From: Pomacea canaliculata
Taxonomy: Eukaryota > Mollusca > Gastropoda > Architaenioglossa > Ampullariidae
Reading direction: 5' to 3'
Assembly: GCF_003073045.1 (NCBI RefSeq)
Contig: NC_037596.1
Span: 29,768,184 to 29,832,183 of the forward strand
DNA length: 64,000 bases
Under the pieces are notes generated by a model. That model did no database searches. It had not been told where the DNA came from and saw only the letters and a list, made by a program, of their open reading frames with translations. Shown here in pieces: positions 1 to 64,000 of the stretch (the first letter of the stretch is position 1; every line of letters starts with the position of its first letter). Made by a program: the position numbers and the translations under genes.

Positions 1-3000
1 ATCCTCGATACCTTACGAGACGGATGGAGAGAAGTGTACACGCACACACAATGAGAGACGCATTGGTACTCACCACCAATAAGTAGCGCAACATGACACG
101 AGATACTGACCAGCCTACGGACGCCCCGCCCCGCCTGCAGTGGTGTGGTGGACACGTGACTAGCCCCAGTCCCCGATAATCTGACGGACAGGTGTGTGAG
201 CCACCGATGTGTCACACTCTTCATACACTTCATTGACACCTCTGCCAGTCGGCTGGTCGTGCTTGGCTGCCGTAACCACATATAACACTTATAACACCTT
301 TGCTCTCCTACCTCACACAACACCTCTACACTGGCACGTACGCCCCCCTTTCTTACCTGATGAGCCTTTCCGATGGTAAACACCACACTAGACACTAATT
401 GGGGCGATTCTTGCCTCCTCATTAAGGTTACCACATGACAGCATAGAAACACTCAAACTTAAATATACATGAAAAATGTAATATTTACTACTGAAGGATT
501 TTAAACTTTTCAACACAGAACTTTTGAAATCTATGAAAACAGACATTTTAATCCTCGAAAGATTATCGTAGAGCATGAAAATTATTTTAGAAATGTTGAA
601 TTACGACAACACTTGAGTCAATTACGTTACTCAAAGAAATTTGCAGGCTATGGTACAAAACTAATTTGTCTTTCATAGATTCCTTCAACCGTGTAAAAAA
701 ATTTGTGTATTTTGCTGTAAGTGATAGTGTCAGTGCCATAATATATTCTTTATTACAAGAGAAAATAAGGAGTCGACATTCTTGACACATGGTGATATGG
801 ATCTCTTCAAAGTTCGCTGTACAACAGCCACTCTCAATCTTCTTCAAATCCTCTATTTGGCAGGAATAGCATGTTATCCTTTCTTTCAAGTTTACAACAG
901 ATATCAAATGATTGATGTATTTATACATTGAAGAGTAAACAGTTCCTTCCTGAGTTCTTTGGTTTGGCGAGAGTATTTTGCCGCTTCAGTTGTTTTGTAG
1001 GGTAGTCACTCTGGGAATCTTCCTCTCACACAATAAGGGAATAGTTCATGATTTGTCAAATAAGTTAAGTTTTACACGAGCCATTAGTCAGAACTGAAGT
1101 CTGCCATAAATCTGCCAATATTGAGCAACGTTCAGTCATTCTCTACATCAAGCCGGTGGCAAATCCGCACGATAAAACCTGTTTGCAATCGTAGCTGAAT
1201 TTTTACATGTGACCTGTGGCTTGTGGCAAATGCTTGGCATAAACTGTGTTTGCCCAGAGATAGTGGCTAAGGTATAAGTGCTACAGGGTACAGTGATTAC
1301 GGTCCCTTTGTGTACAGCGATGTTATTCACTTTGTGTCAAATAGACGCTTCTCGCCTGTGGTGCTGACACAGGTACTTCAAGCTCAGTTCATTGTTAACA
1401 TGCATGCACTATAAGGGCTGAAGGTCCATCTGAGTACTACCCTTGAACTTTATTTACACTTAAGTCATGGCTGCTCTCATGTAAAGAAACTCCAGATGAT
1501 GATATATTTAATGAAGAGCACATTTCCTTTCTAGCACAACTCTAATGAGCTTTGCAAAAACAAATCGGGCCTAACATTTATCTTCCGTCTCACACGCACA
1601 GTGAAAGCGGGAGCAGTGCCTCCTGAGAGAAATTGTGGACGAGCAGAGAGACTTGTGCGAGAGACGTGTGGAATGTGAACAGAAAAAAGCTAGTGCCATA
1701 CATACATGGTGAAGTATATTGCGCTTTTTCCCTTACATTATCAGTAAAATAAGCGAAAACAATGAAGTCAAAGTTTGTGTTTGCTTACATCGTAAATGGT
1801 CATCTGTTCTTACAACAGGTTGTAAATAATTAAATATTAAACACGGATATTCATGAACAACAAACATGTCTAATTGCTAGTTGATGAGATGTCCTAAGTA
1901 ATTTACCAGGAGCAACTACTAGGGGTACTCTAGCTTAGTAATACTAATAAGTATATATTAGTAGAGAGCTAGTAGGTCTTCTATAAGTCTCTCATTATAC
2001 TGGCGTGTCGTTAGTGGTCAGCTCACATTATATTCAATTCTGTGTAACAGTTCAGTCTCGTAACTCTCGCCCGATCGAGATCCAGTGATATTCTTCTCGC
2101 TTCACATTGTAGAGACTGTGTAGTATTATATGTATGTGTGACAGAGAGATGAGATAACGGGGGAATGAGATATGCTGTTTGCCTATTCCCATGCCTATTT
2201 CTAAAGGTATTTTTAATTCTTTTAAGATACGGTCTCTCTCTGAATGATACTCTTTACATTTAACAAAATGTTTGTTAGTTTGGTTTAGAAATGTTTGCTG
2301 TTAATATCAGATCGGTGTCGATTGAAAATTATTATATAATGAGTGTAAAGCACACTGGCTTGCTCATGAGATATCTGTGTAGTACATATTTCGCTGTGAA
2401 CCATTCTGAAATATAATCGTTTTTTGATTGGACCGGTTGAAGTACTAATACGACATTATGCTCCAGTGACATTTCATCAGTCCTGCTATCTTCTAAGTAG
2501 CAAGAAATTGTTCACAGCGTGTTCGTTACTCGCCTCCGGAGTGCCGTGATGATTAGTGCGATGGACTTCCAATTATTTAATTACCTTCGGTCCTGTACAT
2601 AAGAATCTATTGTTTATCAACTATATTGCTGTCTCACTCATGTTTCAGAGGCTAGCCCGGGCTTAATTATAGTCGCTTCCTTTCAGCCGACAAATGACAT
2701 GTATGATTGTTTCTAAATATTCTTATGAAGCTTGAGAAAATTTAAGAATACTAACTTGGAGATCAAAAACCGGAACTGTGTCCAGGCGGCGTTTGTTTTT
2801 GGATATGTATATTATATGCACTTAACAGAATGATATGCCAGGTCTGTGCACCTGTTTATTGACTCCTTGGTTCAGTGCGATAAAAATTCCTTTTCGACTT
2901 AATTTGATTGAACGACGCGGGACCTACAGCTCCTACGGTCATCCATCTGCAGACCTTGTGTTTGATGTCTCTGCAGCCAGTCTGACGTTTCTGTCAAGTA

Positions 3001-3933
3001 TCGCATCAGATATCATCATCGTACAGGCTCATCGCATCTTGTCTATATTTTGGTAGTGATTGTCCGCAGGTCTGGTGGGTCAGTTAAAAATGTCTTCTTC
3101 ATTGCGTGTTTCCTTTTTCAGTGTGTGGTTGTGTGGTGCTGTGTTGATGCATCGAATATACATTTGGTCTCTCATTCAGTGATTATGATTTTACACTTGT
3201 TTGTTCTCTTAGATTTTCTTTCTCTTTCTTGGGAGGGAATACCTTCTTAGGAATACGTGCCATAATGAATCACACGCTCTAAACCATTGTCATAGTAGTA
3301 GCTGTTGAGTCGTTATATAGAAATGACATTCTGATACAAAAAATTAACTTGACTTTCATAATGCTGAAAGTCAGGTGCATAAAATGGTTTAGCACACATG
3401 GTAGATAAGCACACATCCTGCGTCATCTTGTCATATGTTGTTCCCGTGATTCTAGATATCATCATATTGAATAAGGAAGGATATGAACATAAGTAGATAC
3501 ACAACCTTATCAGAACATGGATGAATACGATAACAGAATAATACATAATTTGCATAAGATATAAGCAGAACTGACAAAGCTCCAGACAGTACATTGGAGT
3601 TGTAAATATCTAGATTATTTATAAAATCAGTCTCAAAGGCAATTTTGCAGGACGTATTCCGAACTAAGTGTAAACTTGTACAGTTGTGGCAAATCATTCT
3701 TGTTGTTTATGTATTCTAACATACTACTCACACTTCTATTGTTTTGAGAGATATTTCGCAGGATCTCGTACACAGGCAGAGGCGTCACAATAATAACACA
3801 GATTAAAACCGGAAGTGGACGTAGATTAGTATCACAGGACTTATGCGTGAAACTCGCTGTTTCTTGCACGCGCTCACACTACAAGACACGCGTATACAAC
3901 ACAGATATAAACACTGCACGTTACATATCTTTA
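1..3933. other. 5' flank, no supported gene
   Basis: No exon of the receptor family and no long open frame is visible. Bases about 120-310 belong to a dispersed repeat whose diverged copy lies inverted at about 16310-16465. The first exon of gene A may lie in this stretch, but I could not identify it. Confidence 0.5.
120..310 (+). repeat. dispersed repeat, copy 1
   Basis: The block reading acggacaggtgtgtgagcc, followed by a GTGTCA-containing stretch, GGCTG and TAACC, recurs in reverse complement at about 16310-16465 with moderate identity. No coding content is seen. Edges are approximate. Confidence 0.5.
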
Positions 3934-3941
3934 CATACATA

Positions 3942-6383
3942 AGGATTGGGCAAGCTACTTTTATTTGTAGCCGGCTAGGCTACAGCTACTTTTTTTTCAA
4001 AAATGTAGCCGGCTACACTACAGCTACCAATTTTCGCAAAAAGTAGCCAGCTACTTTGGGCTACTTTTAAAATGTAAGCCAGCTTCTTTTGGCTCACTTT
4101 TAAACAGTCGTGATGTTTAACCAGTTAGCTGTAGTCAGCTGGCTGTAGCAACATACACAAACATCAAACATACACATCAAAAACTATTGACTTGCCTGTT
4201 ACAAAGTTTTTATTATTAATAATGAAACGGAGAACTGCGATATATCCGACAATTTTATTAGTGAATCCATAAATGCTTTCATTCATTCCTTTGCCCCCTG
4301 CCTCCCCACTCACCCTTTTTCACAACGAATAAGTACATTTCTGGATATCTTTTTCCCTCATCTGTTTTAGTGACAAAAGAAATTCATACTAAGTTTTTCC
4401 GATAAACATTTTGTTTTCTATAACTATTTGTTCCCTATCATCTAGAAATGAAAACTAAACAGATGCTTAAGTATCAGTGTACCTGGTGGAATTTTCAATA
4501 AGTTAGGTTATGTGGTCGATGAAACAATGTCAACCTCCTTATCAATACTGTGACAATGAGAACAGACCATTGAAATAAATAATGAGTTTGCATGGAAATA
4601 ATAAGTTAAAACAGCTGCTTAATCTAATTTAGGCAAGCCGATCATAAGGCATTTTTTTTCTAACACTGACACTTGAACAACAAGAAAGGAACACAACTGA
4701 ATTGTTTCCAAAAAGCTGATAGGGTGAAAAGTATATGTCCTGGCATACTAGAATAAGACTTTAATATATAATGCTAGTAGGATGTCAAATGTAGCATATA
4801 AACACTGAAATATAGTTTTTCAAAAATGATCTGGATACTATAGATATATTTATTTTAAATCTTTAAGGCTTGAATTTTCTCTGTTTGTCGTTTTTGAACA
4901 ATCAGTCCTAAACTATAAAAACATATTTCTCTAGATTGGGCTCCTATTGTGCTACAGCAGTAACCATTTGCAATTTTGTTATTAGTAATGCATAAGCTAC
5001 GAAAGTGTGCATTTGAGAATATGGTATAAACATTACTTTTGAATAAAATAACATTTTTCTAACATTATTTTCTAAATATTTAATTGCCCACATTCACACT
5101 GAGTCCGGGGTACCATGTCTGATTTTTTATATCTCCTAAGAAATCTTGAGATATCAAACGCCTTATGCATCAGTTTGTCTTATCAGTGCTCTAGTTTACA
5201 AAAAACCCAAAACCTTTTGGTATATGATTATGGTATTGTGTAAATTTGTTTTTTAAATGCTTGTACGTTTTTTGAAACAAGAATCGTTTGATTAGAGTCA
5301 CAATTTTCACTTTAGGTACTCAAAAACAGTTTTAAAGTGCTATACTGTATCTATGTTTACTTTGTTACTCTGATATTTAAAACCCTTAAGATTTTAAAAT
5401 ATGGATCTTTAATTTTTTGGAGTGTAACCTCGGTAACCTTCCAACAAATCTACATTCTTTTAGTCCTCATGGAATTGAATTTGACGCAGAACTTTGGGCC
5501 TCGAGTTGCTGTCTGTCACCCTAGTGCGCAGCTTTTTGTTCATGATAAGTCCTGTCCAGACTGACAATCTCTCAACAATTCTTTTGCATCTTAAAGCTAT
5601 ACCTCACATTTTCTTGGCTTCGCAAAAATGTAAAAAATTTCCAATAAGGCTGGAAATTGATGGGGCTAACGTCATCTTTCGTTTTTCAAATCGCTCCGCA
5701 CATGGACGACCCGGTCGTACTGTTGCGTTACATGAGCGTGCGAGAAACACGTGGTGTCCTGGCTGTCAAGACCGAGCAGTGAGAGCAGTGGCTGTCGTGT
5801 TGGTCTGACTACACTGTCGACGAATGTGTCGTGTAAACCAACACGTCAAATGGCACGTAGAGTGGCTGTCGTACCTAGAATAACACAGTATTTGATATTC
5901 CACACTGAAGTTTTCTTTAATTCAGTATCTTTTTCTCAGCAGCTGGCCTAACTTCTCTCTCTCAATTCACAAAAGAGTCCCACACCACTGTCAGCCCTGC
6001 TAATTATTCTCCCTACCTCGAACATTCTAGCACAGACATTCTATTTTCGTCGCAATAAAGACATTTTTGAACATCGCTACATTGTTGAACATCAATTTCC
6101 TCCATCGCACAAAGACCTTCTATCTTTTACATTGCTGCGTGCTGAACATTCTGGAATATAGATGCAAATCTACAAACCCAAAGACATTATACTTTGTACA
6201 CTACTAGAGTGCTACAGGGTCGTGAAAGTAGCCCAAAATGTAGCTCAAGCTACAGTATTTCTAAAATGTAGCTACGTCTACAAGCTACTTTTTTTTTAAT
6301 TTGTAGCGCTTAAGCTACAAGCTACAAAATTTGTAGCCGGCTACAGTAGCTGTAAGCTAGTCTAAGCATACTCCCCATCCCTG
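3942..6383. mobile_element. hAT-like DNA transposon, decayed or non-autonomous
   Basis: The element is 2442 bp and flanked by an identical 8-bp direct repeat, catacata, at 3934-3941 and 6384-6391; 8-bp target duplications are typical of hAT elements. The right end read inward starts CAGGGATGGGGA and the left end starts AGGATTGGGCAAG, an imperfect terminal inverted repeat. Both subterminal regions (about 3950-4170 and 6220-6365) are dense in TGTAGCCGGCTAC-like repeats, as hAT subterminal transposase-binding arrays often are. No transposase frame is recognisable inside. The flanks contain other CATA-rich sequence, so chance contributes a little to the duplication match. Confidence 0.65.
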
Positions 6384-6391
6384 CATACATA

Positions 6392-6766
6392 TACACTCAT
6401 ATACACAAACACTCACACACACACACACACACGCACGCACACCCGCCTATACATCGTAAGAGACAGTTTTTGAAAACGAAAATTATGTCAGTCTGACGTA
6501 TAACATATATAATCAACAAAAATCTCCTAACTGAACAGGAAATACGTTTCAGTCTATCATAATGATGTGAACAGTCCTTGCTTTATGCCAATCAATTTTG
6601 TGCGCAATAAGGGTTAATGATATAAGTACGGTTTATAAACTAACAAAATAGTTTGAGAGCTGAGTATACGCAAATAGACATATGGATAGAATTTCCAAAT
6701 ATATACATACACAAGACAATGTATTTAACTCAGACAGTTAAAGCTCGACTAATTTAAAATTATCAG
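6392..6766. other. spacer between hAT element and gene A
   Basis: It contains a short (CA)n run at about 6413-6432 and ends in the intron upstream of the first recognised gene A exon. No signal-peptide exon like those of B, C or D was found here. Confidence 0.5.
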
Positions 6767-6914
6767 GGGGTCAGTTGACAGTGCGTTTGGCTAACGGGAC
6801 TCCGTCGGCAGGACGCCTGGAGGTGTTGTACAACGGGCAATGGGGTACAGTGTGTGACGATGAATTTGATAAAAACGATGGTCAGGTGGCATGTAGGATG
6901 CTGGGATTTTACAG
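6767..6914 (+). CDS. gene A exon: SRCR1, first half
   Basis: It encodes [27 protein letters not shown] and VACRMLGF, the classic SRCR N-terminal half with two of six cysteines. The acceptor is tatcag and the donor acag/gtttgt; start phase is 1 and end phase 2. It has the same 148-nt length as the SRCR2 counterpart. Confidence 0.82.
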
Positions 6915-7222
6915 GTTTGTAATTTGTTGTTCAATGTCTTTGTATTACTCCCATCACATGTATTTTTTTTCTAGATAACTTAGAAATAAATGACTTCATT
7001 TCTTTCTCTTTAACAACCTAAATTAAAAATTATCGTCACTGATAAATGAAAATCTGTTAATTTTAAATTGAGATAGTATCGAGTCCTTACTCATCATTCG
7101 CAGCCTTCTTGTCTACTGTTGTAGTTTTATTTTTATGCTTTGTCCAGTTAGGTCGCTTGTATGTACGCTTTATATTCTCCAAATGTGTGATAAATCTGAC
7201 AAGTGCAACATTTTGTTTTCAG

Positions 7223-7395
7223 TCCCGGAGTATTAGTTGTGGACTCCTCTGTATTTGGAGCAGGTTCAGGTCAGATTTGGCTCGACGACCTGGCGTGTAG
7301 GGGTACAGAAGCCAGTCTGGAGGAGTGTTATCACAAGGAGTACTATACTCACGACTGTGAGCACAGAGAAGATGTTGGTGTCGTCTGCAATAATT
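7223..7395 (+). CDS. gene A exon: SRCR1, second half
   Basis: It encodes FGAGSGQIWLDDLACRGTE, LEECYHKE, HDCEH and DVGVVCNN, the C-terminal SRCR half with four cysteines. The acceptor is gttttcag and the donor t/gtaag, going from phase 2 to phase 1. With the previous exon it makes a six-cysteine, two-exon domain, as in group A SRCR proteins. Confidence 0.85.
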
Positions 7396-8336
7396 GTAAG
7401 AACTCTTTTTCTTTTATTAAGAGCATGTGACGCACATTTTTTTTCATTTTACAACTTTGTAGACTACTAAACACTACGGTAGTAAGCGCTTGTGATGGCA
7501 GATTAAATTTTAAAAAAGGCAAAAAACAAAGGATTAAGAGATTATTAAGAAAAAGCGATGTTATATGTACGTTTCTAGGCGTGAATAAGATTTTATTTAG
7601 CCTGCGAAGAGAAAGTAATCTGATTTTTATTAGTCCATCCAACACACTATTTAATTGACTATTCTAATAATGCCCATACTCTACGCTTTGTCACTTCCTA
7701 ATTAAAAGACTGTATTGCTTCTCACTAAGGGTGACATAAATGATGTTGAACTGAATGATACAAATTTTAACAGAATTAGGTAGAAGAATAGAGGGTTAAC
7801 TGTTGATTAAAAAACGCAATTTCAGTTTTTTTGTTTTTTGGTTTTTGTTTTACCGAAGAGGAATACATAATCTGAGCTATATAAATCCGTCTCACATAAA
7901 GTTTAACTTTTACAGCATGGATGGCATGAATAATGTTGAACTGAAAAATTAAGATTTTTCTCAGAGATTTAAGAGAATTTCTCAGAGATTTAAGAGAAAA
8001 ACAAAGAAAAAGGAAATAAAAAGTAACGACAAAAGTGAAAATCATGGAAAAAAAACAACAAACAAACACGTGAGCTCTTTACCTTCAAGTGAGGTTTCTT
8101 GTGCTTATAGCTAGTACAAGAAACCAGGCTGCAGATGACACCTTGTTATGATATTGAAAGCTTTCTAATTTATTTCAGTAATATTTTCTTCTACCGGGTA
8201 CTCGGCCTTCGGGGGTAACAAGAAAGTGTTATTTTATCTTAAATAAAAAAAATGCTTACACTGTGAGTATATTAAAAAAAAACATAGTAATGAAGGTTTA
8301 GTAAACAATTGCTGAATATATTCTTATAACAATCAG

Positions 8337-8484
8337 CAGTCCAGCTGACAGCTCGTTTATCTAACGGGACGTGGTGGGCGGGACGCCTCGAGGTGTTCTA
8401 CAACGGTGTGTGGAGTACAGTGTGTGACAATTACTTTGATGAAAACGACGCTCGGGTGGCCTGTAGGATGCTGGGATTTGACAG
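8337..8484 (+). CDS. gene A exon: SRCR2, first half
   Basis: It encodes [27 protein letters not shown] and VACRMLGFD, and is closely related to the SRCR1 exon in both sequence and length (148 nt). The acceptor is a tandem CAGCAG, so 8340 is an alternative start that removes one codon. The donor is acag/gtttgt. Confidence 0.8.
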
Positions 8485-8914
8485 GTTTGTAATGTGTTGT
8501 TCAATGCCTTTGTATTAACCCGATCATAATTTTGTTTGCTACTTTTAATACTCTGTAGATTCACGAGAATGTTATTGAAACCGCTAGTTCGGATATTGAA
8601 ACCAAAGTTAGTAAGCAAAACAAAATTTGATCAACGATATCGACACATAATTTACTTTCGTTTACATTCTTGTTTATTAAGAAAAAAGTTGACAATGCTG
8701 AATGATAACTTTAATTGCAAGAGTGGAGTGGATTCTAACATAGGATTGAATTTACACGATGTAAACAGACTTTTACTGCTCAGTCACATCCTTAATTTCC
8801 TTACTTTTGCAGTGTTGTTTTTTATATTGTGTCCAAATAAGTAGTTTCTATATGTACCTAGCCTTCTGCTTTTTCGTAAAAAAATTTGACCACTTAACTT
8901 GTTATTTTTTTTAG

Positions 8915-9087
8915 TCCGGAGGCACTGTTTGTGGGCTCTGTAATGTACGGAGCAGGTTCAGGAAACATTTTACTGTCCGACTTGGCGTGTACGGGTACAG
9001 AAACCATTTTGGCACAGTGTAGGCACAGTGGGTACAATAACCACAACTGTAACCATGGAAAAGATGTCGGTGTCGTCTGCACCGTCC
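8915..9087 (+). CDS. gene A exon: SRCR2, second half
   Basis: It encodes YGAGSGNILLSDLACTGTE, LAQCRHSG, HNCNHGKDVGVVC. It is 173 nt, equal to the SRCR1 second-half exon, with the acceptor at ttttttag and donor c/gtgag. The four cysteines are conserved. Confidence 0.85.
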
Positions 9088-9598
9088 GTGAGGACTGCTT
9101 TATTTTTGTTTAGAGTATGCCACTAAGTATATACAGCTGTTCATCACTGCTTTCACATCGTCTAAAAATAGTTTGTGAAATCTGCTAGACAGTACGATCA
9201 TTACGGGCCTGTTATTAAGGAATTTAAGTAAAAAACCATAATGGATTAGGAAATGATTGAGGAAAAAAAACTATGTCACATTTGTGTTTCATAAATGAAG
9301 AGAATTTCTTGTCCAACGAAGGACATCTAAAGCGAAATTTATAAGTCCGTCTCACACACCTTTTAATTTATTGTTCGTAATGAAACCTATTTACATTGAC
9401 CTATTACTTCTTACGTTTAGAAACATATTGTTTTACAGCATGGACGACATCTGCGATTTTAAACTTAGAGATTCTTTCAAGAGTCAATTAACCTCATTAT
9501 CGTCAAGACAGCTTTATTGTGTTTTAATCCGTACAAGAAACCAGGCTGAAAATGGTAACCAGCTATGGATTGTAATGTTTTTAAATTTATTTCCCCAG

Positions 9599-9752
9599 TT
9601 TCTAGTCAACTTCGTCTAGCGGGTACCCGGCTCACAAGACAGGATATGGGTCGTGTGGAAATATTATTTGGGGCTGCATGGACTACTCCTTGTGTCAGTA
9701 CCTTCAGCAGTAGCCTTGCAAACGTCCTTTGCAGACAGATGAATTATCCCTC
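9599..9752 (+). CDS. gene A exon: SRCR3, first half
   Basis: It encodes SSQLRLAG, GRVEILFGAAWTTPC and VLCRQMNYP. It is the counterpart of the SRCR2 first-half exons of genes B, C and D (VVCRQLG signature). The acceptor is ttccccag and the donor tc/gtaagt. The domain is more diverged than SRCR1 and SRCR2 but keeps both cysteines. Confidence 0.78.
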
Positions 9753-10160
9753 GTAAGTGAGATTTATGTGAGTGAGTAAATGAGAAAACCATCGAGTAAG
9801 GAATGTTGTGTTTGTGGGTGTGTGTGTGTGAACGCGCGAGCTTGTATGTATTTTGGGGAAGAGCAGAAAAATTAATGCTTGAGAAAATGTGATATAAAGA
9901 GTATAGCTTAAAATAAAATATGAATAATTTAAGAGAAAAACAAAGAAAAAAGAAATAAAAAGTAAAGACAAAAGTTAAAAGTAATTGGTATAAAATTCAA
10001 TAAATCAACGTTATCATCACTACCTTAGTCCGCCACCTATCTTGTGCATTGGGACACTCTTCTGAATCATTTGCATCCATTTCTCCATGTTTAGTGAGTT
10101 AGGTCCCCTTTTAACATCCATACAGCTTTAGGAACACAAGCGCTTGAGAAAAGGACATAT

Positions 10161-10404
10161 TCATGTGTTATCCCATAATTTACTCAGACTGGTTATTGGT
10201 GGTGTTTGTATCCTAAGTCCAACATCCTCCTCGCATCCACGGTCCTTCCAGAACATAGCATCTTGATACCTGAAGCTGTAAACTTTCTCCAGTCGGACAC
10301 CGTGAGTCTTTCCATGCTTGATGGTGTTCACAAATTCTATACTCTTCTCCATGCTGACTTCCACTCCTTGTGCACCCAAGGTAGTGGCGAGATTGTGAGG
10401 TCAT
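10161..10404 (-). mobile_element. RTE-like LINE fragment in gene A intron
   Basis: Minus-strand translation gives pieces such as GCEEDVGLRIQT and LSKLWDN, resembling the region after the reverse transcriptase in RTE-type non-LTR elements, where a FKYLG-like motif precedes a GCEEDV-like stretch. The copy is short and degenerate. The clade assignment is from memory of the family and approximate. Confidence 0.5.
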
Positions 10405-10584
10405 AACTCAATGTTGCTGCTTTTACCATATCGGTGTCACCGAAAAAAAAGTAGGTAATGAATATAAAATGTTTATTTTTAAATATATGAGGAACAGAGT
10501 CTCGCAAATAAAATTATTGTACCATCATCATTATTCATACAAATCAAAAATTTTAGTTGCATTTGTCCTCTCTGTTATATTCAG

Positions 10585-10757
10585 AAAAGCAGCAACTGCT
10601 GTGGAGTCATCATCCTTTGGACCGAGGACAGGACGTTTCCTTGTCGCTGGTATTGTGTGCACGGGCATGGAGTCCAACATACTGGGCTGTTTCCAGACAG
10701 TTACTGGCTTCAGTGATACCTGCTCTTCACCTGAGCTTGGAGTAATCTGCAGTGATT
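10585..10757 (+). CDS. gene A exon: SRCR3, second half
   Basis: It encodes FGPRTGRFLVAGIVCTGMES, ILGCFQT, DTCSS and LGVICSD, with four cysteines and 173 nt. The acceptor is atattcag and the donor t/gtaaat. The preceding intron is interrupted by a LINE fragment. Confidence 0.78.
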
Positions 10758-11108
10758 GTAAATTTTGTTTATAATTACTTCTCTAATAATCGAATAACGT
10801 AAATAACGTAAATATAAAAGAACGAAAAAATAAAATTTAAAAAGTAGCAGAGAAAAAGCATTTTGCTTTCTTTTTACGGGATCGCTCTCTGTCTTGATTA
10901 TCGTTGATTTATATCTGTGAACATGACTATCTCAGTGTCATAGCCATATAATTATCAAAGGAGACAACACTATATGGCTCAATGTATTGTTATGCATATT
11001 GTAGAAGTACTGCTGTCTATTTGTGAATGAATAAAAAGCATGTCTTCGGCGAAAGTAGAAATCCTACCCCATGAGTATCACAGCACACTGCGTTGTCTTT
11101 TATTTCAG

Positions 11109-11396
11109 CAAAATCCTCTCTTTTCATCGTTGTGGAGACAAAGTCTACCAGCCTTGCCTACCCACTGATGGAGGCAACCAATGTTACACTGAAATGCGTC
11201 TCCTCACAGCGAGGTCTGTCACATCTGAACTTCTCTTGGCCAGAGACTGCAGGTGGTCGTCCTTCTGGTGAATATCTTATCTTTGACAACCTGACCAGAT
11301 CACACAATGGAGGCAGAGTGAGGTGTATGGCCAGCTATGGACAGCCTCCGAGAACTCAAATTGCTACGAGTGACACATTGGCAATGGATGTATATT
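11109..11396 (+). CDS. gene A exon: Ig1
   Basis: It encodes an Ig-like domain with YPLMEATNVTLKC as strand B cysteine, FSWPE as the core tryptophan and GGRVRCMASYG as strand F cysteine, ending at LAMDVY. It is orthologous in layout to Ig1 of B, C and D (YPLMEET and YTWPENAGG motifs there). The exon is 288 nt against 258 in B and C. Acceptor tatttcag, donor t/gtaaga, phase 1 to 1. Confidence 0.82.
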
Positions 11397-11703
11397 GTAA
11401 GATTGCAAAGACATACTTTACTTGGATGTTTTTATTTCCACACAGGAACCTTAACACCTAACTGTCATCATAGAATGCATAAATGTTAGTTTTTTATTAT
11501 ACAGGACAGAAATGACAGAAAATATTAATCACAATTTATGGTGCATTAATGATATTCTTGATATGAATGTGCAACTACAGTGAGCGGAAGAAGAATGAAG
11601 CTGACGGTACTCGTCTCAGAAGCGAGTATATAAAACAAAACAATACAATATAATTACATATAATCAACGTGCTATGTGTTTTGTTGTTTTGACATCTTTT
11701 CAG

Positions 11704-12009
11704 ATCGCCCTGTGGTTAGAATAAAATGGGAAGGAAACACGTGTGAACCTCTGGAGTCCAGTCCAAGTCGCTGTGTTGTCAGTCAATACCAGCAAGTCAT
11801 TCTTTACTGTGAGGCTGACAGCAACCCTCCTCCTGCTTCTGTAAGATGGTCTGGACTGGCTAACAGTGCAACCGGACAGTTACAAATATCCTCTGCAAAT
11901 AAGACCAATCACAATGGTCGATACTTCTGTATTGTGTCTTCTGAGTCAGTGTCCAGTGATGGCCGTCTGCCTCTAAGTTCAACATACAGCTTTGAAGTCA
12001 TTGTAAAAT
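11704..12009 (+). CDS. gene A exon: Ig2
   Basis: It encodes RPVVRIKWEG, VILYCEADSNPPPASVRWSG and HNGRYFCIVSSES, a C2/I-type Ig domain whose CxADSNPPPASxxWSG block is almost identical in B and C. The acceptor is ttttcag. The donor is the weak t/gtgatt, chosen because it keeps phase 1 into the next exon; a downstream GTAACC at 12029 would be out of phase. Confidence 0.75.
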
Positions 12010-12421
12010 GTGATTATCATATTTTGTAACCATTATATACATTATATACGTAACACGTATTGTCTTCTTATATATTAATTTATGATTCTAATAGTGAAAT
12101 AGAATTTTTTCTTTTAAAAGACATATTGGTCACTGCGTAATAAAACTAGAAAATTTTCATACCTTCTTTACATATGGAGGGGAAAATCTTTTAGAGCTAA
12201 AAATATAACCTTTTCACTATTGTTTATTTGTTCTCAATATAAAGTTTAGTACATAAATATGGATAAATCTTTCAAACCAACACATTATTAGTATATTTTT
12301 TTATTACCTAAACGTGAATTTTTTTTTAGTACCCACTAGTTTTCTTCTTTGATAAAAAAAGCTATTGAATAATGTTTTGCTCTTTAAACTAGTTAATTTA
12401 TTGTTGTTTTCCTAATTTTAG

Positions 12422-12733
12422 ACCGAGCCCACGTATTAAACTTCCAAATAAACGCTGAAGCCAGAACGGTTGTGACCGTTGCTGAAAACTCTAGCGTGCG
12501 CATGCGCTGTGAAGCTGAGGGGAGGCCATCACCTCACATGACGATTGTCAGTGTTTCGAACGACAAGCGAGAGGTCGCTAGCAGGCCTCGAGGTGCAGTT
12601 CAAAGTCCTGATCAAAGAGTAGAGTTAACATATGACTTGACTGCAGCACCTTGCGAGGCGGCAGGTGACTACAGGTGTGAGGTGGACAACGGAGTTGGAC
12701 AAGAAAGTCGTAACATTAGGCTTTACGTTGAGT
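12422..12733 (+). CDS. gene A exon: Ig3 (found only in gene A)
   Basis: It encodes VTVAENSSVRMRCEAEGRPS, ELTYDLTAA and AGDYRCEVDNGVGQESRNI, an I-type Ig domain with the YRCxVDNGVG strand F pattern. Acceptor aattttag, donor t/gtaagt, phase 1 to 1. No equivalent exon was found in B, C or D. Confidence 0.8.
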
Positions 12734-13191
12734 GTAAGTATTACTGCAAGAACTGCTGGCTAAATGTAACATTACATTTTACAATATTATTATATAATAC
12801 TTTATTTTAAACAGTATGAAAACATATTAATGTTATAAGAAACGTGATTATTATTCATATGTGAATAATATACATACCTACATATTTTAACACCTAAAAT
12901 ATTTAATAAATTTCTATAACAATTTCTATAAGTCACTGAATAACTTGCCAACCAAGTCGTTCTATGGATAATATAGTAAGAGTTGTCTCCCTGTGACAAA
13001 GTTATTTGCTTTTGGAATAGGTAAGATTTGAAGTGTAAATATTGGTTAAATTAAAGATTAAATTGTAGTCAAATACATTAATCTGTTTTCGTCATATATT
13101 TGTGTCTGTGTAAAGGTTGGATAGGTGTGGGTTTCTTGTTGTTTTGTTGCTCATTCTAAGAACTAATGATAGTTATCGGCCTTGTGTTTAG

Positions 13192-13521
13192 GTGCTCCTA
13201 GGATAAACAATGGCGAAAGACAGCCTGCAATTCTAAGTTTTGATGTGAACCAAGGCCTTTTCAGTTTTCAACTGACAGCATACCCAACACCTAAAGTCAA
13301 GAAAATACTCTACCTTGGGCAATACACTAACGAGAGCACCGAAGGGACATCAGTCTCGGATAAAATTTATGTCAATTGTAAGGGGAACAGCTCTTTACCT
13401 GCCTCAGTCATCTGCAACATCACCACCATCAACATGACAAACGCTGATGAAGGGTTCTATAAAGTTATTTTTAGCAATGAATTTGGAGAGCTGCCTGTTA
13501 TGTTTGTAGTCAGAAGTAAAG
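13192..13521 (+). CDS. gene A exon: Ig4, membrane-proximal
   Basis: It encodes CAPRINNGE, FQLTAYPTPKVKKILYLGQ, VICNITTINMTNADEGFYKV and FGELPVMFVV. The 330-nt length and the APxIN, YLGxxxNES and EGFYK signatures equal the corresponding exon of gene D. Several N-linked sequons (NES, NSS, NIT, NMT) are present. Phase 1 to 1. Confidence 0.8.
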
Positions 13522-13957
13522 GTAAGCATTGGTTATAATTACATTTACTATATGGTATTAGTTTGATAACTGTTGGCTTGCTAGCTTGATTTCTTAGCAT
13601 TGTTTACTACAATCTTGGTAGCAGGCGTAGTATTTGTACATCTTCAAGCTATTATACGTTGCTCTATTACAATATTACACAAAATGGAAACTAATCAAAA
13701 GCGATTGTTTGCTACAAAAGTTGACTATTGTTAATTACAAAATAGTTTGCAGACTCGCCGTTCATTGACTTTAGAAATAAATTATTTAATTAGCATTTTG
13801 TTAAGTTAGCAGGTGTTATGATTAGAAGCAGAATTAGCTTTTAAATAAAACAAATATTCAGATATTATCCATGGTACTCATAGTATTTTTAGAAATATAG
13901 ATAAACAGGTAAGCATATGTTCGATGTTGTGTTTGTTTGTTTGTTTGTTTGTATTAG

Positions 13958-14065
13958 AGGACCGAGGCATCAACGTAAAAGTCATCATTGGTGCAGCTGT
14001 TGGGACTGCTGCTGTGCTTGTTGTTATTATTATTGTCACAGTCTGTATAGCCAGGCATTGCAGAG
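13958..14065 (+). CDS. gene A exon: transmembrane segment
   Basis: It encodes EDRGINVKVIIGAAVGTAA, then a run of V and I residues, then ARHCRG. The helix is about 23 hydrophobic residues followed by a basic stop-transfer stretch, indicating type I topology. The acceptor follows a (TTTG)n tract; the donor is g/gtacaa. Phase 1 to 1. Confidence 0.82.
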
Positions 14066-14373
14066 GTACAACCTTATTTATAATATGCCTTCTTATTGAA
14101 AATTGCTACTTGTCTCTAAATGGAAAGAATTAATAAAGGATCGTAGGTCCTAACACATTATTTTGTCTAGCTGTGTGATCAGACAATGGAAAGACACACA
14201 AGAATAAACAGCTTGCTACTAAAGAAATGACATTCCATTGGCAGCTGCTTTAAGATCAACTAACTTGCTTTGCATTTTAGTTTGGAAATCGCTGCTGGTC
14301 CTACAAATTTATTACAAGCCGGAAACAAATGATGACTTGAAGTGCTCTAATGAAAGCATTCTTTTGTTTCTAG

Positions 14374-14538
14374 TTAAGAAAAGTTTGAGCAGACATGCAG
14401 AGGCTAACACAAGGCAGGCTCTAGAAACAACAGTGCCTTTGGAGAACATGAAATCCAGTGGAGCAACAAATAATTATTATGGCCAAAATGCTAGAAGCGA
14501 AGTAATGAACATGCCTCAAGCGAAAGACATTATGACAG
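14374..14538 (+). CDS. gene A exon: cytoplasmic tail part 1
   Basis: It encodes VKKSLSRHAEANTRQ, NNYYGQN and MPQAKDIMT. At 165 nt it is exactly the length of the matching exon in gene D, though the sequences differ. Acceptor tttctag, donor g/gtaagt. Confidence 0.75.
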
Positions 14539-14773
14539 GTAAGTAGAGAGAATTAACATATTGGAAGGTGAGTAGACAAAATACTCAATGTCATTAGGGT
14601 ACCATTCATGAGTTATCCAACAATCTGAAAGACAAGAAAGCACCCGACACTGAACATTAAACAGTTCAAAGAAATAAACTATATATATAGAGAGAGAGAT
14701 AGAGGTTGTATTATTCAGTTCAGAATAATTTGATGTTACTAAGTTCTGACCTTATTGTGTGTCCATATTACAG

Positions 14774-14865
14774 AGGACCTGTATGTCAACACTGCTGAGC
14801 TTGCTCGGGAAGAATACGACTCGGATCACGAGTACAGCGACGTCGACGACATTGATAGCTTTTAA
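14774..14865 (+). CDS. gene A last coding exon: tyrosine tail
   Basis: It encodes EDLYVNTAELAREEYDSD, then HEYSDVDDIDSF and stop TAA. The YVNT tyrosine fits the YxN pattern favoured by Grb2-type SH2 domains, and YSDV is a YxxV site. The acidic context suits tyrosine kinase substrates. The peptide YVNTAELA is shared with gene D. Kinase and adaptor partners are inferred. Confidence 0.8.
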
Positions 14866-15901
14866 AAAGCAATTTATAGAAAAGAAAGCTCTTGATCATT
14901 CTAGCTTGGCATATTTTTTAAAAATAGGACGAATATATTGTTTATATATAAAAAAATGAGCGTCCAAAGGACTTATGCTTAAAAAAACTTATTGAGAGAA
15001 ATTTAGAGAAGGCATACCTTTTATCGATACCTAACTTTGATCTCCTCTCAGCTTTTTTATTTGTCTGCATGTTCGTCTCTCCTTTCTTCTATGTGTTTGT
15101 GATTTCACTATAAAAATGTATTGCTAATGTATGTACGCATGTTTGTGAATTAAAAGGGAATGTGTGGAGGCTTAAATCAAAACATTAAGACATCGACTTT
15201 TTCATGTATTGCTAATGTCGTCCACCATTCTTACTGTACAAAAATAATATTCATAAAGAAATCTTAATACTGAATAGTCATTATGCAATACAGCCAAAGA
15301 TACCAAAAGTACTTGCCATTGAAAAAAACTGCTAGGATGATATTTAAACGGCTCAGAGCTTTGCTTGACGGTTAGGTTCAGTTGCGGCGGCTGTTAACAG
15401 ATTCCAAGTCACGTGTCCACTGTAACATAGAGGTTGGCAAAAGGCGAAGAGTAGAGACCTCTTAATGTACAAAAATAAGAAAAAAATTATACAAAATCCA
15501 CCTTACTCATTGTTAGTTAATGTGAGATACATTCAGCCATGTGAAGAGAGTCCAATTATGTGTACGTGTTTCCGGGTGTGTATTTTCCCATTTGTGTTCT
15601 ATGGACGCCCACTAGATCGTGTAACAAAACCTCCAATTCTTAAAGCTTTGGAATAGGTTCTTAAGTTTACAAAAAATATAATTGTCTGTAGAGGATTTGT
15701 AGTGTGCTCTATAACCTTTAGTAATGTTGTGCCGCACTAATTTGTGTAATTTGTATAATTTATGACTAAGATTGTCATTTAGCTTTTTTACTTGCTCCTT
15801 GTTTTGAATATTCTTACCTTATTTAAGGTACAAGTTGTACAGCCTACTTATTGAAAGATTATTTTTATGTAACAATAATTCAATGGAAAACTGTCAATAA
15901 A
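14866..15901 (+). other. gene A 3' UTR and poly(A) signal
   Basis: AT-rich sequence follows the stop codon; a canonical AATAAA at 15896-15901 lies about 1.03 kb downstream and is the best polyadenylation candidate. No other gene is seen. The exact transcript end is inferred. Confidence 0.5.
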
Positions 15902-16309
15902 CTATAAATTATTGGTTTAGTGACATGGTTTTATTTGCATATGTTCGTCGTAAGTGACACTTTGTATCGTCTGCTAGAAGCTAGAAGCTGGAAAATGGGA
16001 CGAAGAGGGAGAAGTGGCTGTAGTAGTTTATGTGGTATTGAGATGTGCTTTTCTGACTTAAAATACAAGTCAGGTAATGGTAGTCGTGTCTTGACAATTA
16101 TTTTTTAATTGACGACAGGCAAGCCTTGTACTTGACGAGGAGGTGGTTGTAGCAGGCGGCTTTGTTAAGAGTTGAGAAATAGTAATGGTTTCAATTAGGG
16201 TTGAAGGTGGCTTGTTACCCGAGGGCCCTTATGCAAGGAGCGTGCAGACCAGTATAGAGGTGTTGTAGGAGCTCAGAGTGATTTAAGTGGGAGACAGCCC
16301 TAAGTGGTT
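15902..16309. other. intergenic spacer A-B
   Basis: No coding signal is recognised. Just downstream, at about 16283-16327, there is a short iteration of the unit taagtggttt. Confidence 0.4.
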
Positions 16310-16465
16310 TAAGTGGTTTAAGTGGTTACAGCACCAAATCGCGATCAGCCGGCTGGTGTCACTGACGTCTGTAGAGAGAGAATGACACGTCAGGGCTCAC
16401 ACACCTGTCCGCCAGGTTGACGGGGAGTGAGGTTAGTCACCTGACCACCACGCCACCACAGGTCA
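16310..16465 (-). repeat. dispersed repeat, copy 2
   Basis: Reverse complement matches the repeat at about 120-310, including ggacaggtgtgtgagcc and a terminal TAACC. Edges are approximate. Confidence 0.5.
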
Positions 16466-16654
16466 GTAGGGAGGTCGTTCTCTTGTCGATGGCTACTTGA
16501 CTGGTTGGTGAGTGACCAATGGCATCCCTCGGTGTATGTGTCGCGCCACTCTGTAAAATAAAAAAAAAAAGGGAACGGAGAACCTGCAAGTGATTTCTCG
16601 ACACGACGAGAGTGCGATGCCCGTATCCTCTCCTTTTCCGCTTTTTATTATTAA

Positions 16655-16735
16655 ACCTAAGTCGTGGAGCTGTCTGTAGGAGGTTACCATGGCACGACTG
16701 TTAGTTTTCTTAAAACTCAACATGCACTCGTCAAT
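16655..16735 (+). repeat. dispersed repeat block shared with 36 kb
   Basis: The stretch containing gtcgtggagctgtctgtagg recurs nearly unchanged at about 36382-36455 in the same orientation. It abuts the LTR-like copy that follows and may belong to the same element. Confidence 0.55.
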
Positions 16736-17434
16736 AGCATTTGCGTGTGGCGCGCACCCGTTTTTCTCTAGTGGATTTGTGTATTTAGGACTTTTGTCTC
16801 GTTGGTAACTTGTATGCTTTTGTACTAGAATATTTTTTAGAAACTATGCAGTTTTGGGAGAGTCGCCTGTTGTTTTTAAATGAATTGTTTTTCTCTTCAG
16901 GCTTCTACTCGTTCTACCTCTTCTCCATATTTTGCATCTTACCCATATCCGACTTCTTCTACTTGTTTTACTTATTCTTCGCCCTTGACGTCTCATTCCT
17001 TTCGAGTTATCCACCATTGTGTCAACCGGCCACCCTGCACCCTCGTCACCTCATCGGCATGTGAACTCTTGACCCCGCTGCGCGAGCGTGCGGCCAGCCT
17101 CGTGTGGAGCAGCCAGGGTTAGGACCGGCGAGCATGGGGGTCACGTGACCAGCAACCTACCCACGTCTCGTACCTGGAAGAGGAGGGGGGGGGGAGCCAG
17201 CTGGAGGAGAAGGGTCCGGCGCGGGAGCGGCACGCAGGGTGTGAGGGCGGGCTGCCGCCCGCGGACACTTTGTACAGACAGGTGATCTGCCACCCCGCAG
17301 TACGAGCGGGTGGTGGGTCTTCTTCGTGTTGTTTGTTACTCGCCTGTGCACAGGGCAACTGTTTTATTGTATTTGTTTTTGTTGAGAGCGGTAGCGAGCG
17401 TGCATCCGGTGACGTCGGTGGCGGTCACGCGACA
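16730..17434 (+). mobile_element. LTR-like element copy ending just upstream of gene B
   Basis: It is homologous to the reverse complement of the solo-LTR-like insertion 21192-22672, sharing blocks around ggccaccctgcacc, the ggcgggctgccg region, cctgtgcacagggcaact and the terminal gcggtcacgcgaca at 17421-17434. It ends about 35 bp before the 5' UTR block conserved between genes B and C. Its own 5' end could not be fixed. Confidence 0.55.
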
Positions 17435-17467
17435 GTTACTTACTTCCGTGTTAGCTCACACCCTTCG

Positions 17468-17541
17468 GTTTCTGCTCAGTGTCAGCTTTCCAGCCACACT
17501 CTTCTCACAACCTCTTCGTCCCGCAAGACATCACAGCAAGC
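17468..17541 (+). promoter_or_regulatory. gene B 5' UTR / core promoter block conserved with gene C
   Basis: The block cagtgtcagctttccagcca and flanking sequence up to the ATG matches gene C at about 43929-43998. Conservation stops a few tens of bases from the LTR end at 17434, so this gene has LTR sequence where C has unrelated, TATA-containing upstream DNA. The start site is not determined. Confidence 0.5.
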
Positions 17542-17602
17542 ATGATGATCAGCTCAGTCCTCAGTGTCTGTGTGATGTTTACTCTTCTACTACAAGGTTT
17601 GA
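17542..17602 (+). CDS. gene B exon 1: signal peptide
   Basis: Two adjacent ATGs start a hydrophobic leader reading SVLSVCVMFTLLLQG after MMIS. The donor a/gtaagt leaves phase 1, compatible with the SRCR1 exon (next codon AAT, then AQLQVRL). The exon is nearly identical in gene C. Confidence 0.75.
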
Positions 17603-17929
17603 GTAAGTACTCAATTACACTTTGTCTTAATATCGTTATGTTATGATGCTGCAAGAAGACCATGCAACCCCCTGTAGTATATTGAGACCAGCCTACAGTT
17701 ACACCACTCTACCGACTACTGTTTGTATTTTGCTTTGGCTACGAAACTGAGTCATCATGGTAGACCATCTGGGGGTGTTTTATTCATGGTTAAGAGACAG
17801 ATAATTTTATGAAACAAATAAACACTGTCTATGATCATATGGTGGTACTTATCATGAATCGACTTGTAATGAATCTAGATAAAGATGTTATTTTGGTGTT
17901 TACCATATATTTCTCATACGACTTGACTC

Positions 17930-18960
17930 AGTATGGTACAAAACAACGGAAGGCAGCGATGGTATCGATAGTTTAGAACAGTGTTTAACGGATTTCTGGG
18001 AAATAAAAGAAGACTTTCACCTCATCCTGTGCGGAGACCTGAATGCACGAACTAGTTTATCAACAAACAGTAATGTGTGAAGTTTGAACTGTTTGAATAT
18101 CAAGAAGACGTAAGCTACGAACGAATATAATACTATTTTCAAAATGTTATTGCAGAAAACTAACTGTTTTATATCAGTTATTTAATTGTATTATGCTGAA
18201 TGGATGTAGATTTTTCTAAGTCAATTGTTTTGTTACCTTTAGTTCACAGTCAGGGTTCTGTGTTTTAGATTACTTCTGTGCATTCAACGAGCTGTGTAAG
18301 GAAGAGATTGTTGTTGCCTTTAAAAGTCGAAAATATTGTAGAGTTTAGGGTCACTGAGAGTACACACGACACGAATGAGAGAACCCACGTGGAAATGGAA
18401 AAAAAACGAAGAAGTAATGTGGGACGGCGACAATGTAAACCCTTTTTAAAGCAGCACTGAACAATGGAAAAGCCAGAGACGAAATTGCAGGTGCGTCCTC
18501 CGAAATAGAACAAAATGTGAATGAAGCGATTAATGTGTTGGTGAACTGCCTACAGAAAGTGGCGACGTGTGGGAGGAAAAGGTTTTTACAGGTAACCGCA
18601 GAAAGCAACCAGACTGGTTTGACCAAGAATGTACACAGGCAAAAAATATGGCTAAATCTTGTTGATGTAAATACAGATGTCAAAGGTCGGATCAAAGTCT
18701 TCATCAATCCGTAGACGCAAGGGGACAGTACGGGAGGCTAGTTAGGGAGAAAAAGAGAAGATATAATAGGTTTGATACAAAGAATTAGACAAATCAAATC
18801 AGTTACCCAAAACTATTTTGAAAAGAAATAAAAAGTTGGTAAAAGTAGAAGACACCTACTGGTTGAAAACATTACAAAAGATGAATGGATAAATCACTTT
18901 AAAGACGTTTTCCAAGAAAAAAAAGTTATTAATAAAGAAATAATATTCTTCAGAACACTG
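17930..18960 (+). mobile_element. non-LTR retrotransposon fragment (endonuclease region) in gene B intron 1
   Basis: Translation shows LILCGDLNARTS, the endonuclease motif of APE-type LINEs, then decayed downstream frames with a Q-x-D/G-WFDQECTQA-like piece and NHFKDVF-like sequence around 18890. Frames are broken by stops and indels. Part of the same sequence lies in intron 1 of gene C (44590-45440), so it was present before the B/C duplication. Confidence 0.6.
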
Positions 18961-19009
18961 CAATACCCGTCAGTATTTTATACATGAAAATACATTTGTT
19001 AAATTTAAG

Positions 19010-20262
19010 TCTGTTTTTTAGAGGAAGGACGCCTAGAGAGGTGAAGTCATTCAGGTCTACTTTCGGTTTCAGCAGGACAGCTTTGATTGCTCGCCTCTGA
19101 ACACTAGCTAGAGGTTTCATTGAAGTTCCACTAGCAGAGTCCCAGAGGGTGGATGCGTAGTCAATGACTGACTGGATGTGGGTGATAAAGAAGAGTTTTC
19201 TTGTGTGAGTGTCAAGGAAATGTTTTATTCTTGACAGCTGGTAGACTTTCTTGGAGATGTTTTACTTGTGGTGGAGATGTGTTGGGACCACGATAAGTTA
19301 TTGTCAATGGTAACACCCATCAGTTTGTGGAACTGTTCTTCCATGACTGATTGAGCTGCGATTTGGATATTAGGAAATGGGGTGGCTAGGTTTTGTCTTT
19401 TCTGTCTGGTTGTTAGAAGCATGACTTCAGTTTTCTGGGGGTTGAGGGACATGTGGTTTGAATCAGTCCAAGCCTGGAGCTCGTCAGCGCTCAGCTGTAG
19501 GATGGAAGCAAGTGGCTCAATCTGTTGGTGGTGTGCGTGTATTGTAGTGTCGTCTGCAAACATTTTTACAAGATTGGGATATAGGGAGAGGAAGATCGTT
19601 TATGTATATGGAGAAAAGCAGGGGTCCTAATACTGACCCTTGAGGGACATCAAATTTAACATCAAGGGATCAAAACAGTTGGTTTTACATCAACTCTTTG
19701 AGTTCGGTACTACTGGTACTTAGTTTATATAAAGTTAGTTTTCTGATAAGCAGATTGTGATCTATAACATCAAAGGCTTTGGCAAAGTCAACAAATAAGG
19801 AGGCAGAAAAAAGATTGTCATTAATATTATTTAGCCATTGTTCCACCATAGATGTAAGTGCAGTGTGGCAAGAGTGACGGGGCCTAAAGCCGGATTAGTT
19901 TGTATGGAGGAGTTCATACCTTAGAAGGTGCTCTTGTAGGTGCTTGTGGATGTGTTTTTCTAAGGGTTAAGAGAGAGGCGATAGAATTGAGATTGGACGA
20001 TAATTTGTAGGGTCACTTGGATCACCTGATTTGTGTATTTGTATTACTTTTGCTTGTTTAAGGTGCGTTGGAAAGTAAGATTTATCAATGCAGACGTTAT
20101 ACAGATAGGTCAGACTTTCAGTAATGGCAGGTGCTGAGAGCTTTAGGATTTTGTTGTCGATGCTGTCTGGTCCTTTGGTGTTAGTATCTTTAAGTTTGGT
20201 AAGTGCTTGATAAACATCCAATATAGTCATTGGGTGAATGGAGAGAGCCATATCAATATAGA
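19010..20262 (-). mobile_element. non-LTR reverse transcriptase fragment
   Basis: The minus strand encodes KGPDSIDNKILKLSAPAI and NYRPISILSPLS (RT fingers), QGSVLGPLLFSIYINDLPL, then FADDTTIHAH (the catalytic YADD-type motif as FADD) and GVTIDNNLSW. At least one frameshift separates the blocks. The pattern fits a jockey/CR1-like RT. It is absent from intron 1 of gene C, so it entered B after duplication. Confidence 0.75.
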
Positions 20263-20632
20263 GTTACAGTTAGGAAGGGCTGCTTAACAACAGATAATAT
20301 ATTCTCATTGTATGCTGTGATTCAAAAATATCTCAGTCATCCGGTCAAACCGTATTTATGGTTAGTGGATAGGGGCGTATGACTGTCCAACACGCAACAT
20401 TACTGAGAGCTTTAATTAACTCTTGAACATCTCTCCTCTTTACTAAAACAATAATGTCAATGTATGAATCTCCTAAAGCATGTATTCGAACAAATAACCA
20501 ACTCACCGATGACAAAGATAAAAAAACAGAAACCATTTTCCACCATTATTTTTTGTCTTCTATTCTTCAGATTTATCATGTATCACAGCATTTAAACCTT
20601 TGTATTCGGGCCAGCAAGTAAACATCATTGCG

Positions 20633-20687
20633 ATATTTGTGGTGACATGCATTTATTCAGCTTTTCTTTTTGTGATCTCATGCGTCG
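20633..20687 (+). pseudogene. relic of a D-type signal-peptide exon (start codon lost)
   Basis: The 55 nt align with gene D exon 1 (52402-52456) at the same length: the D exon begins ATG TTC GTG GTG ACT TGT and this copy begins ATA TTT GTG GTG ACA TGC. The initiator is ATA and the D donor GTAAGG is GTGTCC here. Flanking sequence is also related. It lies about 285 bp upstream of SRCR1, as in D, showing the former first exon of this gene. Confidence 0.75.
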
Positions 20688-20972
20688 GTGTCCTTTATTA
20701 CTTTTATGTTCGACATAGTTACAATGTAATATAGAGAGGTTTATATAAAGCTAGTAAGATGCTTCTTCTGAGGTATGAAATGTACAACACATTTACTTAT
20801 TCATTCTAGAATAGAAAAAAAGATTTTTACTGTTAGGTACAGTTGTTTTCATAAATTTGATATGAAAGTGTCTTACGTAAATCAACAGAGGAAAAGAAAA
20901 GTTTTGTTTTCCAGTCTGTAGGTAATCAGATTTGCTGTAGCTCGTTACGAATTCACTTTCATGGTTGATTAG

Positions 20973-21123
20973 ATGCACAGCTGCAAGTCCGGCTTGTGAA
21001 TGGAACTGCCCCGTGGAATGGCGGCCTTGAGGTGTTGTACAGAGGAACATGGCGCAGAGTGTGTGACCGTAGGTTTAGAAAACAAGAGGCACAGGTGGTC
21101 TGCAGGATGCTGGGCTTCAACAC
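20973..21123 (+). CDS. gene B exon: SRCR1, first half
   Basis: It encodes AQLQVRLVNGTAPWNGGLEV, VCDRRFRKQEAQVVCRMLGF. Acceptor gattag, donor ac/gtgtgt, phase 1 to 2, 151 nt as in C and D. Against gene C I count 9 changed and 2 silent codons. Confidence 0.8.
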
Positions 21124-21191
21124 GTGTGTAGCTTGATGTTGTCTTGTGTTTATGTGCAGTGTAATTATATTTGATTTTTTTATGTTATATT

Positions 21192-22672
21192 TGTCGCGTG
21201 ACCGCGACGAATCCAGTCGAACTTCAGTTGAGCGCAGACCATACACAGAAATGACAAAGACAAAATTCACGTAACAAACAAAACTAATTTATTAGCCACG
21301 AAAATAATACTGATAGGAATCAAATATCAAACATTCCACACTCTCACATGAACAAATATAGATCAGCGCGAACAATCCAACAAACAAAAAATAGATAAAT
21401 TAAAATAAGACAAATCAGCTGCCCTGTGCACAGGCTAATCTCAGTCACCGTCTATACCAGACCTGGGCAAACGCCGGCCCGCGGGCCGGATCCGGCCCGC
21501 CTCCTGTCTCTGACCGGCCCGCCCGCTGGCCCGCCCGCCAGTATATATACTATGTATACAGTATTGGGTAAAACTGAGTTACCTATATTAGTCCGGCCCT
21601 CTAGAACCATCCCAGTTTCTCATGCGGCCCCTTGGGAAAATTAATTGCCCACCCCTGGTCTATACAATACATCACCCGCACGCACTGCAGGGTGACAGTT
21701 AGAAGTCCGTTGAAGATGTCCACAGACGGCAGCCCGCCCTCTGGCCTTGCTTGCCGCTCTAACGACGTACCCCCACCCCTCTCTGTCTTCTCGTCCAGAT
21801 GCGATGACGTGGGCCGGCCACTGGCCACGTGAGCTCCTGCTCGAAGATTCCTGCTCTAGGTGTTCAGTCGAAAGCGTTTTCGCACACTGATGCAGCAGGG
21901 TCGCGAGTTCACTCGCCGACGAGATGATGATGATGGTGCAGGGTGGACGCTCGACACGATGACGGACAGCAATGCGAACAAAGGATGTGAAGACACGGTG
22001 ACACGAAGGAAGAGCGAAAAACAACAACAGGTGGAAGAGTGAAGAGGAACGAAAAATAAGCCTGTAGATAAAACAATTCTTACAATCAACAGGCGTGTCC
22101 CTAACTGCTCAATTTCTAAAACAATATTTTCACACCGACACATATATCTGACCATCGGACTAATCCTAAGATTCGTCAAAAATCTAATGTTGATCTTACA
22201 CAAATCCATACAACGGGAAACGAGTACGCGCTACAAGCGTCGCGACCCGGCAATCACGAACGTTAACCTAACAAAGTACAAGTCTTGCAATTAAACATCG
22301 GACTATGGCTTTGAACATAAAAGGATTCTCTCACTTGCACTTCCACCGCCACCCAAAGGCCCTTACAGACTAGAATGGTGTGGAACCCGACACAATGGAT
22401 CTCTACTCACCCAAAACGGCTTGTGGCAGATCGGTCGATACAAAATGAAAAACTCTGACTGTCATGGCCACGGTCCAGCACCGTCTGTTACTTGATGACG
22501 ACTACCCATGACGTCAAAGAAGTAAAAAGTAAAATGACGCATCAAGGAAGCTGTGCGCGCGCGCAAGACGTAAGACAAAGAGGGGACAAAAGCGTGAAGA
22601 CAACACCTAACGATGGGCCAGCTCAGTATGGGAGGCATGCAAGGATGACAGCACAATCGCTGACACGTGACA
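21192..22672 (-). mobile_element. solo-LTR-like insertion in gene B intron
   Basis: The intact paralogous intron of gene C reads straight through gttatattcacgat, whereas here the same sequence is split by 1481 bp. The insert starts TGTCGCGTG, ends CACGTGACA (TG...CA with a short inverted terminus) and is flanked by 5-bp direct repeats ATATT at 21187-21191 and 22673-22677. No coding region is recognised, consistent with a solo LTR. Orientation is assigned from the homologous copy upstream of gene B. A 200-bp hAT MITE is nested inside. Confidence 0.7.
21458..21657. mobile_element. hAT MITE nested in the LTR
   Basis: It is a 200-bp GC-rich unit with imperfect ends cagacctgggcaa and ttgcccacccctg, and the internal ggcccgcgggccggatccgg block of a widespread hAT MITE type. 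It is flanked by perfect 8-bp duplications, gtctatac, at 21450-21457 and 21658-21665. It is younger than the LTR that contains it. Confidence 0.82.
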
Positions 22673-23091
22673 ATATTCACGATAAACTGATGATATACTA
22701 CAGTTTCTTAAGCGGTCATTTTACTTTCGTCTTATTCTAACCATTAAGTTCCATACCGATTCGAAAAAAATCTTTTCATATAAAATACAATAAGAAAAAA
22801 ATGTTGATGCTTGTGTGTCTGTGTTTGAGTGTGAGATTTGTTTAAAATAATGAAACAAGTTTATAATTATGTCATTTGTACTGATTAAAAAATATTGACT
22901 AACGTAGCCTATAAGTAACGAGAGATAATAAAAACAATGCTCGTGTATGTATATGGAAAATTGTTTTGTGAAAAAAGTGTTGATTTTGACTGCAACCTGT
23001 GTGTATATATTAAAATGTCTTTTTGTTAAGTCGGTACAATGTACAGATTAAAAAAAAAACCAAATGCACAAACATCCCTTTTGTCAAACAG

Positions 23092-23261
23092 GCCGCACGT
23101 TTATCCCTCGTACCTAGTTGTGTACAGTACGAGCAACAACGATATCAGGTTTGCTGACCTGAGGTGTACAGGCGAGGAGACCAGCTTAGAGAAGTGTAGT
23201 CATACAGGGATTAGCAGTGACACCTGGTGCCGCAATGTCGTTGCTATCACCTGTAACTCAC
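23092..23261 (+). CDS. gene B exon: SRCR1, second half
   Basis: It encodes IRFADLRCTGEETSLEKCSH, DTWCRNVVAITCNS with four cysteines. Acceptor tcaaacag, donor c/gtaaga, 170 nt. It differs from gene C at about 21 amino-acid-changing and 3 silent codons, while the following intron is about 95% identical. Confidence 0.82.
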
Positions 23262-23597
23262 GTAAGAATCTGTTGTTTCTATTCTGTTGTTTGCTGTGTC
23301 GCATTGTGTATCCTCAAATGGAGAAAAAGAAACATTGACACATTTACCGTTTTTATGCAAGAATTCCTGACAAAAGAGATATCAAGCATGCAAGAATATC
23401 TAGAGATTAGGTAAAACACATGATGTATTTTCACAACAATTAAAATGTTAAGACAGTATTGCAACGCATCTTAAATATATAAATGATTTTTACCTTTTTG
23501 TTGATGCAGAAACTGTTTTGTCTGCACAGATACTGAAGTGGCAATGCACATATAGACAAACTTATAGAGATAGTGAATAACTGACGGCTTGTTACAG

Positions 23598-23739
23598 AAA
23601 ACATACAGGTGAGATTGGACGGCATCTCACCTAACAGAGGTCATGTAGAGATAGACATCGGAGTTGGTCGTTGGGGGAGAGTGTGTGTGACATCTAATAT
23701 CACTGCCAGGGTCGTCTGTAGACAGCTCGGCTTACCATG
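23598..23739 (+). CDS. gene B exon: SRCR2, first half
   Basis: It encodes KNIQVRLDGISPNRGHVEID, VGRWGRVCV and ARVVCRQLGLPW. Acceptor gttacag, donor tg/gtaagt, phase 1 to 2. About 13 changed and 2 silent codons against gene C. Confidence 0.82.
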
Positions 23740-24267
23740 GTAAGTTCTTTTCTCCTGTTAGTGAACAAGTCTGTGAAAGGATGATGAACAGATTCTACTG
23801 AAATTTTACAGTTTAAGGGAATGAACTATCAACCTTGCTAATCATTAAATGCTGATTTTGAAACTTTACATTTTACACACACAGTTAAACACATGTCTAA
23901 AAAATGTTCACCTGTTGCTCCATGCTTCATTCATTCTTTACTTACAAACTTATCCTCTCCCTTTAAAAAGAAAATGCTCTACATGAGTTACTTCAGATGG
24001 AAATATATATATAAAGTGGAGTAAATAAAAGCCTGTAATAAAGTTATGTTCTCATTAAGAGTATATCTATCTACATAAATACTGATCTATGAATGCAGAC
24101 TGTTGTCGTCTGAATTTTGCCATCATCTATTCATTTATCTAACCTTACACGATACGGATGCATAGCATAAAAGTTCTTCTGAATTAAGAACACCTGAAGC
24201 ATTTTAATTAAGCATTAATAATTATCAGAACAATTGTTTTACGGAAAAAGTATTCTGCAATGTTTAG

Positions 24268-24416
24268 GCTTGGTGCGAGGACGTTTTTAGAGATCGTGGG
24301 TTGGTTCCAAAGTGATTTCCCATCTTGCCTTGGGAATGAGACTAGCATCACTGAGTGTCAATATGAGAAGTCTAGTGACGGAGTCTGCTGGTCTCACATC
24401 ATCACTTGCATTGACT
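24268..24416 (+). CDS. gene B exon: SRCR2, second half
   Basis: It encodes LGARTFLEIVGWFQS, SCLGNETSITECQYEKSSDG and IITCID, with four cysteines. Acceptor tgtttag, donor t/gtaaga. About 21 changed and 2 silent codons against gene C, with the SCLGNETSI core invariant. Confidence 0.8.
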
Positions 24417-25234
24417 GTAAGAACTTTTTCTTTTTATAAAACTAAAACTCATCAATATGTGTATAGTTTGTATATCAGGTTTTACAAATGAAATGACCTG
24501 TTTTGCATATGGAATACAGAAATTAAATATTGTAACGGTTTCCAGTCTCATATTAGGCTAAATGTGTAAATCTATTCCCCAAATGCAACCAACTAAAGGG
24601 ATGCAACTTTTTATTAATAAAAAGACCGCTACACTTGCCTCTTTAACAGTACATGTTTCACTTCATTTAATATTTATTCTATGTTCATTTGAAATTCTTT
24701 TTATAACCTCAATATTTTTGTTAAATGCACACGGTGAAAGTCTTATCTTTATACTCTCCTTCTAACGTTTCATACATGTGAATCCTTTCTTACCCTTGCT
24801 GGTTTTTTTTCGGTCACTTCATTCAAGAATGTTAAGGTTCAGTTTAAGTCACACCTGATATAATATTTAGGGACCTAACGAAATGGAATGATAAATATCG
24901 TTTATTTAAACAAAGAAAAGAAACGACTTTTCAAAAAAAAAAAAAAAAACCAAAAAAAACTTATAGCTTTAATTTTTTTAATGCCGTGAGGAAAAAAAGG
25001 GGGCATCGTTGCAATATTTAGCTATGCTAAAGAGGCGTTTGTTCATTATGAAATATTTAGTTACGAAAGACAGATGGAGAGAGAGAAAGAGAGAGAGAGA
25101 GATTTAATTACATATTTTGCTTAAGAACGTGTTATAAGGAGAGTAAAGACATGAGGTATTTGGTTACATCTTTCTGCGGAGGCGACTTAATTGTTAGTTT
25201 AATGTCGCTAACAGTTTCAAGTGTTTTTTTACAG

Positions 25235-25492
25235 ATCTTGTCAACATCCATGCAAACAGTAGCAGATATCCTTTAATGGAGGAAACCAGTGCTACTTTAA
25301 AGTGTGCGAGCAATAAAGAGTCTGGTGTAATAAATTACACGTGGCCAGAAAATGCAGGCGGGTTCCCTGATGGCAGTAGCCTGATCATCACTACAGTGAC
25401 CAGGGAACATCATGGAAACCGAGTGAGGTGTGAGGTGATCTACAGTGATGGTGAAGTTGTCTCCAGTGACACACTGCAATTACAGGTTTACT
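25235..25492 (+). CDS. gene B exon: Ig1
   Basis: It encodes NSSRYPLMEETSATLKCASN, INYTWPENAGGFPDGSSLII and GNRVRCEVIYSDGEVVSSDT. The two Ig cysteines and core tryptophan are present; sequons NSS and NYT are seen. Acceptor tttacag, donor t/gtgagt, 258 nt, phase 1 to 1. Confidence 0.85.
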
Positions 25493-25687
25493 GTGAGTAT
25501 ATTTATCCAACAACAATGAATGTGTGTGTGGACGTGTACTAGCGTGAACTGTCAATATAGATAGTAAATTTTGTTTGAAAGGAATATATATAATAAATAT
25601 ATAAATATATAAAATGAAGATTAAGTCATTTGTCTGACTGACTAGATGAGAAGGTCGATGAATATCGTTCTATCGGCTTGTTTACAG

Positions 25688-25984
25688 ATCGCCCGGTTAT
25701 CAGAATAACACGGAGTGATAATCAGGGTCAGCTCCTGTCCACCTCCTCTGAGGTCATCAAGGGTCACAATGTGACGTTTGTGTGTGACGCTGACAGCAAC
25801 CCGCCTCCTGCTTCCATCACGTGGTCAGGGAAAGTGAGCAGCACTACTGGGGAGCTACACATCATAGCAGCACAGCAGACGACACACGACGGTATCTACA
25901 CCTGTACCGTGGTCACTGAGACAGCTGTTGATGATGAACGCCTTCCACTGAGAGCATCTTACCAGCTTGCTTTTGTCGTTAAAG
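25688..25984 (+). CDS. gene B exon: Ig2
   Basis: It encodes RPVIRITRSDNQGQ, VTFVCDADSNPPPASITWSG and HDGIYTCTVVTETA, an I-type Ig domain. Acceptor tttacag, donor g/gtatcc, 297 nt, phase 1 to 1. Reading through the donor gives a stop at 26047-26049. Confidence 0.85.
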
Positions 25985-26518
25985 GTATCCTTATCCTTAC
26001 TTCTCTATCTTTTTCTTTCTTTAACTCTCTCTGCGTCACGAAAGAGTAGTGTGTCAGGGACCTAGTCAGAGGGCTAGAACTGAGTGCACGTGTGCGCACG
26101 AAAGCCGTGAGTGATGGGAGTTTCTGGAATGTGTGCCTCTTTGATGTAAAAGAAGAAAAGGAAAAGGTGTGACGGGAGAGGGAGAGAGCGGTCAGCGAGG
26201 AGAGATTGGGGTAGAAAGCAATGAGTGAGAGGAGGTGAAAGTGGACGCTTAATGGAGGGGAGGAGGATTGTTTTTCTAATGGAAGCTAGAAGTCAATATA
26301 TATACTTATGCCTATACATATATATAATCACCCCTTCCCCACAAACTTTCTTGCGATGCAATAGTTCACACAAACATTTGACTGAACAGCACAACTACTG
26401 CAGCTCGCAATAATAACATTGTGCCATCTATACCAGCTCTCCGTGTCAGTGCTTCTCCCAATCCCTACTTCTTTCGTTAATTGGAAGAGAAGAGATTCTT
26501 CAGCTCACATTTGTTAGT

Positions 26519-27560
26519 CGAAAGAAAGGCCATTGCCACGACAGTGTGCTTTAATTATTAGTAGATTCAGTGGATTTTTGTGATTGTGTCATTCGGAGTA
26601 GAGGCCATTGTCGAGTCAGTGTGCTTTATAGTTGTTAGGAACAGGGGGTGGTTACCCCTGTCTGTGTTAGTCAGGGATTACTGCCCTTACCTTACATATA
26701 TGAGTGTGGTGGTTGCGTCGTGGTTTCGCGTCAGAACCCGACGTCATTTTATGACGTAATTTTAGTTTGGAAGAGAGGGAAAATTTTTGGAAGAAAGCAG
26801 ACGACGGGAGATGAGAGAAGAGAAAGAACAGGTGTGAAAGTTGTCTGACTGTACAAGTGGATACAGCGACGGTTGGGAGTGTGGAATCCCAACGTAACCG
26901 CCGGAGAGGTGATGAGAAGCGGATGGAGAAGAGAAGGGACGGACGGAAAACTGAGGAGCTGTCTGTCTGTACGTGTGGATACAGAGACAATTTGGAGTTA
27001 CAAGGCACTGTGTCGAAGCCCAGTAGCGGACTAGAGTGTATGGATTTTCCGTTTTGGGGAACTTGTGTATGTGCAATTGAAGGAAGATTTCATTTTGGGT
27101 GTGAGTAACTAAGACTAACGATTTATTTAAAACATACGACAGTTTGGAGTTGCAGGTCGCTGTGTGGAAGACCTATGGACTTTGTATATATTCAGTTAAT
27201 GTTGATTGATTTAAAGTTGTTTTTTTTTTATTCCCACGACAAATCTTTGTGATATGTGATTGAAAGAACACGCAAGGGGACGCGTGCGTGTAGTGAGTGA
27301 AAGTGAGATCAAAAACAGCATCTCTGACAATAGTGTGTACAAGATTTAGTGGATTTAGTGGATTTTGTGATGGTCTTAGTCAAGGGAAGAGCCGTTGCAG
27401 AGACAGTGTGCTTTAATAGTGTGTAAGAGAGTGGATTTCTGTGATTGTGTTAGAAGAGCCATTGCAGAGATAGTAGGCTTTAATAGTAAGAGATACAGTG
27501 GATATTTGCGGTTGTATTAGTCGAAGAGTCATTGCAGAGACAGTGTGCCTGACTGGAGCA
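26519..27560 (+). repeat. degenerate interspersed tandem repeats
   Basis: A unit of roughly 50-75 bp around gccattgcagagacagtgtg, followed by cttta and a gtggatttttgtgattgtgt phrase, recurs at about 26530, 26605, 27385, 27445 and 27520. A second phrase, gtggatacag...tttggagttacaagg, recurs at about 26860, 26970 and 27140. The pattern suggests internal amplification in a transposon or LTR. Confidence 0.5.
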
Positions 27561-28172
27561 GAAGAAATTCAGAGCTTTTGTGACTGTGTTTTTTCATAGT
27601 TTGGTTTTTCTTCTTATTTTTTTTATTAATAAACGTTGTAACGTTTTGAGGAGAGTGGGTTACGAATGTATGCGAACGCGTGTAAACATCTACATGTAAA
27701 CCTCCCTCGCCGCACTCTTCCGCCTTTTTCAACAAAAAGGTCCAGCCAACGGTTAACATATTTAATGTTTTAAGAAAAAATAAATGGTAATGGAATGTGA
27801 AAGAAACAAGAAAAATAGCTCTACCGCCTACTGTCTACCAGCTGTAGAAAGTAATTTCCCCGACATTCGACACTCCGTTCACCAGGTAATCCGATACGAA
27901 CAATCCAACGCCTCGGTGTCTACACACACACTATAGGTGCAGGAGTCTGACGAATTATATCCAAACGAATCCCAAGCAGGTTATGTCCAAGCGTGTCAAG
28001 CGAGCGAAACGTTAATGCTGGAAATTAAAAATGTTTGAAATCCAAGGAAACAACTTCGGTTTACGACTCATAGGTCAGATTTGTCATGGGTGACTTCCCA
28101 GGGAATACATTATCGTTAGAACCCTTCAGCAGAAAGACAGCGATTCAGTCCTACCCTTGGGTAGGTGCAGTG

Positions 28173-28697
28173 TTAGCGACTGTTATGTCTAAGATGCCAG
28201 TGCGTCCAAGGTCTGCCCTCCACACAGATGCCCGCTGTATCCCTTGTGCTGGTGTAGTCGCTATACTCCTTGATGGCAGGAAGGTGTCGTTCAGGTCTAC
28301 CCTTCGGTAGATAAGATTTAGCATCCGCTGGAGAGTAAGCATCGAATAGGACTTCGCAACTGAAGTCTTCGCTACATTGTGTGTCAGCTATCAACAGTCA
28401 CACAGAAGACGTGGGGTTAGGGACACGGACCAAGAGGGTTTCATCAAACTGAGTGTAAAAGAAGAGTGACTTTTGTCCTTGAGAACTCCAGACCAACTCT
28501 TGGTATCGTAGTGGAAAAGTTGCTCTGGTCACAAGAATCGGCGCTGATTCTACTTTGAGAAACTTCAGGCCTGCTGGTGACGGAACCAAGGTGCACGTGG
28601 TGCACGGGGAAGATTCGTGTGAGAATTCGTCCCAGTCTATAGCTTTTACATCGTTCATCTCTCGTCGTGGTGCCGGACAATAAAAGACCAAAGTCAT
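28173..28697 (-). pseudogene. unidentified decayed reading frame
   Basis: One minus-strand frame is open for about 175 codons apart from a single TGA at 28398-28400. It contains phrases such as SPCTTCTLVPSPAGLKFLKV, SPADAKSYLPKGRPERHLPA and GICVEGRPWTHWHLRHNSR. Its length and mixed composition suggest real former coding sequence, perhaps from the inserted element. I do not recognise the family. Confidence 0.35.
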
Positions 28698-29517
28698 TGA
28701 ACTTCATTTCTTCTGCGGTGCGTCGAGGGAGTCCTCCTTACAGCAAGAAACCATTGTGCGAAATCGCAAGTGACAGTTGTGTGTGTCCATCAGAGACTAA
28801 CATTCCACACAGAAAGGGCACTTGGGTCAAGCTGAGTGGCGTGTGTATGTGTATTGTACGGAATGAGTGAGCGTGTAGTAGTACGAGTGTATATAGACTG
28901 ACTCACTAGATATCTGGATTAGTATTAAGGTTAATAATTAGTATTAATGAGACACCCTAGATAACTTTCCAAGATAGGGAATTAGTTCATTTGCATAGTT
29001 GCATGTTGTTTTTTCATTCCTTCATCATTTTGTAATTTGTATAATACTCTCGATGATTAATAACTTTCTTTAATACACTAAATTGCCCTGAGTTATTTGA
29101 TAAAGTTATGCGTGCACGGGGTCTCCAGCTCATTACAAATATAATAATCAATTTAGTGTAAGTGCATGCGGTAAATGTCGCGTGAGTTGGTAGAGGTATC
29201 GAGAGTGTGATAGGCCGAGGTGACGGAAATCACAACCTCTGACCATCTCCACGTGCTCATTCCCCTTTAAAGTGACACTCTGCTGTTTGCATTAATAACA
29301 CATTTTATAAAATTAATTTTTATCTGTTCATACATTTTAATTTATCTTAAAGAACGTAAGCGTAGATGCCAAATATATGTAACAAGTATAGGTAGTATAC
29401 CTTTGTTTGCAAAGATCGTTTTAAATGTAGCGGTCAGACATAACTTGTTGGCTTTTAGCTGCTGGTTAGGCAAATGTCATTGAATGTTGCTAACAATTTC
29501 ACGTGTTTTTTAAACAG

Positions 29518-29775
29518 TTTCTGTCAACATCCACACAAACAGTAGCAGATATCCTTTAATGGAGGAAACAAATGCTACTTTAAAGTGTGCGAGCAATGAG
29601 CGGTCTGGTGTAATAAATTACACGTGGCCAGAAAATGCAGGCGGCTTCCCTGATGGCAGTAGCCTGATCATCACTAGAGTGACTAGGGAACATCATGGAA
29701 GGCGAGTGAGGTGTGAGGCGATGTACAGTGATGGTGAAGTTGTCTCTAGTGACACACTGCAAATACAGGTTTACT
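29518..29775 (+). CDS. gene B exon: Ig1' (duplicate)
   Basis: It encodes NSSRYPLMEETNATLKCASN, INYTWPENAGGFPDGSSLII and GRRVRCEAMYSDGEVVSSDT. It is the same length as the first Ig1. Coding variants such as TN, R and AM are shared with gene C rather than with the first Ig1, suggesting conversion or a different duplication order. Acceptor taaacag, donor t/gtgagt. Confidence 0.8.
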
Positions 29776-30096
29776 GTGAGTATATTTATCCGACAACAAT
29801 GAATGTCATGAATAAAGCTGCTTAGTGATCGATATCATTTAGTTTTCTAAAGTCAATGAGTTCAACGTTTAAGAGCTCTATTACTTGAGTAAAAACTAAA
29901 CACGTGACTAGACGACGGTAGAAAGGGTTTTAAGTAGAAACTGTCATTGGTGGGTTTCATCTTGCTTTTTCTGTGCGTGAGTATTTGTGTGTGTAAATTA
30001 TCTATGTCAACAAAAATAACTACTCCTGCACCAAACATCTTTCTGATTGAATAGATTATATGTTTGACCAATATCGTTCTATCGGCTTGTTTACAG

Positions 30097-30393
30097 ATCG
30101 CCCGGTTATCAGGATAACACGGAGTGACAATCAGGGTCAGCCACTGTCCACCTTCCCTGAGGTCATCAAGGGTCACAATGTGACGTTTGTGTGTGACGCT
30201 GACAGCAACCCGCCTCCTGCTTCCATCACGTGGTCAGGGAAAGTGAGCAGCACTACTGGGGAGCTACACATCATAGCAGCACAGCAGACGACACACGAAG
30301 GTATCTACACCTGTACCGTGGTCACTGGAACAAACGGTGATGATGAACGTCTACCACTGTCGACAGCTTATCAACTTGGTTTTATCATTAAAG
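30097..30393 (+). CDS. gene B exon: Ig2' (duplicate)
   Basis: It encodes RPVIRITRSDNQGQPLSTFP, VTFVCDADSNPPPASITWSG and HEGIYTCTVVTGTN, nearly identical to Ig2. The acceptor is ttacag. The donor g/gtattc has no identified partner downstream; read-through ends at 30599 with a tail partly derived from a foldback repeat. Confidence 0.78.
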
Positions 30394-30537
30394 GTATTCT
30401 CAGACATTTACCCACCTCTCTCTCTCTCACACACACACAGATTAACATTGTGTATTTTCTACCAGGTTCGGTAAAGCTTTCTGATCTTGCGCGAAACACG
30501 GTATTTTCTCGCTTTTATTCGCCTCTTTTGCGCCGTT

Positions 30538-30820
30538 GTAACGGGATGAATCTTCCCAGCAGGACTAAACGTCTCGGTATAGTCTGCACCTGCGCATAAA
30601 GCGAAACTTCACTTCGTTATCACTGCATAGCCATTTTTTTCTTTTCTTTTCTTCGCCGATTTACTATAACATTTTTACTGTTACTATTTTACTTGTTAAC
30701 TCGGCGAAGAAAAGGAAAAAAAAATGGCTACGCAGTGATAACAAAGTGAAGTTTCGCTTCATGCGCATGCGCAGACAATACCGAGACGTTTAGTCCTGCT
30801 TGGAAGTTTCATCCCGTTAC
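30538..30820. mobile_element. foldback (long inverted repeat) element
   Basis: The left arm (about 30538-30663), starting gtaacgggatgaa, is the near-exact reverse complement of the right arm (about 30699-30820), ending ttcatcccgttac. Arms of about 120 bp, with roughly 90% or better identity by eye, surround a loop of about 35 bp. A MITE or foldback transposon is likely; transcribed RNA would form a long hairpin. Confidence 0.8.
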
Positions 30821-31775
30821 ACAGTCAGCCTTAACTAGGTCACGCTTTTTCCCGTGGCATCGAAATTGACCAATTTCAAAAAATCATAAAAAAATAACTG
30901 TAAGAGATAGAAAAAAAATTGAAACTAATAATAAGAGATCAAACTGTGTGAAACAAAAATGTTTACATTTGAATCCTGCATAAACAGTCACTTATTAGGT
31001 AATCCAAAGCAAATTAGGTGTAATTGAATTTTCAAAAAACTTTCACACAGGGTTGCACAGGATATATCATGCTAGCACAAGTTAGACCTCCAGGAATCAC
31101 ACTTTGATAACCATATATAAACTTAAATTGAATAAAAAATTGTTCTTGTCCCAAAAAAATCAGATTGATGCATTTAATAATATTATTATCGGTACGCTAA
31201 GAAGGTAGAGAGCCGCGCGAAAAAAAAATCACTACGCAGCACCGAGTGCCTGCGAAGCAAATTGTCACCCGTGTGGAAAAAATTCTATCTGTTAAACTAT
31301 AAAAAGACAAATATATGTGATACGCCGTTTAAAAGAGCATTTTAAACACATTTGCGTGGTGTTAATGTTCTGATTTCTTGTAGTAAGCTCAAATCAAAGA
31401 TAGCAACTGTATTGGGAAGACCATTCACAATCCGAGTGGAAGGCCTCAAGACAGAAATTAAGAAATTTTTTTTTTACATAATATATACAAGCATAAAGTA
31501 CCAAACAAGATCATATTTTATTTGAATATACATTAGAATTGAAATATTACTTACTGTTTTCTTCCCATTTTCTGTACAAATCCACTTCAAATCGAGCGAC
31601 CCCAGCGAATGTGAATATTTCGCTCAAACTATTCAGTGGTATAAAACACGAGGAAACACATGATTGGTTGAATTTTTTAGCCTCTAAAGGGAAGTAATCG
31701 TTGGAGGAACAAGTCCCAAAGGTTCCCGTGTTTTCTCCCTTGTGTATTCGTTCATTTACGATTTATAAATGTCTT
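30821..31775. other. AT-rich spacer
   Basis: No exon, no long frame and no repeat of known type is recognised. No TM or tail exon for gene B was found here. Confidence 0.4.
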
Positions 31776-31941
31776 TAAAAAAATACAACAACGCATCCAT
31801 CACCGTTGGGAGTCGCGCCAGCTAAGAAAGTAGCCGTTTCATCCCCCACCGGTGGGGTAAGCGCCGAGTATGTGCCAAGAACATTTTCCTTCTTTTACCA
31901 AGACTTTTTCATGTACATCATGGGCCTAGCAACATGACACA

Positions 31942-33622
31942 ATGTTGAGGTAAGTGCAGCAGCAGCAATTAATCAAAGCAGAGATTATTACTTACCCTAA
32001 GGTCACGTTAGATATATTTTTCTGTTATCCAACTTTTAAACTAATAGTTACTTAAATCTGTGGCTTCTTTGTCTTTGCTGACCTTTCAACCGAGGAAATA
32101 TACATATAAGTAAAGTTTTCCTTTACGTAAATGTCAGATAGAATGCGAGTTTGAATCACTATATGTTTACTCTTGCATTGCTGTAAATTTCAAAGGTGTT
32201 TAGTGTAGTAATCACAGTAATAACCACACGTCATATAAAACTACAGTGAGTGTAGTAAAACCAATTTTAGATTATTAACTTTTAACCAGCATACTTAAAC
32301 CATTCTTTTCTGTAATAACAGTATATTGTGTCTCCTATGACATAAAGATTTCTGGGAACTTATAGTATTGCTAGAAATATTCCGTCTTGACCTGTAAAAA
32401 TTTCTTTGCAAGCTACTGTGGGTTTTTTAATATCTTTTTTTGGTTTTTCAGGGGAAAAAATCGAGACCTAGAGTGATTTCAACAGCCTAGCATTTTTATT
32501 TCACGTGTAGTAGAAATTGCCTGATGGTAATGAATTTCAGGGTATAATGAATAGACGACCGGGTCAGTGAGTTAACCTTACGTCTAAGTTTTTTTTTTAA
32601 ACTGAACACCAACAAAATTTCTGCAGATTTTGATGACTTGTGTAACGTTCAGCAGACACGTAAGTATCAAGACACTAGTTCTTCTCCCTTAAGTATGTAA
32701 CTAAACTGTGGTTCACTGGGGAGGCTCTTTACCCTGTCTGTTCAATGTTTAAGGTCTACTTCAACCTGTGCAGAGAATTCCACTTCCTCCTGCCCCATCA
32801 AGTCCATCCTACAGGAAGTCCGGAGCATGTTGAAGAACAGGTACCAGAAGCTAAAGGTCAGGTTCCATCTTGCACTTGCATTGTCACGATGTGATAACAT
32901 ACATTTATAAAACTATGTTCGAAACCAAACAGGCTCACGCACGACAATATGACCGAAAGAAAAAAAATTATCGTGCACAAATGACAATGTACGTTTAATG
33001 TAGACACTCCCTGTGTTTTCGCAATCACACGTACAGACTGAGAAATGTTTGTCTTTAGACCAACAATAGTCATCGTTGTATGGCGCATGCATCACAACTA
33101 ACAGCTTTCATTTTGACCCAAGCTCCTCGTCTTCTGTTTAAGAACAAAAAAATCTCATATGTGACAAACGCTACAAACAAGAAATCACGAAAGACTTTTT
33201 GTTAAGGGCAAAATGGTTAGTTGAGATTTAAAGATTACATTAAAACAGTTTTAACATGTATCTGTTGAAAGTTGAGAAAGGAAAACCAAACAGTTCCTTG
33301 TAAAGAAAATTTCCTAAACATTTAGTTGTTTTTTTATCATCACATGCACACGTATGGTTTGAAACTAGTAGTAGAAGTAGTTATCTTTATTTATGCATGT
33401 TGTACAAAATGTTCACTATTTTGGGTTAAAAGGTTAAAACAATAGTGGCTCATTCTCTTGCCATGACCTTTACTTATCTCACTTTTGCAGAAAACACGCA
33501 GGTTATACGCCAGGTGTCCATTGACAAGATTGACAGCCTTATCTTTTTACTCATTGTTTTGTGATAATTTCAGAACTGGACGAATGAGAGACACTCGTGT
33601 TGAACATTATTCTACTTTTTGA
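31942..33622 (+). other. possible small spliced gene (weak)
   Basis: Three pieces join in frame: ATGTTGAG at 31942-31949 (donor gtaagt), 32754-32856 and 33491-33622. They predict 80 residues including CAENSTSSCPIKSILQEVRS and KNRYQKLK, ending at TGA. An alternative 33-nt exon at 32627-32659 has good sites but is out of phase with this model. Upstream, 31776-31937 is open with phrases like PTGGVSAEYVPRTFSFFYQD but has no ATG. The family is unknown and this could be chance. Confidence 0.2.
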
Positions 33623-36600
33623 AAAAATATCTAGTGGGAACAACTCGTTTTTCTTACTGGACATGAAAGGGCCTGACCCTCTTGCCTATTTGTGACCGAC
33701 AGTCCGTAAACCAAGTTCTTGCTGGCCACCACCGGGTGTCGACCACGTCGTTAAGGTGGTATAGTCTTCGACAAGGTGTCGTGAGGTCACTTTCAAATAT
33801 CAATTAAAGTCGCTTGACTATTGAAAGTACAGGTTCCTGGCGTCCAACGAGTGTGGCAATCTTTTCTTAGTAAGTCGTTGGTTGTATTTCTTTGTGTGAG
33901 ATCAAGACAGCTCTCTCATTGCACTTGTTTCTCGGATGCCTGGATTTTTTTCCTTTACGTTTAGGCGAACAGAGTCCACGAGTCACATCCTTACAGCAAG
34001 ACCATCACTTCCAGAATTCGTGCACCTTGTACGAGGTAGTGCAATTTAAAAAAAATTCAAATTGTCACAAGCAATTTTTTAATTCATTGTAAAGATATCG
34101 AGAGGCATGTCGCAGCTCGGCATCAATATGGGTCTGTCTAATGGTAGTTAAAATGATGATAAATGAAAGCTACAACTGATTTGAGTGAGGTGACTGAGGA
34201 GGAAATAAAGTTTGTAGAGTACAAGGAGGCTGTGTGCTTTGTAATGTTAAGAAATAAGCAATTAAATTATCTCATAATAAGAAAGATAATATTTTGTCAT
34301 GTTTAAAAGATCTTACACATTAGTCTGACACCTGCTCAAGAGATTCTGAGCCTTCTGTGAAATCAATGACACATTCTGGATAGAGGATAAAAGTTAAATA
34401 CCACATTTAGACAATGTTTTAATGGACAGGTGCAGACTTTGTCCTCTTATTTGTATTTTACAAATTGTTGCCAGACAGAGTAAATACTTGATTTTATGAA
34501 AAAAATAAATACCGTCCTAGTATCGCAGGAACTAAAGAGAATATTTCATTACGATTGTCAAATTATATTTTTATGGTTCGTGCACATCACAAGTGCAAGA
34601 AGTATATGGAAAAGTTTAAACTGTCAACACATACCTTAAAAAAAAACGTAAGGGACTTGGAAAGTCTGAAAGCCCTAGCTCAAATGTGTAATTGGGGGTT
34701 TAATTTTGAAATCCACTCTATCCAGAATATGGTCAATGATCCGCACTCCTGAACATACAGAGTTGTGATCTGGCAATTACTCTCCTTCCCTCACCTAATC
34801 CTTTGTTACATGCTGTTGATTTAATAGTTCTTTGAAACACAACAATTGATTCCTGATTTCTTTTTTTCACTGCCTCATGTTTTTTTCTTTGTTAATGCCT
34901 TGTCATACTGTCTGCTTTGTAAAGAAAATAACATAGCACAAACATATTTAGAATAATGAAATTTAAAGGGAAAATGATTGTAATTTTCTTGTCTCTCCCT
35001 AAGCCAATGGGAATTTAGAATGTGCAACCAAATTAATATACACTTAGATAACATAATATACATATGCTTGTATTTCGATTAATTTTGTTTCATATCCTTT
35101 ACTGATATTTGTGCAATATTGATCATAATGTTATAGTGTTAAACCACCCTCCCTACTTTACCTTGATGCTATTTTCTGCTTAATGAGAGATATTATAGTT
35201 AATGTGTCAATGTCTTGGTTAAAAAAGTAAAACATTTAAAGTTTAAGTTTATGTAGAGAATGGTTATCATCATACATGTAATACTTTTTTGGTATAATGG
35301 CCAATTAGACTGTTTTAGCAAGCCTATGTAACAGAAAGCATTGGAATCTTAAGTATTATATATGTAAATGAATTTTACTTATTGCATATATACATATATA
35401 AATGAAAAATTGATCTGAAAGTTGATTCTATGGCTTTTGTTTACGTAAGCACTAAATTCATGCACACATAAAAGAGTCAGTAATAAAGAAGCATAGTAAC
35501 CCCTTCTTATTCACTAATTGATACCCTGAGTGAAGTAAAATTAAATGTAACATGCAGTGTACATTCAGAATCTCATACCTCGAGTTTATAAAAGATGTGT
35601 TAAGGGTAAAACTGCTGCTGTGAACGAACTTAAAATGTTAACAAAGGTTCTTATACAACCTCTTATTATTGAAACAACAGTGACGTCTACTCTTATTATT
35701 ATAAATGCTTTAGCTTAGCTACTGCAAATGTTGTTAACCAGTTGACATGAAATATAGATGTCTTACTATGTTTTGATGTCTAATAAATCTGTAAGAAACA
35801 AACGAAAGTATATTTAGAAAAAATAAATTTATCATTACTGACTTACAGTTTTGACTTCATCTTCTATTTAACAAATCTAAGAAAAATGCAGGGGAGGTAA
35901 TACACAAGTAAGCAGAACTCTTCCTTACGTATTTGTGATTACAATAACTAGCAGTTATCTCCGCTAATCCATAATTAGGATGTACCATACATACACTCTG
36001 AATGGTAAATGTTTGCAGGGCTCTACACAAAATAATACAAACACACACATAAACAACAAAAACTGGGATTTCCACACACAGCCTGTATTATTATTATTAG
36101 TAGGACAGATAAAACAAGTCTCTTACGCACAACGAATTTTCGACTTTTATCGGCCTCATCACGGTTCCCACGATGAAAGTACTGACCAAGACACAGTGTT
36201 AAAGGTCAAACTGACCTAACAGGTAAAAGGCTCACTCAGAAAGAAGATGAGCGCCTCTACATGTATAAGACCAGAGAAAAGACTGGCAGACAAGAAACTC
36301 GATGGCCGAAAAGACAGATTAACAGGGACCACGCTACTTATTATCACATTCCAGTGACTGAGATCTTGAAGGAATGACACTCGTGGAGCTGTCTGTAGGA
36401 GGTTACCATGGCACCACTGTTAGTTTTCTTAGAACTGAACATGCAGCTCATCAATCGTTCAAAGGTTATGGTAGAACAAGAAATACTTTTCAATAATGAC
36501 AACACCCAAATCGATATTTTACAATAATCTAAGACTGGAGTATTTGCTGTCGTAGATTTATCGGAGATAAATAAAAGCCAATCGCAATCTTCACAATATT

Positions 36601-38215
36601 TTGTATTGTGTACTGTGATATGTCCCTTGGTATACGGCGATGTAATTTCTTACTCAAATAATTGTCCTTTCCCTCCGTGGTGGTGTTGAAAATGTACTCA
36701 TTTCAATGTTACGTGTTAACTTTGTACGATGGGATGGGAGGTTCATCTTAGCATCTTAGCTCAAAACTCTACTATTGTAATCAATTATACAGAACATTTT
36801 GCTGCCGGCCGCTAGCTTAATGCGCTTTGACAAAAGCAATCAGCTTAATATTATCGCAATCAGCTTAAAATTATCACACACACCCATGCACATATCTTAC
36901 ATGTGTATCCAATAAGGCGCCTACACAAAAAAGCAGACACATGTACAGTGTGAAAGAAAGGCAGCAATCTACTAAAAACTATTCAAGAAAAAGCAGGTTC
37001 TAAGGTCAGACATACTGTCATCCCATGTGGTACTTGTATTCCAGACCCTGATGCAAGAGAAGGAAGACGAGAGGCATTCGGTGTCAAACGTGACACATGC
37101 TTACAAATAGAAACCGCGAGGAACCATAAACAACTAATTTGTCATAAGATAAGGCTGACATGAGGGATTGAGAGACCCACCGAGCTTAGAAGATTAAATA
37201 AAGCAGGTGTTGCGAAGCCTCTAAATTATCTTGCACAAAACGGAATTCTTGTCTGTATGATCCCAATGATTATATACCTCATACAGTCTTACCATATTGA
37301 ATTTCATTATCCTGCCTTTTTATTCTGCAGTCACAAACACTAACAACGTGAGGCTTCACATTTACATAGACAATTTATATAGCCACCAAGTGCTGTTTTG
37401 GAGTTAATTTAATATTTATATGAGACAGGTTGCCTGTAAATGCTCAAGGACATTGTGATCATTGCACAAAATAAATGTTATTACACATCAGTTACGTTTT
37501 CATTACATACTGTAAATTTCTAGTTTGAAAACCACGTGAAGATTAGTGTTGGATAAAATACAGCTTAAAGCTACAATCTGAAGGGATTAGTTTCAATGAT
37601 ACTCGCGCACTGGCAGATTCGAAATTTAAAGCCGGAACTTTTGGTGTTCCTAAAATTTTTTAAGCAGATATTTAATACAGTTGTCGCCTGGACAATCATT
37701 TTTACACACGACTGATGTCGTCTACTAGACAAAAGCGATTAACTGGGGGATCGACGTTTCCGCAGTTTGGGGACGAAGTACGATGACGACCGTAAGTTTA
37801 AAAAAAACAACTATTCAGATCGTATTATCACTTTTGCAGGAACATGTTGACACTTTGTGTGTGAACATTGCACAACATTTTGAAGTGAAAAGTCTCAGTG
37901 TACCCCGAGTGTTTAAATCTTCGTAATGGGAAAAGAACTCATGTCAAACGTGACTGACCCTCCACTGGACATTGTTCTCCTTCGGTGATGACGCAGTTCC
38001 CACCTTGAAACACACAAAACATGTAAACAAAATCACAAAAAGCCAATATAAATGCATGTATCACCTGATACCTTATCATTCATTAATGCAGTTTTGGGTT
38101 TAACCAAGAAAAAATTAAGATGTTGTAAGCAATCTAACTCCGACTGTATGCCAGAGGCGAACTAAGTTCACAAGCTCATATACATCAAGATGAATCAAGG
38201 TACTCAAAAATTAAA
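33623..38215. other. gene-poor AT-rich region
   Basis: A repeat block at 36382-36455 matches 16655-16735. An ATG-less open stretch at 36990-37163 (RHTVIPCGTCIPDPDAREGR in its middle) is unidentified. Nothing else is supported. Confidence 0.4.
36382..36455 (+). repeat. dispersed repeat block, copy of 16.66 kb
   Basis: The stretch containing tcgtggagctgtctgtagga, continuing through gttaccatggcac to aacatgca, matches 16662-16727 with few changes. Confidence 0.6.
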
Positions 38216-38864
38216 TTAGATCTTTATACAGGACAACATAAAGCGGTTATACGAAATAAGAGAAAATCAGGAAAATCAACCCAAACAATCCCATGAAAGA
38301 TAAAGACGGCAAGACGATAACAAAGGAAGCAGGATAAAGAGACCGCTGGATGGAACACTTCGAAGAGGCAGATCCAGAAACAACGGCAAAACCTTTAAAG
38401 CGCCTTCTACACTAGGTCTGGGAGCAAGAAGTAGTACTAACACACTGGATACTAGGCGACCTGGTTAAGTTACCAAAGAAAGGAGACTTCTCCCACTTCA
38501 TCAACTGACTGGGGATCATGCTGCTCTTCATCATTAGCAAAGTTTTGTCATGGGTAGAACTAGAGAGAGGGATGAAGGCACTGGACAAGAGACTGAGACC
38601 AGAAGAAGAAGGGTTTCACAAGGAAAGGTCATGCACTGACCACATTGCTACTAACCGTATCGTCATTGAGCAGTCTATTGAGTGGCAATCCTCCCTTTAC
38701 ATAACTTAGTGGACTTTAAAAAGGCATTTGACCGTGTAGACAGACAAATCACCTGGATGCTGATAACCCACTATGGAATTCAACCCCATGCTTCTCTAGG
38801 AGTAACAAGGAATAAACATAAAAATCGGGATGATCTTTTAAAGAAAAGCGTAACTAATGTTTGA
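38216..38864 (+). mobile_element. RTE-like LINE fragment
   Basis: Translation gives MKDKDGKTITKEAG, RWMEHFEE, GMKALDKRLRPEEEGFHKER, SCTDHIATNRIVIEQSIEWQ and LVDFKKAFDRVDR, the pre-RT and early RT blocks of RTE-type non-LTR elements. In-frame stops and shifts make it defective. It is truncated at both sides. Confidence 0.75.
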
Positions 38865-39676
38865 AAGTATAGTGATTTTACAAGAGGAAGACAACCAGGA
38901 AAGTAGCAATAATCGGAAAGGGAGGGAAAGGTATAAAAACGGACAAGCATTGTGGGAAATGGTCTATGAGTTCCGTTATTTCGATGCCTTTAACTAAAAC
39001 TCATGTGTCCATATGCTGCTTTGATCAAACGATGGTTGTCAAAGAGCAAAATTTCTAGCTGTGACTGAAGAGAAGTTCAAAGAAATAGCCATGAATTAAA
39101 ACACAGCACAGACAGTTTACACTTGATACAAGAGCTATTGGGTTGCCATCACAGACAATGAAAATAAGAGGTAACACCGATTCGTTTCTTAGCTCTAAAC
39201 ACCTGAATTATAACAGGCAGAAACAGTTGACAGTTTCTAAAATCTTTTGTCACCACGAATATTATGTGTAGCTGCATGCAGGACAAACAGGTTGAGGCCG
39301 TTAATCGTTTATCCGGTTGTGTGATATCTGAGTGTGAAGTCTATGTGATCAGGAAGGAAGAGGCGTGAACGTCGCTTGTGTCCACACTGACAACAACGAC
39401 AGTATTATCGACACGTCAGTGCTTCTTCCTGCTAACGAAGCTTGACTTTACGGCTGAAAGTGGCGATAATACAAAAGCTTTTTCCGAAAATTCCGCCATA
39501 AGCTCCTGAGATTATTAGCTAACAGAATCGTTTACAGAAAAGGCAACAACACAGAACAAATAATCCAGTAGGGACTAATTTTGGTGCAACGAAAAGTCTA
39601 CAATACACGAAAGGCATTTTAATTTACATCCTCGTTATCCCTTTTGTAAGCAAAACTAGTAGTTTTATTGTGTGGT

Positions 39677-39708
<32 letters not shown>

Positions 39709-40200
39709 GGTGGTGGTGTTTTTTTGTCTTTAACGATTCACTTTGATCCTGAATTCGTGCTTTCTAGATTCTGTTAAAAAACAAACTTGAAATAAACAAA
39801 AGGAAAACTTCCATACCAGAATAACAAACACTGAAAAGAAACACACAGAAGTAAAACATAACAGTGAGGTAGGGCAGGATAAATAATACAGAAAGTGATA
39901 TACATTGACTATCTACACATATCACAGACACTTGCAAGAGATAAATATTAGCCAGTTCAACATAAATTCGACCACGATTACCTCCCAAATTGTAATAACA
40001 ACTGAAGTCTTGCTGTAATATTAAGAATACAGTCAGTCTCAGCAACACTGACGCAACCACCTCGAGAAAACACAGATTGACTGTCCGCAATCCTAGCAAA
40101 TGAAGCTCTTAACATAACATAAGCTAACACACTTAAAGAGCACAGTAGGAGAACAGGCTACTACCCCCCATTATGAGATACTGACAGTGTCCTTCAGGCC
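38865..40200. other. spacer with simple repeat
   Basis: It contains (TTG)n/(TGG)n at about 39679-39719. Otherwise AT-rich with no recognised gene. Confidence 0.4.
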
Positions 40201-40203
40201 GCA

Positions 40204-42640
40204 TTATTTACCTCGTGAATTCGGCCAATTACTGTGGTCCTAGTCTATGTGCCCGGCCCAGACTTCAACCTTGCAGCTGAGCACATTGCAGACACATATA
40301 ATCGAGCGACAACAAGATCAGTTGATCAGCCTGTGTTTTTGCTCGGTGACTTCAACCTCTGTGATGTCAGTAAGCTGCTCCCCTGTCTCCATCAATACGT
40401 CACGTGTCCCACCCGCCTCGACAGAACTCTAGACAGGTGTCTCGGTAATGTGCCGGGTGCTTATGTATCCAAGTGCTGGGCAGATCGGACCACAACATTG
40501 TTCATCTGCTACCCACATACAGACAGCTCCTTACATACAGTACATACAGATAACTCCTTAAACGTGAAAAGCCGACAACACTATGTATTAGGACCTGGAC
40601 AAATGAAGCAACTGAGCTGCTCAGAGACTGCCTAGAGGCCACTGACTGGGATTTGTTCTTCACTACCTGTGGAGCCAACCTGGACTGTCTGGCAGACCCA
40701 ATCACCTCTTACATCACCTTCTGTAAAGAGTCTGTCATCTATACCAAGCAGATCTGCAGCTACCCGAATAACAAACCATGGCTAGGTAAAGGACTGAAGC
40801 ACTGTCTCAATGAAAAGAAGATAGCTTTTATGCAAGGAGACAAACAGAAAGTGAAAGAAAAGGAGAAGGAGTTCAGGGCAAAGGCAAGAACAGCTAGAGT
40901 GGAATACAGAAAGAAGGTAGAAAAGCAATTAAGTGAGGGCAACGCAAGGGATGCTTGGAAGGGCCTGGACACCATGATGGGTAGAGAACGCAAGACACAA
41001 AGAGTAAAGTGTGATGACCCAGTGACATTTGTTAATGAGCTCAACACTTTCTACGCGCGGTTTGATGCGAGAGACTTCAGCAATGAAGCAGAAAGTATCT
41101 GTTCTTCACTGTCGGCAGCCACTGTCACAATCTGTGAGGGAGCTGTTGTCAGAATTCTCTCTCATGTGAACCCACGGAAAGCCCCTGGACCTGATCACGT
41201 GAGAGGCAAGGTACTCAGTGTGCTAGTCAGCTGAGTGGTGTTTTTACCAGACTTTTCCAGCTCTCCCTTGACTCTCATAGTGTCCCCCGCGTGTGGCGAA
41301 CATCAACAATCATACCAGTGCCAAAGAAGCCTAATGCTACAAACTTGAAAGACTTTGGACCTGTGGCTCTCACGTCTATTGTGGCCAAGTGTTTGGAGAG
41401 GGTTGTGGGAAGATTGTTAATCCCCACCATGGCTGATCGCCTGGATCCTTTGCAGTTTGCCTACAAGCCACGCAGGGGGGTGTCTGATGCAACTCTCACG
41501 CTTTTAAATACTATCCTACAACACTTGGACACTTCTGGCACCTATGTTCGGGTCCTGTTCATGGACTTTTCCAGCGCCTTCAACACGGTCCAGCCACACC
41601 TTCTTGTACAGCGCCTACTAGACCTGGATGTCAACACTGGCCTAGTTCTATGGATCAGATCATTCCTGAAGGACCGATCACAGAGGGTGGGTCTCAGAGT
41701 TCCACCGACAGGTACTATAGGGTCCAGCAGCTCGTCTGACGGAGTCAATTTGTCAGTGGATGGAATGATTCTGTCAGATGAGCAGATCCTCAACACGGGT
41801 ACCCCTCAGGGATGTGTGCTTTCCCCCCATCCTGTTCTCTGTATATACAAATGAGATTACTATTAGCAGTGCTATTCTCAAACTTGTTAAATATGCAGAT
41901 GACATGGCCCTTGTGGGCTGCCTGAAAGACGAGCAGTCCCTGTCACAGTACCTGGCCTGTGTGGGGGAACTGGAGGAGTGGTTTATCAGCAGCTTTCTGG
42001 AGCTAAACGTTCAAAAAACGGAGGAGATGGCCTTGGAAGAGCATACAAAGGAAGAGATGTCACAACCCCTCTCTCCCCACCAGTCCAAATCAGGGGACAG
42101 CAGGTGCAGAGGGCTGTTGTGTTCAGGTACCTTGGTACAGTGATCGACGGGAGGCTCTCCTTTAGTGATCACGTGAACCAAGTGTACAGACAGGCCCAGC
42201 AACGGCTGTACCTTCTGAGGAGACTCCGCAGCTTCCACGTCAGCTCTGGGGTGCTGTAGACTGTGTACAGGTCTCTTGTTGACAGCATCCTCTCATTCAA
42301 CATCGCTGGCTGGTATGGTCACCTACTAATCAAAGACAAGGCAAGGCTGGCCAGAATCATCCACCAGGCAAATAAAATTATTGGTCAAGCACAGCTGCCA
42401 CTTTCTGACTTGTACCTTCATGCAGTCAGAAGGATGGCACATAACATCATTTCGGACCTGAAACACCCTCTCCACACCAGCTTCCAGCTGTTGCCCTCAG
42501 GCAGGCGCCATAAAGTACCACGTATACGGAAAGCTGTCTACCAGAGGTCATTCGTGCCAGCAGATATCACCATCCTAAATAAAGGCACAAGGACTCAGGA
42601 GGAATCAAACAGAGACTGAAGAGGAGAGGGTGCTGACATC
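40204..42640 (+). mobile_element. decayed non-LTR retrotransposon (LINE), endonuclease C-terminus to RT C-terminus
   Basis: The + strand frames give FLLGDFNLCDVSKLL (endonuclease), CPTRLDRTLDRCLGNVPGAY, YPNNKPWLGKGLKHCLNEKK, NPRKAPGPDHV, PVPKKPNATNLKDFGPVALT, VLFMDFSSAFNTVQP (RT palm aspartate), GTPQGCVLSP, VKYADDMALVG (catalytic YADD), FRYLGTVIDG and AGWYGHLL. The open segments are 40234-40635, 40653-41234, 41291-41854, 41778-42143, 41978-42259 and 42263-42619, joined by frameshifts and stops, so it is inactive. Domain order is that of a CR1/L2/jockey-type LINE; the clade is not certain. The 5' end (start of the endonuclease) is missing. Confidence 0.85.
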
Positions 42641-42829
42641 TATTGTGAGCCATCACCTCGTGTGTCATTCCTGTCACTGACATTTTGTAGACGCAGCCGC
42701 GGCAAGGTGGAAGAAAAATGAACAAAATAGCAAAATAAACAAACTGATTAATGCGTACGTGTCATCTACGGTGTCACCATCCGGACTGGAGACCTTGCGA
42801 ATATTTACTCGCTGAAACCGCTCCACAAA

Positions 42830-43264
42830 CTACTCATGACAAAGCTCAACCTTCTGTACAGGGTGAAGAGAACTACGCACATCTTTAATTTGCACTGAGA
42901 AGTCATGAGACTCGAAACGAGCAAAGAAGACATTCCGAGCATTAGGCATGGCCGTACTCTCAACGCCTGAGATCGAGATTTTGGCTTTCGACCCCTGACT
43001 CCGACCGTCAATATTGGCCATGTTGTTGAGTCCCTGCCAAGCTACTCGGATGTTACCTGTAGCAAACTGAGACTCGATTTTGGACTTGTGCTTCACCTTC
43101 ACCCAACGGATAGCATCACGAACCCCTCTATGTACCAATCTTCTGTCGTGGGCAGAACCCGTGAAGAACACATGTTTCTTTTTGTTACGCACTGCTTTAA
43201 GGTCCTTGGTCACCCGAGGTTTGTTGTTAGGATAAACATAAACTGTTTTGATGGAACGGTGCAA
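42830..43264 (-). mobile_element. inverted fragment of a related LINE
   Basis: The minus frame encodes VYVYPNNKPRVTKDLKAVRN, RVAWQGLNNMAN and NVFFARFESHDF, homologous to the linker between endonuclease and RT in the + strand LINE just upstream (YPNNKPWLGKGLK, DAWKGLDTMMG, NTFYARFDARDF), but in opposite orientation. Confidence 0.75.
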
Positions 43265-43435
43265 TCTACACTTTTTTACTCCTAACTTTTACTCCTAACT
43301 TTTACTCCTGTGTGTTAAATGTCTGTATGAGTATGTATGCCTGCCCTTGTGAGCGAAAACCAAATTTGTGTCCTGGGTCTCCTCGACAGATAATAAAGTC
43401 TGTTTTGATTTTGATTTTTTTTTTTTTTTTTTTTT
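43265..43435 (+). mobile_element. LINE 3' tail
   Basis: Repeated cttttactcctaa units, a tctcctcgacagataataaa stretch and an AT-simple end (ttttgattttgattt followed by a T run) resemble the 3' tail of a LINE copy. It presumably belongs to the 40.2-kb element, interrupted by the inverted fragment. Confidence 0.5.
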
Positions 43436-43918
43436 GAAAAAAGAATTTGTTGAGTACTGGAATCTGATTTCAAACTTCCAAGCAAGAAACCCCTTTAGTG
43501 TTTTCCGGACATATCTTTGTCATAAAATCATTTTTGTAGTATATATTGAAAACCATAAGGTTAGGGTTCACGAGCACACACAAGCACTTCTAACCGTCAC
43601 AGTGTCTAAAACAAAATTTTCAAGATCAAAAGCAAACCAATCAGAGGGCTGGGCTTACATGTCAACTAAGCGTGTCCTTGAGCCGTTTTATTGACATCCA
43701 ATTACTATGTAGAATTGTAGATGAAGTGTGGAGATGTTGTTGAAGGTAATAGGTCAGTGTCAGCGTGTGAGAAAGCAAATAAATGCACAGAACATATAAA
43801 TAAATCTTATATCTACACGCAGACGTCTGCCATTTAACTCTGTCACATAAGCAGTGGGAGAGAGAATATTTTTCTCCGTTATTAACATCCTTGTTGTCTG
43901 ACTTTAAGCATCCACACT

Positions 43919-43998
43919 GCGGTCTGTGCTCAGTGTCAGCTTTCCAGCCAGACTCTCCTCACAACCTCGTCTTCCTGCAAGACATCGCAGCTAACATC
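43919..43998 (+). promoter_or_regulatory. gene C 5' UTR / core promoter block
   Basis: The block from ctgtgctcagtgtcagctt to the ATG matches gene B at about 17468-17541. A TATA-like catataaataaa lies at about 43793-43804, further upstream and specific to this copy. Start site unknown. Confidence 0.5.
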
Positions 43999-44056
43999 AT
44001 GATGCGCTCAGTCCTCAGTGTCTGTGTGATGTTTACTCTTCTACTACAAGGTTTGA
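43999..44056 (+). CDS. gene C exon 1: signal peptide
   Basis: It starts at the first of two adjacent ATGs and encodes a leader with SVLSVCVMFTLLLQG, followed by donor a/gtaagt in phase 1. It is one codon shorter than in gene B. Confidence 0.75.
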
Positions 44057-44589
44057 GTAAGTACTCAACTACACTTTGTCTTAATATCGTTATGCTATGA
44101 TGCTGTAAGACCATGCCAGCCCCTGTAGTACTCGTGTGATGACCGACCATTACAGCATCAGTAAAGTCAGCGGCTTGACTGGCTTATCACGTAACCCTGA
44201 CTAGGCTCCCCACTAGCTCGCCTGCAACATCCTGGGACCTTCAGGCCAGTCGTGGCTCCTCTCTGTTCATCTGGAATGTTGATGGACCTTTACCCAAAGT
44301 AGGTATCACGTTGAATACCTGTAGTATTTCGATGTAGTGTGCATAACTGACAAGTATATTGAGACCAGCCTCCAGTTATACAACTGTACCGAGTATTGTT
44401 TGTATTTTGCTCCGACTAAGAAACTGAGTCATCATTGGGTGTTTTAGTCATCGTAAAGACACAGGTTTATTTATCGAACAAATAAACACTTTCATCATAT
44501 GGAGGTACTTATCATGAACCGAAAGATAATGAAGTTAGATAAAGATATTATTTTGATGTAATCAGGACAAGGATGCCGTTCAATCTGTT

Positions 44590-45446
44590 TAATGTTTTAG
44601 ATTACTTCTGTGCATCCAACGAGCTGTGTAAGGATATTCCTGTCTTTAAAAGTTGAAATAGTGCTGTCAGACCATCTGCCAGTCACACTGACAGTGCGCA
44701 CAACACGAACAGACCGCGAGAACCCACGTGGAAATGGAAAATAAACAGAAAAAGACTACACTACTTTTTCTGTTTATTTTCCAGGGTAAATCTTTTCTTA
44801 AGCAGCACTAAACACGGGAAAAATCAGAGACGAACTTGCAAATGCGTCCTCCGAAATAGAACAAAATGTCAATAAAGTGATTTATTCGTTCGTGGACTGC
44901 CTACAGTAAGCGGCGACATGTAGGAGGAAAAAGATTTTTACAGGTAACCGCAGAAAGCAACCAGACTAGTTTGACCAAGAATGCACACAGTCATAAAAAT
45001 CTTGTTTACAAAGGGCGGTCCAAAGTCTTTATCAATCTGTAGACCCAAGGCAACAGTACTGGAGGCCAGTGAAGGAGAAAAAAAAAAGAAAATATATAAA
45101 TAAGTAAAAGCAGAGAATTTGACAAAGCCAATCAGTTACCCCAAACTGTTTTGGAAAGTAATAAAATCATGTTTGGGTAACACAGGGTGAAAGTATTACA
45201 AAGGATGAATGGATGAATCACTTTAAAGACGTTTTCCAAGATGAGAACCCTCATATACCTGAAGTAGACTGCACACATTTTGATAATCAGCCTGGAATAG
45301 AGGAACTCGATGAGACCATTAGAGAGAGCGAGGTACATACCGCAATACGAAACCTCAAGTTGCAAAGTGTGTGGCACAGATTAAGTGTTAGTACAATGTT
45401 GAAATCAGCCGATGAACAGGCAGTTGATTTTCAAGTCTGTATGTAA
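44590..45446 (+). mobile_element. LINE fragment in gene C intron 1
   Basis: Frames show EIVLSDHLPVTLTV (endonuclease SDH motif), then NHFKDVFQDENPHIPEVDC and ELDETIRESEVHTAIRNLKL, the linker and pre-RT region. It is interrupted by stops. The same insertion is present in gene B intron 1, so it predates the duplication; in gene C it abuts the SRCR1 exon flank where B keeps the relic signal exon. Confidence 0.6.
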
Positions 45447-45493
45447 TAAGATTTGCTGTAGCTCATTACGAATTCCCTTTCATGGTTGATTAG

Positions 45494-45644
45494 ATGCACA
45501 GCTGAAAGTCCGGCTTGTGAATGGAGCTGCCCCGTGGAATGGTGGCCTTGAGATGTTGTACAGAGGAAAATGGCTCCCAGTGTGTGACTATAGCTTTAGG
45601 AAACAAGAGGCACAGGTGGTCTGCAGGGAGCTGGGCTTCAACAC
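45494..45644 (+). CDS. gene C exon: SRCR1, first half
   Basis: It encodes AQLKVRLVNGAAPWNGGLEM, VCDYSFRKQEAQVVCRELGF. Acceptor gattag, donor ac/gtgtgt, 151 nt, phase 1 to 2. Confidence 0.8.
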
Positions 45645-46171
45645 GTGTGTTATGTTTTGTGATCTTATATGCCGTACAATTATATTTGTTTTTTCATGTT
45701 ATATTCACGATAAAAAGATGATATACTACAGTTTCTTAAGCGGTCATTTAACTTTCGTCTTATTCTAACCACTGTGCTCCATACCGCTTAGAGATAATCT
45801 TTTTATATAAGATACAATAAGATAAAAATTTTGATGCAGAGGGCATTGTGTGTCTGTGTGTAAGTGTATCATTTGTATACAAAGAGAAAAAGGAAAAAAA
45901 GGGACAATTAAGTAATATCAAAAGCAAGTAGACATACAATAATGAAACAAGTTAATAAATATGTCGTTAGTACTGATTAAAAATTATTGACTAATTTATT
46001 GTGTATAACTAAAATCAGGTAATAAAAGCAATGCGCCTGCATGTATATGCGAATTGTTTTCTGGAAAAAGTGTTGATTGTGACTGCATTTAGGCTATATC
46101 TATTAAAATAAGTCGGTAAATTCTATAGATTAAAAACAGACAAATACACAAACATACCTTTTGTCAAACAG

Positions 46172-46341
46172 GTCGCAAGTTTATATCACGTCGCTATTTA
46201 TAAACAGTGAGAGATACAACTATATCAGGTTTGACAACCTGAGGTGTACAGGAGAGGAGACCAGCTTAGAAAAGTGTAGACATACAGGGTTTAGCAGTGA
46301 CCCCTGGTGCCGCTCTGTCATTGGTATCACCTGCAACTTAG
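46172..46341 (+). CDS. gene C exon: SRCR1, second half
   Basis: It encodes IRFDNLRCTGEETSLEKCRH, DPWCRSVIGITCNL with four cysteines, 170 nt, acceptor tcaaacag and donor g/gtaaga. The first third of the exon is the most diverged from gene B. Confidence 0.82.
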
Positions 46342-46682
46342 GTAAGAATCTGTTGTTTCTATTCTGTTGTTTGCTGTGTCGCATTATGTATCCTCAAATG
46401 AAGAAAAAGAAACATTGACACATTTACCGTTTTTATGCAAGAATTCCTTACAAAAGAGATATTAAGCATGCAAGAATATCTGGAGATTAGATAAAACACA
46501 TGGTGTATCTTCAAAACAAATAAAATGTTAGGACTTAACTATATTGCAACGCATCTTAATTATATAAATGATTTTTGTCTTTTTGTTGATATAAAAACAG
46601 TTTTCTCTGCACAGATACTGAAGTGGTAATGCACATATCGGCAAACTTATAGAGACAGTAAATATCTGACGGCTTGTTACAG

Positions 46683-46824
46683 AAAACTTACAGGTGCGAT
46701 TGAACGTCATCTCACCTAATAGACATCAGGTAGAGATAAACATCGGAGTTGGTGATTGGTGGACACTGTGTGTGGAGTCTGACAACACTGCCAGGGTCGT
46801 CTGTAGACAGCTCGGCTTACCATG
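46683..46824 (+). CDS. gene C exon: SRCR2, first half
   Basis: It encodes KNLQVRLNVISPNRHQVEIN, DWWTLCVE and ARVVCRQLGLPW. Acceptor gttacag, donor tg/gtaagt. The second part of the exon, tail included, is identical in B and C. Confidence 0.82.
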
Positions 46825-47360
46825 GTAAGTTCTTTTCTCCTGTTAGTGAACGAGTCTGTGGAAAGATGATGAATAGATTCTACTGAAATTACACAATTTA
46901 AGGGAATGAACTATCAACCTTGCTAATCATTAAATGCTGATTTTGAAACTTTACATTTTACACACACAGCTAAACACATATCTAAAATTGTTCACCTGTT
47001 ACTCCATCCATCCATTCATTCCTCAATTGCGATCTATCTCTATCCCTTTAAAATGAAAATGCTTGACATGAGCTACTTCAAGTGTAACAATATAGATCTT
47101 TTATATTTATATAGTGGAATAAATAAACGCCTGTAATATAGATGTTATGCTCTCATTATCTATCTACATAAATACTGATCTATGAATGCAGACTGTTGTC
47201 GTCTGAATTATACCATGATCTATTTATTTATCTAACCTTGCACGATACGGATGCATAGCACATAAGTTCTTCTAAATTAAGAACACATGAAGCATTTTAA
47301 TTAAGCATTAATAATTATCAGAACAATTGTTTTAAGCAAAAGGTATTCTGCCATGTTTAG

Positions 47361-47509
47361 GCTTGGTGCCAGGACGTTTGTATATGAACACATTCAGATC
47401 CGTGGTGATTTGTTATCTTGCCTTGGGAATGAGACTAGCATCGCTGAGTGTCAGCATGAGGTGTCTAGTGACGGACACTGCCATGACTACAACATCACTT
47501 GCAAAAACT
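47361..47509 (+). CDS. gene C exon: SRCR2, second half
   Basis: It encodes LGARTFVYEHIQIRGDLL, SCLGNETSIAECQHEVSSDG and NITCKN, with four cysteines. Acceptor tgtttag, donor t/gtaaga, 149 nt. Confidence 0.8.
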
Positions 47510-48232
47510 GTAAGAACTTCTATTTTATAAAAGTAAAACTCATCAACGTGTGTACAATTTGTATGTTTGTTTAACAAATGAAACTACATGTTTTGCATAT
47601 GAAATACAGAAATAAAATATTGTAACTGTTTTCAGTCTCATATTCGACTAAATGTGTAAATCTTTTCCGCAAATGCAGCCAACTAAAGGGATGTAACTTT
47701 CTATAAAAAAAACCCGCTACTACTGCCTCTTTAACACTATATGTTTTACTTTTACTGTCTTATCAATGTATTCTCCTATCTGTTCATACATGTTTATGAT
47801 AAACCTGTCTTACCCTTACTGTTTTTTTCCCATCACTTCATTCAATAATGTTAAGTTTCAGTCTAAGTCACACCTGATATAATTTTAAGAACCTAACGAA
47901 AGGGTATGATAAAGATCTTTTCTGTTAAATAAATAAAATAAATGACTGTTCAGGAAAAAAAACCTTATAGCTTTAATTTTTTTTAATGCCTTGAGGAAAC
48001 AAAGGGGGCATCGTTGCAATATTTAGCTATGCTAAAGAGGTGTTTGTTCATTATAAAATAATTAATTACCAACGAGAGAGAGAGAGAGAGAGTGAAATAT
48101 AGATTTAATTACATATTTTGCTTAAGAACGTTTTATAAAGAGCAGAAAGATGAAGTAGTTTGCTACATCTTTGTGCGGAGGCGATTTAATTGTTAGTTTA
48201 ATGTCGCTAACAGTTTCAAGTGTTTTTTACAG

Positions 48233-48490
48233 ATATTGTCAACATCCTTATAAACAGTAGCAGATATCCTTTAATGGAGGAAACAAATGCTACTTTAAAG
48301 TGTGCGAGCAATGAGCAGTCTGATGTAATAAAGTACACGTGGCCAGAAAATGCAGGCGGGTTCCCTGATGGCAGTAGCCTGATCATCACTAGAGTGACCA
48401 GGAGACAAAATGGAAGGCGAGTGAGGTGTGAGGCGATGTCTAGTGATGGTGAAGTTGTCTCCAGTGGCAGACTGCAATTACAGGTTTACT
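48233..48490 (+). CDS. gene C exon: Ig1
   Basis: It encodes NSSRYPLMEETNATLKCASN, IKYTWPENAGGFPDGSSLII and GRRVRCEAMSSDGEVVSSGR. 258 nt. Against the first Ig1 of B I count 18 changed and one silent codon; against Ig1' 14 changed and 3 silent. Acceptor ttttacag, donor t/gtgagt. Confidence 0.85.
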
Positions 48491-48700
48491 GTGAGTATTG
48501 TGATCCAATAGCAATGAAAGTTAGAAATAAGGCCACTTAGTCATTGAGAACATTTAGTCTTCAAGGAAATGAGTTTGCTCATTGGGGGCGACTAGGATCA
48601 AGAGAGATTATTTGAGTTAAGAAAAAAAAGACATGTTATTAACTGACAGAAAGCTTTATGTTTGAGCTGCCACTATTAGTGGGTCTCACATCTTTTTTTC

Positions 48701-48761
48701 GTGTGTGTGTGTGTGTGTGTATACGTGTGTGTGTGCGCGCGCATACGTGTGTGTGTGTATT
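48701..48761. repeat. (GT)n-rich microsatellite
   Basis: An alternating gtgtgtgt tract with a few interruptions lies in the Ig1-Ig2 intron of gene C. Confidence 0.85.
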
Positions 48762-48859
48762 TGCATGCAAGTGTCAACAGAAACACTTCAGGTTCATACA
48801 CTTGTGGAATTCGATACATGATATATGCGATGAATCATAATCTATTGGCTTGTTTACAG

Positions 48860-49156
48860 ATCGCCCGGTTATCAGGATAACACGGAGTGACAATCAGGGT
48901 CAGCCACTGTCCACCTTCTCCGAGGTCATCAAGGGTCACAATGTGACGTTTGTGTGTGACGCTGACAGCAACCCGCCTCCTGCTTCCATCACGTGGTCAG
49001 GGAAAGTAAACAGCACTACTGGGGAGTTACACATCATAGCAGCACAGCAGACGACATACGACGGTAACTACACCTGTACCGTGGTTACTGAAACAGATGA
49101 TGATGATCAACGTCTCCCACTGAGGGCATCCTTTGAAATTGCACTTATCGTTAAAG
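48860..49156 (+). CDS. gene C exon: Ig2
   Basis: It encodes RPVIRITRSDNQGQPLSTFS, VTFVCDADSNPPPASITWSG and YDGNYTCTVVTETD. 297 nt. Against Ig2 of B I count 13 changed and 12 silent codons. The donor g/gtatta has no identified downstream partner in this gene. Confidence 0.82.
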
Positions 49157-49690
49157 GTATTATCACACACATTGACCGTCCTCTAGTAATGTCGCACAAA
49201 CAACCGTCCTCTTTGACTACAAGCCTTAAACATTTCGAGCCTTCCCGCCGCTTTTGTCCGTTTTGTATCGAAGGCTGAGTTTCACATTATTAAGAGAGAG
49301 CTGAGGTAAGTAAAGTTTTATGCAATCACATTGAACACTTTTGTCGGCCTGTACGTTGGCATCTTTTAAAGTCGCCTTAATGTCACGTGGGACTTTGAGT
49401 TAGGTAATTGATTCTGTACACATGTATACTGATTCGTATAGCATTTTACAATACTAGACAATGTTTTTTGAGCTGTTAAACAAAGAAACAGGTGAAGTGC
49501 ATAAATATCTGTATGGGCTGATTCAGAAATGCATTAACTGGCTCAGCCTTCATTCAAGGTTGACACGTCTGTCTAAATTTTCATTGAGAAACATTTTTTT
49601 TTTAAAACTGCAAAGTTTGGGTATCTGTTTCTTTCAGTTTTTGTTCTTTCTCCGCATTGGTATACGGATATTAAAATGACTTGTATTCAG

Positions 49691-49822
49691 GTTTGGGCCT
49701 CATCGTCCTTGGCGATCTGAGATGCACAGGTGAGGAGTTCAGGTTAGATGATTGTGACTATGAAGGATTTTGAAATGATGATTGCAGTCACATTGAGGAC
49801 GTTGGTATGATCTGTAACACCC
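49691..49822 (+). pseudogene. relic SRCR second-half exon with stop codon
   Basis: It translates as LGLIVLGDLRCTGEEFRLDD, then CDYEGF, a TGA stop, and NDDCSHIEDVGMICNT. It matches gene D exon 53061-53233 (SGLIILDDLMCTGEETSLDQ, NDCSHSEDVGIICST), and the intron downstream also matches for several hundred bases. The 5' quarter of the exon is missing. It marks a lost gene copy or a segmental duplication from D. Confidence 0.75.
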
Positions 49823-50275
49823 GTGAGAACGAGCTCTTCCTATATATTGGTTTCCTGTATGCCATGTTTTTGTAACTTTGCTGAGAGAAAAAATCGAAGA
49901 AAAAGAGATATTAATTAAACTAAAATTAAGGTACTTACGATACATAAAGACGCTTTACTTACCTACAAAAAATATAAATGGAACATGTATTTTCATAGCA
50001 AATAAATCTGTCAGTGTTCTTTCAAACATGTTTAAGACTTCAGACAAGGGTACACATGATGATTAATATTTTTGAGATATATTATTATCTTGATAAATTG
50101 ATTTCTAAGTTTTGTGACTAATACTGTTTGTCTGTACAGGATAATGCTGCGATCACAGTCACAAGTAATGTTTGATTTAATAACAATGGACCAACCGCAT
50201 GCCTCGGTCTTCTTTCTCGCACCTGGATCATATAATGCATGTGTTCTAGAAACACATCATCTTTGGGAGCAGGCA
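49823..50275 (+). repeat. duplicated intron segment (copy of 53234-53605)
   Basis: After the relic exon, sequence such as ggtttcctgtatgccatgtt and the following 'aactttgctgagag' parallels the gene D intron after SRCR1, including the later ctggatcat and cctcg words. Similarity fades at the end. Confidence 0.6.
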
Positions 50276-52380
50276 GACGAAATATCTTCCTAGGGCCCCG
50301 CTTTTGATTAATATGGTTTGATGCTGAAGTGTTCCTAAAGCTTTTTCAGTTCATTGTTTTATTTTTAAGGTCATAGATGTTGCTCGCTAGATATGCTTTG
50401 TTATTGTATGTTGTCCTTGTTCAACTTGTTGCTTCAACACTTCAGTCGCTTGTTGTAGGCTTTCTAAACGGTTCACTATTTTATTGCTTGTAGTTGTTAC
50501 AGTGGGAAAGGCTTCTGTGAGTAGGTCTGTCGGTCGCATGACTGATGTTTACTTTTTGAGTCACATTATCTGTCCTCTCACACTGTCGCTCTTGTATTCC
50601 TTGGGAGTCTGTGGTGTTTTGAGTGGAAGTGCTTAACATACTATCGTCGGAGCTAGTTAATGTTTCATCCTTCCTTTAGTCTTTTTTCAGGGGCCATCTT
50701 TTCTTGAATCACAAGAAACCAAACAACTAACACAGTCGTACCACATCCCCCGCAAGGCACAGTTCAGCAGCTTTCCACAGAAGTGAGTACAAGTCACCGC
50801 ACAGTGTACTTCTCAACTGCCGCACTTTCCTGCTTTAAATTTCACAATAATTGCGTTGGGAATCCATCGAAAGGTAATATTTTGAAGCAAACTGTAAAAA
50901 AATGACACTTGAAAGTGTTTAATCCAGTCAGCTGGCCAGAAAGATTTAAAAAAATGCTTACAGACATTTTCTTCACACAGAGACACAGACACGTCCAGCC
51001 TCTGCCCTGTTCATGGCTCACCTCCCTAACGTTATCTTTTATAGTAAAGAAAGAGAGAGAGAGACTAGGAACACAAAATTAGGATGTAGAAAGATGTATA
51101 CTTCAAAAGTTTCCGAAAATAGTAGCTTTATTTCTTGCTCTTGAGCTGAAAAGCGCAACTAAAACTGTGCATGGCATCACTTTACCTACCTGTGTTTTTG
51201 AGGCAGAATGTCTAGTAGTAAAAACTGCATGAGAATGGCAAAAATATATCAAGTTACCGCAAACACACACACACAGAGTTGTAGAGAGTCACACAAGTTG
51301 TAGGCTTCATGAAGTTACCTCCTGTGTTCCACCACAATGGTGGCGTTTTGATAACTGATTAGCTCAAAACCATCATTAGTGACAGTGAGTGTGAAAGTTC
51401 ATGCAATCCTAATCACCTAATATGCAACCTCTGATTATTTTTCGCTCGACCTAAACACATGCTGGACATAAATAAACTGTAAAGGCAATGGTATACCTAG
51501 AGCAGCACACATGCCACCCACTGGACACATGTAGTGAATAGGAAGCCAGACGGGATGGCGATGTAGTTGCAGATCGAGATACTAGGGAAAGGGGGTAAGG
51601 AGTAAGTATTAATTAGAAATTATTAATTGTAGTGTGAGCAGGAATAAGTCAAAGTGATCACCTGTCCATCATGTGTAAGCTACGGAGTGCTTGGATGTAC
51701 CTAGGTAGCGGAATGGTCGGAAGTAAGTCTGAAGTATGTTTGACTAATCACGAGAAAAGATGATCCTAGCAGATGAGGAGTTAACATTGTGATCAGCATA
51801 GAATCGTTGCATTCGCACTGTTCTCTCGAGGAGAAAAGTTGTAACAGCGCTTCATCACCAGCAGCTGTTTGGTTGCAAACAGTAGAGGCTGAGGCTGGTA
51901 GATAAGGAGTCCAGCCTAGAGGACGAGAGATACGTGGTGGCACACGGCACTGCCAGTCTCCCAGTCTCTCTTTTTCTATCTCTCACACACACACACTTAC
52001 TGGGTTACATTTAGTTTTCCGTCCATAAATATTTACAATGTAATGAAGGATTAAACCATCACTAAGTTTGATGCCTACCCAAACTGCCAAAGAAATATAG
52101 TAAATATTGACAATTGCACTCAAATTAAATGGAAAAAAGCAAAAGAAAATGAAAAATAGTTTATATATATATAAAACAATCATGAAGGCACATACACACA
52201 CAGAAAGGAGCATAAGAGCACGGACACAGAGACATCGGTACAAATATAAAAAGTCACACAAACAAGACGAGGAAAACATTCGTGCGAAACGAAAACTAAT
52301 GTTATTATTAGTCAATATTCCTTCCTTTTTTTCACTCCAGTTCTTCCTATATTGAAACATTTTAATTTGTGCATCTTTGC
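50276..52380. other. intergenic spacer C-D
   Basis: No gene recognised. A few simple GA and CA tracts occur (about 51053, 51265, 51980). Gene D's promoter should lie in the distal part, but no specific element is identified. Confidence 0.4.
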
Positions 52381-52401
52381 CACCAGACAGACATCATTGC
52401 A

Positions 52402-52456
52402 ATGTTCGTGGTGACTTGTATTTATTCAGCTTTTCTTCTTCTGATGCCATATGTCG
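52402..52456 (+). CDS. gene D exon 1: signal peptide
   Basis: It encodes MFVVTCIYSAFLLLMPYV, a compact hydrophobic leader, with donor g/gtaagg in phase 1. It is homologous to the startless relic at 20633-20687 but unrelated to the signal exons of B and C. Confidence 0.8.
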
Positions 52457-52715
52457 GTAAGGTGTCTTTTAAAAAGTTCTTTACGACTGATGAAAATTAA
52501 AAAAAAAAATACAACGTAGAAAGAATAATATGAAGTAATAAATGGCTACTTTTTCATTGTGAACTGTCTGGTACATTAATTTTCTTCCCCAGAATATTCA
52601 TGGAATATACACATTTAACACAACATCTTACTTAGCAGGAACTTTTTGATGTGCAAAATTAGGGATAGAACAATTTTCAGTAGCTCATTGCAAATAAACT
52701 TGTATGATTAATTAG

Positions 52716-52866
52716 ATGCACAGCTGAAATCTCGGCTTGTGAATGGAACTGCTCCGTGGAATGGCCGCCTTGAAATATTGTACAATGGAACATGGGGCAC
52801 AGTCTGTGACGATATTTTCGGGAAAGAAGAGGCGCAAGTGACCTGCAGGATGCTTGGCTTCGTCAG
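52716..52866 (+). CDS. gene D exon: SRCR1, first half
   Basis: It encodes AQLKSRLVNGTAPWNGRLEI, TVCDDIFGKEEAQVTCRMLG. Acceptor aattag, donor ag/gtgtgt, 151 nt, phase 1 to 2. It is the most consensus-like SRCR copy. Confidence 0.85.
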
Positions 52867-53060
52867 GTGTGTAACATTTTATGGTCTTGCATTTATGTGC
52901 AATTTCATTATATTTACTTCGTATGTCACACTTGCAATGTTTGTTTCACCATTTTGATATATCAATTCTGAGATTTCGTTTATTTAGCTCGATTCCTTGC
53001 ATTAGTCAACGAAAGTATTTGCTTATTTCTCGAAACAAACAAATATTAACTGTTCAACAG

Positions 53061-53233
53061 GTCTCAAGCGTTGGTGGTGGCGTCATTCATGTACGGAGGA
53101 GGCTCGGGCCTCATCATCCTTGACGACCTGATGTGTACAGGCGAGGAGACTAGTTTGGATCAGTGTGACCATAGAGGGTTTACCGAAAACGACTGCAGTC
53201 ACAGTGAGGATGTTGGTATCATCTGCAGCACTC
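53061..53233 (+). CDS. gene D exon: SRCR1, second half
   Basis: It encodes MYGGGSGLIILDDLMCTGEE, LDQCDHRGF, NDCSHSEDVGIICST with four cysteines. 173 nt, as in gene A SRCR1 and SRCR2. Acceptor caacag, donor c/gtgagc. Confidence 0.85.
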
Positions 53234-54468
53234 GTGAGCACACGCTCTTCATATTTTCTGGTTTCCTGTATCCCATGTTTTTGTGACTATGCTGAGAGAT
53301 ACAAAACGAAGAGAAGAGATATTTACAGAACTAAAATTGACGCACTTAATATTGTCTGTTCACTATAATTCTATAATAAAAACCCTATTTTCCTTAAAAA
53401 AATTATGCCAGTGTAACATGCTGTCTTTTAATATCAAATACAACTTGAAAATGAATCAAGGGCTTAATACGACAATTCATATATATTATTAATAAATTTC
53501 TGTCTGCACAGGATAAAGTTTAAAAATAATGTTTATTTTAAGTATGATCGACTAATTGCATATCATAACTGGATCATTGGAGTCTTGTGTCCTCGAAACA
53601 ATTTATCTTAAGCTTTATTTGACCTTAAGAGTTCTAGCTGTTATCTAATTCTAAAGCACAACTGGTTTCTCAAAAATCCCCAAAACATGACTTATACAGA
53701 GAGTTTCACACATTAAAACTGCAAAACAGACCTAGAATGACACAATAGGTCAAACAATTGAAACAGCGACCGGAAAGAAACCCGGAACAAGCAAACGAAA
53801 AGAAAAGCAAATGGTTAGTGCATGAGTAGTGCGAGTGTTAGCGTGTTTCATGATAAGTGTAGTTATAGATACAGGAAGAAAAAGATAACAAAGGAAACCT
53901 TATGTAAACCTTGCTGCAGCAATGGCTATGATTTCCTTCTACAAACCTGAAACAGTAAGGTCCTTGACACAACTAAGTTTAGATATGACATTTGCAAACA
54001 AAACAGATCCACAAAATCTCGGAATAAAAACGATACAATTTGCCTCTGAGTATATCTTAACCGATACTTGTCTCAATTTTCAACACCATAACCATTAATT
54101 ATTAAAAACAATAATAATCATTCAGAGTACATTACAAAATAATAGAGTTAGTGTAAGAAAGCAGAAAGCTTGAGAGATTTTGGGCTTAAACTAAAACTTG
54201 AAGTGAAATATCACGACAATAAATTTGTTGATCATTTCTAAATTCCACAACAAATTAGACACTCGTCTCTTGGTGCTGTTTCCATTATAAGTTCTGGTTA
54301 TGGCACACCAGTTCGAAAGGTATTCTCGAAGTCTCCATTACGAAGAGAGCAAGGAATGTCATTTAGTTTTGCACGTTCTTTGCTTTGCGAAGTTAACAAT
54401 CGTAACTGTAAAAAAATCAATTTATGGCACAAAAAGGGAGATACAATTGTCATACCCGACTGTTACAG

Positions 54469-54619
54469 AACCTGTGAAACTGCGTTTAAGGAATACTCAA
54501 AGCTCTAGCCCTTATAAAGGTCGGGCAGAGATGCAAATTGGAGGGGGCCACTGGATCGAATTGTGCACATCTGATAATAATATGGCCAAAGTCGTTTGCA
54601 GACAGCTTGGGTTATCATC
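54469..54619 (+). CDS. gene D exon: SRCR2, first half
   Basis: It encodes EPVKLRLRNTQSSSPYKGRA, GHWIELCT and AKVVCRQLGLSS. The acceptor is gttacag, like B and C; an open frame extends upstream to 54300 but is intronic by homology. Donor tc/gtaagt. Confidence 0.8.
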
Positions 54620-55120
54620 GTAAGTTCTTTTATTTACGATGTGAATAAGTCTAAATAATGAACTCATATAGTGAAAAATAATGAGCATGTGAATTAGTTA
54701 TATATGTAAGATACGCTTTTTATAATAGTCTCATTAATCCGCATATCTAATCCCATCCGTCTGTTAATCGATTCATCCACTCATCCCTTTCACAAACATT
54801 TTACATAAATACTTCAAACTGAAACACATGTCTCCATAAAATAGCGAAAAAAAAAAGAAAGCAAAAATAAGAAAAAGTTATTAATTGGCCTTTTACGTTT
54901 TTCTGACAAGAAATTATAGATATCCACATATCTAGTCATCTTTTAAGTCAAAGGTTATTTATATAAAAATCCAGATTTATTGCTCGATCCACACAGCTAT
55001 GGATACATTAAACGGAGAATAAATTAAATAATCTTTGACTTGAGGGTGAGCAAGCCTGATATAGTTATGTGTATTATCCATGGTGATGTTCTCGATATAT
55101 TCAGCTCATGAACATTTAGG

Positions 55121-55458
55121 TACAGGTAGTCCTCGGGTTACGACGGTCTCGAGTTACGTCGTTTCGTGGTTACGACGCTTTATACAACGCTCATTCCGAC
55201 TTACGAGGTTTAGCTTCGTAAGTCGAGGTGTACCTGCGCCTCATTACACGTGCGGCACAATAGTTTACTGTACTTATGTTTATTGATAATTATGTAGGGT
55301 ACTGTGTTAGGATAGGTGTTTGGATAGGCTAAGTGTTTGCAGTACTGTACTGTTATTATGGTACAGTACTGTATGAACGTATGATCCGACTTACGTCGAA
55401 ATTCGGTTTACGACGCCGCGTAAGAAGGATCAACGTCGTAAGTCGAAGACTACCTGTA
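55121..55458. mobile_element. mariner/Tc1-type MITE
   Basis: The 338-bp unit begins tacaggtagtcctcgggtta and ends gtcgaagactacctgta, imperfect terminal inverted repeats of 25 bp or more with TA at each end. Interior phrases such as gttacgacg and cgacttacg are in inverted repetition. It lies in the SRCR2 intron of gene D. Confidence 0.8.
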
Positions 55459-56142
55459 TTATAATCTATAACCAGGTTAAATGAGGCGTCAACACTGCGG
55501 TGATCCTCAGTAAGAAACTCCTGTACCTCCTACACAAATCTCAAGTTTTTCTCTGTCAGCTCTGTAATTCTCATTAGGTCTTTCAGTCCTGGGTTGAGAA
55601 TCTTATCACTGTATCCTTCATGTCCTGGTTCCATAGCCTCTCCCTAGATAAAATGCACGGCATTGCCTTCCTTGTTAATGCATGTTTCAAGATCACCGAG
55701 ATGAAGCAGACAGACTTTAGTAACCACAAATTTTAAGGAAGGCATCTGTATCCTCACTGTTCCTGATCATGTGTTGGCATGTGAGTTCTCACTCTTGTAG
55801 TAACCACAGATACGCGATGCCTTTGGGCAGAAGGAATCATCACCACAATTGCACGTGCTGTGTATTTGATAAATTCTACTGGTAGTGATGTTGCGTTAGC
55901 ATAAGGTCTACAGTACATTAATTGTTACTATAATATATTTATTAAAAATTTATTCACTGTCGTCAGCATGTATATGTATATATTCATCTGTGTATTGCTA
56001 GTGCATGAACATCTATAAATCTTAAGTGCAATTTTCATTGTGGATTAATAAAGTTGTATTGTATTGTAACCTTAACATTTAAACAGTAATAGCAGGCACA
56101 CGACAATAACATGTTAATAAAAAGGCACTCTTTGATGTACAG

Positions 56143-56336
56143 GCATGCTGCGATATTTACAAATGCATCAGTAACTGAGATGAGTTTATATGGAGAAAGA
56201 GAGCGCCTTACACCTATGTCCATGTTTATTTGCCTTGGGAATGAGACTAGTCTTTTTGAGTGCCAACAGGCTGCAGATTCTACTGCAGGTTATTACTACA
56301 GATTCTGCGACATGGATTACATCATTTGTGATGATT
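56143..56336 (+). CDS. gene D exon: SRCR2, second half
   Basis: It encodes AAIFTNASVTEMSLYGERER, FICLGNETSLFECQQAADST and DYIICDD. The CLGNETS core equals that of B and C. At 194 nt it is longer than the 149 nt of B and C because of a longer N-terminal part. Acceptor tgtacag, donor t/gtaagc. Confidence 0.75.
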
Positions 56337-56961
56337 GTAAGCTTTTTTTTTACTAAATAAAAAATTCTAGCAAATATTTTAGTTTTTATGCAGTATATGA
56401 TGTACAAACGCTTGCTTAGTGTATGAAAACTATATTAATTTACTCATAATTATGGAAAATAAAATCATTATCTGCATCATGCTTTCTTGAAAAGAAAGGT
56501 ATTCCTAATGGGAATGTTTACTCTTTTTCACAGAAGCAAAATGTTACTTATCAAATGATATTTGTCTAGTGTTCACACTGCAATATTATCTTTTTTCCTT
56601 TTCCTCAGCATTAAAAAAATGCGTATATCAATTTTCTGTTACCCATTTTGAGTACAATTCCCTGTTAGGTTATACCAGTATATATATATTTACAGCCCAT
56701 TATGCCGGGTTAACGAATACAGCGTCAGATTAGTGGTTGGAGTTAAAAAGGGAAAATTCTGTTTGCGAGAGAAAAAGAAAAACGTTTGTACGGGAATGGA
56801 CATTTGCCTTTATACTTAATTCTTATCCTTAACGCAGTTTTAAAAACCTGTTTAAAATAGTTCATGATCAAACAATTCTGGCAAGGACGTTTTCACCAGA
56901 AAGCTAAGCATGATGTTATTTTTTTATTATAAGCTAATATACTGTTTGTCCTATTGTGCAG

Positions 56962-57246
56962 CACTTTATCTTCGCATACTGTTTGACGATTATTCATATC
57001 CGCCATTGGAAGGAACGAATATGTCTCTAGAGTGTGAGAGAGCACAGTCTCTTCAGTCAAATGTTGACTACTGGTGGTACAAGGACTCCAGAGAGGTTTA
57101 TTTGCCCTCTTTTTTTGAGAAAAGCTTGATCTTTAATAAGGTGACCAGTCAACATCAAGGTCTCAGAGTGCAGTGTATGGCCAGGTACAACTACAATGGA
57201 CTTATTTACAGGGAAGCTAGTGACACCTTGGTCATACAGGTTTGCT
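56962..57246 (+). CDS. gene D exon: Ig1
   Basis: It encodes YSYPPLEGTNMSLECERAQS, VDYWWYKDSREVYLP and GLRVQCMARYNYNG, ending VIQVC. The Ig cysteines and tryptophan are conserved. 285 nt, acceptor ttgtgcag, donor t/gtgagt, phase 1 to 1. Confidence 0.8.
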
Positions 57247-57838
57247 GTGAGTATTGTCTAAGTTCTTGTAGCTGTCATGGACTACATGGCTCTTTTCCAT
57301 AAGGTTTATGATAGACAAATTAAACACCTAAAATAACAGTTTTAACGGTCTTTGTTTGTGCTCAGTAATTCTTAATTTATTCAATCATGTAACCTAGTAC
57401 ACTAATTACTAGAATACAAACCTTTTTCACCATTTTTACCATACACTCTGATATAATGTTCATGTATTCATATATGCAGGAATCCAAGAATAATGATCAT
57501 TTTATCTAAAGATGTAATTATGCTGATACGACTACAGTTGTAGACATAATAAAAATAATTTTGATGGATGTTTTGCTCCTCTTGTGTATACAGTAGCACA
57601 AACGCTGCATAATACAATATCGAACTTACGAATTCAATGTAAAACGGACAAGAAGCTTGCATTTATCTTTGGCAGACTTCCTATATGTTATATACGTCAC
57701 CAAGTGTATACTTTTATAAATAGTTTGTGAAAGGCTTGAACTAATGAAATGGAGACATTGTTATATATGTAATTAAGAGAGCACGATATAGAGAAAACAT
57801 TGAAAGAAATTTGTACAACTGATTGTCCTGTTCTGTAG

Positions 57839-58168
57839 GTGCTCCTACAATAAATTCCACTGACGGACCACCGCCAGCTTTATCCAGTATCGGTGATGAA
57901 GGACATCTCAGCATTGAAATGACAGCCCACCCCACCCCTCACCTGATAAACATCACCTACCTCGGACCAGTCTTGAATGAAAGTATTGAAGGCAAAAACA
58001 TTGGAAACTCTACGCTCGTTGACTGCGTTGCTAACCTCGTGTCACGTGCTTCAGTCACGTGCTCCATTACCATCTTCAACATCTCACAGGCTGCTGAAGG
58101 CTTTTACAAGGCTATTTTAGGCAACAGCCTCGGGCACCTGCCTTTCATATTTAAAGTAAACCGTAATG
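57839..58168 (+). CDS. gene D exon: Ig4, membrane-proximal
   Basis: It encodes APTINSTDGPPPALSS, IEMTAHPTPHLINITYLGPV, SVTCSITIFNISQAAEGFYK and LGHLPFIFKV. 330 nt, identical in length to the gene A exon. Sequons NST, NIT, NES and NIS are present. Acceptor ctgtag, donor g/gtgagt. Confidence 0.82.
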
Positions 58169-58624
58169 GTGAGTATTAACAGTCTGCTATCAAACAATAT
58201 ATAAGTTTTAAAACCATTTTGTTTTTTATGAACTCTGTACTTACGTCTCTGATTTATTTTGTTATCGATTTAGCTAGGATTATGTATTTTTTGACATATG
58301 AAATTTCGAACGTGTTCTCACGAGTGCTAAAACGCTTAGAAAATTTCTTTGTTAGCTGGTTTCTAAATTTAGAAAAAGCACAAAAACCCAAACATTTTAC
58401 GCCCCTTAGGAATCGAGTACTACGCACAACTTTTATATTGCTTATTTAATAGCTATATACAACTAAATATTTTTTTAAATGTTATTCTATATACTGATTT
58501 GGATGCTGCTTAGTAGAAACTTTTACTATTAAACTACAAAAAATGGATACATGTAGAAATCATAGAAATACTGAATTCCTTGCAATCATGATTGTTATCC
58601 GACTGTACCATTATGTTTTACAAG

Positions 58625-58735
58625 TCGATCGCACTGGAGAAAGATCAAGTTTTTTGTTGACCGTCCGTGGTTCATCTCTTGGCGGAGCTGTCACAGTCAT
58701 CGCTGCAGCAATCTTCTTTATCTGTCACTGGAAAC
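58625..58735 (+). CDS. gene D exon: transmembrane segment
   Basis: It encodes VDRTGERSSFLLTVRG, then SSLGGAVTVIAAAIFFICHW and KR. The helix is about 20 residues and followed by basic residues. Acceptor ttacaag, donor c/gtgagt, phase 1 to 1. Confidence 0.78.
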
Positions 58736-59020
58736 GTGAGTTTCTTAGTTCGACTACGACTACTACTAACAGATGACTAGTATAGGAGGAGCAACATTAA
58801 TTACTAAGTCAAGAAGACATGAATGCATGAATGAATATTGCTATAAACACTTGTTGTTTTCTCTCAGCAAAACTTATTTTTCTAAACACGAATGTCTTCT
58901 GTTTAACATTCTGGGTACAAAGGAAAAGAGAAACAAATTAATAGACTGTGAAGCCAATGTCTGGCTTGATATGTCCATTTTACACGTTTTATTCCTGATA
59001 ACCTATTAATGGATCAACAG

Positions 59021-59185
59021 GTAGAAATAAGAGCTGTGAGACAAGACAGACGAGTTCAGAGAGGAAACAGTCGGCAGGAGTGCGTCTGGAAGAAATACCA
59101 GCTGGAGGTGTGATGAACGTGTATCACGAAGAGAAAACTGTCGATCGTGGAAAGAAGACCCAAAATGCAGACAAAGTTGATTCTT
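59021..59185 (+). CDS. gene D exon: cytoplasmic tail part 1
   Basis: It encodes RNKSCETRQTSSERKQ, PAGGVMNVYHEEKTVDRGKK and NADKVDS. 165 nt, the same as in gene A. NVYHEE is a further tyrosine in acidic context. Acceptor caacag, donor t/gtgagt. Confidence 0.78.
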
Positions 59186-59828
59186 GTGAGTCTCCAAGAT
59201 CTTTATAGTCCCAAAGTTGTCTGTAGATATAAAATATCATAAAACAAAGGTGAACGCAAAGTAAATTGAAAAATTAATATTGTAATTTTTCAAAACAACA
59301 AGTCTCCGTTCTTTTATGGTGTTAATATAAACTGGACGCAAATATGAAATTTATAAAAAAGCAAAAATATGTCTTCAGCTAGTATACATTGCTGATATCT
59401 AACATATATTCGCATAGATGTGAGCAAAAGTTTCTTATACATTTAACTCGTAAATGTAGTGTTTCAATGCTTGGAATTTGTGATAATATCTATTTCGCAA
59501 GATTCGGTCACAGTTCTTCATTGCTGAGGTTAACTCCGGAAGTACGAGAATCTGATGCTATGTGTTGCTTAAAACACGTCAATCGCGGGAATACCGTTAG
59601 CACATGAATCATTATCATCCAATATTCGGCAGGTGCAAATTGGGGATGACACATTAAAAAAATATAAAACTAATATGTATCTGTGCCAATGTTTTGTTGC
59701 ACAATTCCATCATGTTAACGCGGCCAGAAAGTACAAACGTTGGCTTTGTCAGCTGTTAAGACCTTCCGATAACTGAAAGATTGGATGTAAATGTTCGTCT
59801 TTCTTACATTAATATTTTTCTGCTACAG

Positions 59829-59926
59829 ACCCCATCTATGTCAACACTGCTGAACTTGCCGAGGAAAAAGATCACATCTACAGCAATGTTGGAGAGAGTG
59901 GAAGTGGACGGCAAAGGCATGAATAA
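59829..59926 (+). CDS. gene D last coding exon: tyrosine tail
   Basis: It encodes PIYVNTAELAEEKDHIYSNV then GESGSGRQRHE and stop TAA. It has two YxN-type tyrosines (YVNT, YSNV), 16 residues apart; the second also fits YxxV. The YVNTAELA block is identical to gene A. Acceptor gctacag. Confidence 0.82.
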
Positions 59927-60644
59927 CATCAGAACTGTTTAGTGTAAACAATCTGTGGATAACCCGTAAAATTTGCGAAAACCTCAAAAGAAATAAAGCA
60001 AAACAATGAAATGATCTCAAATTTTGCTTGTCACGTGTCAAGACACTATAATTGATAAATTAGATGGATAAATCAAAATAAAAAAGCAGAAACCCAAAGA
60101 AAAATAAGTTTTCTTTTAAGTGTCATGTTAAGCACTGAAAATACTGGCTAAATCGATTTAACATCAGTAGTGATCGTTTGTAACAATAGTTCTACTTGTA
60201 ATTGAAAAAAAATATTTTAGTTGTCGTACTTTTAGAATGTTTGAAATTTTTTTGATCCACTATGTTTACTAAAAATTATCCTGTAGTTAACGTTCTTGGC
60301 TTCTTGTTATGCATTCTGTTTTTTTTAACATTTTCTTTTTCATATGAACTCATGTGTTTAAAACTGTGTACCTTTAATCTACTGAAGTATAATACTTAAT
60401 ATATCCTGTGTGAGTGTCGTGTTAATCTTTTGTTCGCTACGATGTGCTAATGGAAGTGCTTTTTATTTTCATGTTTAAAAATTTACCATGCCGTCTAGTA
60501 GATGTCTAGAAACAGTCGGGATGTGTAAAAATATAAAGACAAATAGCAGAAAGGATGGAGAGCGCAATTCTTTGTCATTTCATTAGCATTATTTATTCTA
60601 GTGCATTAGCTCGTGCACTGGGTTTCTTATATCAATGTAATAAA
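59927..60644 (+). other. gene D 3' UTR and poly(A) signals
   Basis: AATAAA occurs at 59992-59997 and 60639-60644. Either could end the transcript; the first would give an unusually short 3' UTR. No other coding content. Confidence 0.45.
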
Positions 60645-62031
60645 CAATGCTCCATGTTTAACTATTTCATGAGTTATTAAATTGGAATATAAGAGAAGCG
60701 GAAATAAATTGTGAGTGAAAAATCATTTGAGGGGAGATAAGTAATGATGCTGTGAGGCTGAACTACTTGTTAGTTATAACCGTCTTCTAGCTAGTCAGAG
60801 CTATGTGTTAATGTTTTATTTCTCCAAACTACAGACATGCAAAGATGAACTGAATGTTTTTTTTTTTTCATTGTGAAGAACATAAGTCTTTCTCGTACTT
60901 CTCCCTTGTCCCCTGTTTCTTACGGTCACTGGTACAGATACACAGATTACTTTGAGAAAAGATTCCTCTATTATATACATTTGCTGAGTCCTGTTTTCTA
61001 TTTTTTCTGTTCAGCGAATTAAATAGTCTAAAGTGTAAGGAGTGTAAGAACATGCCTTCCTAGTTTGTCAGGTACTCCATTACATCTTTCTAAAGGAGAT
61101 AACTCTAGCAACCACTATTAAAGAACCCGTAGTAACCTATCAGTAAAGTAAGGCTTATAATTGTCCATGTCCACTCACATTAAATATAAAAATATGGACA
61201 CTCGGTATTGATAGAGATCAAACAGAGTAGTGTAAAACGATAAACAACATTATGTATGAGCAGTGTAGTTCCGGCTACCCGCTTATACTATCGATGACAA
61301 TAACAGGAAGAGAAATAAAAGACAAATGAAAAACAAAAGTACTTCAGACCTTTTTATAAAAATAACATTATTTATGGTGTCTTTATGGACACTAGTCACA
61401 ATAATCCGTTAAGTAAACGGGACCTGGATAGCATTCACCTATCAAACATTTAAAAGAGTATGCATATGGAAAAGAAAGAGATTAAAAAAAATTCCAAGTA
61501 TCGAAATAAAAACAAGCACACACACACACAGTGGAACCTCTCCGTACTACAAGTCACTTTTAAACAGACAGCTTCTTTCACAAGAATTAAACACATATTC
61601 ATGATCTTTTGTGTCAACTGTACGATTATTATATTGTCACGTATTTGGTCTGTTGAAGAAAACCAAACAATACTATCTTTAAGAAAGAGTCCGAAAGCCA
61701 GCTTCATCCTCTCTCCTTCTTTCAATCTCTGCGACACTTTCGTTGGCTTAGGAGCAAGTTTCAGTTCGCGGAACTGTTTTCTTATCTCGTGCAAACAATG
61801 TCGAGCAGATGTCAGAAGTCTTCCTCTCTCAAGTGACGAACTTTCTACTGTCATCACGTAGATGTTACTGACGAGCCGAGGAGAAGGTTGATGGAATATA
61901 CACTTACATGACAGTATGGGTAGAGTTACGAGAAGGGTACCTTAGATAGTACGATCGGAGAGAGAGAGATAGGTAATGATCTAGCTAACGTAAAAAGTCA
62001 CAAATGTCAAGCTAGAAGATAAACTTTGTGC

Positions 62032-62117
<86 letters not shown>

Positions 62118-64000
62118 GCACCTTGGGGTAAGAACAACTGCATTTCAACTCAGTTCCTTAAACCAGGATGTTTGACTTAAGTGGGAGACAAACTACTTTC
62201 ATTAGTTGACCCAGCTACGGAGTGGACATCTGGCACTTTAGAGGGATGAGGAAAGTTGGACACCAAGTGAGAGATTATTCATGAGAGATGGGGGATTATC
62301 CCCATTAAATGCTGTCCTTGAAATATTTAAGGTCTTTAGCACTTTAAGTCCTGGGATAACTATTGTCTGTACTGCATTAACCAACAACGATGTGGGTATA
62401 GTCGATATGATTTTATGTCGGCATGATTTGTGCTTTCCAACTTACTGAGTAAAATAGGTTGATTTTAATACACGAGTTTTCTAAAAAGGCAAGAAAAAAA
62501 AAAAGAAATCTTTCACCAATCTAGTGTTTTATTTTTATTAAAGGAATTTATGTAGGAGTGGTAATAAATATCTTTTCATGTCAACTAAAGAAAACCTTTA
62601 TGTTTTTGTGGCTGTATGTAAACCTGTAATGTTTCCAATCTTCCTGTATCAGTCACATTAACTATAAACTCTCCGTCACTCTACTTTATACTTCACGGAT
62701 AAATGAAAATGGATGCCTCTGATCTTTATCAGTGTGTTTGGGCTTCCTTAGGAATGAATTTTAATAATTACAAGTACAAACATTCTCTTCTACAAATGAA
62801 GGAAAAAGTAGCTGACTTTATTGTGTTACGGGACTTGAGTATAAGTGTGGTTTGTGTTGCACTAACAACATATTCCGTTGTACAGACTTTTATTTAGTTC
62901 TCTCTATGTGTGGTATTATGTAATGCCATCACTTTTTTCACGCATGTGTCTAAGTACTTGCGTATATTGCCACTCAACATAAAAACAAATTTGCTCCACT
63001 TTCCATGTCTCTTCGTAACAGATGCCATGCGTGGTAGTCACTGTCGAGCTAACCCAAACGAAATGTCTCCGTCCTCCAAAACTTTGTCCCTCTCTCACAC
63101 AATTGCACTTTTTCTATGGAGCACATAAAATGTGGAAGACACACAGAGATACTTTTTGTTCTGATTTATTTCTCCCTTGCCTTACTTGAAGCAGTCACAC
63201 TACAGTTTCTCTCCATGTACCCCAGTCTCCTACAGAAGAAAAGACCAGTACCAGTCATGTGATAAATGATCGACTGACAGTCTTACAGTGCGAAAAGCCG
63301 GCATAAGAAGGAAATGACCTCTTCCCTAAATTCTTCGGTGATTACAGAGATTACTGCTGGTCAGACTTGTGTTCAGTCATCGTCCTTGGACTACACCAAC
63401 TGAGTGGTTATATATACGCCGTACACTAATATACTGGACAGCAAATCGCATGGTGTATTTGTTTCTATATCGTGCTGTAAGTATCTTTGTTTTATGTACT
63501 AAGAACATTTTAATTACCAACGAAAATTTATACAAGTAATAATAATAATAAAGAATATTAATAAACAACGCGCGATTATTGTGCATTATCATGCTCATGA
63601 AAGAGGATACTGTCAGCACTGGAGACAAACTAAAAAAAAAAACCAAAACAAAACAAAACAGAAAGAAACAAACAAACATGGAAAGCACACTACGAAACCG
63701 ATGGATGAGCATCAGTATTGACAAACATATAAAATCATAAAATAAGTAAGAAGAAATGAGGACCTAAAGGTAGAGATTAAGAGCTACTCACATTAGTATG
63801 CTAGGGGAGACAAGCAGGACATACTAGTCATTGAAAGTCGAAGGAAAGAGAGAAAGTATTAGTAGAGATGTTAAGAGTAATGCTCATAGAAGAGATGTGC
63901 TTTAAATGCACTTTAAGAAGATTTCGTGCTGATATTTCATGACCCATCTAGAAGTGGAGTTTTACTGTTTCGCTTCCCAGTAATTAAACTGCCAGTAATA
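60645..64000. other. 3' flank, no supported gene
   Basis: AT-rich with scattered short open frames that overlap on both strands (for example 61450-61861) and have no recognisable domain. A trinucleotide array lies at 62032-62117. Confidence 0.45.
62032..62117. repeat. (CAT)n microsatellite
   Basis: About 28 uninterrupted CAT units, long and pure enough to be polymorphic. Confidence 0.95.

Follow-up and report, generated by a model that had tools for sequence, protein, structure and literature searches.

Positive Selection on the SRCR Domains of a Tandem Family of Probably Secreted SRCR-SRCR-Ig Genes in Pomacea canaliculata

Introduction

Venom gene families are known for the accelerated evolution of their exons, and in the tandem paralogues of these families the introns are better conserved than the coding exons. 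The FREPs and CREPs of the snails are secreted, diversified products of multigene families, in which Ig domains are combined with a recognition domain. A 2022 review that cites Gorbushin 2019 names the CREPs, and describes a Pomacea canaliculata lectin with two Ig domains and an SRCR domain, which is possibly exclusive to the Caenogastropoda (PMC9178244). In the sponge and the sea urchin, many SRCR genes are organized in tandem arrays, for which a role in immune recognition has been proposed (PMC10855680), while the cation-binding residues of the SRCR domains of DMBT1/SALSA, CD163, and MARCO are reported to be conserved (PMC7043408).

The golden apple snail, Pomacea canaliculata, is an invasive species of major importance as a pest, and also serves as an intermediate host to the rat lungworm (PMC6129957). 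The term SRCR does not occur in the paper describing its genome (PMC6129957), and the genus is not named in the main text of the survey of invertebrate SRCR genes (PMC10855680). No account of the array described here, or of its selection, was found among the open-access papers listed.

The window analyzed here is the stretch of 64,000 nucleotides at C7:29768184-29832183 of P. canaliculata, and the genome searched is the 440-Mb, 24-contig assembly. Two neighboring genes of this window, denominated B and C, the exons of which seemed oddly diverged in comparison with the introns, belong to a large tandem family of probably secreted, putative recognition proteins, in which natural selection has changed the SRCR binding domains at a higher rate than that of neutral DNA.

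Structure of the Two Genes

In copy B, which lies on the + strand, as do copy C, the second Ig pair, and the neighboring membrane gene, the coding part of the signal-peptide exon (MMISSVLSVCVMFTLLLQGL) is found at 17542-17602, with the donor GTAAGT. The SRCR1 domain is encoded by exons at 20973-21123, which starts in phase 1 and ends in phase 2, and 23092-23261, and SRCR2 by exons at 23598-23739 and 24268-24416, followed by Ig1 (25235-25492) and Ig2 (25688-25984). An additional open Ig1-Ig2 pair 3' of B (29518-30393, with exons at 29518-29775 and 30097-30393) is 90-92% identical to B's own pair. Copy C has the coding part of its signal-peptide exon (MMRSVLSVCVMFTLLLQGL) at 43999-44056, with the same start in the NCBI model P0004, the sequence of which coincides with that of copy C between the signal peptide and a point within Ig1. 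Its domain exons are located at 45494-45644 and 46172-46341 (SRCR1), 46683-46824 and 47361-47509 (SRCR2), 48233-48490 (Ig1), and 48860-49156 (Ig2).

Canonical splice sites bound all six domain exons of both copies, with the domain borders in phase 1 and the intron within each SRCR domain in phase 2. The limits proposed for the two sets of exons in the earlier note (20973 and 25984, 45494 and 49156) correspond to splice boundaries, and, as it had also maintained, the cysteines of B and C are kept. The frames of both copies are open.

The SRCR domains match the SRCR fold, with Pfam SRCR (PF00530) above the cut-off in P0004, the model of copy C (111.6 bits in two stretches), and in P0001 (90.9 bits). 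Pfam Ig_3 and Ig_2 were recorded in the Ig2 exons of B and C, and Ig_3 is above the cut-off in the Ig2 of B, of C, and of the second pair. Neither a fibrinogen domain (at E 0.001) nor a C-type lectin domain was found in P0001 and P0004, both of which are partial models. The homologous proteins considered here are the best 120 of 228 matches. The neighboring transmembrane SRCR-SRCR-Ig gene (NCBI protein P0028, LOC112569299), at 52402-59923, served as the control, and an orphan half-SRCR exon containing a stop is found at 49696-49773.

The analysis of conserved downstream blocks and hydropathy provided no convincing candidate for a transmembrane or tail exon in either B or C, and the terminal exon was found in neither copy. 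The hydrophobic stretches at 30600-30746 and 50377-50490 passed the threshold and were judged unconvincing, with neither lying in a block common to at least four copies. A hydrophobic, exon-like stretch at 20624-20689, which might be taken for a tail, is similar to the signal peptide of the membrane gene at 52402, with ATA where the start would be, and was treated as a relic. The signal peptides of B and C, together with the lack of a convincing transmembrane exon, suggest secretion. Judging from these sequence features, the products of B and C are likelier to be secreted than to be membrane receptors, although a membrane-bound form is possible. Of the "recognition receptor" of the earlier note, then, recognition is plausible, and a receptor is less likely than a secreted protein.

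Divergence Between the Two Copies

The changed:silent codon counts on which the earlier note had based its claim of diversifying evolution were identical when recounted (9:2, 21:3, 13:2, 21:2, 18:1, and 13:12 in the six exons), although such ratios require correction for the number of sites, with approximately 3.5 non-silent sites for each silent site. The NG86 omega values, in order from SRCR1a to Ig2, are 1.38, 1.19, 1.27, 1.56, 2.00, and 0.25. In the maximum likelihood (ML) test per exon, none of the first five exons is individually significant, and only Ig2 departs significantly from 1, with a lower value (p=0.004). For the 388 codons taken together, omega is 0.96 by counting and 1.18 by ML (p=0.43), which is compatible with the neutrality of the gene as a whole, and support for diversifying selection comes from the array rather than from this pair. 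Higher ML values were obtained for SRCR1 and SRCR2 together (omega 1.90, p=0.033) and for the SRCR domains with Ig1 (1.97, p=0.011), both of which are subsets picked post hoc.

The raw difference between the exons of B and C, from SRCR1a to Ig2, is 9.3, 18.2, 14.1, 26.2, 9.3, and 9.4%, the second exon of SRCR2 being the most divergent of the six. Introns 2, 3, and 4 differ by 8.0, 9.8, and 13.3%, respectively. Intron 2, which follows SRCR1 (46342-46682 in copy C), differs at 27 of 336 aligned bases, and its first 180 bases contain 10 differences, rather than the eight or so counted previously, with an identity of 94.4%, in place of nearly 95%. The 3' part of intron 1 that can be aligned, which immediately precedes SRCR1b, reaches 15.8% (64/404), close to the value of SRCR1b itself, while intron 5, which is poorly alignable, reaches 37% (65/176), above every exon. 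The proposal that the exons have diverged more than the introns thus holds for SRCR1b, SRCR2a, and SRCR2b, and fails for SRCR1a, Ig1, and Ig2.

When introns 2-4 are pooled (173 differences in 1570 bases, or 0.110), the non-silent sites exceed them in SRCR1 and SRCR2 together (0.181, p=1e-4) and in SRCR2b (0.283, p=1e-6), with no excess in SRCR1a (0.101) or Ig1 (0.105), and a lower value in Ig2 (0.058). The silent sites of the SRCR exons do not differ significantly from the introns. The excess of the pair over neutral DNA is confined to SRCR1b and, above all, SRCR2. In intron 4, B and C are unusually alike for the array (89 differences in 681 bases, against 137 expected, p=7e-6), which means that the low divergence of the introns in this pair is probably due in part to a shared or converted tract.

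The Tandem Array

The use of 1 kb of copy C as the query returned 48 matches, which were merged at 5 kb into 38 places, all on the + strand of C7, between 29,643,118 and 30,575,626, that is, over 0.93 Mb. There are at least 38 places, given that 40 of 74 candidates were scored and further copies are possible, although those at 30,095,601 and 30,103,689 match complementary halves of the query, and might represent a single interrupted copy. Another three places (29,845,619, 30,022,022, and 30,477,523) are more distantly related, and match the membrane gene as well.

Twenty-three copies were read (B, C, 20 fetched stretches, and a near-twin of B), and all have the exon order SRCR1a-SRCR1b-SRCR2a-SRCR2b-Ig1-Ig2, in many cases followed by additional Ig1-Ig2 pairs. 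In the fetched copies, the exon ends were adjusted to AG/GT with a tolerance of 15 bases, and 119 of the 126 were unshifted, one was impossible to fit, and two were refitted by hand. The frames are open apart from the first SRCR1 exon of L018, which has a frameshift, and the first Ig pair of L026, which is broken. The full set of six SRCR cysteines is present in 19/22 SRCR1 and 22/23 SRCR2 domains, with one conserved cysteine missing from the SRCR1 of L015, L019, and L026, and from the SRCR2 of L024, while the Ig cysteine pairs are present in 22/22 Ig1 and 21/21 Ig2 domains. L018 was left out of the SRCR1 alignment, L026 out of Ig1 and Ig2, and L029, the sequence of which is incomplete, out of Ig2. 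The near-identical twins L018, L029, and L022 were excluded from the bootstrap, segment-similarity, and split-half tests, and included in the site models and the per-pair intron comparisons.

Selection on the SRCR Domains

The site models were run in our own Python code, rather than PAML, on FastTree topologies, with the branch proportions fixed from M0. The one-ratio omega (22-23 copies) is 1.59 in SRCR1, 1.84 in SRCR2, 1.05 in Ig1, and 0.61 in Ig2, and the comparison of M1a with M2a gave 2dlnL values of 207, 143, 39, and 22, respectively. The selected class has an omega of 4.9 at 22.5% of the SRCR1 codons and 4.5 at 36.5% of the SRCR2 codons. The posterior exceeds 0.95 at 21 of the 109 columns in SRCR1 and 23 of the 103 in SRCR2, single-site calls that need care, given that one null run without recombination gave 40 such sites, with a class omega of 1.20 and a 2dlnL of 2.77. 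As recombination can mimic a site-model signal, eight of the 16 simulated null data sets, all of which used the SRCR1 parameters only, had a new tree every 10 codons. The maximum 2dlnL was 23.75 in these eight runs, and 6.83 in the eight without recombination. The SRCR statistics are far outside these simulations, whereas the Ig1 and Ig2 signals are near the level produced by recombination alone, and too close to it to be claimed.

Pooled pairwise ratios, bootstrapped by codon with the near-twins dropped, gave a dN/dS of 1.37 [1.02-1.86] for SRCR1 and 1.48 [1.04-2.13] for SRCR2, with lower limits barely above 1. Relative to the divergence of introns 1-4, dN is 1.39 [1.10-1.70] and 1.32 [1.04-1.66], and dS is 1.02 [0.77-1.31] and 0.90 [0.64-1.19], respectively, while the ratio of dN to intron divergence is 0.45 in Ig1 and 0.41 in Ig2. 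The array data thus sustain accelerated diversifying evolution, as it was first suggested, for the SRCR domains, and not for the Ig exons, in which non-silent change is below the intron rate throughout the family. In a split-half check that uses no tree, pN/pS is 2.10 and 2.26 in the hypervariable SRCR columns, and 0.71 and 0.74 in the others. Diversifying positive selection on the SRCR domains of the array is well supported.

The SRCR dS values (0.159 and 0.140) are higher than the K of 0.115 of introns 2 and 3, which flank SRCR1b, SRCR2a, and SRCR2b, and exceed it in 87% (SRCR1) and 70% (SRCR2) of the pairs. Part of the contrast between the exons and introns is therefore not due to selection on amino acids, and, in the comparison made in the earlier note with the intron that follows SRCR1, the effects of selection and of a locally low intron rate are combined. 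Intron 4, with a median K of 0.21, equals the SRCR dN in divergence.

Three pairs of recent twins were compared. The effect is seen in B/L029 (22/673 non-silent, 2/188 silent, and 36/2045 intron differences), and there is no excess in L017/L018, with SRCR1 left out (6/650, 6/184, and 11/2029). In L020/L022, both classes are above the introns (40/896, 15/253, and 49/2001), with change raised mostly in SRCR1, which looks like segment exchange. Eighteen of the 1672 pair-by-segment tests for too-similar tracts pass Bonferroni correction, including B/C in intron 4, which is a further indication of exchange, and these tracts are located in introns 4 (nine), 5 (eight), and 2 (one), with none in the exons or introns 1 and 3. 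The segment distances between copies are nearly uncorrelated (Spearman -0.35 to 0.35 among the introns), as would result either from exchange or from a star-like burst of duplications.

A paralogue of the control membrane gene lies 252 kb upstream from it, beyond the first of the array copies identified. In the three of the four SRCR exons that were compared, pN is 0.032 (11/348) and pS is 0.084 (8/96), with 79 differences in 1397 intron bases, and this membrane-receptor pair is under ordinary constraint.

The SRCR1 Ligand Site

The canonical site was mapped by motif in SRCR1 only, on the basis of P0028, P0035, and P0018, the three sequences matched among eight proteins; SRCR2 aligned poorly with the canonical domains. 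We assume that the DMBT1 numbering corresponds to the P0028 motifs VCDD, LDD, ENDC, and HSED, to which it was tied by spacing. The selected SRCR1 codons coincide with four of five homologues of the cation/ligand site of DMBT1, and the sixth position is deleted in 22/22 copies. The canonical residue is found at D1019, D1020, D1058, D1059, N1081, and E1086 in 7, 4, 8, 7, 0, and 0 of the 22 SRCR1 domains, respectively, and D, E, N, or Q in 7, 12, 12, 19, 2, and 0, the N1081 column adjoining an alignment gap. The SRCR1 of the array therefore lacks a conserved dual cation-binding site of the DMBT1 type, which is not needed for membership of the fold, while the membrane gene P0028 retains the canonical site. 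With 21 and 23 selected codons listed for SRCR1 and SRCR2, respectively, binding could be tested directly.

Interpretation

Taken as a whole, these data are best explained by tandem secreted SRCR-SRCR-Ig genes, the SRCR domains of which have been diversified by selection into a recognition repertoire, an interpretation that we consider to be probable. Copies B and C are two of some 37-38 same-strand tandem copies of a gene, the product of which is probably secreted, with a layout of a signal peptide, two SRCR domains of two exons each, and one or more Ig1-Ig2 pairs. The SRCR domains diversify under strong positive selection, with the frame of cysteines and core residues being kept in most copies, the silent sites changing at the mean intron rate, and the amino acids of the Ig domains below it. 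The selected residues may form the ligand-binding face of the SRCR domain, in which case each copy would bind a different target and the array would be a repertoire of recognition proteins encoded in the germline. The Ig part, which is constrained, may have a common function, such as oligomerization, or docking to an effector or a receptor. The targets might, with less assurance, be microbes or parasites, and an immune role is the best, albeit unproven, reading of the sequences. The array combines two features expected of a repertoire for the recognition of non-self, a large tandem family and diversifying selection in the binding domain.

A more ambitious reading, which we put forward as tentative and rather doubtful, is that a conserved, cation-dependent SRCR site has become hypervariable and cation-independent, and has been duplicated into nearly 40 secreted SRCR-SRCR-Ig proteins, with the shuffling of segments, to form a germline variable-region system based on SRCR, rather than on Ig, fibrinogen, or leucine-rich repeats. 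If true, the replacement of a conserved ligand site by a hypervariable one would constitute a new use of an ancient fold.

The same selection may have acted in another arena, on reproductive or egg-related proteins engaged in sexual or gamete conflict, which we regard as unlikely. Reproductive proteins are often fast to diversify. This alternative keeps some weight because a two-SRCR protein of the oviduct differs between sibling species of Littorina, and a relative of this protein is found in the testis transcripts of L. arcana (PMC8614816). The Littorina protein, however, includes TSP1 parts, accompanied in one of the species by C-type lectin parts, with no Ig domain reported in the available text (PMC8614816), and the SRCR and two-Ig lectin of P. 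canaliculata is listed among the soluble immune factors (PMC9178244).

It is improbable that the signals arose without selection, through gene conversion that either homogenized the introns or imported divergent blocks of exon. Such shuffling would fit the lack of correlation among the segment distances (as would a star tree), the too-similar tracts, that of B and C included, the silent differences in the SRCR1 of L020/L022, and the excess of silent SRCR sites over introns 2 and 3. Conversion affects silent and non-silent sites alike, however, yet only the latter exceed the mean of introns 1-4, the exons and introns 1 and 3 have no too-similar tract, and the null simulations with recombination produced statistics well short of those observed in the SRCR domains.

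Relaxed constraint or pseudogene decay, in which the copies drift freely, is very improbable, and the earlier note had also rejected such decay. Drift is unable to lift dN above the silent and intron rates, as found in the SRCR domains of the array, and the frames are kept, together with the SRCR framework of most copies while the flagged sites vary, despite one frameshift and one broken Ig pair in 23 copies, one SRCR cysteine missing in four, and the orphan exon with a stop.

Comparison with Known Systems

A diversified repertoire of SRCR recognition proteins, as favored here, shares features with several described systems. The lectin of the Caenogastropoda has the same set of domains, and comes from the same species and clade (PMC9178244), so the array and this lectin possibly belong to the same family, or to its long-form relatives (P0003, P0005). 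The available account of the lectin, unlike the present analysis, gives no array size, selection analysis, or site mapping (PMC9178244). The families of the sponge and the sea urchin resemble the array in their tandem expansion and proposed role in immune recognition, although each SRCR domain is encoded by two exons in the snail array, three in the sponge arrays, and one in the sea urchin, and the survey, in the part available, presents no result on exons versus introns or on selection at sites (PMC10855680).

The FREPs and CREPs, like the putative products of the array, are secreted, multigene proteins that combine Ig with a recognition domain, although this domain is SRCR in the array, and P0001 and P0004, both of them partial, contain neither a fibrinogen nor a C-type lectin domain. 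In the venom families, as in the array, the exons outpace the introns, although this effect is limited in the array to the SRCR domains, while the Ig domains of the same genes are constrained. Finally, the array has its SRCR fold in common with DMBT1/SALSA, CD163, and MARCO, together with the ligand face, as judged by motif, but whereas their cation-binding residues are reported to be conserved, the homologous SRCR1 positions of the array are mostly hypervariable, and one is deleted.

Divergence and gene structure around the Ig1 exon

Across the family, the Ig1 exon is poorly diverged at both silent and non-silent sites, with a dS of 0.07, whereas the introns that flank it have diverged by 0.21 and 0.36, which suggests either the localised homogenisation of Ig1 or else the recent spread of this exon.

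Five of the NCBI family models (P0001, P0002, P0008, P0013, and P0014) all terminate by reading through into the intron that follows Ig1 (48491-48540, forward strand, in the copy C region), and their short read-through peptides are similar, with VYCEY being followed by DP or GP. This read-through is possibly a genuine alternative 3' end, which would produce a one-Ig form. In P0004, the NCBI model of copy C, half of Ig1 is spliced onto an orphan half-SRCR exon (49696-49773, forward strand) that carries an in-frame stop, and the model therefore lacks the remainder of Ig1 and the whole of Ig2.

Insertions and probable relics

Intron 1 of copy B is approximately 1.5 kb longer than that of most copies (21190-22670, forward strand). 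Its length (1968 nt) is similar to that of L029 (1761 nt), the near-twin of B located 392 kb away, and the insertion thus probably predates the B/L029 duplication. Immediately 5' of the first SRCR exon of B, an exon-like stretch (20624-20689, forward strand) with ATA at the start codon position is a probable relic of a signal-peptide exon of the membrane-gene type.

Three open stretches resembling non-LTR retrotransposon proteins, recognised by eye, lie between gene copies (40219-42143, forward strand; 19225-19599 and 42830-43288, reverse strand); the one segment submitted to Pfam (40554-41234, within the first of these) returned no match.

Candidate membrane receptors

A further SRCR/Ig gene (6766-14130, forward strand), with two SRCR units and several Ig-like exons, contains a hydrophobic exon-like stretch near 13849-14130, and is perhaps a membrane receptor. 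The neighbouring transmembrane SRCR-SRCR-Ig receptor P0028 (52402-59923, forward strand) is a possible signalling partner of the probably secreted array proteins, and its cytoplasmic tail contains both YVNT and YSNV, which we take to resemble SH2-docking motifs.
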